Positions 1 through 64,000 of a stretch of 64,000 nt of DNA are shown here, in pieces. The notes under the pieces were generated by a model, which was given only the letters and a program-made list of their open reading frames with translations, ran no database searches and was not told the DNA's origin. The position numbers were made by a program, and so were the translations under genes. The first letter of the stretch is position 1. Every line of letters begins with the position of its first letter. This DNA comes from Citrus sinensis (lineage: Eukaryota; Streptophyta; Magnoliopsida; Sapindales; Rutaceae): positions 12,683,001 through 12,747,000 of the forward strand of contig NC_068563.1 in assembly GCF_022201045.2 (NCBI RefSeq). Reading direction: 5' to 3'.

Positions 1-576
1 CCTCAGAATGCCCTCCTTACGATCTATAAAGCTTGGTCCGAACGCATGCGATTACTCATGAGGAATAACATACCTGCTGACATCTGTTGGTTCATCGAGG
101 CTAAAGTACGATCGGTAGGTGAGTTACCTCCAAAATTTATTGCATACATGCCTGGTTGTGGTAAAGGAAATTATGCAAGAAAACAACTAGCTCGAAGAAT
201 TTCTATTGCTTGTCATAAGTGTGCCAGAATGAGTTGCGATAAAAATTCATGTTCTTTAGGAATGGTGCCTGAGAACAGGGAAGATAAGATTTAATTCATT
301 AGGGATGGCTTGAATAAGGAGTCATTGGATGATATCCTTTTGTCTCTTGAAATGCATCCCAGTGGATATGTGCAAGGAGCGATTCTCCAGTTATGGCCAT
401 TATTCCAAAAAGAGCATGCAAGATATAGTCTCGGGAATCTGACTATAAACGGCCCTGTTTGCCAGTTTATAAGAAAACTGGATAGGAAGCCTATCCTCGA
501 CCCATAGAGGGCGTTCAAGCCGTTTCTGGACGTAAAACCAGAAGAAGATGTGAGCCACAGTCGCAACTACCTGTAA
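1..576 (+). pseudogene. Zinc-finger ORF of the A-family 3' cassette, 3' part, two in-frame stops
   Basis: One frame runs from base 1 to the TAA at 574-576 and is broken by TAA at 292-294 and TAG at 505-507. Comparison with element D, where the same ORF starts at 63772, shows that 17 codons lie left of the window, giving about 207 codons in all. The visible part has a basic stretch (GKGNYARKQLARR) followed directly by a Cys cluster of the form C-x2-C-x4-C-x4-C, then a helix-rich tail. A basic patch followed by a four-Cys finger recalls the small nucleic-acid-binding proteins of some plant flexiviruses (carlavirus type). I see only pattern resemblance, so the assignment is tentative. It lies just upstream of the LOG-like ORF and downstream of pol, where Athila elements carry the env-like ORF. 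Confidence 0.6.
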
Positions 577-848
577 ATATCCTTTTACTTTACTGTTATT
601 TTATTTCACTATTGTTTTATTGTGTGCATTATTGTCTTTAATAATTTTATTATTGTTTGCTTTTTCCTTATTACTGTTTGCTTTTTCCTTATTACTGTTT
701 CTTTTTTGACTCGCGAGCCACGTGCTTTACGCGTTATTTGACATTGACATGTTACCTCATACACAACTGTGACCCACTGTCACCAAGACTCTTAAATGTG
801 ATTTTTTTTGTCAAGCACTCACAAATTATTTTTTGGAGAAGTATCACA
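577..848 (+). other. T-rich spacer upstream of the LOG-like ORF
   Basis: This 272-bp spacer is pyrimidine-rich. It has two head-to-tail copies of a roughly 21-bp T-rich motif at about 655-696 and a T8 run followed by GTCAAG near 803-817, which could act as a splice acceptor for a subgenomic RNA. An open frame extends upstream from 849 to 657, but the translation there is low-complexity and unlike LOG proteins, so I do not treat it as coding. Confidence 0.4.
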
Positions 849-1517
849 ATGGCAGCTACTCCAAATAGACAATTCAAGAACATTTGTGTGCTTTCTGGAT
901 TTACCTATGGCAAACATAAAGAGTTCGTTGAGGCAGCCATCGATCTTGGTCGAAGTATAGCAAAGAGAAAATTACACTTGGTGTATGGAGGAGGTAACCG
1001 AGGGTTATCAAAAATGGTCTCTGAAGCAGCTTTTGTCAGAGGAAGTCAAGTGTTAGGCATCATCCCAAGAGTCCTAAAACCATTGGGCAGTTCGTCTGAC
1101 TCATCAATTGGAGAAGAGTTAGTCGTCTCAGGTATGCAAGAAACAATAACTGAAATGCTTCATTATGCTGATGCTTTTATTTTCCTTCCAGGAGATCTTG
1201 CAACACTAGAGGCACTTATCACACTAGCATCTTGGGCCCATCTGCACATCCACCAGAAACCCATCGGTTTGTTAAATGTCAATAACTTTTATGATGACTT
1301 TATTGCATTTCTTAACCATGCAATAAAAAATTATTTCATTCCCTCTAATGCGAAAAAACTCTTTATTTGTGCTCACACTGCTAATGAGCTACTTGATCTG
1401 TTACAAGCTTATAGACTGGAGCCAGACCCCTGGACCTTTGTGTTGGAGCATCTAAATAATGATGGTAATAGTAGCCGCAGTAAGAAGTACAAATTAGATT
1501 TAACTCTCCGCTTGTAA
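849..1517 (+). CDS. LOG-like protein (cytokinin riboside 5'-monophosphate phosphoribohydrolase family) as retrotransposon cargo
   Basis: The ORF encodes 222 residues, the usual length of plant LOG proteins, without introns, although plant LOG genes have several. The ATG at 849 has A at -3 and G at +4 and places the LOG N-terminus correctly. Family features are a Rossmann-like start with KNICVLSGF (residues 10-18), the nucleotide-binding VYGGGNRGL (45-53), VLGIIP (68-73), DAFIFLPG (108-115) and KPIGLLNV (about 136-143). LOG enzymes remove ribose phosphate from cytokinin nucleotides using an Arg in a MHxRKxxM motif and a Glu in PGGxGTxxE. Here the first motif reads MQETITEM (96-103), with Arg and Lys lost, and the second PGDLATLEA (114-122), with the final Glu replaced by Ala. 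The fold is probably kept but the known chemistry probably is not. The ORF is open while its upstream neighbour is broken. It lies between pol and the 3' LTR, so it is element cargo. Confidence 0.85.
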   Translation: MAATPNRQFKNICVLSGFTYGKHKEFVEAAIDLGRSIAKRKLHLVYGGGNRGLSKMVSEAAFVRGSQVLGIIPRVLKPLGSSSDSSIGEELVVSGMQETITEMLHYADAFIFLPGDLATLEALITLASWAHLHIHQKPIGLLNVNNFYDDFIAFLNHAIKNYFIPSNAKKLFICAHTANELLDLLQAYRLEPDPWTFVLEHLNNDGNSSRSKKYKLDLTLRL

Positions 1518-3377
1518 ATATTTTCTTCTGTGTTACACCACCCAGGTAATGTCTTCTAAACTCTACTTCTTTCCTTTCAAACATTGAGGACAATGTTTCA
1601 TTCTGGTTGGGGGGAGGGAATAGTCGACAATTGTGGAATCTTGGTTAAGTTTTTACTGATTTTTTATTGTAGAAACTAATTGTTGCTAACTTTTTGTGTT
1701 GAAGATGGCTGAATATGAAGTGTAGTTACTCTAGAAACGAATCTTCATCGTTTGAAAAAAAAAACAAACAAAAAATTCAAAAAAAAAATTTAGACATTTT
1801 CTTTTTCTTTATTAAGTTTTGATGTTCATTTTTTTCTTTTTAATTTCTCCTTTATAAATATATTCAAATATTTGAGTCGAAGATGGCTGAATACGGAGTG
1901 TAGTGCCTCTAGAAACGCATCTTCTTAGTTAAAAAAAAAATTCTTTTTCTAATTAATTTTTTTACATCATTTTCACATTTCTGCATGCATATTTTCCTTT
2001 CATGTTTAGAATAGGTTGGGGGGTAGAATGTTGTTTAAAAAAAAATTGTGTTATTTGTTTTAACATTGGATGACATGATTAATTTCAAATTTTAGTATTT
2101 GTATTATCTTTGGTCTTAAGTGATATTACGCTATGTTTGCTGCTTTACATGTTGATGTCGGAGACAAATATGAGTTGCTTGAAGGAATGAACATGTCATA
2201 AATAAGTACCAAGTGAGTTTTTGAGCCTATCATTTTTCTTGGAGAGTAACCCTTTGCCCATTCTTTATACAGCTGAGCATTTTATTATTTTATATACGAT
2301 CTCTAGATTTCTTTTGAGTTAACCCTAAAAAAAAAATTGTAAAATAAAAAAAAAGAAAAAGAAAAAAAATGTGTGTTGCTACATTGGGAGGCCCATCTAA
2401 CTAGTAGATATGGATGATTATTTAGAGCCCTAAAAGACGATGGAAAGGCCATCTTTGATCCGTTTGAGCCTTTCTAGCCATCTCTTTTATTAAATATCCA
2501 TAGTTACCCCTTTTGAGCCTTTAAAAAAAAAAACCTTTTCTTTGTCAACTTATCATCTTGACCCACTCCGATTTGGTGTATTACCCGATGTCTTATAAGT
2601 TCCATCACCTATTTATGTTTGAGAAAATGTAAATAATTATTTTGTTCAGTGAAGTTAGGCCAAATAAAAGCAAAAAAAAAACAACAAAACAAAAGTTGTT
2701 TCAAAAGAATAAAAATAACAACAATAGGTGAAATACACATTGCAACTTCAAAAAAAAAAAAAATCTCTGCATTTTTCTCAAACATACACTTTGTTTTCCT
2801 TATTTCCCTTCTGTGTTAGCCATGTCCCTAGCCTACGTTACGTCCTAATAAAAGTCCTTCTTGATTTTAGGAAACTATAGTTTGAAGTAAAAGCTAGTTA
2901 TACGGGCTAAAAAGATGTAGTGGTGCATAATAATAAAAAAAAGAGATAAATAAAATGGGTTGATTAGCATTTTTGTTTGACTTGAGATCGTATTATTTCC
3001 AAGCTGAGGGCATCTTTCTTTCATCTTGGTGAGAGCATGTGATATCACTTCTTTATTATTTTCTCTCTCAAGTACCATTCATTGGAGTGACTATTTTTAT
3101 TGGGTTTAATTTCTTTGTGAGAGTGTCACTACTTCCAGTGAGGTTTTGGGGTTTGACATGTCATTCTTGAAAGTAGCTATGACAATCTACTAGGCTGATT
3201 CATGTGGATAGTTGATGTGGGTGTGATGTTGCTTTAGACTGGAGATAATGCTTATACTTTTATTTGATTGCTATCATTAGTCTGATTGAATAAACAAGAT
3301 TGTTAAAAAAAAAATTGTGTTTGAATTTTGTTTTCACTTTATTTGCTAGGGACTAGCAATAAGCTGGTTGGGGGGTG
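1518..3377 (+). other. 3' non-coding region of element A with three polypurine-tract-like motifs
   Basis: No convincing ORF is present. The stretch is AT-rich with many A-runs. The motif GGTTGGGGGG occurs at about 1607, 2014 and 3366; the last directly precedes the LTR and is the likely second-strand primer. The same stretch is found reversed in element C (37763-38497 and in each array unit), so it belongs to the family. Confidence 0.7.
1701..1925 (+). repeat. Duplicated 47-bp motif with self-complementary ends
   Basis: Two copies, at about 1701-1748 and 1879-1925, share the core GAAGATGGCTGAATA, then TGTAG and CTAGAAACG, and end in ATCTTC. The first bases (GAAGAT) pair with the last (ATCTTC), and in the second copy the arms extend to 7 bp. 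The reversed equivalent is visible in element C near 38440-38495. Confidence 0.6.
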
Positions 3378-3699
3378 TGTTGAGTGTTAGAAAATGTATA
3401 TTTATAAAGGAGAAAATTGTCATTTTACATTTTAAGTCTTACTAACAACCCTTACTTTTATGTATTTAAGGTTCTTGTAATTTAATTATGTGTGTTTTAT
3501 TTTAATTAAGTATTTTGTGTATTTTAGGGGCATTATAGTCATTTCACAATAAACGAGAGATCAAACGGCAAAACCGACATCACTTTTGAACTCAGGACGG
3601 TCGAAAACCTTAGGAGGAGCATAAAAGGAAAAATGGCATTGTTCACATGTACGGTACTGTCTACGTTACTGTTCACGACACTGTTCAATAGACGGATCG

Positions 3700-3975
3700 A
3701 TGACGTGGCATTGACCAATGATGTGGCATTGACTGATGAGGTGTCATGATCCTGTTAGTCTAAAATTCTTATAAACTGTTGATGGTGACGTGGCAGCATA
3801 TTAGTGGACCAAAACTTGCGCGTACGGTACATGCATTACACAGGATTATTTTAAACCAAACCGCGTTACTATTCAAAGCCGGGTCAAACTGCGTTACTGT
3901 TCAAAACCGGGTCAAACCGTGTTACTGTTCACCCGCGTGATCAAACCGCGTACTGTTGACTAATGACGTGGCGCA
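3700..3975 (+). promoter_or_regulatory. Cluster of TGACGTGGCA-type motifs in LTR U3
   Basis: In U3, copies of GACGTGGCA or GATGTGGCATTGAC recur at about 3703-3750, with further ACGTGG cores near 3790 and 3967, upstream of the TATA box. ACGT cores preceded by TG are the known binding sites of plant bZIP (TGA/ABF-type) factors. Whether they are used here is inference. Confidence 0.45.
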
Positions 3976-4030
3976 ATCTTGAGCATCTAAACTGTTTTTA
4001 ATCTGATGGTCATGATTTACTCCATGTATC

Positions 4031-4038
4031 TATAAAAA
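4031..4038 (+). promoter_or_regulatory. TATA box of element A LTR
   Basis: TATAAAAA is followed by a GC-rich patch and lies about 100 bp upstream of an AATAAA. The same arrangement holds in the D LTR (56806) and, reversed, in the array LTRs. Confidence 0.6.
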
Positions 4039-4132
4039 AAGGGCCTCTCCCCCATAATTTGATATCTCTGAATCCATTTTTTGGATCCATTTTCTGTAAT
4101 TCCTGCTCCATCTTGTATTTTCTATGTATTTT

Positions 4133-4138
4133 AATAAA
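4133..4138 (+). terminator. Polyadenylation signal AATAAA in the LTR
   Basis: AATAAA lies about 100 bp downstream of the TATA box, which fits the R region of the LTR. It is conserved in D at 56908-56913. Confidence 0.5.
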
Positions 4139-4289
4139 TTTTCATTTTGCCCCTAGTTCAATTATGAGTGGCTAATTTTCTTTCAAGTTTGGGTTGAAGG
4201 TGAAGTCTCAACATATGTCATGGGTTTTATTTGGTAAATTTATTTTCTCTTCCCCTCTAATTTTTGTGGATGTTTTGACCTCTCGTCGA

Positions 4290-4361
4290 CAAATAATACT
4301 AATCTTGTCTAGCACCGCCTTGGTTTCACCGGGCCCCTAGTACAAGATTATTATTATTTGG
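4290..4361 (+). other. Long stem-loop in LTR U5
   Basis: The arm at 4290-4312 is complementary to the arm at 4337-4361 over about 22 positions with one mismatch and one bulge, closing a GC-rich loop of about 24 nt. Equivalent structures occur in the D LTR (57050-57122), each array LTR (for example 22179-22250) and the solo LTR (about 41408-41480). Being downstream of the putative start site, it would lie in the 5' leader of genomic RNA. Confidence 0.65.
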
Positions 4362-4746
4362 CACGATAAGCCCTTAGCACCATATTGATTAGAGCGTGGT
4401 TCATGAGGTGTGGATTCCCCCATCATGATTTAATTGGCATTAATAAGGATTATTTAGCCCATGGTGCATGTTGATACGGATCCAGATACCCAAGTACGAC
4501 ATTTCAATAGAATTCTCTTCAATTTATTCTCGCCATTTCAATTCCAATTTTAGAATTTATTCTCGCCATTTTAATTTAAGTTTTAGCATATTCCAAATTA
4601 TTTCCACCATAAATCCAATCACCCATTTACAAAATTAATTCTACACACAATTAAAATCCACCTCCTCGTGGGATCGACACTCGTCATCATTAGTCTATAC
4701 TATAATAGATTCGTGCGCTTGCGAGTACATTAAATTTTGCACAACA

Positions 4747-5891
4747 TTAGACTAGCAAGAGGATGAAAGAATATGGCCGCAAAAGAAGTGAAGCACAACC
4801 GGGAACAATGCAGTGTTATAGTCGTTGTTAGAGCAACCATTGCTGTAGCAGTTCTGGAGCATTGAGGGAGAAAACTTAGAGCGGGTCAGCTGCAGAATTG
4901 CAATCTGCAATTTCCTAATTTAACTCACGCACGCCCGAGGCTTTTATCTACCCTAGTTTTTAGTTATAAAATGAGGCGCGTACCACATAAAACGACGGCA
5001 AGGAATTAACATTGGAAAGATCGAGAGGAAGAGAAGAAAACAATATGAATTCAAGGGAACCAATTCTGCATTAGTGAAGAATTCAGCAGAATTATTTGGA
5101 TTCAATCTTCATCGTTCTCTACTTGTTCTTTTCCTTACTCATTGATTGAGCCGATGTATTTCATGACCAATATTTTGATGATTGTTTTTCTCTTTTAGAA
5201 TATGAACTAAATTTGCTTGTACTTGAGTGACAAACAATCTAATGCGTTCTTGACTGTTCTTATGAGTTGCTATGTCATTGTTGTAGTATTTTACTCTAGT
5301 AGCTATTATTATAACTGTTATTTCAGTTGACCACCCATTTAATAGTTCAAGTTAAGATAGAGCCGCAAAAGGGCATGTATTAGCGGATATTATTAAAGTA
5401 ATACTTGATCTTAACTTAAGTTTCCTAGATTAAGTTTATCTTGAATCCCATAAGGGCTATACTTGAAGTTAAGATTTGCGACAAACTAGACATAGGTACT
5501 GACCTTGTAGGGTGGAGAGAATAAATGTTCATAAGGCCATGTCGTAGGTAGAATAGCAACTGGTCATTGTTAATACACTTAAGGGTGTGAGAGTTCCAAC
5601 ACGCGACAGCTGAGGATACAGACTAATTCTGCCCAGTGCTTAGCAATTGCTGTAACAACTAGTGTGAATTTAATTTATTCAATTACGGCATTGTTTTATT
5701 TTATTCTCTCATAATTATCAATTTCAATAGAACCCACATTACATTTGTTAATTTTGGACTTAAGGTAGATTGCAATATTTCTAATGACATCAATCCCTGT
5801 GGAGACGATCTTGAATATTCATCACTTTATTACTTGTTGTGTACACTTGCACATTGGCATCAATAGCATTTGATTATAAAAACAACCAACA
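4747..5891 (+). repeat. 5' LTR of element B, truncated at its start
   Basis: It aligns with 15428-16668 of the 3' LTR and ends ACAACCAACA before the primer site. Compared with the 3' LTR it lacks the first 215 bp and an internal stretch of about 75 bp near 5665, and it shows scattered substitutions. Confidence 0.88.
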
Positions 5892-5897
5892 AGTTTT

Positions 5898-5915
5898 TGG
5901 CCCCGTTATCGGGGA
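5898..5915 (+). promoter_or_regulatory. Primer binding site of element B (tRNA-Asp type, two mismatches)
   Basis: TGGCCCCGTTATCGGGGA lies 6 bp after the LTR end and differs at two positions from the site in element D, which matches the 3' end of plant tRNA-Asp. Confidence 0.75.
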
Positions 5916-6003
5916 TTGATTGTTTATTTTTTAAGTGTGAAGTAAGTCTTGATAGTGATAATTTGATTTAATTTATTCTATTTATTGGCAGATCAACACT
6001 TGC

Positions 6004-7791
6004 ATGCGTAAAGACAGATCTGTTGTATTCCAATTTGATCCTAAAATTGAAAGGACTGTTAGGAGACTATGAAGAGAACAAAGAATTCAAAAACTAATTC
6101 AGGCATGGATAATTTGCAGGATGTGGGAAATTTGGACCCTCACGGGCCCTTACAACCAGTCAACATTCAAGAAGAGCATAATGAACATGCTGACCAAAGA
6201 CAGCCAGGCAACAAAAATATAATTTACATGACTGATGACAGGGCAGAGCTATAGAGATTTTGCTTTGTTAACTCCTCAAGTTGTACACCTTGGGATAATC
6301 AGACCTGAAGTGGAAGCCGCAAACTTTGAACTAAAGCTAGTAATGTTTCAAATGTTACAAACAGTGGGTCAATTCAATGGATTGCCAAATGACGATCCTC
6401 ATCTCCATCTTAAGTTGTTCTTGGAAGTGAGTGATATTTTTAAGATTGCTGGAGCAACCCAAGATGCTTTAAGACTGAGGCTTTTTCCTTACTCCTTAAG
6501 AGATCGAGCAAGAGCATGGTTAAATTCGTTACCATTTGATTTCATCACTACATGGAATGAGTTGGCTGATAAATTCTTAATGAAATATTTCCCACCGACA
6601 AAAAATACAAAATTGCGAAATGAGATTACTTATTTCCATCAACTTGAAGATGTGAGTTTGTATGAGGCTTGGGAAAGATTCAAAGAACTGCTCAGAAGGT
6701 GTCCTCATCTTGGCATTCCTTGTTGCATACAATTGGAAACTTTCTATAATAGGTTGAATCCTAGTACAAGATTGACGGTGGATGCTTCAGCAAATGGAGC
6801 TTTGTTATCCAAATCTTACACTGAAACTTATGAAATTTTGGAGAGAATTGCTAACAATAATTATTAGTGGCCATCAACCAGGCAACCAGTAACAAGAGGA
6901 GTAGTAGGGGTACATAACATAGATGAAATTACAGCTTTATCAGCACAAGTAACCTCATTGACTAACATGGTAAAAGACATGACATTTGCTCCATCAGTAG
7001 TAAAGCAAGTTGCTGAATTTTCTTGCGTATATTGTGGTGAAGAACATGACTTTGATAACTGTCCTGGAAATCCAGCACCAATAAACTATATGGGTAATTT
7101 CAACCGACTGCTTCAAAATAACCCATATTCAAATACTTACAACCCTGGATGGAAGCAACACCCAAATTTTTCATAGAGCAGCCATAACCGAAATGCTTCA
7201 GCATTGAATGGACAGAATAGGAACACTCAACCATCTGGTTTTCATCAGCAGAGTCAAGGGCAAAAACATATCAATCAAGATCCAATCACTTCACTGGAAG
7301 TTCTGATTAAGGAATACATTGCAAAGAATGAAGCAATTGTGCAGAGTCAAGTTGTATCCTTGAGGAACCTAAAGAACCAAATGGGACAACTTGCCACAGC
7401 AATGAGTAGCAGAACTCAAGGAAGCTTACCTAACAACACAGAAGATCCAAGAAGAGAGGGAAAAGAACACTGCAAAGTAATCAACCTAAGATCTGGAAAG
7501 AATATTGATATCCCTATTGATGTAACTAAAAAGGGGCTGGAACTTAATTCCTCACAAGAACCACCTCAAGATGAGAGCATGTTACAACCCAGCCAACCAG
7601 ACACTAATGATAAGGGCCAAGCTGAAGCAACTACGGAAGGAGATCAACCAATACATGCCGAGAAAGAAGTTGCAACACCAGTAGCCACAACCTACAACAA
7701 ACCAAACAAGCAGAGTTTGGCACCTCCTGAAGCTACCCAACAGTTTAGGCATCCACCTCCTTTCCCACAAAGATTTCAGAAGAAAAAATAA
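6004..7791 (+). pseudogene. gag of element B
   Basis: The capsid/nucleocapsid region begins at the ATG at 6004, like the gag of element E. The frame stops after 22 codons, resumes in another frame at about 6069-6254, and shifts again near 6235 into the long capsid frame. That frame has TAG at 6865 and 7174 and ends with TAA at 7789. The retrotransposon gag domain is recognisable in the segment with LRLFPYSLRDRARAWL, and a CCHC zinc knuckle (C-x2-C-x3-H-x4-C) lies at about 7024-7063. A proline- and glutamine-rich tail follows. It packages element RNA in the cytoplasm; this copy cannot make an intact product. Confidence 0.88.
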
Positions 7792-8719
7792 GACAAGCAG
7801 TTCAGCAAATTCTTAGAAGTGCTGAAGCAATTACACATTAACATACCTTTTGTGGAAGCTCTGGAGCAAATGCCTAATTATGTGAAATTTTTAAAAGACA
7901 TCTTGGCAAAAAAAGAGAAGGTTGGGAGAATTTGAAACTGTTGCTTTAACACAGAAAAGCAGTCATATGCTCCAAAATAAGATTCCTAAAAAGTTGAAGG
8001 ATCCAAGAAGCTTTACAATACTATGTTCCATTGGAACTAGGTACAATGGTAGATCATTTTGTGATTTGGGAGCCAGTATTAATCTGATGCCATTTTCTGC
8101 ATTTAAGCAGTTGGGAGTACGAGAATGCAAGCCAACAACAGTCACTCTGCAATTAGGTGACAGATCTCATGCATATCCTGAAGGAAAAATTGAGGATGTA
8201 CTGGTGAAGGTTGACAAATTCATTTTCACAGTAGACTTCATTATACTAGACTTTGAGGCTAATAAAGAGGTAGAAGACATTTCCTAGCAATTGGGAAAAC
8301 TCTGATAGATGTGCAGAAAGAAGAGCTCACCATGAGAGTGAATGATCAGCAAGTCACTTTTAATGTATTAGAGGCTATGAAGAACCCTGATGAGTTAGAA
8401 GATTGCCAATTCCTGAGTGTTGCGGATTTTGTTGTAGCAGACAGAATCGACAGATGCTGCAGTAATAAGATCAAAAAAGTCACCATCTTCGAAGGTTTTG
8501 AAGAAGAAGATGTTGCAGCAAACCAGATAGATTGGATGGAAGGACATAAATCAGATAGACATAAAAGAATTATTGAACATTTGAATCTTTCAGACAGGGA
8601 AGTAAAAACAACTTTATCATCTATTGATTCACCTCATAGTCTTGAATTAAAATTGTTACACACTCCTTGTAATCATTTCCTTTACTTTGGATGCAGGTCA
8701 AGAATAGAGTCTAGTAGAT
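7792..8719 (+). pseudogene. Protease and linker of element B
   Basis: The frame of gag continues past its stop to about 7918, shifts by one, and encodes an aspartic-protease-like domain with CDLGASINLMP at about 8061-8094, the Athila version of the D-T/S-G active site. Near 8279 the segment that should hold the second conserved strand (ILGRP in element D) is missing; a deletion of about 20 bp shifts the frame, and coding resumes in the ORF from 8311. A final shift near 8665-8720 leads into pol. The product would be an inactive protease. Confidence 0.82.
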
Positions 8720-11527
8720 ATGCTTGGGAAATACAAAACAGCAATTGGATGGACCATGGCAGACATCAAAGGGATAAGCCTATCAATATGCATGCATAAA
8801 ATTTTGTTAGAAGACTGCTACAGCAATTCAGTGGAGCAACAGAGAAGGTTAAACCCTATTATGAAAGAAGTGGTGAAGAAAGAAATCATCAAATGGTTGG
8901 ATACTGGAATCCTATATCCGATATCAGACAGTTCGTGGGTGAGCCCAGTCCAATGTGTTCCAAAGAAGGGAGGGATAACAGTGATAGCAAATGAGAAGGA
9001 TGAACTTATTCCTACAAGGACAGTGACTGGATGGAGAGTATGTATGGATTACAAGATGCTCAACAAAGCCACAAAGAAGGATCACTTCCCACTCCCATTC
9101 ATAGATCAGATGTTGGACAAACTTGCTGGAAAACAGTACTATTGTTTCCTAGATGGGTATTCAGGCTACAACCAAATTGCTATAACTCCAAAGGATCAAG
9201 AAAAGACTACAGTTACCTGTCCTTATGGAACCTTTGCCTTCAGAAGGATGCCCTTTGGTTTGTGCAATGCTCCAACAACTTTTCAGAGACGTATGATGTC
9301 TATTTTTTCTGATATGGTAGAGCAAACTTTAGAAGTCTTCATTGATGACTTCTTAGTTTTTGGAGAGACATATAATGATTGTTTACACAACTTAGAAGAA
9401 GTTCTTAAAAGATATGAGATGACTAACTTAGTGCTCAATTAGGAAAAATGTCATTTCATGGTGCAAGAAGGCATAGTGTTGGGTCATAAGATATCCAAGA
9501 ACGACATTGAGATAGACAAAGCCAAGATAGAAGTAATAGATAAACTGCCACCTCCAACTTCAATTAAGGATATTAAGAGTTTTTTAGGTCATGCTGGATT
9601 TTATAGAAGATTCATTAAGGATTTTTCCAAGATAGCTAAACCATTATGCTCATTGCTGGAACATGACAAGCCTTTTCACTTTGATAAAGACTGTCTTCAA
9701 GCCTTTGGAGAATTAAAGAAAGCTTTGATCACTGCATCGGTGGTTATATCACCAGATTGAACTCTACCATTTGAACAGATGTGTGATGCCAGTGACCATT
9801 CTGTTGGAGCAATATTAGGGTAGAGAAAGGATAAGATTTTTCACTTCATATACTATGCAAGCAAAAGTCTTACTCAAACTCAAATTAATTACACCACTAC
9901 ACAGAAAGAGTTGCTAGCAGTAATATTTACTTTTGCTAAATTCAAAGCTTACTTGGCGGGTACTAAAGTGATCGTATACACAGACCATGCAGCCATCAAG
10001 TACTTAATTTCAAAGAAGGATGCCAAACCAAGATTAATCAGATGGATTTTATTGCTTCAGGAGTTTGATCTGGAAATTAAAAATAGAAAGGGGATTGAGA
10101 ATCAAGTAGCAGACCACTTGTCGAGGCTGGAAGCAGACATAAGTACATTGACAAGAAATGATATCACTGAAACTTTTCCTGATGAACAGTTGTTAGTAGT
10201 ACAACAAGCACAGATGCTGCAGCAATCAGGATCTCCATGGTATGCAGATTTTGCTAACTACTTAGTAAGTGGGTTGCTACCACTTGAGTTGAAGTTTCAG
10301 GAGAAAAAGAAATTTCTTCATGATGTTAGAAGCTATCAGTGGGATGACCCATATTTATATAAGTTATGCTCGAATCAAGTAATATGAAGATGTGCTTCAG
10401 AGGGAAAGATTCCCCACATACTGGAGTCATGCCATGCTGCAGCATATGGAGGACATTTTGGTGGTCACAGAACAGCTGCTAAAGTTCTGTAATCAGGTTA
10501 TTACTGGCCTTCTATTTTTAAAGATGCTTATGACTTTTTTAAATGTCGTGACAGGTGTCAAAGGATAGGGAACATAACTAAAAGACATGAAATGCCTTTG
10601 ACAAACATTCTGGAAGTGGAAGTTTTTTATGTATGGGGAATAGATTTCATGGGACCTTTTCCACTATCCTTTGGGAACTTATATATACTTGTTGCTGTGG
10701 ATTATGTCTCCAAGTGGGTAGAAGCTGCAGCATTAGCCACCAATGATGCTAAAATAGTGGTGGCCTTTCTTTAGAAAAGTATTTTTTCCAGGTTTGGCAC
10801 TCCTAGAGCAATTATAAGTGATTAGGGTACTCATTTTTGCAACAAAGTATTTGTTGTAGCTATGGTAAAATATGGAGTTAGGCATAAAGTAGCAACAACA
10901 TATCACCCACAATTTAATGGTCAGGCAGAAGTGTCCAATAGAGAAATGAAGAAAATCTTAGAAAAAATGGTGAACCCATCATGGAAGGATTGGTCCTTGC
11001 GGTTACATGACTCCCTATAGGCCTATAGAACAACATACAAAACATCACTTGGCATGTCTCCTTACTGAATTATTTATGGGAAGGCTTGTCACCTGCCACT
11101 TGAGCTAGAGCAAAAAGCACATTGGGCACTGAAGCAATTAAATTGGGATTTACATGCTGCAGTAGAGCAAAAGAAGCTTCAACTCTGTGAGCTTGATGAA
11201 TTATGGTTGTTCTCATATGAAAATGCAAGAATCTATAAAGAGACGACAAAACATTGGCACGACAAGCATATCCAAAACAGGGAATTCAACCCTGGTCAAC
11301 AAGTGCTACTCCATAATACAAGACTAAGATTATTTTCAGGAAAACTAAAATCTCGATGGTCTGGACCTTTTAAGCTGCTTAGAATTTATCCTCATGGGGT
11401 TGTTGATCTTCTAGAAGAACAAACAGGTCAAGAATTTAAAGTTAATGGACACAGGGTTAAGCATTACATACACCTAGGGGCAGATTGTTCAAATGAGGTC
11501 TTACTCCTTAAAGAACCAAGCTATTGA
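8720..11527 (+). pseudogene. pol (reverse transcriptase, RNase H, integrase) of element B
   Basis: A single frame holds RT (conserved GWRVCMDYKMLN near 9030; active-site FIDDF near 9340), RNase H (CDAS near 9786; YTDHAA near 9978), and integrase (zinc-finger remnant near 10450-10560; first catalytic Asp in WGIDFMGPF near 10640; second near 10818; third acidic residue near 10960). It is interrupted by at least nine stops, at about 9440, 9758, 9821, 10385, 10490, 10772, 10822, 11018 and 11066. Compared with element D, each can be explained by a C-to-T or G-to-A change at a Trp, Gln or Arg codon. No frameshift is needed across the stretch. It is close in sequence to pol of D at 60102-63269. Confidence 0.92.
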
Positions 11528-12239
11528 TCAGTCAAACAAGGTCATGCTGAAGGACCTTAAATCAAGCGCTCAATGGGAGGCAACCCATTGTGGAGGCAAC
11601 CACTTCAAACCGAGCTTGATCCTCTCTGGTTTTACTTCTGGCTATTTATTTTTATCCTTTCGTATTATTGAACTCTTTACTTCTGTTATCATTCTATATC
11701 TTTATTTTTAATTTTTTAGAATTGGTTTTAGTTTTTGAGGGAAGTATGTGTGACAAATGAATTCCATATTGACAATTGGGGTTGTATTGTGACAGAGTAT
11801 AGAGGCCAGCCATGTGTCAGAAGCTATTGGAGTAGAGTATGTAACTGTTGCTAGAGCAAACAATTGGGTGCTGCAGCAACCAATATTACCGTTACAGTAA
11901 CTTAAAGTTGGAGCCTCTCACTTACCGTTGGAGATAAATCATGACAGATGGATGCATGGATTTGGATAGAAATTGAGGAAGAAAAAAATCTCTGAAATTA
12001 ATGCATTAATTTCTCTTGCCTATTTTTATGGGATATAGTCAATAAATTCAAAATATTTTCTTCCCTAATTTATCTTTATTTACTGGATTTATCTTCAACT
12101 ACAAAAAGGGAATTACTGTGCGTAATGACGTACGACACTATTTCCCCTCTCATTCGCAAGCACAACTCCAATAATTCTTACCACCATCTTCTCATTTTAC
12201 TCTTAGGCCTTTTACCTTCGAATTGTTACTGCTATAGCA
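11528..12239 (+). other. Spacer between pol and env-like ORF of element B
   Basis: About 0.7 kb without a supported gene. It is T-rich in its first third and contains CTGTAGCA-like trinucleotide-poor repeats typical of this element. It may hold the splice acceptor for the env-like ORF; I could not place one. Confidence 0.35.
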
Positions 12240-13922
12240 ATGCCAAGGTATAAGAGAACAACCAGCCGACTTAAAGATCCTTCACGTTTCCAAAGTTACC
12301 ACGCGAAAGAAAAATATGAAGAATTCATTGAACCGCGTAAGATTCTGGAGGAAAAAGGGTTTCAATTTCCATCATAACTCACAAGAATTGTGCAAACAGT
12401 ACAAAATGTTGCAGCAAAGCGTGGGTGGCTAGAGTTTTGCAACCACCCTCGACATCATGTGCTGCCAGTAGTCAAGGAATTTTACGTCAATTTGGTAAGC
12501 CCTGGTCAGCACAACATTTGGGTAAGAAACACACTTGTTTCATTAGACTCTCGAGTTATAAATGCTTTTTATAATTTACCTGCTGAAATTAATTGTGAGT
12601 ATACCAAGTTGCTTGACAAATTGACCCCGAAAAGATGGAACACCATCTCCACAGCTCTTACAGGAGAGGGGGCATCGTGGGCTAATGAGGAAGGGCGGGT
12701 AGTTAATAAGATAGATTTAAAATCCATTACTAAGGTGTGGGTGAAATTTCTGAAATCCAAGCTTATGCTAACCACCCACACTACTACTGTTTCACAAGAA
12801 AGGTTGGTTCTGTTATATGCTATTGTTCAAGGTCTTCCCATAGATATGGGAAGCATTATCGAAAAAGAAATTAGAGATTGTGCCATAAAAAAACACAAAG
12901 CTGCCACCTTGCTATTTCCTTCACTCATCACCAGTATCTGTGTAGTATCCGGTGTTCGTCTTAATGCAAAGGATGAACATGTCAAGAATGATGGTGCCTG
13001 ACTGCACGCACCATTTAGAGAATTATTGGTGAAAGTACTGGAGCAACAACTGAACCAACTGTTGTAACAGGGGTGAGACAAGTTATTGGTTTAGAATAGA
13101 CAATCCAGGCACTGAGCACCAGTATCACTCAATGTGCTGAGGCTCAGCAGAGGGAAAACGATAAGTTTTGGAGCTATTTATAGCACCTGGACAGCCACCT
13201 ACACCAATTTGCTCTTTACATGAAAAACACCCACCGGAATTTCCTTGATTCATTGCCCAGCAATACAATTTTGACACCAACACCACAGATGCTCCAGCAG
13301 AAGCCAATGAAGAAGCCATTGACACAGATGAACCAGAAGCAGAAGTGCAGTAAACCCACAAGCAGAGGCTGAATCAGAAGATGCTGAACCATCAGATCAA
13401 CTTGAGGAAGAATGTGACAAGTGTGCGATTGACAATTCACCCACAGAGGCAGATGACGATTCTGAGAAAGAACGTGAGGAACCCCCAGTTAGGACCTCTT
13501 CCAAAACCAGGAAAAAGCACATTATCCAAGAAGAGGAAGAGAATGAACCTGAAGAGGAGCCCCCCATTCCAGTCCTTTCGAGAAAGGGTAAGGAAAAAAT
13601 AGCAACCCCTCTTGCCTCTGAAGATGAAGTCGAGCAAGTCGATGCAGAGCTGGAAGCTGTAGCAACCAGAGTCACACGTACACCTACAAAAGCCAAGCAG
13701 CTACTTGACATCATTACCGCCATCACAGTTGATGCACCAATCCCAGCTCCTCCACAGCAAACTCCTAGCAAACCTGTTCTTGCTAGTCCTAGAGGATCCA
13801 GCAAAAGAAAAGGCAGCACTTCTGGAGGCACTACTACAACAGCCTCGACAGAACTAAAAAGGACATATCAGTGTCAACTAAGCAAGTTGTCCCAGCCGCA
13901 ACTCCCCCCACCAGCCCATTGA
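12240..13922 (+). pseudogene. env-like ORF of element B (plant transposon protein of Athila type)
   Basis: From the ATG at 12240 one frame can be followed for about 560 codons, with stops near 12375 and 12999 and several more between 13002 and 13350. The first half (about 12390-13001) is a globular domain of the type usually annotated as putative plant transposon protein in Athila env-like ORFs. It starts with an RGWLEF segment and has a KLTPKRWN segment. The second half (13350-13922) is acidic, then Ser/Pro/Thr/Lys-rich and low-complexity. I see no clear signal peptide or transmembrane helix in the readable parts. The position after integrase is typical for Athila; its role in the element is unknown. 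Confidence 0.72.
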
Positions 13923-15212
13923 CGAAAAAGACAAAGACGTTGCCAGCTACCTCCCCACAAGCTTCCCCAAAGGATAAGCTGCGCAATGCATCTAAGAAGT
14001 GTTGATGTCATCCCACCATGTTGCAGCAATACCCAAACAACAGGGGAGTATCCCCTTAATGCTAGTCAATTTATTCAATTCTTAAAAACTTTTCTTTCAT
14101 TATGTTTTCAATTTGTGTGATTTATTTTCTAACATCCTCTTCCATGTCCTTGTTGATTTGCGTGACCTTGTTGTTGTGTGCTTTGTTGTGTGCATGTGAG
14201 GACACAGCACCATTTACAGTTTTGGGGGGATGTATCTCTGGGTGTTTTGAATATGTGTTTATGTATGTATTGTGTGAAGGTCTGCTATCTAATATTTGTG
14301 TATGGATTTGAAAAGCCTAATGAAGATAAATTGAGTGTTAATTAGTGATCATAAGAATGCCGAGTAGAGATAGTTATAGATGGAGAGTGAAATTCTGTCC
14401 TGACATTTAAACTTTGGTGGAGTTTTATGAGACTGCTGTAGCAAAGCCAAAAGAATAGACATGATCTTAAGTTTGGGGGGGAAAAAGTTTAATTGACTGT
14501 GCTTGCTATGAAATAAATTCTGCTCCAATGGCTCAAGTTGCTGAGTAACTAGAGCTGAGTATGTACCCCATATGCAGAGCTACGTTCAAAGACAACAAGA
14601 GTTATGAGCAGTACTGTAGCAATTACTCTAAAAAAAAAAGTGAGACAATATACAAGGAAGTCCTCTGTTTAGGATATTGAGTAGCCAGGTCTATTCATGA
14701 GCCCCATGTTCAGCCCTGAGTAAAAGATATCTCTAGATAAGATTATATTACAAATATTGCTACAACAACTCTGATTTGTGCATGGTTTGAGTAATTGGGT
14801 GTCATCATTACAATTGATAGGCATTCACATGAAAAATAAATGTTACAGTGAGGAGGTTAAATACTCTCAAGTTTTCATTCTTAAAGACAACACAGTTTGA
14901 GTATGAGAGATTTATACTACCCCATATATGAATAAAATTGTGCTACTACTTAATTACATGCAATCTCTTGGTAATGTTGTAGCATCTCTGGAATTCAATC
15001 AAAGTAACACACACACACTGTGGACAGAAGGAAGCTTAAGTCTAGAACTGATTTACTATGATCATTTTTCATGATTAGGATTGTGATCTGAAGGTGGAAG
15101 AATCCTTCCAAATTTGATAAAAGAGCTAAGTTGTATGTTGTATGATTGTGTGCGTGAAGTGTTAGTATGTTGTCATTACTTGAGGACAAGTAACGATTTA
15201 AGTTTGGGGGTG
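13923..15212 (+). other. 3' non-coding region and polypurine tract of element B
   Basis: No supported ORF. Polypurine-like motifs AGTTTGGGGG occur near 14471 and at 15201-15210; the latter directly precedes the LTR and is the probable priming tract, and a related TTTTGGGGGG is at 14220. Short CTGTAGCA repeats are scattered through the stretch. Confidence 0.6.
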
Positions 15213-16668
15213 TGATAACTCTATGGAATGAGAGTTATTACAGCAATTCTAGACTTAAATCAAGATCACTTAGAGAGTAAATGAGGTGTTTTTATTATAT
15301 TTTGGTTATATTTTACATAAACATCCATTTTAGTTGAGTCTTAATAAGTTTTGCTTGAATTAAAGTAATTTGTGCTCAATACATATGCATAATTGTAGGT
15401 TATAATTCATAAAGGGATGTTGAGATATTAGACTAGCAAGAGGAGGAAAGAATATGGCCGCAAAAGAAGTGAAGCATAACCGGGAACAGTGCAGTGTTAT
15501 AGTCCTTGTTAGAGCAATCATTGTTGTAGCAGTCCTAGAGCATTGAGAGAGAAAACCTAGCGCGAGTCAGTTGCAGAATTGCGATCTGCAGTTTCCTAAT
15601 TTAACTCACGCACGCCCGAGGCTTTTTTTTACCCTAGTTTTTAGTTATAAAAGGAGGCGCGCACCACATAAAACGGCGGCAATTAATTAACATTGGAAAG
15701 ATCGAGAGGAAGAGAAGAAAATAATCCGCATTCAAGGGAACCAATTCTGCACAGTGAAGAACTTAGCAGAGTTATTTGGATTCAATCTTCATCGTTCTCT
15801 ACTTATTCTTTTCCTTACTCATTGATTGAGCCAATGTATTTCATGACCAATATTTTGATGATTTTTTTCTCTTTCAAAATATGAACTAAATTTGCTTGTA
15901 GTTGAGTGACAAACAATCTAAGGGGTTCTTGACTGTTCTTATGAGTTGCTATGTCATTGTTGTAGCATTTTACTCTAGTAGATATTATTGTAACTGTTAT
16001 TTCGGTTGACCACCCATTTAATAGTTCAAGTTAAGATAGAGCCGCAAAAAGACATGTCTTAGCGGATATTATTAAAGTAATACTTGATCTTAACTTAAGT
16101 TTCCTGGATTAAGTTTATCTTGAATCCCATAAGGGCTATACTTGAAGTTAAGATTTGCGAAAAACTAGACATAGGTACTCACCTTGTAGGGTGGAGAGAA
16201 TAAAGGTTCATAAGGTCATGCCGTAGGTAGAATAGCAACTGGTCATTCCTAATACACTTAAAGGTGTGAGAGTTCCAACACGTGACAACTGAGGATGCAG
16301 ACTAATTCTGCCCAATGCTGTAGCAATTGCTGTAACAACTGGTGTTAACTTGATGAAAAGCAGTCAGCCCATAAAGAGAGTTTGATCATTCAACTACCAT
16401 ATTCTCAATTGATTCTTAGACGTATTGAATTTAATTTATTTCATTACTGCATTGTTTTATTTTATTCTCTCACAATTATCAATTTCAATAGAACCTACTT
16501 TACATTTGTTAATTTTGGACTTAAGGTAGATTGTACTATTGTGATTGCTGTAGCATTTCTAGTGACATCAATTCCTGTGGAGACGATCTTGAATATTCAT
16601 CACTTTATTACTTGTTGTGTACACTTGCACATTGGCATCAATAGCATTTGATTATAAAACAACCAACA
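15213..16668 (+). repeat. 3' LTR of element B
   Basis: The 1456-bp LTR begins TGATAACTCTATGG and ends CAACCAACA, after the polypurine tract AGTTTGGGGGTG. The start agrees with the LTR of element E at 19395. From 15428 on it aligns with the 5' remnant. GTTGC follows as the expected right half of a target duplication. Confidence 0.9.
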
Positions 16669-17199
16669 GTTGCATAACTTGCATTTCAATGGCTTCAATC
16701 AAATTCAAAAAAAGAGAGATAACTACTATTATCATTAAGCAATCCTCTGCAATCTGAGCATAAAATTTGTGTATTTATTTCATTAATTCACACATTGAGC
16801 TTTCATTTGTAATCAAACACATTGTGTGAGTGTAAAATCAAGTTGAGTGATTGTAAGTGTTGGGACACACTTGGGTTAAGATATTGGGGATAATCTCTTG
16901 TTTTAGAGGTCTATTGACACCTTAGAAGTCAATTGTAAGTGTTGTTAAAGCCTTGGAAGCTCGCTTGGTGAAATCCTCAAGCCTAGTGAGCTTGGAGGCA
17001 TGGAGATAGGCACGGTTGGCCGAACCATGTAAAAATCGCATGTTTGCTCTCTCTTACCCTATCTTTTTATTTTTCATTGTACATTATTTTGCTTATTTCA
17101 AATTTGGTTGATTTGTTTATATTGTATTAAGTTTTAGTTGCTTAATTTTTTAGAAACCCAATTCACCCCCTTATTGGATTGCCTAATTAGTATTTCATT
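16669..17199 (+). repeat. Partial 5' LTR and leader of the copia relic
   Basis: This stretch ends just before the primer site, as a copia LTR should. No second LTR is in the window for comparison, so its left boundary in the original element is unknown. I see no ORF. Confidence 0.55.
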
Positions 17200-17211
17200 T
17201 GGTATCAGAGC
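17200..17211 (+). promoter_or_regulatory. Primer binding site of the copia relic (tRNA-iMet)
   Basis: TGGTATCAGAGC is the standard plant Ty1/copia primer site complementary to initiator tRNA-Met. It lies 55 bp before the gag start. Confidence 0.85.
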
Positions 17212-17254
17212 AAGGTGCTCTTATTTAGACTTAACCGTCTTGAGTTAAAGATCA

Positions 17255-17862
17255 ATGGTAACGCAAAATGATTTTATGTTTAGGGAAGGACAGTCCACCA
17301 CTAGACCACCATATTTTGATAAAAACAATTACCCGTACTGGAAAACTAGGATGAGAATTTACTTACAAGCTTTAGAGTATGAGATTTAGGAAATCATTGA
17401 TGATGATCCTTTCATGCCGACTACTAAAAATGAAGAAGGGGAAGAAAGAGGAAAAGCTTCTCTAAATTCTAAAGCTATGAATGCCTTATTTTATGCCTTA
17501 AATAAGAAAGAGTTCCATAGAGTTTCCAGTTGTGAAAATGCTCATGAAATTTAGAATAAACTTGAAGTTGTCTATGAGGGTACAAACCAAGTGAAAGAGT
17601 CTAAAATCAGTAGGTATACTAGACAATACGAGTTGTTCTAACTAGAACAAAATGAGAGTGTTCATTCCATGTACACTAGATTTACCGATATAGTAAACAC
17701 ATTAGGAGCATTTGGTAAGACCTTTTCAAATAGCGAAAAAGTAAAGAAAATCATTAGGTCAATACCAAAGGAATGGAGACCTAAGAGAATGGCCATTGAG
17801 AAAGCCAAAGATTTAAATACTTTACTTATTGATGATTTAATAAGTCTCCTTATGAGATTTGG
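17255..17862 (+). pseudogene. Copia gag, N-terminal part
   Basis: From the ATG at 17255 one frame shows the copia gag start (PPYFDKNNYPYWKTRM) and the following UBN2-type helical domain, ending near LLIDDLISLL. In-frame stops lie near 17387, 17552 and 17639; the first two replace a Trp of the family pattern. The end is fused to integrase sequence by a deletion that removed the zinc knuckle, protease and integrase core. Confidence 0.82.
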
Positions 17863-19394
17863 AAAGATAGAAAACCCCACATTGGTTATTTCAAAGTTTT
17901 TGGATGCAAATATTTTCTTTTGAACACGAAAGATAATCTTGGTAAATTTGATCCTAAATCTGATGTTGGTATTTTTTTTTGTTATTCAAACACAAGCAAA
18001 GCTTATATAGTGTATAATAAAAGAATTTTGGTTGTGGAAGAATCTATGCATGTTACATTTGATAAGTCTAACATTTCCTCTACGGAGAAAGTAGTTGTTA
18101 ATGATGATGCAGATAAAGAGTCACAAGAAGAATTATCCAAAGGTAAACAAGAGAATGGACCGCATGAAAATCAAGAAGATAGACAAAAAGAAGAAACAAA
18201 TATGGAGCAACAAGAAGCTATTCCTAAACACTCCCCAAGGAGTAGAGGTATGTCTCTTCTCACCCCAAAGAACAAATTTTAAGTGACCTTCAAGAGGTGT
18301 AACTACTAGGTCAACATTTAGAAATACATGTCAACATATTGTATTCATATCTCAAATTAAACCAAAATCCTTTTTTGAATGCGGAAAACGATAAATCTTT
18401 GATTATGGTAATGTAAGAGGAGTTAAACCGATTTGAGAGAAACAATGTGTGAAAATTAGTTCTTGAACCTAAACATCAATCCATCATTGGCACTAAATAG
18501 GCATTTAGAAATAAAATGAATGAATCTGATGTGGTTGTAAGGAATAAAGCTAGATTAGTGGCTCAAGGTTACAACCAAGAAAAAGGAATTGATTTTGATG
18601 AAACTTTTGCACCAGTAGCTAGATTGGAATATATTAGGATGCTATTAGCATTTGCATGTCATAAAGATTTCATTTTCTATTAAATGGATGTCAAAAGTGC
18701 TTTCTTAAATGGTTGTATTATGGAAGAAGTGTATGTGAAATAATCCCCTAGCTTTGAAAATAAAAATTTCCAAATCATATTTATACGTTGTCAAAAGTAT
18801 TGTATGAATTGAAACAAATACTTAGAGCATGATATGATAGGCTTAAAAATTTCTTCTTAGATAACAGTTTTTTGATAGGAAAAGCGGATACTGCTCTCTT
18901 TGTTAAGTATAAGAATCAAGTTATACTTTTTAAAATTTATGTTGATGATATTATCTTTGGTTCTACTAATGAGTCTTTGTGCAAGGAATTTTCATCTTGT
19001 ATAAGTAAGGAATTTGAGATGAGCACGATGGGAGAATTGAAGTATTTCCTTGGACTTTAAAATCAAATAAAACAATGAGAGAGTCTTCATCAACCAAGCT
19101 AAATATGTCAAAGGTTTACTCAAGAGATTTGGCGTTGATGACTCAAAGACCAAGAGCACTATAATGAACACAACAACCAAGCTTGACAAAGATGAAAAAG
19201 GTAAAGTGGTTGATATTAAAATGTATTGAGGTATGATTGACTCTTTACTATACTTAACCGCAAGTAGACCTGATATCATGTTTAGTGTATGTTTGTGTCC
19301 AAGATTTCAATCATGTCCCAAGGAATCTCATTTGGTTGTTGTCAAAAGGAATTTTTGTTATTTGAATGGAACCATAGATCTTGGCCTTTAGTAT
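17851..19394 (+). pseudogene. Copia integrase C-terminus and reverse transcriptase, degenerate
   Basis: The first part (about 17851-18090) encodes the C-terminal integrase region with GYFKVFGCK and NTKDNLGKFDPKSD, followed by a charged linker to about 18282. RT follows in broken frames: [20 protein letters not shown] near 18560-18620, MDVKSAFLNG near 18690 and the active-site segment YVDDIIFGST near 18940-18970. Frameshifts and stops are frequent. The RNase H start is visible to the insertion of element E at 19395. Confidence 0.85.
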
Positions 19395-20839
19395 TGATAA
19401 CTCTATGAAATGAGAGTTATCATGATACTTTTAGGCTTAAATCAAGATTACTTAGAGAGTGATTGAGGTGTTTTAGTACATTTTAATGATAGTTTACATT
19501 AGCATCCATTTTAGCTTAAGTTTAATAAAGTTTGTATGATTTCGAATAATTGTGTGCTTAAAACATATGCATCATTGTAGGTAACTGGAAGTTAAATTTT
19601 TCATGGGAAGCATATTGTAGCAATGGGCTCACAAAAAGGACAAAAGAATATGGCTATAGAAGAATTGAAACAAATCTGGAACAGTGTAGTTGCTGTAGCC
19701 GTTGATGTAGCATCTGTTACTATAGCAATCCTAAAAGAATGACAGAGACAATTTCGCGTGAGAGACTTAGAAATGTGCAATCTGAAGTTTCCTAATCTGG
19801 AAGATATGCGCCCCTAGACTTTCGTTTACCCTAATTTTCACCTAAAAAATAAGCACACACGCAAAGGAGAATGGAGGCCATGAATCCAAGATTGAACATC
19901 GAAAAGAAACAAAGGAAAAACAGATTTCAAGAGCAAGAATCAAGGCTGCACCAGTGGAGAATTTGCGGGAATCAATTGGAATTCAGTCTTTCTTATTCTT
20001 CTCTTGTTTTCTTGTTTATTCTTTGATCAACTGAAATATTGTTTTTTACTTTTCTTTCACAAACTATGAACTAAGTTTACTTGTGGTTGAGTGATAAACA
20101 ATCTTAATGGGTTCTTGACTGAATTTATATGTTGCTGCATGTTTACTATAGCATTTTACTTTGGTAAAGCTTATTTCTATTCATTATTTTGGCTGACCAC
20201 CCATTTAATGATATAAGATAAGGAAGAGCCAGCAAAGGGCCTATCTTAGTGGAACATATCAGAGCAATACTAGGTTTTACATTGGGTTGCCTAGATTGAG
20301 TTTAACTTGACTCCAAAAGGGTCATGCTTAATCTAAAATTAGTGATGAACTAGACATAAGGATTCACCTTATAGGGTTAAAATAATCTAAGCGTGTAATT
20401 ATATATCTTATGTTGGCATAACAATTGGTCACTGTTAGGTTGTATATAGATATAAGACATCCAACATGCTACAGTTGAGGATACATAGGGATTCTGCCTA
20501 TTACTGTAGCAGATGTTGTAGCAACTAAACGTTGAATTAGAAGAAATATTCAAAACCATTAAGAGAGTTTAATCACTCAACTAGTTTATTCTTATTGATT
20601 TCATCCTTGTGTATGACGTGAAAGTTTACTTTCTACATATTCATTTATTGCATTTTATTGCATAGTTTATTAGTTTAATTGTTAATTTATTTTCATTTAA
20701 GGCAACTTGTGCTGTTAAGATTGCTGTAACAATTTCAGTAACATCAATCCTTGTGGAGACGATCTTGAATACTTATCATTATATTACTTGTTGTATACAC
20801 TTGAATATTAACATCATAGCAATTGAATTTACACCAACA
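19395..20839 (+). repeat. 5' LTR of element E
   Basis: The 1445-bp LTR begins TGATAACTCTATG and ends ACACCAACA and is alignable with the B LTRs along most of its length. It is followed 6 bp later by the primer site. Confidence 0.88.
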
Positions 20840-20845
20840 AGTTTT

Positions 20846-20863
20846 TGGCGCCGTTGTCGGGGA
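20846..20863 (+). promoter_or_regulatory. Primer binding site of element E (tRNA-Asp)
   Basis: TGGCGCCGTTGTCGGGGA matches the 3' end of plant tRNA-Asp except at one position. Confidence 0.8.
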
Positions 20864-20956
20864 TTGATTGTTTATTGAAATTTGTGAATTTACTTTTAAC
20901 AATGATAAACATTGATTTTTTTTAATTAGTTCATTTTGCTGACAGGAACTTCTTGC

Positions 20957-21824
20957 ATGCGCAAGTACAAACCTATTGAGTTTAAATTTGATCTAAAGAT
21001 TGAAAGAACTGCAAGGAGATTAAGAAGAGAGCACAAAAATTCAAAAGCTGCTATAGCAATGGATGAGTTAAAAGATATGGAAAACTTGAACCCACTTGGA
21101 GAAATACAACCAGTCAATGGTCGAGAAGATCAGAATGAACAAAATGATCAAGGACAACCAGGGAACAACATCATATGCATGGCAGACGATAGAGATAGAG
21201 CCATTAGAGACTATACCATGTTGACTCCTCAAGTTATGCATTCGGGAATTGTTAGACTTGAAGTGCAAGCTGCTAATTTTGAACTCAAACCAGTGATATT
21301 TCAGATGTTGCAGACATTTGGGCAATTTAATGGGTTGCTTTCAGAAGATCCTCATCTTCACCTCAAACTGTTCTTGGAGGTAAATGATGCCTTTAAAATT
21401 GCTGGAGCATCACATGATGCATTAAGACTCATAATTTTCCCGTATTCCTTGAGAGATCGGGCATGAGCATGGTTGAACTCTTTACCACCAAAATCCATCA
21501 CAATGTGGAAGGATTTGGCTAAAAAATTCTTGATGAAGTACTTTCCACCAACCAAGAATGCGAAATTGAGGAATGAAATAACATCTTTCCATCAACTTGA
21601 AGACGAAAGTTTGTATAATGTATGGGAAATATTTAAAGACTTACTCAGAAGATATCTTCATCATGATATTCCTTATTGCATACAAATGGAAACTTTCTAC
21701 AATGGGCTATATCCAAGCACTAGATTGATGGTGGATGCTTCAGCAAACAGAGCCTTATTGTCTAAATCCTACAATGAAGCTCATGAAATTTTGGAAAGAA
21801 TTGCTAACAACAATTATCAATGGG
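20957..21824 (+). pseudogene. gag of element E, N-terminal half, one stop, interrupted
   Basis: The ATG at 20957 starts the same N-terminus as gag of B. The frame is open except for one TGA at 21464-21466, where related copies have Arg in RDRARAW, a CGA-to-TGA change. The capsid domain continues to NNNYQW, where element C is inserted. The last 299 bp (from 21526) are the piece repeated in the tandem array. Confidence 0.88.
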
Positions 21825-23844
21825 TGTTGTGCAAATTTTAATGAACTCGCAAGTGCACGAATCTATTGTAGAATAGATCAATGGTGACGAGTGTTGATCC
21901 CACGAGGAGGTGGATTTTAATTATGTGTAGAATTAATTTTCTAAGTGGGTGGTTGGATTTGTGGTGAAAGTAACTTAGATTATCCTAAAATTTGAATAAA
22001 AATGGCGGGAATAAATTGAAGAGAAAACTATTAAAATGAATTGCTTGCGTATTTGGATCTGCATCAACATGCACCATGGGCTAAATATTCCTTATTAATG
22101 TCAATTAAATCATGAGGGGGGTTTTCCACTCCTCATGAACCACACTCTAATCAATATGGTGCTAAGGGGTTATTGTGCCAAATAATAATAATCTTGTACT
22201 AGGGAGCCAGTTAAACCAGTGCCATATCTAGACAAGATTATTACTATTTGTAGAGGAAAAGTCAAAACATCCATAAAAATTAGAGGGGAAGAGAAAGTAA
22301 ATTTACCAAATAAAGCCCATGGCACATGTTGAGACTTCACCTTCAACCCAAGCTTGAAAGAAAATTAGCTACTAATAATTAAACTAGGGGTAAAATAAAA
22401 ATTTATTAAAATACGTAGAAAATACAAGATGGAGAAGGAATTACAGAAAATTGAACTCAAAAATGAATTCAGGGATGCCAAATTAGGGGGGGAGCCCCCT
22501 TTTTATAGATACACTGAGTAAATCATGGCCATCGGATTAAAAACATTTTGGACGCTTAGGCTTTCACCACGTCATCGGTCAATAGTACGCGGTTTGAATA
22601 GTGACGCAGTTTGGTTGTAAATAATCCCGTGTATATGCATTTACCGTACGCACTATTTTTGGTCCACTAACATGCTGCCACATCATTGATCAACAGTACA
22701 TAAAAATTTTAGTCTAATAGAATCGTGATACCTCATCAGTCAATGCCACATCATCGGTCAATGCCACATCATTGTTCCATATATGTGAACAGTAACATGG
22801 ACAATACCGTACATGTGAATAGTACCGTATATGTGAATAATGCCATTTTTCCTTTTATGCTCCTCCTAAGGTTTTCAACTGTTCTGAGTTCAAAAGTGAT
22901 GTCCGTTTTACTGTATGATCTCTCGTTCATTGTAAAATGACCATGATGCCCCTAAAATACATAAAATACTTAATTATAATACAACACACATAATTAAATC
23001 ACAAGAGGCTTAAATACATAAAAGTAAGGGTGTTAGTAAGACTTGAAATGTAAAATGATGATTTTCTCCTTTATAAATATAAACTTTCTAACACTCAACA
23101 CACTCCCCAACCAGCTTATTGCTAGTCCCTGGCAATTAAAGTGAAAACAAAATTCAAACGCAAAATGATTTTTTTTAAAACAATAGTGTTTATTCAATCA
23201 GACTAATGACAACAATCAAATAAAAGTATAAGTAATATCTCTAGTTTAAAGAAATATCACTCCCACATCAATCATCCACATGCATCAGTCCAGCAGACTT
23301 TGTCATAACTATAGTAATCAAGCCACTTTCAAGAATGACATGTCAAACCCCAAAATTTCACTAGAAATAGTGACCCTCTTACAAAGAAGTTAAACCCAAT
23401 AAAAAATAGTCACTCTAATGAATGGTAAATTGAGAGAAGATAATAAAAAAATGATATCACACACTCTCACCAAGATGAAAGGAATATGCCCAACTCTTAA
23501 AAATAACACGATTTGAAGTCAAACAAAATGCTAGTCAACCCAATGTATTCATTTTTTTTTTTTACTTTTTTTATGCATCACTACATCTTTTTAGCCCATA
23601 TAATTAGCTTCTACTTCAGGCTATAAATCCCCAAAATCAAGAAGGACTTTTATTATGACGTAACGTAGGCTAAGGACATGGCTAACAAAGGATAGGAGAT
23701 AAGGAAAACAAAGTATATGTTTGAGAAAAAGTAGAGATTTTTTAGAAATTACAAGGTGCATTTCACTTATTTATTATTGTTCATTTTTTTCCTTTTTTAT
23801 GAAACAACTATTTTTTTTTTGTTGGGCATAACTTCACTGAACAA
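21526..23844. repeat. Array unit 1 (LTR 21825-23100, minus)
   Basis: This unit contains the original insertion point of element C in gag. It differs from all others at 21719, 21784 and 22053. The LTR starts TGTTGTGCAAATTTTA and ends ACACTCAACA on the plus strand. ATGGG precedes it as a possible target-duplication half. Confidence 0.93.
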
Positions 23845-26163
23845 ATTCTTGATGAAGTACTTTCCACCAACCAAGAATGCGAAATTGAGGAATGAAATAA
23901 CATCTTTCCATCAACTTGAAGACGAAAGTTTGTATAATGTATGGGAAATATTTAAAGACTTACTCAGAAGATATCTTCATCATGATATTCCTTATTGCAT
24001 ACAAATGGAAACTTTCTACAATGGGCTATATCCAAGCGCTAGATTGATGGTGGATGCTTCAGCAAACAGAGCCTTATTGTCTAAATCCTACAATGAAGCT
24101 CACGAAATTTTGGAAAGAATTGCTAACAACAATTATCAATGGGTGTTGTGCAAATTTTAATGAACTCGCAAGTGCACGAATCTATTGTAGAATAGATCAA
24201 TGGTGACGAGTGTTGATCCCACGAGGAGGTGGATTTTAATTATGTGTAGAATTAATTTTCTAAGTGGGTGGTTGGATTTGTGGTGAAAGTAACTTAGATT
24301 ATCCTAAAATTTGAATAAAAATGGCGGGAATAAATTGAAGAGAAAACTATTAAAATGAATTGCTTGCGTATCTGGATCTGCATCAACATGCACCATGGGC
24401 TAAATATTCCTTATTAATGTCAATTAAATCATGAGGGGGGTTTTCCACTCCTCATGAACCACACTCTAATCAATATGGTGCTAAGGGGTTATTGTGCCAA
24501 ATAATAATAATCTTGTACTAGGGAGCCAGTTAAACCAGTGCCATATCTAGACAAGATTATTACTATTTGTAGAGGAAAAGTCAAAACATCCATAAAAATT
24601 AGAGGGGAAGAGAAAGTAAATTTACCAAATAAAGCCCATGGCACATGTTGAGACTTCACCTTCAACCCAAGCTTGAAAGAAAATTAGCTACTAATAATTA
24701 AACTAGGGGTAAAATAAAAATTTATTAAAATACGTAGAAAATACAAGATGGAGAAGGAATTACAGAAAATTGAACTCAAAAATGAATTCAGGGATGCCAA
24801 ATTAGGGGGGGAGCCCCCTTTTTATAGATACACTGAGTAAATCATGGCCATCGGATTAAAAACATTTTGGACGCTTAGGCTTTCACCACGTCATCGGTCA
24901 ATAGTACGCGGTTTGAATAGTGACGCAGTTTGGTTGTAAATAATCCCGTGTATATGCATTTACCGTACGCACTATTTTTGGTCCACTAACATGCTGCCAC
25001 ATCATTGATCAACAGTACATAAAAATTTTAGTCTAATAGAATCGTGATACCTCATCAGTCAATGCCACATCATCGGTCAATGCCACATCATTGTTCCATA
25101 TATGTGAACAGTAACATGGACAATACCGTACATGTGAATAGTACCGTATATGTGAATAATGCCATTTTTCCTTTTATGCTCCTCCTAAGGTTTTCAACTG
25201 TTCTGAGTTCAAAAGTGATGTCCGTTTTACTGTATGATCTCTCGTTCATTGTAAAATGACCATGATGCCCCTAAAATACATAAAATACTTAATTATAATA
25301 CAACACACATAATTAAATCACAAGAGGCTTAAATACATAAAAGTAAGGGTGTTAGTAAGACTTGAAATGTAAAATGATGATTTTCTCCTTTATAAATATA
25401 AACTTTCTAACACTCAACACACTCCCCAACCAGCTTATTGCTAGTCCCTGGCAATTAAAGTGAAAACAAAATTCAAACGCAAAATGATTTTTTTTAAAAC
25501 AATAGTGTTTATTCAATCAGACTAATGACAACAATCAAATAAAAGTATAAGTAATATCTCTAGTTTAAAGAAATATCACTCCCACATCAATCATCCACAT
25601 GCATCAGTCCAGCAGACTTTGTCATAACTATAGTAATCAAGCCACTTTCAAGAATGACATGTCAAACCCCAAAATTTCACTAGAAATAGTGACCCTCTTA
25701 CAAAGAAGTTAAACCCAATAAAAAATAGTCACTCTAATGAATGGTAAATTGAGAGAAGATAATAAAAAAATGATATCACACACTCTCACCAAGATGAAAG
25801 GAATATGCCCAACTCTTAAAAATAACACGATTTGAAGTCAAACAAAATGCTAGTCAACCCAATGTATTCATTTTTTTTTTTTACTTTTTTTATGCATCAC
25901 TACATCTTTTTAGCCCATATAATTAGCTTCTACTTCAGGCTATAAATCCCCAAAATCAAGAAGGACTTTTATTATGACGTAACGTAGGCTAAGGACATGG
26001 CTAACAAAGGATAGGAGATAAGGAAAACAAAGTATATGTTTGAGAAAAAGTAGAGATTTTTTAGAAATTACAAGGTGCATTTCACTTATTTATTATTGTT
26101 CATTTTTTTCCTTTTTTATGAAACAACTATTTTTTTTTTGTTGGGCATAACTTCACTGAACAA
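23845..26163. repeat. Array unit 2 (LTR 24144-25419, minus)
   Basis: Same structure as unit 1. It begins at the chimeric junction ACAAATTCTTGATG, where gag is fused to the reversed 3' non-coding region. Confidence 0.93.
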
Positions 26164-28485
26164 ATTCTTGATGAAGTACTTTCCACCAACCAAGAATGCG
26201 AAATTGAGGAATGAAATAACATCTTTCCATCAACTTGAAGACGAAAGTTTGTATAATGTATGGGAAATATTTAAAGACTTACTCAGAAGATATCTTCATC
26301 ATGATATTCCTTATTGCATACAAATGGAAACTTTCTACAATGGGCTATATCCAAGCGCTAGATTGATGGTGGATGCTTCAGCAAACAGAGCCTTATTGTC
26401 TAAATCCTACAATGAAGCTCACGAAATTTTGGAAAGAATTGCTAACAACAATTATCAATGGGTGTTGTGCAAATTTTAATGAACTCGCAAGTGCACGAAT
26501 CTATTGTAGAATAGATCAATGGTGACGAGTGTTGATCCCACGAGGAGGTGGATTTTAATTATGTGTAGAATTAATTTTCTAAGTGGGTGGTTGGATTTGT
26601 GGTGAAAGTAACTTAGATTATCCTAAAATTTGAATAAAAATGGCGGGAATAAATTGAAGAGAAAACTATTAAAATGAATTGCTTGCGTATCTGGATCTGC
26701 ATCAACATGCACCATGGGCTAAATATTCCTTATTAATGTCAATTAAATCATGAGGGGGGTTTTCCACTCCTCATGAACCACACTCTAATCAATATGGTGC
26801 TAAGGGGTTATTGTGCCAAATAATAATAATCTTGTACTAGGGAGCCAGTTAAACCAGTGCCATATCTAGACAAGATTATTACTATTTGTAGAGGAAAAGT
26901 CAAAACATCCATAAAAATTAGAGGGGAAGAGAAAGTAAATTTACCAAATAAAGCCCATGGCACATGTTGAGACTTCACCTTCAACCCAAGCTTGAAAGAA
27001 AATTAGCTACTAATAATTAAACTAGGGGTAAAATAAAAATTTATTAAAATACGTAGAAAATACAAGATGGAGAAGGAATTACAGAAAATTGAACTCAAAA
27101 ATGAATTCAGGGATGCCAAATTAGGGGGGGAGCCCCCTTTTTATAGATACACTGAGTAAATCATGGCCATCGGATTAAAAACATTTTGGACGCTTAGGCT
27201 TTCACCACGTCATCGGTCAATAGTACGCGGTTTGAATAGTGACGCAGTTTGGTTGTAAATAATCCCGTGTATATGCATTTACCGTACGCACTATTTTTGG
27301 TCCACTAACATGCTGCCACATCATTGATCAACAGTACATAAAAATTTTAGTCTAATAGAATCGTGATACCTCATCAGTCAATGCCACATCATCGGTCAAT
27401 GCCACATCATTGTTCCATATATGTGAACAGTAACATGGACAATACCGTACATGTGAATAGTACCGTATATGTGAATAATGCCATTTTTCCTTTTATGCTC
27501 CTCCTAAGGTTTTCAACTGTTCTGAGTTCAAAAGTGATGTCCGTTTTACTGTATGATCTCTCGTTCATTGTAAAATGACCATGATGCCCCTAAAATACAT
27601 AAAATACTTAATTATAATACAACACACATAATTAAATCACAAGAGGCTTAAATACATAAAAGTAAGGGTGTTAGTAAGACTTGAAATGTAAAATGATGAT
27701 TTTCTCCTTTATAAATATAAACTTTCTAACACTCAACACACTCCCCAACCAGCTTATTGCTAGTCCCTGGCAATTAAAGTGAAAACAAAATTCAAACGCA
27801 AAATGATTTTTTTTAAAACAATAGTGTTTATTCAATCAGACTAATGACAACAATCAAATAAAAGTATAAGTAATATCTCTAGTTTAAAGAAATATCACTC
27901 CCACATCAATCATCCACATGCATCAGTCCAGCAGACTTTGTCATAACTATAGTAATCAAGCCACTTTCAAGAATGACATGTCAAACCCCAAAATTTCACT
28001 AGAAATAGTGACCCTCTTACAAAGAAGTTAAACCCAATAAAAAATAGTCACTCTAATGAATGGTAAATTGAGAGAAGATAATAAAAAAATGATATCACAC
28101 ACTCTCACCAAGATGAAAGGAATATGCCCAACTCTTAAAAATAACACGATTTGAAGTCAAACAAAATGCTAGTCAACCCAATGTATTCATTTTTTTTTTT
28201 TTACTTTTTTTATGCATCACTACATCTTTTTAGCCCATATAATTAGCTTCTACTTCAGGCTATAAATCCCCAAAATCAAGAAGGACTTTTATTATGACGT
28301 AACGTAGGCTAAGGACATGGCTAACAAAGGATAGGAGATAAGGAAAACAAAGTATATGTTTGAGAAAAAGTAGAGATTTTTTTGAAATTACAAGGTGCAT
28401 TTCACTTATTTATTATTGTTCATTTTTTTCCTTTTTTATGAAACAACTATTTTTTTTTTTTGTTGGGCATAACTTCACTGAACAA
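26164..28485. repeat. Array unit 3 (LTR 26463-27738, minus)
   Basis: Longer by 3 bp because of two longer T-runs. It has a private A-to-T change near 28383. Confidence 0.93.
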
Positions 28486-30805
28486 ATTCTTGATGAAGTA
28501 CTTTCCACCAACCAAGAATGCGAAATTGAGGAATGAAATAACATCTTTCCATCAACTTGAAGACGAAAGTTTGTATAATGTATGGGAAATATTTAAAGAC
28601 TTACTCAGAAGATATCTTCATCATGATATTCCTTATTGCATACAAATGGAAACTTTCTACAATGGGCTATATCCAAGCGCTAGATTGATGGTGGATGCTT
28701 CAGCAAACAGAGCCTTATTGTCTAAATCCTACAATGAAGCTCACGAAATTTTGGAAAGAATTGCTAACAACAATTATCAATGGGTGTTGTGCAAATTTTA
28801 ATGAACTCGCAAGTGCACGAATCTATTGTAGAATAGATCAATGGTGACGAGTGTTGATCCCACGAGGAGGTGGATTTTAATTATGTGTAGAATTAATTTT
28901 CTAAGTGGGTGGTTGGATTTGTGGTGAAAGTAACTTAGATTATCCTAAAATTTGAATAAAAATGGCGGGAATAAATTGAAGAGAAAACTATTAAAATGAA
29001 TTGCTTGCGTATCTGGATCTGCATCAACATGCACCATGGGCTAAATATTCCTTATTAATGTCAATTAAATCATGAGGGGGGTTTTCCACTCCTCATGAAC
29101 CACACTCTAATCAATATGGTGCTAAGGGGTTATTGTGCCAAATAATAATAATCTTGTACTAGGGAGCCAGTTAAACCAGTGCCATATCTAGACAAGATTA
29201 TTACTATTTGTAGAGGAAAAGTCAAAACATCCATAAAAATTAGAGGGGAAGAGAAAGTAAATTTACCAAATAAAGCCCATGGCACATGTTGAGACTTCAC
29301 CTTCAACCCAAGCTTGAAAGAAAATTAGCTACTAATAATTAAACTAGGGGTAAAATAAAAATTTATTAAAATACGTAGAAAATACAAGATGGAGAAGGAA
29401 TTACAGAAAATTGAACTCAAAAATGAATTCAGGGATGCCAAATTAGGGGGGGAGCCCCCTTTTTATAGATACACTGAGTAAATCATGGCCATCGGATTAA
29501 AAACATTTTGGACGCTTAGGCTTTCACCACGTCATCGGTCAATAGTACGCGGTTTGAATAGTGACGCAGTTTGGTTGTAAATAATCCCGTGTATATGCAT
29601 TTACCGTACGCACTATTTTTGGTCCACTAACATGCTGCCACATCATTGATCAACAGTACATAAAAATTTTAGTCTAATAGAATCGTGATACCTCATCAGT
29701 CAATGCCACATCATCGGTCAATGCCACATCATTGTTCCATATATGTGAACAGTAACATGGACAATACCGTACATGTGAATAGTACCGTATATGTGAATAA
29801 TGCCATTTTTCCTTTTATGCTCCTCCTAAGGTTTTCAACTGTTCTGAGTTCAAAAGTGATGTCCGTTTTACTGTATGATCTCTCGTTCATTGTAAAATGA
29901 CCATGATGCCCCTAAAATACATAAAATACTTAATTATAATACAACACACATAATTAAATCACAAGAGGCTTAAATACATAAAAGTAAGGGTGTTAGTAAG
30001 ACTTGAAATGTAAAATGATGATTTTCTCCTTTATAAATATAAACTTTCTAACACTCAACACACTCCCCAACCAGCTTATTGCTAGTCCCTGGCAATTAAA
30101 GTGAAAACAAAATTCAAACGCAAAATGATTTTTTTTAAAACAATAGTGTTTATTCAATCAGACTAATGACAACAATCAAATAAAAGTATAAGTAATATCT
30201 CTAGTTTAAAGAAATATCACTCCCACATCAATCATCCACATGCATCAGTCCAGCAGACTTTGTCATAACTATAGTAATCAAGCCACTTTCAAGAATGACA
30301 TGTCAAACCCCAAAATTTCACTAGAAATAGTGACCCTCTTACAAAGAAGTTAAACCCAATAAAAAATAGTCACTCTAATGAATGGTAAATTGAGAGAAGA
30401 TAATAAAAAAATGATATCACACACTCTCACCAAGATGAAAGGAATATGCCCAACTCTTAAAAATAACACGATTTGAAGTCAAACAAAATGCTAGTCAACC
30501 CAATGTATTCATTTTTTTTTTTTTACTTTTTTTATGCATCACTACATCTTTTTAGCCCATATAATTAGCTTCTACTTCAGGCTATAAATCCCCAAAATCA
30601 AGAAGGACTTTTATTATGACGTAACGTAGGCTAAGGACATGGCTAACAAAGGATAGGAGATAAGGAAAACAAAGTATATGTTTGAGAAAAAGTAGAGATT
30701 TTTTAGAAATTACAAGGTGCATTTCACTTATTTATTATTGTTCATTTTTTTCCTTTTTTATGAAACAACTATTTTTTTTTTGTTGGGCATAACTTCACTG
30801 AACAA
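28486..30805. repeat. Array unit 4 (LTR 28785-30060, minus)
   Basis: Same structure; one extra T in a T-run near 30515. No private substitution noticed. Confidence 0.93.
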
Positions 30806-33124
30806 ATTCTTGATGAAGTACTTTCCACCAACCAAGAATGGGAAATTGAGGAATGAAATAACATCTTTCCATCAACTTGAAGACGAAAGTTTGTATAATG
30901 TATGGGAAATATTTAAAGACTTACTCAGAAGATATCTTCATCATGATATTCCTTATTGCATACAAATGGAAACTTTCTACAATGGGCTATATCCAAGCGC
31001 TAGATTGATGGTGGATGCTTCAGCAAACAGAGCCTTATTGTCTAAATCCTACAATGAAGCTCACGAAATTTTGGAAAGAATTGCTAACAACAATTATCAA
31101 TGGGTGTTGTGCAAATTTTAATGAACTCGCAAGTGCACGAATCTATTGTAGAATAGATCAATGGTGACGAGTGTTGATCCCACGAGGAGGTGGATTTTAA
31201 TTATGTGTAGAATTAATTTTCTAAGTGGGTGGTTGGATTTGTGGTGAAAGTAACTTAGATTATCCTAAAATTTGAATAAAAATGGCGGGAATAAATTGAA
31301 GAGAAAACTATTAAAATGAATTGCTTGCGTATCTGGATCTGCATCAACATGCACCATGGGCTAAATATTCCTTATTAATGTCAATTAAATCATGAGGGGG
31401 GTTTTCCACTCCTCATGAACCACACTCTAATCAATATGGTGCTAAGGGGTTATTGTGCCAAATAATAATAATCTTGTACTAGGGAGCCAGTTAAACCAGT
31501 GCCATATCTAGACAAGATTATTACTATTTGTAGAGGAAAAGTCAAAACATCCATAAAAATTAGAGGGGAAGAGAAAGTAAATTTACCAAATAAAGCCCAT
31601 GGCACATGTTGAGACTTCACCTTCAACCCAAGCTTGAAAGAAAATTAGCTACTAATAATTAAACTAGGGGTAAAATAAAAATTTATTAAAATACGTAGAA
31701 AATACAAGATGGAGAAGGAATTACAGAAAATTGAACTCAAAAATGAATTCAGGGATGCCAAATTAGGGGGGGAGCCCCCTTTTTATAGATACACTGAGTA
31801 AATCATGGCCATCGGATTAAAAACATTTTGGACGCTTAGGCTTTCACCACGTCATCGGTCAATAGTACGCGGTTTGAATAGTGACGCAGTTTGGTTGTAA
31901 ATAATCCCGTGTATATGCATTTACCGTACGCACTATTTTTGGTCCACTAACATGCTGCCACATCATTGATCAACAGTACATAAAAATTTTAGTCTAATAG
32001 AATCGTGATACCTCATCAGTCAATGCCACATCATCGGTCAATGCCACATCATTGTTCCATATATGTGAACAGTAACATGGACAATACCGTACATGTGAAT
32101 AGTACCGTATATGTGAATAATGCCATTTTTCCTTTTATGCTCCTCCTAAGGTTTTCAACTGTTCTGAGTTCAAAAGTGATGTCCGTTTTACTGTATGATC
32201 TCTCGTTCATTGTAAAATGACCATGATGCCCCTAAAATACATAAAATACTTAATTATAATACAACACACATAATTAAATCACAAGAGGCTTAAATACATA
32301 AAAGTAAGGGTGTTAGTAAGACTTGAAATGTAAAATGATGATTTTCTCCTTTATAAATATAAACTTTCTAACACTCAACACACTCCCCAACCAGCTTATT
32401 GCTAGTCCCTGGCAATTAAAGTGAAAACAAAATTCAAACGCAAAATGATTTTTTTTAAAACAATAGTGTTTATTCAATCAGACTAATGACAACAATCAAA
32501 TAAAAGTATAAGTAATATCTCTAGTTTAAAGAAATATCACTCCCACATCAATCATCCACATGCATCAGTCCAGCAGACTTTGTCATAACTATAGTAATCA
32601 AGCCACTTTCAAGAATGACATGTCAAACCCCAAAATTTCACTAGAAATAGTGACCCTCTTACAAAGAAGTTAAACCCAATAAAAAATAGTCACTCTAATG
32701 AATGGTAAATTGAGAGAAGATAATAAAAAAATGATATCACACACTCTCACCAAGATGAAAGGAATATGCCCAACTCTTAAAAATAACACGATTTGAAGTC
32801 AAACAAAATGCTAGTCAACCCAATGTATTCATTTTTTTTTTTTACTTTTTTTATGCATCACTACATCTTTTTAGCCCATATAATTAGCTTCTACTTCAGG
32901 CTATAAATCCCCAAAATCAAGAAGGACTTTTATTATGACGTAACGCAGGCTAAGGACATGGCTAACAAAGGATAGGAGATAAGGAAAACAAAGTATATGT
33001 TTGAGAAAAAGTAGAGATTTTTTAGAAATTACAAGGTGCATTTCACTTATTTATTATTGTTCATTTTTTTCCTTTTTTATGAAACAACTATTTTTTTTTT
33101 GTTGGGCATAACTTCACTGAACAA
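30806..33124. repeat. Array unit 5 (LTR 31105-32380, minus)
   Basis: Shares a C-to-G change in the gag fragment (30841) and a T-to-C change (32946) with unit 6 only. Confidence 0.93.
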
Positions 33125-35443
33125 ATTCTTGATGAAGTACTTTCCACCAACCAAGAATGGGAAATTGAGGAATGAAATAACATCTTTCCATCAACTTGAA
33201 GACGAAAGTTTGTATAATGTATGGGAAATATTTAAAGACTTACTCAGAAGATATCTTCATCATGATATTCCTTATTGCATACAAATGGAAACTTTCTACA
33301 ATGGGCTATATCCAAGCGCTAGATTGATGGTGGATGCTTCAGCAAACAGAGCCTTATTGTCTAAATCCTACAATGAAGCTCACGAAATTTTGGAAAGAAT
33401 TGCTAACAACAATTATCAATGGGTGTTGTGCAAATTTTAATGAACTCGCAAGTGCACGAATCTATTGTAGAATAGATCAATGGTGACGAGTGTTGATCCC
33501 ACGAGGAGGTGGATTTTAATTATGTGTAGAATTAATTTTCTAAGTGGGTGGTTGGATTTGTGGTGAAAGTAACTTAGATTATCCTAAAATTTGAATAAAA
33601 ATGGCGGGAATAAATTGAAGAGAAAACTATTAAAATGAATTGCTTGCGTATCTGGATCTGCATCAACATGCACCATGGGCTAAATATTCCTTATTAATGT
33701 CAATTAAATCATGAGGGGGGTTTTCCACTCCTCATGAACCACACTCTAATCAATATGGTGCTAAGGGGTTATTGTGCCAAATAATAATAATCTTGTACTA
33801 GGGAGCCAGTTAAACCAGTGCCATATCTAGACAAGATTATTACTATTTGTAGAGGAAAAGTCAAAACATCCATAAAAATTAGAGGGGAAGAGAAAGTAAA
33901 TTTACCAAATAAAGCCCATGGCACATGTTGAGACCTCACCTTCAACCCAAGCTTGAAAGAAAATTAGCTACTAATAATTAAACTAGGGGTAAAATAAAAA
34001 TTTATTAAAATACGTAGAAAATACAAGATGGAGAAGGAATTACAGAAAATTGAACTCAAAAATGAATTCAGGGATGCCAAATTAGGGGGGGAGCCCCCTT
34101 TTTATAGATACACTGAGTAAATCATGGCCATCGGATTAAAAACATTTTGGACGCTTAGGCTTTCACCACGTCATCGGTCAATAGTACGCGGTTTGAATAG
34201 TGACGCAGTTTGGTTGTAAATAATCCCGTGTATATGCATTTACCGTACGCACTATTTTTGGTCCACTAACATGCTGCCACATCATTGATCAACAGTACAT
34301 AAAAATTTTAGTCTAATAGAATCGTGATACCTCATCAGTCAATGCCACATCATCGGTCAATGCCACATCATTGTTCCATATATGTGAACAGTAACATGGA
34401 CAATACCGTACATGTGAATAGTACCGTATATGTGAATAATGCCATTTTTCCTTTTATGCTCCTCCTAAGGTTTTCAACTGTTCTGAGTTCAAAAGTGATG
34501 TCCGTTTTACTGTATGATCTCTCGTTCATTGTAAAATGACCATGATGCCCCTAAAATACATAAAATACTTAATTATAATACAACACACATAATTAAATCA
34601 CAAGAGGCTTAAATACATAAAAGTAAGGGTGTTAGTAAGACTTGAAATGTAAAATGATGATTTTCTCCTTTATAAATATAAACTTTCTAACACTCAACAC
34701 ACTCCCCAACCAGCTTATTGCTAGTCCCTGGCAATTAAAGTGAAAACAAAATTCAAACGCAAAATGATTTTTTTTAAAACAATAGTGTTTATTCAATCAG
34801 ACTAATGACAACAATCAAATAAAAGTATAAGTAATATCTCTAGTTTAAAGAAATATCACTCCCACATCAATCATCCACATGCATCAGTCCAGCAGACTTT
34901 GTCATAACTATAGTAATCAAGCCACTTTCAAGAATGACATGTCAAACCCCAAAATTTCACTAGAAATAGTGACCCTCTTACAAAGAAGTTAAACCCAATA
35001 AAAAATAGTCACTCTAATGAATGGTAAATTGAGAGAAGATAATAAAAAAATGATATCACACACTCTCACCAAGATGAAAGGAATATGCCCAACTCTTAAA
35101 AATAACACGATTTGAAGTCAAACAAAATGCTAGTCAACCCAATGTATTCATTTTTTTTTTTTACTTTTTTTATGCATCACTACATCTTTTTAGCCCATAT
35201 AATTAGCTTCTACTTCAGGCTATAAATCCCCAAAATCAAGAAGGACTTTTATTATGACGTAACGCAGGCTAAGGACATGGCTAACAAAGGATAGGAGATA
35301 AGGAAAACAAAGTATATGTTTGAGAAAAAGTAGAGATTTTTTAGAAATTACAAGGTGCATTTCACTTATTTATTATTGTTCATTTTTTTCCTTTTTTATG
35401 AAACAACTATTTTTTTTTTGTTGGGCATAACTTCACTGAACAA
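33125..35443. repeat. Array unit 6 (LTR 33424-34699, minus)
   Basis: Carries the unit-5 variants (33160, 35265) and a T-to-C change (33935) shared only with unit 7. Confidence 0.93.
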
Positions 35444-37762
35444 ATTCTTGATGAAGTACTTTCCACCAACCAAGAATGCGAAATTGAGGAATGAAATAAC
35501 ATCTTTCCATCAACTTGAAGACGAAAGTTTGTATAATGTATGGGAAATATTTAAAGACTTACTCAGAAGATATCTTCATCATGATATTCCTTATTGCATA
35601 CAAATGGAAACTTTCTACAATGGGCTATATCCAAGCGCTAGATTGATGGTGGATGCTTCAGCAAACAGAGCCTTATTGTCTAAATCCTACAATGAAGCTC
35701 ACGAAATTTTGGAAAGAATTGCTAACAACAATTATCAATGGGTGTTGTGCAAATTTTAATGAACTCGCAAGTGCACGAATCTATTGTAGAATAGATCAAT
35801 GGTGACGAGTGTTGATCCCACGAGGAGGTGGATTTTAATTATGTGTAGAATTAATTTTCTAAGTGGGTGGTTGGATTTGTGGTGAAAGTAACTTAGATTA
35901 TCCTAAAATTTGAATAAAAATGGCGGGAATAAATTGAAGAGAAAACTATTAAAATGAATTGCTTGCGTATCTGGATCTGCATCAACATGCACCATGGGCT
36001 AAATATTCCTTATTAATGTCAATTAAATCATGAGGGGGGTTTTCCACTCCTCATGAACCACACTCTAATCAATATGGTGCTAAGGGGTTATTGTGCCAAA
36101 TAATAATAATCTTGTACTAGGGAGCCAGTTAAACCAGTGCCATATCTAGACAAGATTATTACTATTTGTAGAGGAAAAGTCAAAACATCCATAAAAATTA
36201 GAGGGGAAGAGAAAGTAAATTTACCAAATAAAGCCCATGGCACATGTTGAGACCTCACCTTCAACCCAAGCTTGAAAGAAAATTAGCTACTAATAATTAA
36301 ACTAGGGGTAAAATAAAAATTTATTAAAATACGTAGAAAATACAAGATGGCGAAGGAATTACAGAAAATTGAACTCAAAAATGAATTCAGGGATGCCAAA
36401 TTAGGGGGGGAGCCCCCTTTTTATAGATACACTGAGTAAATCATGGCCATCGGATTAAAAACATTTTGGACGCTTAGGCTTTCACCACGTCATCGGTCAA
36501 TAGTACGCGGTTTGAATAGTGACGCAGTTTGGTTGTAAATAATCCCGTGTATATGCATTTACCGTACGCACTATTTTTGGTCCACTAACATGCTGCCACA
36601 TCATTGATCAACAGTACATAAAAATTTTAGTCTAATAGAATCGTGATACCTCATCAGTCAATGCCACATCATCGGTCAATGCCACATCATTGTTCCATAT
36701 ATGTGAACAGTAACATGGACAATACCGTACATGTGAATAGTACCGTATATGTGAATAATGCCATTTTTCCTTTTATGCTCCTCCTAAGGTTTTCAACTGT
36801 TCTGAGTTCAAAAGTGATGTCCGTTTTACTGTATGATCTCTCGTTCATTGTAAAATGACCATGATGCCCCTAAAATACATAAAATACTTAATTATAATAC
36901 AACACACATAATTAAATCACAAGAGGCTTAAATACATAAAAGTAAGGGTGTTAGTAAGACTTGAAATGTAAAATGATGATTTTCTCCTTTATAAATATAA
37001 ACTTTCTAACACTCAACACACTCCCCAACCAGCTTATTGCTAGTCCCTGGCAATTAAAGTGAAAACAAAATTCAAACGCAAAATGATTTTTTTTAAAACA
37101 ATAGTGTTTATTCAATCAGACTAATGACAACAATCAAATAAAAGTATAAGTAATATCTCTAGTTTAAAGAAATATCACTCCCACATCAATCATCCACATG
37201 CATCAGTCCAGCAGACTTTGTCATAACTATAGTAATCAAGCCACTTTCAAGAATGACATGTCAAACCCCAAAATTTCACTAGAAATAGTGACCCTCTTAC
37301 AAAGAAGTTAAACCCAATAAAAAATAGTCATTCTAATGAATGGTAAATTGAGAGAAGATAATAAAAAAATGATATCACACACTCTCACCAAGATGAAAGG
37401 AATATGCCCAACTCTTAAAAATAACACGATTTGAAGTCAAACAAAATGCTAGTCAACCCAATGTATTCATTTTTTTTTTTACTTTTTTTATGCATCACTA
37501 CATCTTTTTAGCCCATATAATTAGCTTCTACTTCAGGCTATAAATCCCCAAAATCAAGAAGGACTTTTATTATGACGTAACGTAGGCTAAGGACATGGCT
37601 AACAAAGGATAGGAGATAAGGAAAACAAAGTATATGTTTGAGAAAAAGTAGAGATTTTTTAGAAATTACAAGGTGCATTTCACTTATTTATTATTGTTCA
37701 TTTTTTTCCTTTTTTATGAAACAACTATTTTTTTTTTGTTGGGCATAACTTCACTGAATAAA
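35444..37762. repeat. Array unit 7 (LTR 35743-37018, minus)
   Basis: Shares the 36254 variant with unit 6 and has private changes at 36351 and 37331. Its right end continues without a break into element C. Confidence 0.93.
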
Positions 37763-38497
37763 ATAATTATTTACATTTTTCTCAAACATAAATAGGTGAT
37801 GATAAGTTGACAAAGAAATTTTTTTTTTTAAGGCTCAAAAGGGTTAATTATGGATATTTCATAAAAGCGATGGCTATGGTCTTTCCATCGTCTTTTAGGC
37901 TTTAAATAATCTTCCATATCTACTAGTTAGATGGACTTTCAGATGTAGCAACACATTTTTTTCTCTCTTTTTTTTTATTTTATTTAACTTTTTTTTTAGG
38001 ATTGACTCAGAGGAGATCTCGAGATCATGTATGAAATAATAAACTACTAAGTTGTATGAAGAATGGGCAAAAAGGGTTACTCTCCAAGAAATAATGACAT
38101 GCTCAAAAACTCACTTGGTATTCATTATGACACGTGCATTCCTTCAAGCAACTCATATTTGTCTCCGACATCAATATGTAGAGTAGTAAACATGGCGTAA
38201 CATCACTTAAGACCAACAATAATACAAATACTAAAATTTGAAAGTCATCATGTCATCCAATGTTAAAAACAAAATACAGACATTTTTTTTTAGGTTCACA
38301 CGACATTCTACCCCCCAATCTATTCTAAACGTTAAAAGAAAATATGCATGCAGAAACGTGAAAACGATGCAGAAAAACTAATTAGAAATGTTACACTTAA
38401 AATCGTAGAAAAAAAGAATGTTTCAATTTTTTTTTTTAACTAAGAAGATGCATTTCTATAGTCACTACACTCCATATTCAACCATCTTTAACACAAA
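37763..38497 (-). other. Remainder of element C 3' non-coding region
   Basis: It aligns reversed with A at about 1690-2650, including one polypurine-like motif (CCCCCCAATC near 38311) and the GAAGATGGCTGAAT-type motif near 38440-38495. The match ends near 38497. Confidence 0.75.
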
Positions 38498-39260
38498 ATT
38501 TTGAAAGTGTGGTAGTTATTAAGTCATCATTTGCCATCAAAGACCTTCCTGAATATGACCCAAATTCGATCTGCACTTAAAATGATGGTGCCATTATGAC
38601 TGCTGAAAGCAACTAGCAATAGAAAACTTTTCTCCAAAAGTTTTAGAGTAAAGTTTTCTTTTAATCTATTCTGTATATTATGGCTTTACTTTTTTTTTTT
38701 TTGTGATAAGCAATTCTTTTATTCTCTTGGTAAAAAACCTAAACTCTTTATTTTATCTCTTTTTAATTCTTTTAAATCAAAATATGTGATTTACATTGAA
38801 AGACAAAAAATGCCAATAATGGCGCATCATTTGTGCTTGTTATAGGGCTCACCTTGTGAAATAACATAAAGCCCTTTATCCACAAGCATATTAGACCGAG
38901 CCTCTGATGCAGCGCAAGTTTAAAGTTCAAAATATTTTGTTGATTCGAGAGAATACCGAAATGAAGAACAAGTTAAATTCACGTTGATTCAAAAGAATTC
39001 CACGAATTTAGGGGTCAAAACTCGTTGATTTTGCAGAATACCAAGAATTAAATAACTCAAATACTCACACAAAGATTTGAAAATTGAAAATATTATTGAA
39101 CTTGAATCTACCTTCAAAGGTTACAAGAGGGAGCTATCATATTAGTAGTAATTATCCTAAAGCATGAAGTAAAAGGAAAATAAAACTCTAAATTGCAAAG
39201 GAAAATAAAAGTCCTAAACCGTAGTTAATAAGGAAACAAATCATAGTATAATATGGATTC
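38498..39260. other. Unassigned AT-rich stretch
   Basis: No ORF or RNA gene recognised. Its position downstream (minus sense) of an integrase end suggests it includes the 3' non-coding region or LTR of the chromovirus-like relic, but there is no second LTR to prove it. Confidence 0.4.
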
Positions 39261-41935
39261 CTAATCTGCATCATTCACCCCAGGATTGAGAGAATTCACC
39301 CTTAAATTAAGATTGTCAATAATAGCGTCTTTGTCATGATCATCTCCATAAGGAATCGAATGCTTGACATTGAACACATTTACGGTGCGGATATCATTAG
39401 GAAGCTTCAGCTTGTATGCATTAGAATTTATCTTCTCGATAATCTCTAAAGGTCTGATTTTCTTGGCAGAAAACTTGTTATATTCGCCCAAACAAGATCT
39501 TCCACTTGAAATTCAAAAGCTTGACACTTTTTTGTCTGCCATAATTTGATAACCTTCGGTAGTCTCTTCAAAGACTCTTGAAGTTGCTCAATAAATTTTT
39601 TTCCTTGTTGCTTTTGCGAACTAAATCTGAAACTGGAGCCAAGTCAATGGGAGCTCGTGGATTACACCGTAATTCACCTGAAAAGGGCTTAAACCAGTAC
39701 AACCTTAACTGCTCGGTTATAAGCAAACTCGACTTGGTATAACTTCTAATCCCATGTCTTCAGGTTATCACCAATTATACTACATAGACGATTTCCTAAA
39801 GAATGGTTGACAACTTAGGTTTGACCATTTGTTTTGGGCCAATTATACTATAGAACTTGGTAAACCATACAATTTCTAGACTTCTTTGAAGAACAGACAA
39901 GCAACAATCAAGGCGTTTGTAGTCTTCTTAAACGCAACAACCGATCCACATTAACAAATATTGAATCCATACCCCTCTAAGTGTGGGGTAATCCCAAAAC
40001 AAAATCCATGCTACTGTCAGCCCAAGATTGTGTTGGAATCGGCAACGGCATATATAACCCAACATTAGTTACGGTGCCCTTGAAAACCTGAAAATGGGAC
40101 AAGTCTCAACATAGTGATAAATATCACACCTCATAGTAGGCCAATAATAAGTGCTGGCAATTAGAGCCAGAGTTTTGTCACGACCTATATGCCCTTCGTT
40201 ATGTAACTCTACAATAATCTTTGGCCTCAAACTTGAATCAAGAACATATAACTAATTACCTTTGAAAAGGAATCCGTCATGCAAATGATAATTTAATCGA
40301 AATCCTACAGCAACGTCTTCTAATAGAGGAGTAAAGAATGGGTCAGTAGTATGTAACTCTCGAAATATGTCAAGTATGAGGACTTGGCTACACATTTGAA
40401 TCAATAAAGAAGTTCGTCGACTAAGTGCATCTGTTACGTGATTAGATTCGCCACAGGAATGCTTTACCACAAAACTAAATTGCTGAAGGAATGTTGTCCA
40501 CGTGGTATGTATATGAGAGAGCTTGTCTTGATTATTGAGATGCTTTAACGAGTTGAGTGCTAGAAAGTGTATATTTATAATAGAGAAATCGTCATTTTAC
40601 ACTCTAAGTCTCACTAACATCCCTACTTTTATGTATTCAAGTTCCTTGTGATTTAATTATGTGTGTTTTATTATAATTAAGTATTTTATGTATTTTAGGG
40701 GGCATCATGGTCATTTCACAATGAACGAGAGATCAGATAGCAAAACGGACAGCAATTTTGGACTCAGAACAGTCGAAAACCTTAGGAGGAGCATAAAAAG
40801 ATAAACGACACTGTTCACATATAAGGTACTGCTCATGGTACTATTCACGACAGTGTTCAAATATACGGTACAATGATGTGGCAGGATTCAATTGGATGAA
40901 TGATGTGGTATTAACTACTTATATGGCGTTGACCGATGATGTGTCACGATCCTATTAGACTAAAATGCTTATGTGGCATTGACCGGTGACGTGGCAGTAT
41001 GTTAGTGGATCGAAAAACGTGCATACAGTACATGCATATACACAGAATGACAACCTTGATGATGTGTTCTATCCAATCATAACTTGCCACGTGTCGCAAT
41101 CCTAAGCATCTAAATTGTTTTAATTCGATGGCTATGATTTACTCATTGTATCTATAAATAGGGGGCTCCCCCCTAATTTGGCACCCCTGAATTTATTTTT
41201 GGGTTCTATTTTCTGTAATTCCTTCTCTATCTTGTATTTTCTACGTATTTTAATAAATTTTCTTTTTATCCCTAATTCAATTATGAGTAGTTAATTTTTG
41301 TTTAAGCTTGGGATAAAGGTGAAGTCTTAAAATGTTTTATGAGCTTAATTTGATAAATTTACTTTCTCTTTCCTTTAATTTTTGTGAATGTTTTGACTTT
41401 TCGTCGACAGATAGTAATAATCTTATCTAGATATTGCACTGGTATATTCGTCTCCCTAGTGCAAAGTTATTACTATTTGACATGATAAGCACTTAGCACC
41501 ATAATTATTTGAGTGAGGTTCATAAGGAGTGGAAACCCCTCATGATTTAATTGACACTAATAAGGAATATTAAGCACATGGTGCATGTTAAGTGCAGATC
41601 CAGAGACCCAAGCGCTTCATTTTTATTTTCACTTTAATTTATTCCCGTAATTCTAATTTAAATTTTAGGATAATCTAAATCACTTTCACCACAAATCTAA
41701 ACACCCACTTATAAAATTAACTCTACATGCAATTAAAATCCACTTCCTCGTGGAATCGACACTAGTCACCGTTGATCTATTCTATAATAGATTCGTGCAC
41801 TTGGGGGTTCAATAAAATTTGTACAACACAATGCAGCATGACCAGTGTATAAAACAAAGTCTTTATGAATCAAATAATGTCGTTAATGTTTTAAAGCCTG
41901 GACCATTGCCTAAAACTCCATGTCATAAGTGTTGT
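39261..41935 (-). pseudogene. Chromovirus-like Ty3 pol relic (RNase H and integrase), split by a solo LTR
   Basis: Reading leftwards on the minus strand: RNase H remnant at 41829-41935 (YDMEF...ALKH, VLYTGHAA), the solo LTR, the RNase H end and linker at 40252-40550 (KHSCGESNHVTDALSRR), a degenerate integrase zinc finger and core at about 39830-40250, and the integrase C-terminal region at 39261-39491 (NAYKLKLP). The pattern fits Ty3 chromoviruses rather than the Athila elements nearby. Many stops and shifts are present. No chromodomain is recognisable after the C-terminal region. Confidence 0.8.
40551..41828 (+). repeat. Solo LTR of the A family in chromovirus RNase H
   Basis: The 1278-bp copy begins AGTTGAGTGCTAG (first base mutated from TG) and ends GTACAACA. 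It has the TATA, AATAAA and U5 stem-loop (about 41408-41480) of the family. Flanks are TAACG and CAATG, a decayed 5-bp target duplication; the RNase H frame resumes if the LTR and one flank copy are ignored. It is the most diverged LTR of the family here. Confidence 0.88.
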
Positions 41936-42864
41936 AACATGCCTTTAATATGTAATCTCATTGCTCATAATTACTTCCACTAAAATGTCGTGTAATCTTG
42001 ACTATAAATGCATGTCGCCACCATTAGTGACTCAAATGGAATAACAATCATAATCATGAAATCACAATTAACTCAAGATTAAGATAACAGAAAAATTAAT
42101 GCCTATGAGATTTATTAAGTCGGATAGTCATTTCAAGGTTAATTAAATCTCATGCGTGATTTAGTTCAATGTAGTCAAACTACATCAGTAAATTCAAACA
42201 TAATCAAGACAAATTATTCAATAAATTTACTGTAGTCTAAACATAAATAAAATGTTCAACTTTGTTTATCAACTGCGAACGCAATTTATTTAATCATAAG
42301 ATAACTTATATTTATATCTTCTGTAAATCCACATGGCGATCATATAAACCATATAATATGATTAAACGACACTTATTTTTAGCACTTATATAATTAATAT
42401 ATCTAAAACATCTCAAATGTTTTATTAATTAGAAAATCTATTTCCTACAAAATGAATAAATAAATAAGTTTTAAAGAGCAAATAATCCCAATATAAAAGA
42501 CTTGAAGCTTGAGTATGACTTGAGGTTTGAAGAAGACCATAATTTAATAATTCATAATATCTAGAGAAACTAATAAAATAAAGATTTAGTTATTATACCA
42601 AAATCAATTAAAATAAGAAATGGCTCTTTAAAGAATCTAAATCAGTACTTGATTGTTGAGATAATATGGCCGTTTCTGTGACCGTACTTGGTTGGATGTT
42701 ACTAAGGAGACAACTATAAGACTCCTAATTCAGGGCCCAAATGGTTTCCGCAATACAGGTTTAAATTGCCACATAAGCAATGTCAGCAGTAAATCTATTA
42801 TACGAAAAAATTTATTTCGAGATATCAAAATGTTAACAATACAATTATTTCTCCGTTTCAGATA
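41936..42864. other. Intergenic, 3' of the metacaspase gene
   Basis: AT-rich with no supported gene. It probably contains more decayed retroelement near its left end and the 3' UTR and terminator of the metacaspase gene near its right end. The plus-strand ORF at 42692-42979 is antisense to the last exon and I do not accept it. Confidence 0.45.
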
Positions 42865-44563
42865 TTACAGTATAAAATGTTTTTTGTACACTTCAAACCT
42901 TCCCGAAGACGAAAGTGTAGGCTTCTGCATAAAAAGAAATGAACAAATATCATATCTTTGTAACGTAATTTTCAAATAAAAATGAATTAAACTTGAATAG
43001 ATTAATTGTAGATCCTATTTAGAGAGTATGAGAGAAATGATGCTGACTCACCTGTGATAACTTGTCCTTAAAAAATCTCCTCAAGAAATTAGTGTTAATA
43101 AGACAATCGTTTTTCTTAACTTCTTCAATTCTTTCATAAATCAAATCAAGCAAATCCCCATACGATAATCCTGGATGTTTATTCACGATCTCTGCAAGAA
43201 CATAGGTCATCACACCATTCATAGTATTTCCTGTAAATGCCTGCGCATACACATTTATATTACAATTCTTTTTCAGGAAATAGAAAAATATGAATGCAGG
43301 ACCATAATTCATCAAAACCCATCATCGTTAAAAGATTATATTAACTTTTAACGTTCTTATGTTATTTCATATTTTAACCCAATAATTTGGTAAAACTTAT
43401 CATGGATGACTTTTGGAAGAAATGGAGACAAATAATTAATTCTGATCAACTACGGTAGGGCTTTTAGAATATAAATATATAATCAAAAAAAAAAAAATCT
43501 TACAGATGTATCAGAAGCGAGTTGATTATCTTGACAGGCACTAAGACAAATTGCTAATCCACCATCTGTGGCCTTCCGAGCACCAGATGGAGGTCTGTTA
43601 TCCTCCCAGGTCATCCTGCTTATTTTCAAGCAAGAAAACAATGCATGCTGTCATATCTACTCTTATAAACTGCTTATTTAGATAAAATTTCACTGGTCCA
43701 AAAGTGATCAAAACTTCTGTGCTATTTCAGTAAATTAATCATTTTCTTCTTCGTTTTATGTTTCAAAACTCATAAAAAAATAAAATACCGTTAAAAAGAG
43801 AGTTAACTTACAATTTTCTTTTGGCATCTTTTTATTATTTTTAACTAAGATCTATTCGTAATCAATAAAATTTTTAGGAGGTTTTAAAACATAAAAAGGA
43901 AATGATTAAATTCGACAAACAACAGAAGGGTTGATCATTTTTCGAAAACTTCACTACTTAGGTGTTCATTTCATTTTTCTAGTCTTGTTAAACAATAAAA
44001 TAAACATACGAGTAGGTGAAGAACTTACTGATATTTGTTGTAAACATACTCTAAATCAAGAATAGTTCCGCTATGACAAGCATCTACAATGGCATGAAGA
44101 GTGACCCCTTCCTTTAGTGGTTTAACAATGATGGAATTAATATCATTATCAATAATCATTCCTTCCTTGAGAAAATCAACGGGACAAATAGTTTCATCAA
44201 ACCCATCAGTCTCATCGTTGTTGAAATCAGGTTGCCGCAAGCCATGCCCTGAGAAGTAAAACACAAGAGAATCGCCTTTTCGGCAGTCATTGACAAGCCA
44301 CTCCAAGGCTTTCTGAATGTTCTTCTTTGTTGGACTGTACATCTCATCTTTCTCCTCTTCTGGAATTTCATTTTTCATTTATAAAGTTATCAAAAGTGCA
44401 ATTATATTTTAGAATTATCAAGTGGATGAACTTAATCTAGACTAAAAGCTATAAACATAGTCTATGTGCTGAGCGATGCATACTCGAAAGCTATGAAGAA
44501 TTGAGGGTCTTAAAACTCATTCTCAGCCGATGTAGCTTCCTACTAAAAATTAGAGTTCAGAGA

Positions 44564-44594
<31 letters not shown>

Positions 44595-45389
44595 GCAATT
44601 TACATTTTAGTCTTTTTATTTCTTTGTCAAAATTTTGTAACCCAAGTTTTCCTTATAATATTGTTGAAGATTTACTGATCCAATTTAAAAAAGATAAAAC
44701 AAAAGATGCAGAATATATTCACAAATGATAAAAATTCTATGCCTAAACGAACAAAAGTAAATTTAATAAAGAATCCAGGTGCAAAAAATACCATCCATGA
44801 ACTAGTGGGGAATATCTTTTTACTTAAAGACACTCAAATTAAAGATAAATTAATTAGTTGTTGCCGAGGCCCAGTTACAGTACTAAAGATTGGTCTTCAA
44901 TTTTGGTGTTAGGTTCGTGCTTCAATAGGTGCGTGAATTAATAATTAAAAAAGAAAGGGAAATTAATTAATTACCTGTGAGGACGATGATGCCCTCCTCC
45001 TGAAACCTGAATGAATTAATCAACAAATCCCTCATATTCCTCACATCGTTGATAGTTCCTTTAAGCCTGAACTTGCCCTTGTTGTAGCTCACTCCGCAAA
45101 GCACTGCACGCCTACTCGGCCGAGACGATGACGATGACAAAGAAAATGGCTTAGTGTTCAACGACCTCTTGTTAGGGCTTATCTCGTCATTTCTTATTTT
45201 CTTCATTATGTTACATCCAAAGTTTCCCCTCGGGCAGATTTGCATGAATCCTTTTTGTTGCTGATACGATGATGGTGAGCTTGAGTACTCCAACAAGAGT
45301 TTGCATCCAGGGCACTTCACTTTTGTTTCATTAGTTTTGATAGACAATCGTTGCCGGCAGTGATAACACTGAATTTTTTTAGTGTCCAT
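42865..45389 (-). CDS. Type I metacaspase, five exons (LSD1-type zinc finger)
   Basis: Exons on the minus strand: 45389-44975, 44359-44029, 43615-43504, 43240-43052 and 42924-42865. All introns are GT-AG and the phases agree, giving 368 residues and a TAA stop. Arabidopsis type I metacaspases have similar length. The N-terminus has an LSD1-type zinc finger with Cys 8, 11, 26 and 29, then a Ser/Pro-rich prodomain to about residue 93. The p20 domain has the catalytic His177 in YFSGHG and Cys233 in DACHSG. The p10 domain follows (WEDNRPPSG to the C-terminus). Metacaspases are Cys proteases cutting after Arg or Lys, active in cytosol and nucleus, and type I members regulate hypersensitive cell death. 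It appears intact and is the only clear host gene here. The last exon is only 20 codons and was placed from its acceptor ATGCAG and phase. Confidence 0.93.
44564..44591. repeat. AT dinucleotide microsatellite in metacaspase intron 1
   Basis: Fourteen AT repeats lie inside the 615-bp first intron, likely length-polymorphic. Confidence 0.9.
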
Positions 45390-46194
45390 TTTAATATACA
45401 GCAGGTTTAATTATGCCCTGAGAGATTTATATATACTTTGGCATTGATATGAACACAACTTTGAGCATATATATTCTATTCACAAGTGTTTATCTTATTT
45501 TTTTAGTTTCAGAATAAAGTTTTCTTTTAATTTATTATTTACTGCGTACATGGGGCTATCTCATAAATTCCAAAACTAAAATGTAATCCGCATGTCTTTA
45601 AAAAAGGTGATCATCTGATTCTCCAAGAATTTGAAAGAAGAAAGTAACGGTCGAAAGTTAGATTTATATAAGATGAACTTAACATATGTTTCGGTAACTG
45701 CTCTCGTAGTCCTTTGGCTTTCAGATAATTAAGTATGCTGCTAATTTTTGTATTTTCAAAAATTATCGAAAATGACCACGTTATATACATGTTTTCATTA
45801 AAATTATTTAATTATTCTCTGTTTTTCACCAATTGTATGTAAGGATTTTTTTATCTAATAAAAATAAATAATCTTATAGATGAAATTATAAGAATATTTT
45901 AAGTAACTTTTTAGAATACAAAGACTAATTGAATAATTGACACAAAGTCTAAGGACCAAAGAGACCAAAGAGAAAATTACAAATACGTTTCTGTTGTTAT
46001 ATTCGGTTTCATGTCATTATTCTATAGCCAAGAACTAGATGCCCACTTTTAATTGAGTGGTAGCAGATGGATCAACTTCATTGCTTTGTCGTTAATTTAT
46101 CCCTGCAAGCAGTATATCAATAACTTACACAAGATTAAAAGATAAAAAGAAGAGATGATTTGATGATGCATATTGTTGGTGGTAAAATTTGGGT
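45390..46194 (-). promoter_or_regulatory. Metacaspase upstream region, with TATA-like box
   Basis: This 805-bp AT-rich stretch separates the metacaspase ATG from the CACTA element. On the minus strand TATATATAAA at 45435-45426 lies about 40 bp before the ATG. That would give a very short 5' UTR, so the true start site may be elsewhere. No other gene is seen. Confidence 0.45.
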
Positions 46195-46385
46195 CACTAC
46201 AAGAAAATTGGGAATAGATGACAGACACTTTGTGACGGATTTTGAGAAAAAAGGCATAAGTCATAAAAGCATGATATAGTTGTGATATATTTTTGTCTAT
46301 CATATATTCATGACTGATTCGTGATAGACTCGTGATAGAAAAAGGTTATATCAAGAACATATGATGTCTTTGTGATATAAATTTA
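46195..46385 (+). repeat. CACTA left terminal inverted repeat and subterminal repeats
   Basis: The terminus is followed by several copies of a short GTGATA motif (for example near 46278, 46320, 46333 and 46372) and related TATCAT forms. Subterminal motif arrays are the known binding sites of the TNP1-type protein in En/Spm elements. Confidence 0.7.
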
Positions 46386-48423
46386 AACATCAATAATTTT
46401 TTATGGAATTTTCACGTTGACTTGATTTTGGCGCGTTTTTGACCGAAAAATTTGGTATTATTTAAAATAAAATATTACACGTATGAAGACAAGTGGTCAT
46501 TTTAGCTGAGTTGGAACGATGACATATAAAATATTAATTTTTAAAACTTTTTATTATAAAATAAAATTTAAAAACTTGAAACGCATCGTTTTGGTATTGA
46601 ATTGCACTTCTTTAATCCCTATTTTTTTCTAAGTATCAACACATACAACTCACAAACATACAGAGAGTAGGCTAAGGCTAAAACCCTCGATTCAAACTTG
46701 TCTTAATCTCTTATATTGACTTCCTTTTCGCCGTCATCTTACCAAAATCTCGGCCATCATCATCTTGCCATCGTCTTCCTAACGTATTTGTTACCGATTG
46801 CATTGTGAAATTGACTGAGTGAAGGTGCATTTCGTGGTATCGCCATCGTCTTCTTCGTCATCGTGTTCCTCGCCATTGTTTTCTGTCCTCACCTTGCTAT
46901 GTTCCTCACCTTCATTTTTTCAAAGCCCTTGGTATAATTTCTATTATGTCTTCATTTTGCATGTTGTTTATTTTGCACAAATCTAAGTTAAATCAATTAA
47001 TTCTATAAATAATCTAACGAGAAAGCCTAATTAAAAAATTGATTAGTTAATTTGTTGAAAGAGAGTAAAGAATGTTAGGATGTTAGGGTTAGCAGTAGCA
47101 GAAGCAACATTAACAGTAGCAAGAGTTAAGTAGATTTTGGAGATGAAGGATTAGAGAAAAGGGGTAATTATTTAGCAGCAGTAGTACCACTAGTAGCAGG
47201 ACCAAGAGCCAAATAATTTGCCTATTGTGGCAAATTTGCATATCTAGGGTTAATTTTTCATTGAAGTCTGGGGTTACTAGGAAATGAGTGAAGTAGCAGT
47301 ACTTATTTTTGCAACAAATTTATACTTAGAACCTAATTAGAACATAATTTAGCTTCTGATGCAAAATTATATTTTAATTTATTGAAAAAATGGTATCTTT
47401 CCTTATGTAATAGTTGATTGCTGTGTTTTTGTTGGAGCAACTTGCTGCCCCCTCTTTTGTTGCACTTTGCAGAGTTTGCTGTAGAGGAATTAATTTGATT
47501 TGGTAAATAAATTGCACTTCTTTATTTTTAGAGTTTTAAGTTCGTTAGTCAATTAATAGTCATGAAAGCAATTTAATATTATAATCCTTTATATGATAGC
47601 ATGACTTGAACTTGTATGGGGCTTAATTTTTATGTTATGTTGTGGCTATTGTAATGTGTCTATTTACTTGCATTTTGTGTTGTGACTACTATAATGTGTG
47701 GGGTCAAAAATTTTTATTATGTTTATGTTGCAATAAGGGTATTTAAAGTTGTGTTAATTTGTACTTTTGCATATCTAGGGTTTATTTTTTATTGAAGCCT
47801 GGGGTTATTAGGAAGTGATGAAGTAGCAGTACTTTTTTTTTAAACAAATTTATACTTAGAACCTAATTAGAACCTCATTTAGCTTCTGATGCAAAATTGT
47901 ATTTTAATTTGTTGAAAAAGAGTATATTTCCTTATGTAATAGTTGATTCTATGCTTTTGTTCGAACAACTTGCTGCCACCTCTTTTGTTGCAGAGTTTGC
48001 TGCATCTCTTTTGCTGGAATAGTTTGTTGTAGAGGAATTAATTTAACCTGGTAAATAAATTGCACTTCTTTATTTTAGAGTTTTCAGTTCGTTAGTTAAT
48101 TTATAGTTGCATGAAATATATTTAATATTATGGTCCTTTATATAATAGCATGACTTGAAGTTGTATTGGGCTTGATTTTAGTGTTGTGTTTATTTACTAC
48201 TGCAATGGTTTTGACTACTGTAATGTGTTTATTTACTTGTATTTTGTGTTGTGACCATTATAATGTGTGGGGTCAAAATTTTTTGTTATGTTTATGTTGT
48301 AGTAAGGGTATTTAAAGTGGTGTTAATTTGTACTTTGCTTATATGAATTGGTAATCTATTTTGATTTTTTATTTATTTGTAACCTCCTTAATGTCTCAGG
48401 ATCAGAACTAATTTAAACTAACA
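46386..48423 (+). other. Non-coding leader of the CACTA element
   Basis: No supported ORF. The early part has a CT-rich segment with ATC repeats (about 46730-46920) and then AGTAGCAG repeats (about 47090-47210). A direct duplication, listed separately, fills most of the rest. The stretch corresponds to the leader and first intron common in En/Spm elements. Confidence 0.5.
47238..48335 (+). repeat. Imperfect tandem duplication, period about 531 bp
   Basis: The segment starting GCATATCTAGGGTT at 47238 recurs at 47769. Both copies share landmarks such as GAAGTAGCAGTACTT, TTATACTTAGAACCTAATT and ATAATGTGTGGGGTCAAAA. Copies differ by point changes and small insertions, including an extra segment near 48000 in the second. 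Confidence 0.8.
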
Positions 48424-51400
48424 ATGGATAAGTCTTGGGTTCATTATAGTAAAATGTCAAGTGAGTATAAAGATGGGGTTGAAGAATTTATGAAATTTGT
48501 TGTTGGTAATTCTGAAGGTTGTAGCATCATTAAATGTATGTGTACTAAATGTATGAATTTATCCTTTTGTACACATATGGTTGTTCATGAACATTTGTAT
48601 TTTCATGGTTTTGATGTTTTCTACACAAACTAGAGTTGGCATGGGGAAGAGGTCAATGACACACCACTTCCTAATATAGATGTAGATGTTCCGTTTGAGT
48701 TTATAGACTACGATGACGGTAATACAGTAGATATGGTTAACGATGCTTATAGGGATTGTGCTGCAGATCCTAACTCATTTAAAGAACTTCTAGAACAGGC
48801 TGAGAAACCTTTCTATTGGGGATGCATAAATTTCACTAAGTTAGGCACTTTTGTTAGCTTGTTCAATATAAAGGGTAAATTTGGGTGGTCTGACACAAGT
48901 TTTACCGAGTTACTAGGTCTTCTAGCCAAGTTGCTGATTGAAAGTAATGAAATTCTTGTGTTTATGTACGAGACCAAAAAGACAATGTTCGCTTTAGGCT
49001 TAGAATATGTGAAAACACATGCTTGCCCAAATGATTGCATACTTTACTAAAAAATAGTATGAAGGGTTGTCTCACTATCCTAGTTGTGGTTTATCTAGAT
49101 GGAAAAAAAGGATGGTAGTGTTGACCAACATAGGAAAGGGGTTCCTGCAAAGGTTATGGTATTTTGCACCCATACCTAGATTTAAACGCATGTTCCAGTC
49201 CTCAGAAACTGCCAAGGACTTTACTCGGCATGCAAATAAGAAAGTGGACGATGGTAAGCTCCAACATCCGGCAGATTCGCCATCACGGAAATTAGTAGAT
49301 AACAAATGGCCTAAATTTGCCTTGGATCTTAGAAATCTCCGTCTTGTGTTAGCGGCTGAAGGAATAAATCCACATAGCTCTCTTAGTAATACATATAGTT
49401 GTTGGCCAATTATTCTTATAACGTACAATCTTCCTCCATGTTTGTCTATAAAAGGGAAATTCATGATGTTGTCCCTACTGACTTTTGGTCCTTAACAATC
49501 GGGCAACGACATCGATGTGTACTTGGTACCTTTGATAGAAGATTTACAAACTTTGTGGGAAGATGGGGTGGAGGCTTATAATGCCTACAGAAAGGAGTTC
49601 TTTAATTTGCGGGCAGTGTTATTATGGACTATAAATGACTTTCTGGCATGCATAAATCTAGCTGGTTGCACTGTTAAAGGATATAATGCATGTCAATATT
49701 GTAGAGTAGACACTACTAAATGTATAGTTAAACACAGTGGCAAAAATGCATATATTGGTCACCGTCGTTGGCTTCCTTATGATCATGAATTTTGAGACCA
49801 AGAAAAAGCCTTTGACAACACAATAGCGAGGGAGTTTGCTCCGAAACCGTTAGATGGAAAAGGTGTTTTACGACTGGTTAAGTCTATTGATTACAAATAG
49901 AGGACGAACAACTCTAAAAAATGCAAAAGTTCCGACAATGATGGCTGCATTTGGTGGAAAAAAATCCATATTCTATAATTTAGAGTATTAGAAGCATTTA
50001 CTTGTACGTCATCAATTAAATGTTATGCACATTGGAAAGAATGTGTGTGAGAGCATCTATGGAACACTGCTACATATTCCGAGAAAGACCAAAGATGGTC
50101 TTAGGTCAAGGAATGATCTTGTAGAAATGAAAATTAAGGATGAATTAACTCCAACTTTAAAAAAGAACTAGCACACTTTCCTTTCCGCAGCTTGTTACAC
50201 GTTAACTAGAGATTAGCCTGTTAATCACACTTTCTTTAACGTTCCAGCTGGATATTCCTCAAACATAAAAAATCTTGTGTCAATGAAGGACCTTAAACTT
50301 TAGGGCCATAAGTGACCTAACTGCCATGTTTTTATGCAACAACTTTCACCTATTGCCATTCGGTGTGTCTTGCTAAAGCATGTTAAAGAAGCTGTGATTG
50401 GCATGTGTTTCTTCTTTAACTTGCCGTGTTCCAATGTGGTTGACATGTCAACATTGGATAAATTACATGCAAAGCATGTGGGGCTTTGTGCTTGTTAGAA
50501 AAATGCTTTCCTCCCTCTTTCTTTGACATTATAGTACATTTGATTGTGCATTTAGTCAATGAAGTTAGACTATGTGGCCTAGTTTACCTTCGGTGGATGT
50601 ATCCTTTCAAGAGATACATGAAAACTTTTAAGGGTTATGTCCGGAATCGCAACTATCCTGAGGGTTGTATAGTGGAGAGTTATATTGCGGAAGAAGCATA
50701 GAATTTTGTGCAGAATACATGTCAACCACGAATGCAGTTGGGGTTCCACTTGGACATGTGCAAAACCTATCAAAAGATAAGCCATTGTATGGTGGGAAAG
50801 TGGTACAAATTCCTCCACATTTACTATATCAAGCGCACCTGTACATCTTGCATAACACGCAAGACGTGGTACTATACATTAGGTAATTTGGTTAATTTCT
50901 TCTAGTCAAATCTATATAATTTATTTCTATAATTTTTAGTCTAACTTTTTCATGTTCTAGATCTTTAGTGACCATATGCAATGGCTTAAAACATGTTATC
51001 CATATCAAAATGACAAATGGTTGCAAGAAGAACACAATTGTAAATTTGCTGATTGGCTAACTGATAAGGTTGAAGCATGTGTATAATTAATTTTCACAAG
51101 GAAATCTCAACTTTTTTTTTTCACTTAGTAAAGATGTTTACTTTTCTTTCTTGTCTTGTTAGGTATATGACTTAATTGAAAAGGGTGATCACGTATCAGA
51201 TACTTTGCATTGGTTATTACATGGGCCTCTTCCTTTTGTAACTAAACATAATGGTTATGACATTAATGGTTTCCATTTTGTTACACAAGATCGAGACTTA
51301 AATCAAGTAACTCAAAAATAGTGGAGTGAGTGTAGGTGATTCTGAAATATGTGATATGACATATTATGGAGTTATAGATGAGATTTTAGTACTTGACTAT

Positions 51401-51766
51401 CATTTGTTGAAAGTCCCTGTGTTGAAGTGTAATTGGGTTCAAAGTAGTTGCGTCAACAAGGATGAGCTTGGATTCATCTTAGTGGACTTAAACCGATTAT
51501 GATATAAATCTGATCCATTTATATTGGCTTCTCAAGCCAAACAAGTATTTTATGTAAAGGATCATATTAAAAAAACGTGGTTTATTGTATGTCATATGCC
51601 TACTAAAATTAATCCTAATCAAATAAATGAAGATGAGGTCAATAATGTAACAGAATATCCTTCCTTCACCATAGAATTTCCAACTAATGATTTGTTATGT
51701 TCCGCAAATGGCGATCGAGCAATCTATACAAAAAATAGCAAGGAGGGAATTTGGGTTACCAATTGA
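48424..51766 (+). pseudogene. TNP2-like CACTA transposase, multiple breaks
   Basis: Domains in order: transposase-associated N-terminal domain (48424-48633, begins MDKSWVHYS), transposase core of the TNP2/TNPD type (about 48733-50170, with NDCILY, FKRMF, HPADSP, NLRLVLA, DIDVYLVPLIEDL and VMHIGKNVCESIYGTLL), DUF4218-type domain (about 50250-50700, with FPPSFFD and YLRWMYPFKRYM) and DUF4216-type domain (about 51350-51766). The frame has a TAG at 48631 (Trp position), a TAA at 49493, and shifts near 49050, 49880, 50160, 50500 and later. Two interruptions in the last third (about 50885-50960 and 51080-51165) have donor- and acceptor-like borders and may be introns. The transposase would cut the element at its termini; this copy is inactive. 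Confidence 0.88.
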
Positions 51767-51936
51767 TTAACTTTTTTGCAGTAAATGTTTATTTAATTAT
51801 TCACTATCTATTTTACAAACTGATATGATAATAATTATATATTAGCTTCTTATTCTTATAGCTGATTGATTCTTATATAGCTTCATATTATCATTTAACT
51901 AATATAATTTAATTTACTTATTTTAGGTGCAATAAT

Positions 51937-54900
51937 ATGCCTAAGGGAAAACATGTTGTGGCTGATGTTGCTTCTGATCAGGACGCTTATTTAAAAGATG
52001 ATTACCATGAATTATTTGCTGATAATGCTAATTTAGAAGATGCAGAAGACGATGTTGATTTTGATGGTGCTGAGATGGAAGGTGTTAAGTTTGATGGAGG
52101 TGATAATGATGGTGCTGATTTGGATAGAGGTGATTTGGATAGTACTGAGAGAGATGGTGTTAATTTCGTTGCTCCTAATGTTGATGTAAGGTTCCAATGG
52201 GCGTAAGGTTCCGCTAGAGACAAAGGAACGTTTGTGGAAATATGTTCTGGTAATTCTTAAAAATCCACTGCATTCTACTTAAACATTTTCGTGTCATTTT
52301 TTCAATTTTTATTAGTTATATGATTTGAATTTTTATTAACTGCCACTTAAAACAATTTTTATTATTCATCCTAGAAGTAAGAAGCAGGTGATACAATCAA
52401 TTGGAACATCATTTCGAAACTTCAAGTATATACTGGCCAAAAACTATATCTTAAAGTTCAGAAATGATAAAAAGAAATTGTATGGACCCCCAATTGAGTA
52501 CCCTCAAATAAAGCGTCTTGTTTGGATAAAGTTTGTCGACCAACGTTTGTCGGAATCTTTTGAAGTAAGTATTTTCAAGTTAGGAAAAGTAATATGTTAG
52601 TAATTACATTATATTTACCTTGTGTTATAACTAATCTAATTATGCAGAAAATTAGTCGTGTCAATAAGAACAGTAGAGCTTTGAACAAGTGCAATCACCG
52701 CCTTAGTCCAAAAGAATACGTTGGATTGATGAAAGAAATTGTAAGTATGTTAAATATTTAAATTTTTAATGAAAAAAATTATATATCAGTTAACTATTAA
52801 ATTTTTTGCTTTGTTAAATATTTATTAAAGGTTTAGTTAACTACTAATTTTTTAACTGTTAACTAATCTAATTTCTTTATCAAACTAGCATGCAGAATCG
52901 GGTCTTTATGAAGACTTAATTGACAAGAGTGAATTATGGAAGAGAGCTCAGATGCTAAAGAATGAAGGATACCACTCTGAAACCAAACAAATCATTAAGA
53001 AAATGATAATCAAGTTTAACTAGAACAAACATTGTTATGATATTAGATCTATGCTCATTTAATAATATTAGTTTCTTTATGGTGGGCTATTAGGAAATGC
53101 TAGAGAAAGAGGACAAAAAAGACTCCTTAAATTCGGATGCAAGAAATGACTTACTTGAACAAGCATTGGGAAAGCTTCCTCGAACTGGTCATATGCAAGG
53201 CTTGGGCAAATTTATATATGCTTCTATGTACTTTCACTGCCTGCGTGGTGTTGTGCAAATTTTAATGTACTCGCAAGCGCACGAATCTATTGTAGTATAG
53301 ATCAATGGTGACGAGTATCGATCCCACGAGGAGGTGGATTTTAATTGTGTGTAGAATTAATTTTGTAAATGGGTGATTGGATTTGTGGTGGAAATGATTT
53401 AAATTATCCTAAAATTGGAATTGAAATGGCAATAATAAATTCTAAAATTGGACTTGCAATGGCGAGAATAATTTGAAGAGAAATCTATTGAAATGACGTA
53501 CTTGGGTACCTGGATCCGTATCAACATGCATCATGGGCTAAATATTCCTTATTAATGCCAATTAAATCATGAGGGGAGAATCCACACCTCATGAACCACG
53601 CTCTAATCAATATGGTGCTAAGGGCTTATCGTGCCAAATAATAATAACCTTGTACTAGAGGGCCGGTGAAACCAAGACGGTACTAGACAAGATTAGTATT
53701 ATTTGTCGACGAGAAGTCAAAACATCCACAAAAACTAGAGGGGAAGAGAAAATAAATTTACCAAATAAAGCCCATGACACATGTTGAGACTTCACCTTTA
53801 ACCCAAGCTTGAAAGAAAATTAGCCACTCATAATTGAACTAGGGGCAAAATGGAAATTTATTAAAATACGAAGAAAATACAAGATGGAGAAGGAATTACA
53901 GAAAATGGAGTCCAAAAATGGATTCAGAGATATCAAATTAGGGGGGGGAGGCCCCCTTTTTATAGATACATGGAGTAAATCATGGCCATCGGATTAAAAA
54001 CAGTTTGGACGCTCAGGATTGCGCCACGTCATCAGTCAACAGTCCACGGTTTGACCACGCGGATAAACAGTAACACGGTTTGACTCGGATGAACAGTAAC
54101 GCGGTTTGACTCGGGTGAACAGTAACGCGGTTTGGTTGAAAATAATCCTGTGTGATGCATGTACCGTACGCGAGATTTTTCATCCACTGATATGCTGCCA
54201 CGTCACCATCAACAGTACATAAGAATTTTAGCCCAACAGGATCGTGACACCTCATCAGTCAATGCCACATCATCGGTCAATGCCACGTCATCGATCTGTC
54301 TATGTGAACAGTGTTGTGAACAGTAACGTAGTTAGTACCGTACACGTGAATAGTACCGTACATATAAATAGTGCCATTTATCCTTTTATACTCCTCCTAA
54401 GGTTTTCGACTGTCCTGAGTTCAAAAGTGATGTCCGTTTTGCCGTCTGATCTCTCCTTTATTGTGAAATGACTATAATGCCCTTAAAATACATAAAATAC
54501 TTAATTAAAATAAAACACATGTAATTAAATCACAAGAAGGTTAAATACATAAAAGTAAGGATTGTTAGTAAGACTTGAAATGTAAAATGACGGTTTTCTC
54601 CTTTATAAATATGCATTTTCTAACACTCAACACGTGGACCCATCCGAAATTAGAGAGAGAGGGAGCTAGATGCTTGGAAAAAATCAATAGATGACCAGTT
54701 ACGAGTAATTTGCAATGAATTGAAGAGGACACCTCGCTATTCAAATGTTGGAAGTTCCACTTTCCCACATAATATGATCAATGATGATGACAATGAGGGA
54801 GATGTACATTAGGTTACTTTAGTTATCTGGGTTACCCAAATTTTTCCTGGTTTAAGTATTTTTCCTTGTATATCTTCCACTCATTAGAGTTTAATTTATT

Positions 54901-55320
54901 TACTATTTATCGATAATGCTGACAGGAGCTGGATAATTTATGGAAGTTAGCTGTGAAAAAGAGGAAATGGATGTTTGGTCAAAGGGACGAACATCCTAAA
55001 GTATTAACACTAAGAAAGAAAGAAGAGACACCAAAAAACACAATTGCTGCCATTCTGATGAAGTCAGCCAAAAATGATGACAGTGAAGGAGATGCACATA
55101 AGATTAGTTTATTAATAATAAATGGTTGTATTTTTCCTAGACTATGATTTATTACCTTGTATATTTACTATTCAATCTAGTTTAATAGACTTACTATTTC
55201 ATAATTAATCTTCATAGGACATAGATAATTCGGGCAAACCACCAGCAAATACCGTTGCTGCCATTCCGGTGAAGTCAACCAAAAATGAAGACAGTGAAGG
55301 AGATGCACATAAGGTTATGT
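51937..55320 (+). pseudogene. TNP1-like second gene of the CACTA element, split by a solo LTR
   Basis: A first segment (51937-52206) encodes a very acidic protein with repeated D-G and D-x-D units. Downstream segments of the TNP1 or plant transposase_24 type lie at about 52388-52565, 52648-52741, 52890-53020 and 53096-53248, with GTAAGT-like donors and AG acceptors at several borders. After the LTR, a segment from 54634 to about 54811 continues in an open frame rich in charged residues. Further exon-like pieces at about 54930-55105 and 55219-55315 repeat one module. The frames before and after the LTR do not join simply, so a shift is also present. TNP1-type proteins bind the subterminal repeats. 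Exon borders are approximate. Confidence 0.7.
53249..54632 (-). repeat. Solo LTR of the A family with perfect target duplication CGTGG
   Basis: The 1384-bp copy starts TGTTGTGCAAATTTTA and ends ACACTCAACA on the plus strand. CGTGG flanks it at 53244-53248 and 54633-54637. It contains the reversed TATA region (near 53960), ACGTGG motifs and U5 stem-loop. A solo LTR with its duplication arises by recombination between the two LTRs of a complete element. Confidence 0.95.
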
Positions 55321-55795
55321 TGATTGATTTCGAATAGATTGGTTTGTTGGGTTTGGGTTGGAGGGTTGCTGGGTATGTGGCTGGAATACCAGTGGTGTAG
55401 AAAGATGCTGGGTTGCTGCTGAATGTGTGTTGGAGTGTTGTTGAGTAAGTGGCTATTGGACTATTGCCATTAGAAGATGTATTACTGCTGGAGGTTTTGT
55501 TGGCTTGGTGGTTGGAATTTGAGTTGCTTTTATTGAAGTTTAATTGGACAAATGTTTCTTTTTTAAATTTGGGGTGTTGATTATATATGTATTGGTAGTG
55601 ATGACAATATTAGATACTAGATGTATTTATTTTGAAATTAACTTATTGGAACGAATGGATGTTAATAAATAGTAATTGCTTTTAGTTTTTTTCATGATAC
55701 TCATTATTATTAATTAATTAAATTTGTAAATAGGAATTCAAAATAAATTATAATCACAATTTTTTAAAAATAAATTTAACTTTATGAAGGAAATA
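55321..55795 (+). other. 3' part of the CACTA element, G/T-rich then AT-rich
   Basis: No supported ORF. The first 200 bp are rich in TTGCTGG and TGTTGG words, which suggests an untranslated tail of the second gene. The stretch ends at the LTR at 55796. Confidence 0.45.
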
Positions 55796-56166
55796 TGTTG
55801 TGCAAATTTTATTTAACTTGCAAGCGCACGAATCTATTGTAGAATAGATCAACGATGACGAATGTTGATCCTATGAGGAGGTAGATTTAATTGAGTGTAG
55901 AGTTAATTTTCTATGTGCGTGGTTGGATTTGTGGTGAAAGTGATTTAGACTATTCTAAAATTTAAATTAGAATGGCGAGAATAAATTAAAGTGAAAATTA
56001 TTAAAATGAAAAGCTTGGGTCTCTGGATCTGCACTTAACATGCACTATTGGCTTAATATTCCTTATTAGTGCCAATTAAATCATGAGGGAGGTTTCCACT
56101 CCTTATGAACCTCACTCAAATAAATATGATGATAAGTGCTTATCGTGCCAAATAGTAATAACCTTG
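55796..56166 (-). repeat. A-family LTR fragment, cut by element D
   Basis: It starts TGTTGTGCAAATTTTA and follows the minus-strand LTR for 371 bp, up to the point ATAACCTTG, where other copies continue TACTAG. Element D begins there, and CCTTG (56162-56166) is its left target-duplication half. Confidence 0.9.
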
Positions 56167-57507
56167 TGTTGAGTGTTAGAAAATGTATATTTATAAAGGA
56201 GAAAACCGTCATTTTACATTTCAAGTCTTACTAACACCTTTACTTTTATGAATTAACCTTCTTTTGATTTAATTCCGTTTGTTTTATCTTAATTAAGTAT
56301 TTTATGTATTTTAGGGGCATCATAGTCATTTCACAATAAACGAGAGATCAGATGGCAAAACGGACATCACTTTTGAACTCAGGACGGTCGAAAACCTTAG
56401 GAGGAGCATAAAAGGAAAAATAGCATTGTTCACATGTATGGTACTATTTATGTGTACGGTACTATATACGTTACTGTTCACGACACTGTTCACATAGACG
56501 GACGATGACGTGGCATTGACCGATGATGTGGCATTGACTGATGAGGTGTCACGATCCTGTTGGGCTAAAATTCTTATGTACTGTTGATGGTGACGTGGCA
56601 GCATATCAGTAGACGAAATATCTCGTGTACGGTACATGCATCACACAGGATTACTTTCAACCAAACCGCGTTACTATTCATCCGGGTCAAACCGTGTTAC
56701 TATTCATCCGCGTGGTCAAACTGTGTACTGTTGACTGATGACGTGGCGCAATCCTGAGCTTCCAAACTGTTTTTAATCCGATGGCCATGATTTACTCCAT
56801 GTATTTATAAAAAGGGGGCCTCTCCCCCCTAATTTGATATCTCTGAATCCATTTTTGGGATCTATTTTATGTAATTCCTTCTCCATCTTGTATTTTCTTC
56901 GTATTTTAATAAATTTCCATTTTGTGAGTGGCTAATTTTCTTTCAAGCTTGGGTTGAAGGTGAAGTCTCAACATGTGTCATGGGCTTAATTTGGTAAATT
57001 TATTTTCTCTTCCCCTCTAGTTTTTGTGGATGTTTTGACTTCTCGTCGACAAATAATAATAATCTTATCTAGATACCGCCTTGGTTACACCGGCTCTCTA
57101 GTATAAGGTTATTATTATTTGGCACGATAAGCCCTTAGCACCATATTGATTAGAGTGTGGTTCATGAGGTGTGGATTCCCCCCTCATGATTTAATTGGCA
57201 TTAATACGGATTATTTAGCCCATGATGCATGTTGATACGGATCCAGATACCCAAGTACGTCATTTCAATAGATTTCGCTTCAATTTATTCTCGCCATTGC
57301 AATTCCAATTTTAGAATTTATTATCGCCATCTCAATTCCAATTTTAGGATAATTTAAATCACTTCCACCACAATTTCAACCACCCATTTACAAAATTAAT
57401 TCTACACACAATTAAAATCCACCTCCTCGTGGGATCGACACTCGTCACCATTGATCTATACTACAATAGATTCGTGCGCTTGCGAGTACATTAAAATTTG
57501 CACAACA
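56167..57507 (+). repeat. 5' LTR of element D
   Basis: The 1341-bp LTR begins TGTTGAGTGTTAG and ends GCACAACA. It has a tandem GACGTGGCATTGACC-like cluster (about 56507-56555), TATAAAAA at 56806-56813, AATAAA at 56908-56913 and the U5 stem-loop at 57050-57122. Confidence 0.93.
57050..57122 (+). other. U5 stem-loop of element D LTR
   Basis: Arms 57050-57072 and 57098-57122 pair over about 20 positions around a GC-rich loop. Some positions that differ from element A still pair, including G-U pairs. It lies about 390 nt upstream of the primer site in the predicted RNA leader. Confidence 0.65.
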
Positions 57508-57513
57508 AGTTTT

Positions 57514-57531
57514 TGGCGCCGTTGCCGGGGA
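57514..57531 (+). promoter_or_regulatory. Primer binding site of element D (tRNA-Asp)
   Basis: TGGCGCCGTTGCCGGGGA is the complement of the 3' end of plant tRNA-Asp and lies 6 bp after the LTR, as in Athila and Tat elements. Confidence 0.9.
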
Positions 57532-57885
57532 GGTAATTTTAATTCATAGAATTAATTTTTGTGAATAATTTCTTTTAATTGTTTTCTTGTAATTTTTTTT
57601 ATTAAAAAGAAAAAGAAAAAAAAGTGAATCTACATTTGAAGGTTAGTATTTCTTTTCTTTTTCTCTTCTTTAAAATTTTGTAATTTAATTTTCAATTTAT
57701 TTTTCTTTGTAATTTTTTGTTTATTTTATTAATTTAATTTTTAGTTAATTTATTTTACGTATTTGTTTTTGTGTATTTTTATAGAAAGGTTGTAATAGCG
57801 CAATAAGGTTAGTATCGTAATTTCTCACTCTTCTTTATTTTTATTTGTTTTGTTCCCATCTTTATTTTTATTTTATTTGTTTTGC
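57532..57885 (+). other. 5' leader of element D
   Basis: A 354-bp T- and A-rich leader between primer site and gag start, without an ORF of note. Confidence 0.6.
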
Positions 57886-59511
57886 ATGCATGGTCGTAGG
57901 TCATTATTACCTAATCTTGAACCTATAGACCTTGAATTAGAAAAAACATTTCGCACACACAGGCACATTAAAAATAAATTTGGAATAGATTTACAAGCAT
58001 CACAGGAGAGGCCATTTAAGGATTATTTCAGTCTTTTAGCTAATTTGAGCACATCATGCATAAGATACCCAAATGTAGCTGCTAAGAGTTTTGAATTAAA
58101 ACCTAGTGTGCTACATTGTCTCCCAACATTCTATGGCCTAGAAAATGAGGACCCATATAATCATCTGAATGATTTTCATGCCATTTGTCAAACTTGTAAA
58201 TATGAAAATTTTTCAGACGATGATGTTAAACTCAGATTATTCCCATTTTCTTTAAAGGATAGAGCTCGTTCATGGTTAAATACTTTACCTGCTAATAGCA
58301 TTTCATCATGGGAACAAATGGTAATAAAATTTTTGAATAAATATTTCCCAGTCCATAAAATCAATGCTATTCGCAGGGAAATCTCAGAGTTTACTCAGAG
58401 ATAAGACGAGCAGTTTTTCGAAACATGAGAGCAATTCAATGGGCTACTCTTGAAGTGTCCATATCATGGGTACGAGAAATGGCACCAATGCCAATACTTT
58501 TTGGAGGGATTATTGCCGAATGTGCAAGAATGGCTAATGGCAACAAGTGGAGGAGAGCTAATGTCAAAAAGTGCATCAGAGATTTGGGAATTCTTCCAGT
58601 GACAAGCGGATAATTCCCAACAACGGAGTCGATCACTCAGGAATACTAGAAGAATTAAAGGAGTGAATGAGGTTCACATTGGCGAGTCAACTTCGGGAAT
58701 CAAATAAGTCAAAGAGATGGTTGAAGGTCTTGCTCGACAAATAGCATCGTTATCGACTGCTAAATCAACAGAACCACATGACCATGACTCATACTCAGAT
58801 CAAGCCAATGCCATAGGTGTAATGAGAAAGCCATCAAATTACAACCCATACTCCAACACATATAACCCTGGATGGAGAGACCACCCCAATTTTTCATGGT
58901 CCCAAGGAATCCAACATAATGGAAGAGCAGCTCCAGCTCCACCAATGCAACCAATTCCTCAAAATCCTCAAGCCTCTCAGCCCCCATTTAGACCATACAA
59001 TCAAAACCAGAACTACTCACAACCTAGACCATGGGAGGATGCATTCTAGAATTTTAAGAATGTTACTCACTCCACGATTGAGCAACAGAACCGCACCATT
59101 GATGGACTATGAAATGAGTTGAGAGCATGCTTCAATTCACAAGCCCAATCAGTTTCAAGCCTTGAGAAGATGGTGGGACAACTTGCTTCTTCAGTTCAGG
59201 CCTTGGCAATGATCGTTGAGAAAGGTAAATTTCCAAGTCAACCAGTGCCTAACCCTAAAGGAGTGCATAAAGCAAGTACCAGTTCACCACAGCAGCATGG
59301 AGAGGTCAAAGCAGTAATGACCTTGCGAAAAGAAAAAGAAGTCGACAACAAAGTGGAGATGCTAGTGACAAAAGAAAATCAAATTGTACCTGTGAATGTT
59401 GATGATTCATCACCAGAGGAGAAAGAAGAAACCAACCCACGAGAATATATTCCCAAAGCTCCATTTCCTCAGAGGTTAGCTAAAGGAAAAAAAGGGAAAA
59501 TCCACAGGTGA
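57886..59511 (+). pseudogene. gag of element D, six in-frame stops
   Basis: From the ATG at 57886 one frame runs about 540 codons to TGA at 59509-59511. Stops are at 58402 and at about 58426, 58600, 58708, 59047 and 59110. The capsid domain includes LRLFPFSLKDRARSWL near 58230-58280. The segment YNPYSNTYNPGWRDHPNFSW near 58840-58900 is shared with B. I see no CCHC knuckle in the readable frame, unlike gag of B. A coiled-coil-like segment near 59150-59220 and a charged tail follow. The frame shifts into protease at an A/G-run near 59490-59505. Confidence 0.87.
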
Positions 59512-60142
59512 GATTCTTGAAATCTTCAAACAGGTAAGTGTTAACATCCCTTTGCTTAATGCTATTAAACAAGTTCCATCTTATGCCAAGTTTCTTAAAG
59601 ACCTTTGTACTAAAAAGAGAAATATGCATGTTCAAAAGAAGGCATTTTTAACAGAAAACGTTAGTTCTATACTCCAACATAAAATTCCTTTAAAATGCAA
59701 AGACCCAGGCTCCCCCACTATCTCATGTAGTATAGGGAACCACACAATTGAAAATGCTTTGTTGGATTTAGGAGCTAGTGTAAATATGTTGCCTTACTCA
59801 GTATTTTTGAAACTTGGACTGGGAGTATTACACCCAACTCCAGTGGTGTTACAGCTTGCAGATCGGTCCACGAAAATACCTCGTGGTATTGTGGAGGACG
59901 TGCTTATCCAGGTAGATAAGTTTTATTTTCCTGTTGATTTCATTGTAATTGACACTCAACCAATACAGGATTCAAGGAAGCACATCCCCATTATCCTAGG
60001 CCGACCTTTCTTGGCAACTGCGGATGCTCACATTCAATGCAGGACTGGAAATATGCAGTTGTCCTTCGGCAACATGACTATGGAGCTGAACATCTTCAAC
60101 ATTGCCAAACAACCTCACAATGCCGATGATGGATTTAATTGA
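59505..60142 (+). pseudogene. Protease region of element D
   Basis: This frame, one step from gag, is open from about 59505 to TGA at 60140. It carries an aspartic protease domain with the active site LLDLGASVNMLP near 59761-59796 and the second conserved strand IPIILGRPF near 59988-60010. Both are in the form usual for Athila, where Thr or Ser after the catalytic Asp is replaced by Leu. It has no internal stop. It is separated from gag by one frameshift and from pol by another near 60120-60140, so it would not be translated as part of a gag-pol protein. It may be a broken part of one original frame. Confidence 0.8.
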
Positions 60143-63100
60143 AACATTAGTTGATAACACTTTTCTTTCAAACCTTAGTGATGATCCTTTACAAACATGT
60201 TTAACTCACTTTGGTTTTGATTTTGATATTGACAGATCGGTCGATGAGGTCAATGCCCTACTTGACTCAGTACCATCCATGGACACTAATAAATGGAAGT
60301 CAAGAGTTGAACAACTAGCATCATCAGAGAAGAAACGCATCCCATCATCAGAATCACCACCGAAACTCGAGCTCAAACCATTACCCAACACATTAGAATA
60401 TGCATTTTTGGGAGAAGAAAGTACTCTACCGGTAATCATCTCAGCATCCCTCAATGACGAACAAAAAGGTAAGTTGTTGGATGTTTTAAAAGAGCACAAA
60501 AGAGCATTAGGATGGACCATAGCAGACATTAAAGGTATAAACCCAGTAGACTGCATGCATTACATTCACCTTGATGAAAATGCTAAAACTACTAGGGAGA
60601 TGCAACGTCGGTTAAATCCTAACATGAAAGAAGTTGTTAGAACTGAAGTCCTTAAGCTATTAGATGCAAGTATCATTTACCCAATTTCTGATAGTTCATG
60701 GGTCAGTCCTGTGCAAGTTGTCCCTAAAAAGTCAGGAGTCACAGTAGTTACGAATGCTGATAATGAATTGATACCCACTAGAGTAACTACAGGATGGCGT
60801 GTATGCATTGATTATAGAAAGTTGAATTCTGTCACACGTAAAGACCATTTTCCTTTACCATTTATTGATCAAATGCTTGATAGATTAGCAGGCCATGAAT
60901 TTTATTGCTTTCTAGATGGCTACTCAGGATATAATCAGATTCCCATAGCACCAATAGATCAGGAGAAAACTACTTTCACTTGCCCTTTTGGCACATTTGC
61001 ATATAGGAGAATGCCATTTGGATTATGTAATGCACCTGCTACATTTCAACGATGCATGTTGAGTATTTTTTCTGATATGGTTGAACGATTCCTTGAAGTC
61101 TTTATGGATGACTTTTCTGTCTTTGGTGATTCGTTTGATCAATGTTTACATCATCTAACACTAGTTCTGCAGAGATGTATCGAAAAGAACTTGGTCTTAA
61201 ATTGGGAGAAGTGTCATTTTATGGTAAAACAAGGGATTGTTCTCGGTCACATCATTTCGAGCAAAGGTATTGAGGTTGACAAAGCCAAGGTGGATCTCAT
61301 TTCTAATCTTCCTCCACCCAAAATAATCAGAGAAGTAAGATCTTTCCTTGGGCATGCTGGTTTCTATAGACGTTTCATTAAAGATTTTAGCAAAATTTCT
61401 AGACCCTTATGCAATTTACTTGCTAAAGATGTACCTTTTATCTTTGATGATTCATGTCTTGTGGCATTTGAAAAACTAAAGCAGTTGTTGACATCATCAC
61501 CCATCATTCAGCCCCCAAATTGGAGCTTACCATTTGAGCTCATGTGTGATGCATCTGATTATGCAGTAGGAGCAGTATTAGGACAAAGAGTTGATCGAAT
61601 TCCCCACGTTATTTACTATGCTAGTATGACATTGAATGATGCACAGTTGAATTATTCAACTACTGAAAAAGAAATGCTAGCAGTACTGTTTGCATTACAG
61701 AAATTTCGATCTTATCTCACTGGTTGTAAAATAATTATATTCACAGATCATGCTGCTCTTAAATATCTTCTCACAAAGAAAGATGCAAAAGCTAGACTAA
61801 TTCGTTGGGTGTTACTTTTGCAGGAATTTGACTTGGAATTCAAAGATAAGAAAGGGACAGAAAATGTTGTGGCGGACCACCTCTCTCGTCTCCATTTTGA
61901 CACAATTACAGAGCCATTAATATTGAATGAGTCATTTCCAGATGAACAATTAATGAGTGTGGAAGTATTACCATGGTATGCTGATATAGTTAATTATCTT
62001 GTTACAGGTCAACTTCCAGAGCATTGGACCAAGCAAGACAAGGCTAAATTCTTTGCAAAGATAAAGAATTTCTTTTTGGATGACCCGTATTTGTTCAAGT
62101 ATTGTGCTGACCAAATTGTTAGACGATGTGTCCCAGAAAATGAAATTCAGAATAATCTTTCATTCTGCCATGAACAAGCTTGTGGAGGTCATTTCAGTGC
62201 TAAGAAAGCAACAACTAAAGTTTTACAATGTGGTTTTTATTGGCCAACTATATTTCGAGATGCTTACACTTTTTGTTCTTCATGTGATAGGTGTCAACGA
62301 ATGAGGAGCATTACACGAAGGAACATGATGCCACTAAATCCAATTTTAGTGGTTGAGATTTTTGATGTATGGGGTATCGACTTCATGGGACCCTTTCCCC
62401 CTTCTTTTGGCCATCAATACATATTGGTTGCTGTTGACTATGTATCGAAATGGGTAGAAGTAATTCCATGTAGAACCAATGATCACAAGGTGGTGATAGC
62501 ATTTTTGAAAAGCAACATTGTTTCACGCTTTGGATTCCCTCGAGCAATAATCAGTGATGGTGGTGCCCACTTTTGTAATAAAGCATTCAAAGCTCTTTTG
62601 ACAAAGTATTCAATCACACACAAAGTGGCGACTCTGTATCATCCGCAAACCAGTGGTCAAGTTGAGATCTCCAATCGAGAAATAAAGCACATATTAGAAA
62701 AAACGGTGAGGCCAGACAGGAAAGATTGGTCATTAAGACTCGATGATGCATTATGGGCATACAGAACGATTTTCAAGACCCCGATTGGGATGTCACCCTA
62801 CAGGCTAGTGTATGGAAAAGCTTGCCACCTACCTGTGGAACTCGAGCATCGTGCGTATTGGGCCATCAAGAAATTCAACTTTGACATGCAGCAAGCCAGT
62901 TCAGAAAGAAGATTACAACTGGCAGAACTTGAAGAAATTTGCAATGATGCATACGAAAATGCCAAGATTTACAAGCAACGAATGAAAGTCTTCCATGATA
63001 AGCAAATTATAAGAAAATCGTTCACTCCAGGTTAGAAAATGCTTTTATTCAATTCTCGCTTGCACCTATTCCCAGGTAAATTACGCTCTCGTTGGTCTGG

Positions 63101-63269
63101 CCCATTTATTGTACATACTATTTTTCCACATGGGGCAATTGAAATTAAGGACCCAAAGAACGGTGTCATGTTTAAAGTTAATGGTCAAAGATTAAAGCCA
63201 TATCTAGAATACCAACCATATGGAGAAGACATCGAAATAAATTTGAGTGACCCACCAAATTTGAATTGA
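60102..63269 (+). pseudogene. pol of element D (RT, RNase H, integrase), one stop
   Basis: A 977-codon open frame ends with TAG at 63033-63035 and resumes in the same frame to 63267-63269. [14 protein letters not shown] near 60800, [12 protein letters not shown] near 60915-60950, active-site FMDDF near 61100. RNase [16 protein letters not shown] near 61550 and [10 protein letters not shown] near 61740. Integrase: HHCC finger about 62170-62300 (H-x3-7-H, C-x2-C), catalytic Asp in WGIDFMGPF near 62370, Asp in AIISDGG near 62555, and the third acidic residue near 62665. The tail ends with a GPF-type motif (RSRWSGPF near 63090). The stop removes only the last 78 codons, so the catalytic domains are uninterrupted. 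Confidence 0.9.
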
Positions 63270-63396
63270 TTTTTTTTTCTTCGGTGATTTGATTTTTTCT
63301 TTCTTTCTTTCTTTATATTATTCTTTTCCTAATTGAAATTATTTTTGCATAAGTGTGTTTGTTTAACTATTAAGTTTTCTCTTATCATTTTTAATC
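63270..63396 (+). other. Spacer after pol with TTTC repeats
   Basis: A pyrimidine-rich spacer with about five TTTC repeats near 63294-63315; it could precede a splice acceptor for the downstream ORFs. Confidence 0.4.
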
Positions 63397-63630
63397 ATGA
63401 GTACCTTACTTAGACCGTTCCTCCTAAACATTCTTAAACCACTTCAACGTGTCAAAACTCATCTCAAAAGGCAGATTCAATTTTGTAAAACACATCGCAT
63501 TTGGGCTCTACAACCACCAGAGTTAGTCTCCTATGTTGAGGGTCTAGAAAGCCAACTCAGAGATATTGAGAGAAGTGTTTACGATATCCAGTTGGAGCTT
63601 GAGGTGAATTCAATAAGAGGACGATTTTAA
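63397..63630 (+). CDS. Small ORF of the A-family 3' cassette, unrecognised
   Basis: The 77-residue ORF has A at -3 of its ATG. The first half is basic and hydrophobic (LLRPFLLNILKPLQRVK), and the second half is predicted amphipathic helix with heptad-like spacing (VEGLESQLRDIERSVYDIQL), a short coiled coil. It lies 128 bp after pol and 142 bp before the zinc-finger ORF, all on the element's sense strand. The equivalent region of A lies outside the window, so conservation cannot be checked here. I do not recognise it. Confidence 0.5.
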   Translation: MSTLLRPFLLNILKPLQRVKTHLKRQIQFCKTHRIWALQPPELVSYVEGLESQLRDIERSVYDIQLELEVNSIRGRF

Positions 63631-63771
63631 TTTTCTTTGTGTGTTTTAATTTGTTTTTCTGTTTGTGTGCTTTAGTTTGTTACCCCGGTGAAGTGGCGGA
63701 TAACGGTACTCCGTGACAATCAAGTCGGTTATTTCAGTTTCCCATAATAACTGATATTCTGAGGCGAAGGT
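63631..63771 (+). other. Spacer between the two small cassette ORFs
   Basis: 141 bp, T-rich at first and then of mixed composition, without an ORF. Confidence 0.4.
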
Positions 63772-64000
63772 ATGGACAGAAACGAGATTCTAGCGAAGCT
63801 TCACAAGCGATTCCCTTCACTTCCTCAGAATGCCCTCCTTACGATCTATAAAGCTCGGTTCGAACGCATGCGATTACTCATGAGGAATAACATACCTGCT
63901 GACATCCGTTGGTTAAGCGAGGCTAAAGTACGATCGGCAGGTGAGTTACCTCCAAAATTTATTGCATACATGCCTGGTTGTGGTAAAGGAAATTATGCAA
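63772..64000 (+). CDS. Zinc-finger ORF of the A-family cassette, 5' part
   Basis: The ATG at 63772 has G at -3 and +4. The frame is open for 76 codons to the edge of the window. From codon 18 it aligns with the ORF at base 1 of the window in element A, with changes such as the Cys and Phe-Ile of A being Arg and Leu-Ser here. The N-terminal part is helix-rich; the Cys cluster seen in A lies just beyond the edge (the last bases cover PGCGKGNYA). This copy is intact as far as seen, whereas the A copy has two stops further on. Confidence 0.7.
   Translation, partial: MDRNEILAKLHKRFPSLPQNALLTIYKARFERMRLLMRNNIPADIRWLSEAKVRSAGELPPKFIAYMPGCGKGNYA

Follow-up and report, generated by a model that had tools for sequence, protein, structure and literature searches.

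The window, i.e., the whole stretch of 64,000 nucleotides of Citrus sinensis DNA analysed here (G000:C8:12683001-12747000), opens inside an LTR element of about 12.4 kb, element A, whose 5' LTR lies outside the window (G000:C8:12675367-12676702) and whose 3' LTR occupies positions 3377-4746 (+). Ahead of the 3' LTR, two ORFs are found: the 3' part of an ORF resembling viral nucleic-acid-binding proteins (NABP-like; 1-507, +), whose start lies upstream of the window, and an ORF of 222 amino acids encoding a LOG-family protein (retro-LOG; 849-1517, +), with zero internal stops in the ORF reading. The original prediction of an intact LOG-family ORF carried as cargo on the sense strand of an LTR element was therefore borne out; its placing of the ORF before the 3' LTR was right in that the ORF lies inside element A, but the two do not abut, 1,859 bases without a listed ORF of at least 80 amino acids lying between them. 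In the sequence reading, the polypurine-tract-like GGTTGGGGGGT precedes the 3' LTR (3366-3376, +), and a PBS-like TGGCGCC stands directly 3' of the 5' LTR.

The two LTRs are 96.9% identical, with 42 differences (32 of them transitions) over 1,335 aligned bases and a two-parameter distance of about 0.032. Using a substitution rate of 4-5e-9, doubled for LTRs to 8e-9 to 1e-8 per site and year (PMC7145672), simple arithmetic gives element A an age of 1.6-2.0 million years. As to its lineage, a second (archaeal) RNase H marks Tat (PMC6317226). L012, a fuller copy, has the order gag, PR-RT-RH-INT, a 185-aa ORF and LOG, and its pol holds one RNase H region according to Pfam, the second (archaeal) one being absent. 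The LTRs, the gypsy order of gag and PR-RT-RH-INT and the single RNase H point to a multi-copy Ty3/gypsy element of the Athila type; the type of its PBS presumably bears on the Athila question too.

Other retroelements surround element A. A second, broken Athila-like element adjoins it (6235-11527), with gag, RT and integrase-side ORFs and an RT stretch of 394 bases that is 72% like L012. An array of seven tandem units, each about 2,319 bases long and for the most part 99-100% identical to one another, spans positions 21521-37768. The units contain LTR-like sequence with about 84% likeness to L012 8778-9901, along with a block that resembles the gag region at 6568-6867 (80%); the array is composed of retroelement pieces and expanded recently. 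Finally, element D (57848-64000, +) comprises gag-pol and the start of a NABP ORF (63772 on), with 95% likeness to L012. The LOG copy of this element is situated past the window end, where its presence had been foreseen, at L011:650-1314 (equivalent to window positions 64650-65314), in two overlapping pieces, and its frame is thus broken.

Retro-LOG belongs to the LOG family by homology, since it matches PF03641 with 92.7 bits (curated cut-off 27) and TIGR00730 with 122.7 bits (curated cut-off 96.35); its top solved relative is 2a33 (E 2.6e-43). With the cytokinin phosphoribohydrolase equivalog model it reaches 84.1 bits, far short of the 300 required. The plant LOGs AtLOG3 (2a33) and AtLOG8 (1ydh) share a homologous core with retro-LOG at about 40% identity; their Glu122, Gly116, Lys100 and His97 are however replaced in retro-LOG, whose C-terminus also differs from that of the host gene read. 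The predicted structures, with a mean pLDDT of 35.6 for the LOG model and 60.3 for the NABP model, were of too poor a quality for a fold search.

The search of the host assembly (299.7 Mb) revealed at least 150 copies of retro-LOG, that is, 150 scored out of 2,109 first-look candidates, with 93-100% identity, 147 of which are stop-free; being the best-scoring ones, they over-represent young copies. There is also a second subfamily, whose protein is 69-77% identical and which is represented by 30 fetched copies (9 of them intact), and a third, represented by one copy read (L061). The subfamily-1 set consists of 25 rows from 22 places (L003, L012 and L051 are one place, as are L004 and L013) and was compiled without L001, the window's own place, and without L011 and L057, whose frames are broken. 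All 15 subfamily-1 places selected by their LOG have the NABP ORF next to it; in subfamily 2, 25 of the 30 places have it, either whole or fragmented. When the best-scoring 10 loci were picked by NABP, LOG was present in 9, in a single frame in 8. The remaining locus, L054, has been rearranged into a chimera: after NABP the sequence returns to gag and continues into LTR sequence, LOG having been lost. It looks like the product of template switching. Among the best 120 of 614 and the best 120 of 556 protein matches listed, all the named ones are from Citrus, those in the first of the two lists being from Citrus x changshan-huyou.

Many copies being young and near-identical, the open frames among them alone prove little. 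Between subfamilies, the dN/dS of LOG is 0.180 when the 25 rows are compared with the 9 intact copies and 0.186 when the comparison takes in the full set of 30 subfamily-2 copies, in both cases at a dS of about 0.8; a bootstrap over codons, in which one copy was compared with the intact ones, spans 0.108-0.241, and the out-of-frame controls gave 0.59 in the +1 frame (hence not 1) and 1.76 in the +2 frame. Eight copies chosen by NABP, and not by LOG, yielded 0.19 for LOG, and the pN/pS values of nine copies chosen by LOG were 0.13 for gag, 0.14 for pol, 0.22 for LOG and 0.57 for NABP. Within the protein, the core has a dN/dS of 0.15 and a fast-evolving linker (residues 191-213; 1419-1487, +) one of 0.59 between subfamilies. 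Retro-LOG is kept by purifying selection as a protein, as had been anticipated. One might still suppose that a captured cDNA has been passively amplified with the element under no selection, all the more so as open frames in young, near-identical copies are weak proof against it; yet a dN/dS of 0.18-0.19 at such a dS and the disparity between linker and core render this extremely improbable, barring a distortion of the ratio by the choice of copies, and a passive, single capture was accordingly rejected. The intact subfamily-2 copies, compared with each other, gave 0.50 for LOG and 0.97 for NABP, as would be the case for old copies undergoing decay; the selection signal belongs to the lineage, not to each copy. 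Other copies do carry the ORF and the dN/dS between subfamilies is far from 1, so that on both these points, either of which could have overturned it, the original prediction stood.

Whether retro-LOG may still be an enzyme depends on its pocket. In CgLOG, the proposed catalytic residues are Arg99 and Glu122, the phosphate is contacted by Gly116, Ala117, Gly118 and Thr119 and the adenine by Met96, Lys100 and Glu121, and the substitution with Ala of AMP-binding or catalytic residues almost abolished activity, S19A excepted (PMC4979012). The residue numbers of retro-LOG and CgLOG coincide by motif alignment. In the window copy, the canonical MHxRKxxM reads MQETITEM (1134-1157, +) and PGGxGTxxE reads PGDLATLEA (1188-1214, +), with Asp116, Ala118 and Ala122. 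Both had been correctly read, but the claim that both motifs are altered was rejected for the family as a whole: MQETITEM is private to the window copy, which has Thr99, whereas Arg99 is present in 24 of the 25 subfamily-1 rows, and Asp116 and the lack of Glu122 are family-wide changes. Asp116 occurs in 25/25 subfamily-1 and 30/30 subfamily-2 rows, and Glu122 in none of either (0/25 and 0/30). Residue 122 is Ala in all 25 subfamily-1 rows and in 25 of the 30 subfamily-2 rows, the remaining ones having Val, Ser, Thr or Pro, and the 9 intact subfamily-2 copies have Ala (5), Thr (2), Ser (1) or Val (1); since this residue varies but is never Glu, the loss of Glu122 is general, while Ala itself is not strictly kept. 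The same change, Glu to Ala at the residue equivalent to 122, distinguishes PDB 5zbk from 5zbj, the former reportedly being the AMP-bound form. Retro-LOG has further replaced His97 with Gln, Lys100 with Ile and Gly116 with Asp, and has Ala118 and mostly Ala122; it retains Met96, Arg99, Thr119, Glu121 and Trp129. Across 28 aligned rows, two of which are the same protein, Gln97, Ile100, Gly115, Asp116, Leu117, Ala118, Thr119 and Glu121 show an invariance of 90% or more.

The retro-LOG family, therefore, does not combine the catalytic Arg99 and Glu122 with the PGGxGTxxE motif that would identify a cytokinin phosphoribohydrolase. With the proposed catalytic Glu122 missing, retro-LOG is predicted to be a pseudoenzyme, and we infer that its phosphoribohydrolase activity has been lost, even though some activity may remain in view of the kept Arg99, Thr119, Glu121 and Trp129. 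The nucleotide binding without cleavage and the interference with cytokinin signalling proposed in the original prediction are putative. According to a different reading, retro-LOG would be an N-glycosidase with altered specificity, freeing cytokinin or another base and promoting the division of the cells in which the element replicates. The overall LOG homology, the five retained residues and the strong purifying selection on the core would suit such an enzyme; nevertheless, the absence of Glu122 from all 55 rows, the changes at Gly116, Lys100 and His97 and a score far under the cut-off of the cytokinin-enzyme model make us consider it decidedly unlikely.

The NABP-like neighbour was said to have two stops. 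The one at 292-294 is indeed premature; the one at 505-507 is the ordinary stop, common to the relatives read. Neither the viral type of this gene nor the C-terminal tail of retro-LOG figured in the original prediction. Members of this ORF family (the "cassette ORF") also occur in Xanthoceras, Acer and Populus, where relatives (P0137, P0154 and P0172) are annotated as hypothetical proteins, and the listed matches of the viral-type NABP gene span more taxa than those of LOG. The Carla_C4 or Viral_NABP cut-off was passed by 8 of 8 NABP relatives, hand-picked from the best 120 listed, the best one with 33.8 bits against 23; the L012 NABP itself lies under both Pfam cut-offs. Three Citrus gene models (P0055, P0074 and P0080) join the NABP and LOG ORFs, and P0055 and P0080 pass a Pfam cut-off, while P0074 fails. 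As 320 bases separate NABP and LOG in L012, these models are probably annotation joins, spliced fusions being possible as well. The cysteine-rich NABPs of carlaviruses, mandariviruses and vitiviruses (PF01623 and PF05515) have in common with the neighbour gene a basic stretch and a Cys finger, but the latter is longer (182-185 aa) and encoded by an LTR element, and for it suppressor and nuclear roles are putative; silencing suppression has been described for viral relatives, one of which is also reported to act as a transcription factor (PMC12172455). The NABP gene was probably transferred from a virus to the element. Among the viral contigs searched, no relative of the LOG or the NABP protein was found.

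The NABP dN/dS between subfamilies is 0.21 (bootstrap 0.11-0.32), with 0.58 in the basic/C4 part and 0.18 in the C-terminal part, synonymous sites being saturated in the N-terminal part. The approximately 100 bases directly 3' of the NABP stop (L012:6489-6590 and equivalents) are 85-91% identical between subfamilies, and identity then falls to 52-82%. Readthrough of the stop codon was considered, as the 22 codons past it look conserved, and was rejected, because their pN/pS of 1.12 speaks for conservation at the DNA level, probably a DNA- or RNA-level signal rather than a coding one.

Retro-LOG ends with LDLTLRL (1494-1514, +), an EAR-like sequence found in 25/25 subfamily-1 rows, in 8 of the 9 intact subfamily-2 copies and in L061; LxLxLxL ends 65 of the 77 collected proteins of at least 215 aa. 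Between subfamilies, none of the 7 tail positions changed its majority residue, against 13 of the 23 linker positions (p 0.010) and 31 of the 190 core positions; conservation of the tail is thus close to that of the core and differs from that of the linker. At the nucleotide level, the first five tail codons are identical between the most common forms of the subfamilies, so that a DNA-level constraint is possible. The host LOG gene read ends with NTSLKTEIAR and does not have LDLTLRL, which conforms to LxLxL, one of the two patterns (the other being DLNxxP) by which an EAR motif is recognized. The tail is comparable to that of SUPERMAN. The effector HaRxL21 likewise has an LxLxL near its C-terminus, LMLTL, that binds TPL; ten other LxLxL effectors failed to do so, the motif alone being insufficient (PMC7446885). 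HaRxL21 is, however, a secreted effector whose TPL binding has been demonstrated (PMC7446885), whereas that of retro-LOG is putative.

Tail and neighbour also bear on two further explanations. Retro-LOG might pair with dimeric host LOGs and lower their activity in a dominant-negative manner, or it might soak up nucleotides, given that LOG active sites form at the dimer (PMC4979012) and that, by sequence, the fold is kept and the pocket changed. An identity of only about 40% to plant LOGs makes mixed dimers uncertain, though, and neither the tail nor the neighbour gene would be explained, for which reasons we regard this as quite improbable. The ORF might instead serve the element's own particle or replication, in a structural or nucleotide-handling capacity and with no action on the host; its being kept alongside gag and pol in the copies read would fit, but it has no similarity to a structural protein and the tail and the neighbour point, albeit weakly, elsewhere, which leaves a role of this kind very unlikely.

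Concerning the origin of the cargo, the original prediction rightly described retro-LOG as intronless. Indeed, the single host LOG gene read, located by DNA pattern, has interruptions inside the PGG codons and following KP, as judged from GT...AG signals in its DNA, and retro-LOG has none at these sites; the 150 rows of the host LOG protein search were taken in bulk as element copies. In the phylogenetic tree, six retro-LOGs cluster together with 100/100 support, and the stem leading to them measures 1.29 changes per site; the tree does not resolve from which LOG this clade branches. The capture of a host LOG cDNA, followed by a long period of fast change, would be the simplest reading. The idea that no such cargo had been described has to be abandoned, as a YgdH/LOG domain is given for Gypsy consensuses of C. 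sinensis and C. clementina, matching a 2011 report, in section 12 of PMC9289625, an article that also mentions P. trichocarpa. This cargo is of the same kind and very likely of the same family as ours, and the account of the Citrus elements in that part of the article has no analysis of active site, selection, tail or neighbour gene. In orchids, a Gypsy lineage has likewise captured and fixed an enzyme domain, in the form of an AlkB-type RNA demethylase ORF, but that enzyme is active in vitro (PMC9289625), whereas retro-LOG is predicted to have lost activity. Our literature search found no report of a viral-type neighbour, of the general loss of Glu122, of the tail or of selection on the LOG cargo. 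LOGL4-like extra ORFs were reportedly noticed in two Athila-like elements by Steinbauerova et al. in 2011.

On the whole, we favour, with a probability of roughly 0.55, the reading that this LOG cargo of a gypsy (Athila-type) element is selected, lacks the proposed catalytic Glu, is a predicted pseudoenzyme and is likely accessory and host-manipulating rather than cytokinin-making. According to this model, a host LOG cDNA would have been captured by the element and undergone a long period of fast change, and the phosphoribohydrolase activity would have been lost; together with the viral-type nucleic-acid-binding protein, the LOG pseudoenzyme would constitute a two-gene accessory module turned to the manipulation of the host. 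The EAR-like tail might recruit TOPLESS-type corepressors, and the NABP-like protein might bind nucleic acid and dampen silencing like its viral relatives, these two steps being the least secure. A more far-reaching version, tentative and in our opinion rather unlikely, is that a carlavirus-type zinc-finger protein and a dead LOG scaffold, whose EAR tail would recruit TOPLESS against defence genes, act as a two-protein kit for taking over the host. If this were true, a transposon would be fighting its host with the tools of RNA viruses and pathogen effectors.

These data have a consequence for annotation. Many Citrus proteins of the retro-LOG family, among the matches listed, bear the database name "cytokinin riboside 5'-monophosphate phosphoribohydrolase", which in these cases probably tags transposon genes that do not encode the cytokinin enzyme. 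More generally, extra ORFs of unknown role are common in plant LTR elements. For retro-LOG, selection has been measured, the ancestral enzyme can be named and its catalytic change specified, the short motif is of a type whose class of partners is known, and the neighbour is of viral type; with selection, catalytic change and motif at hand, what extra ORFs may do for the element becomes directly assayable.
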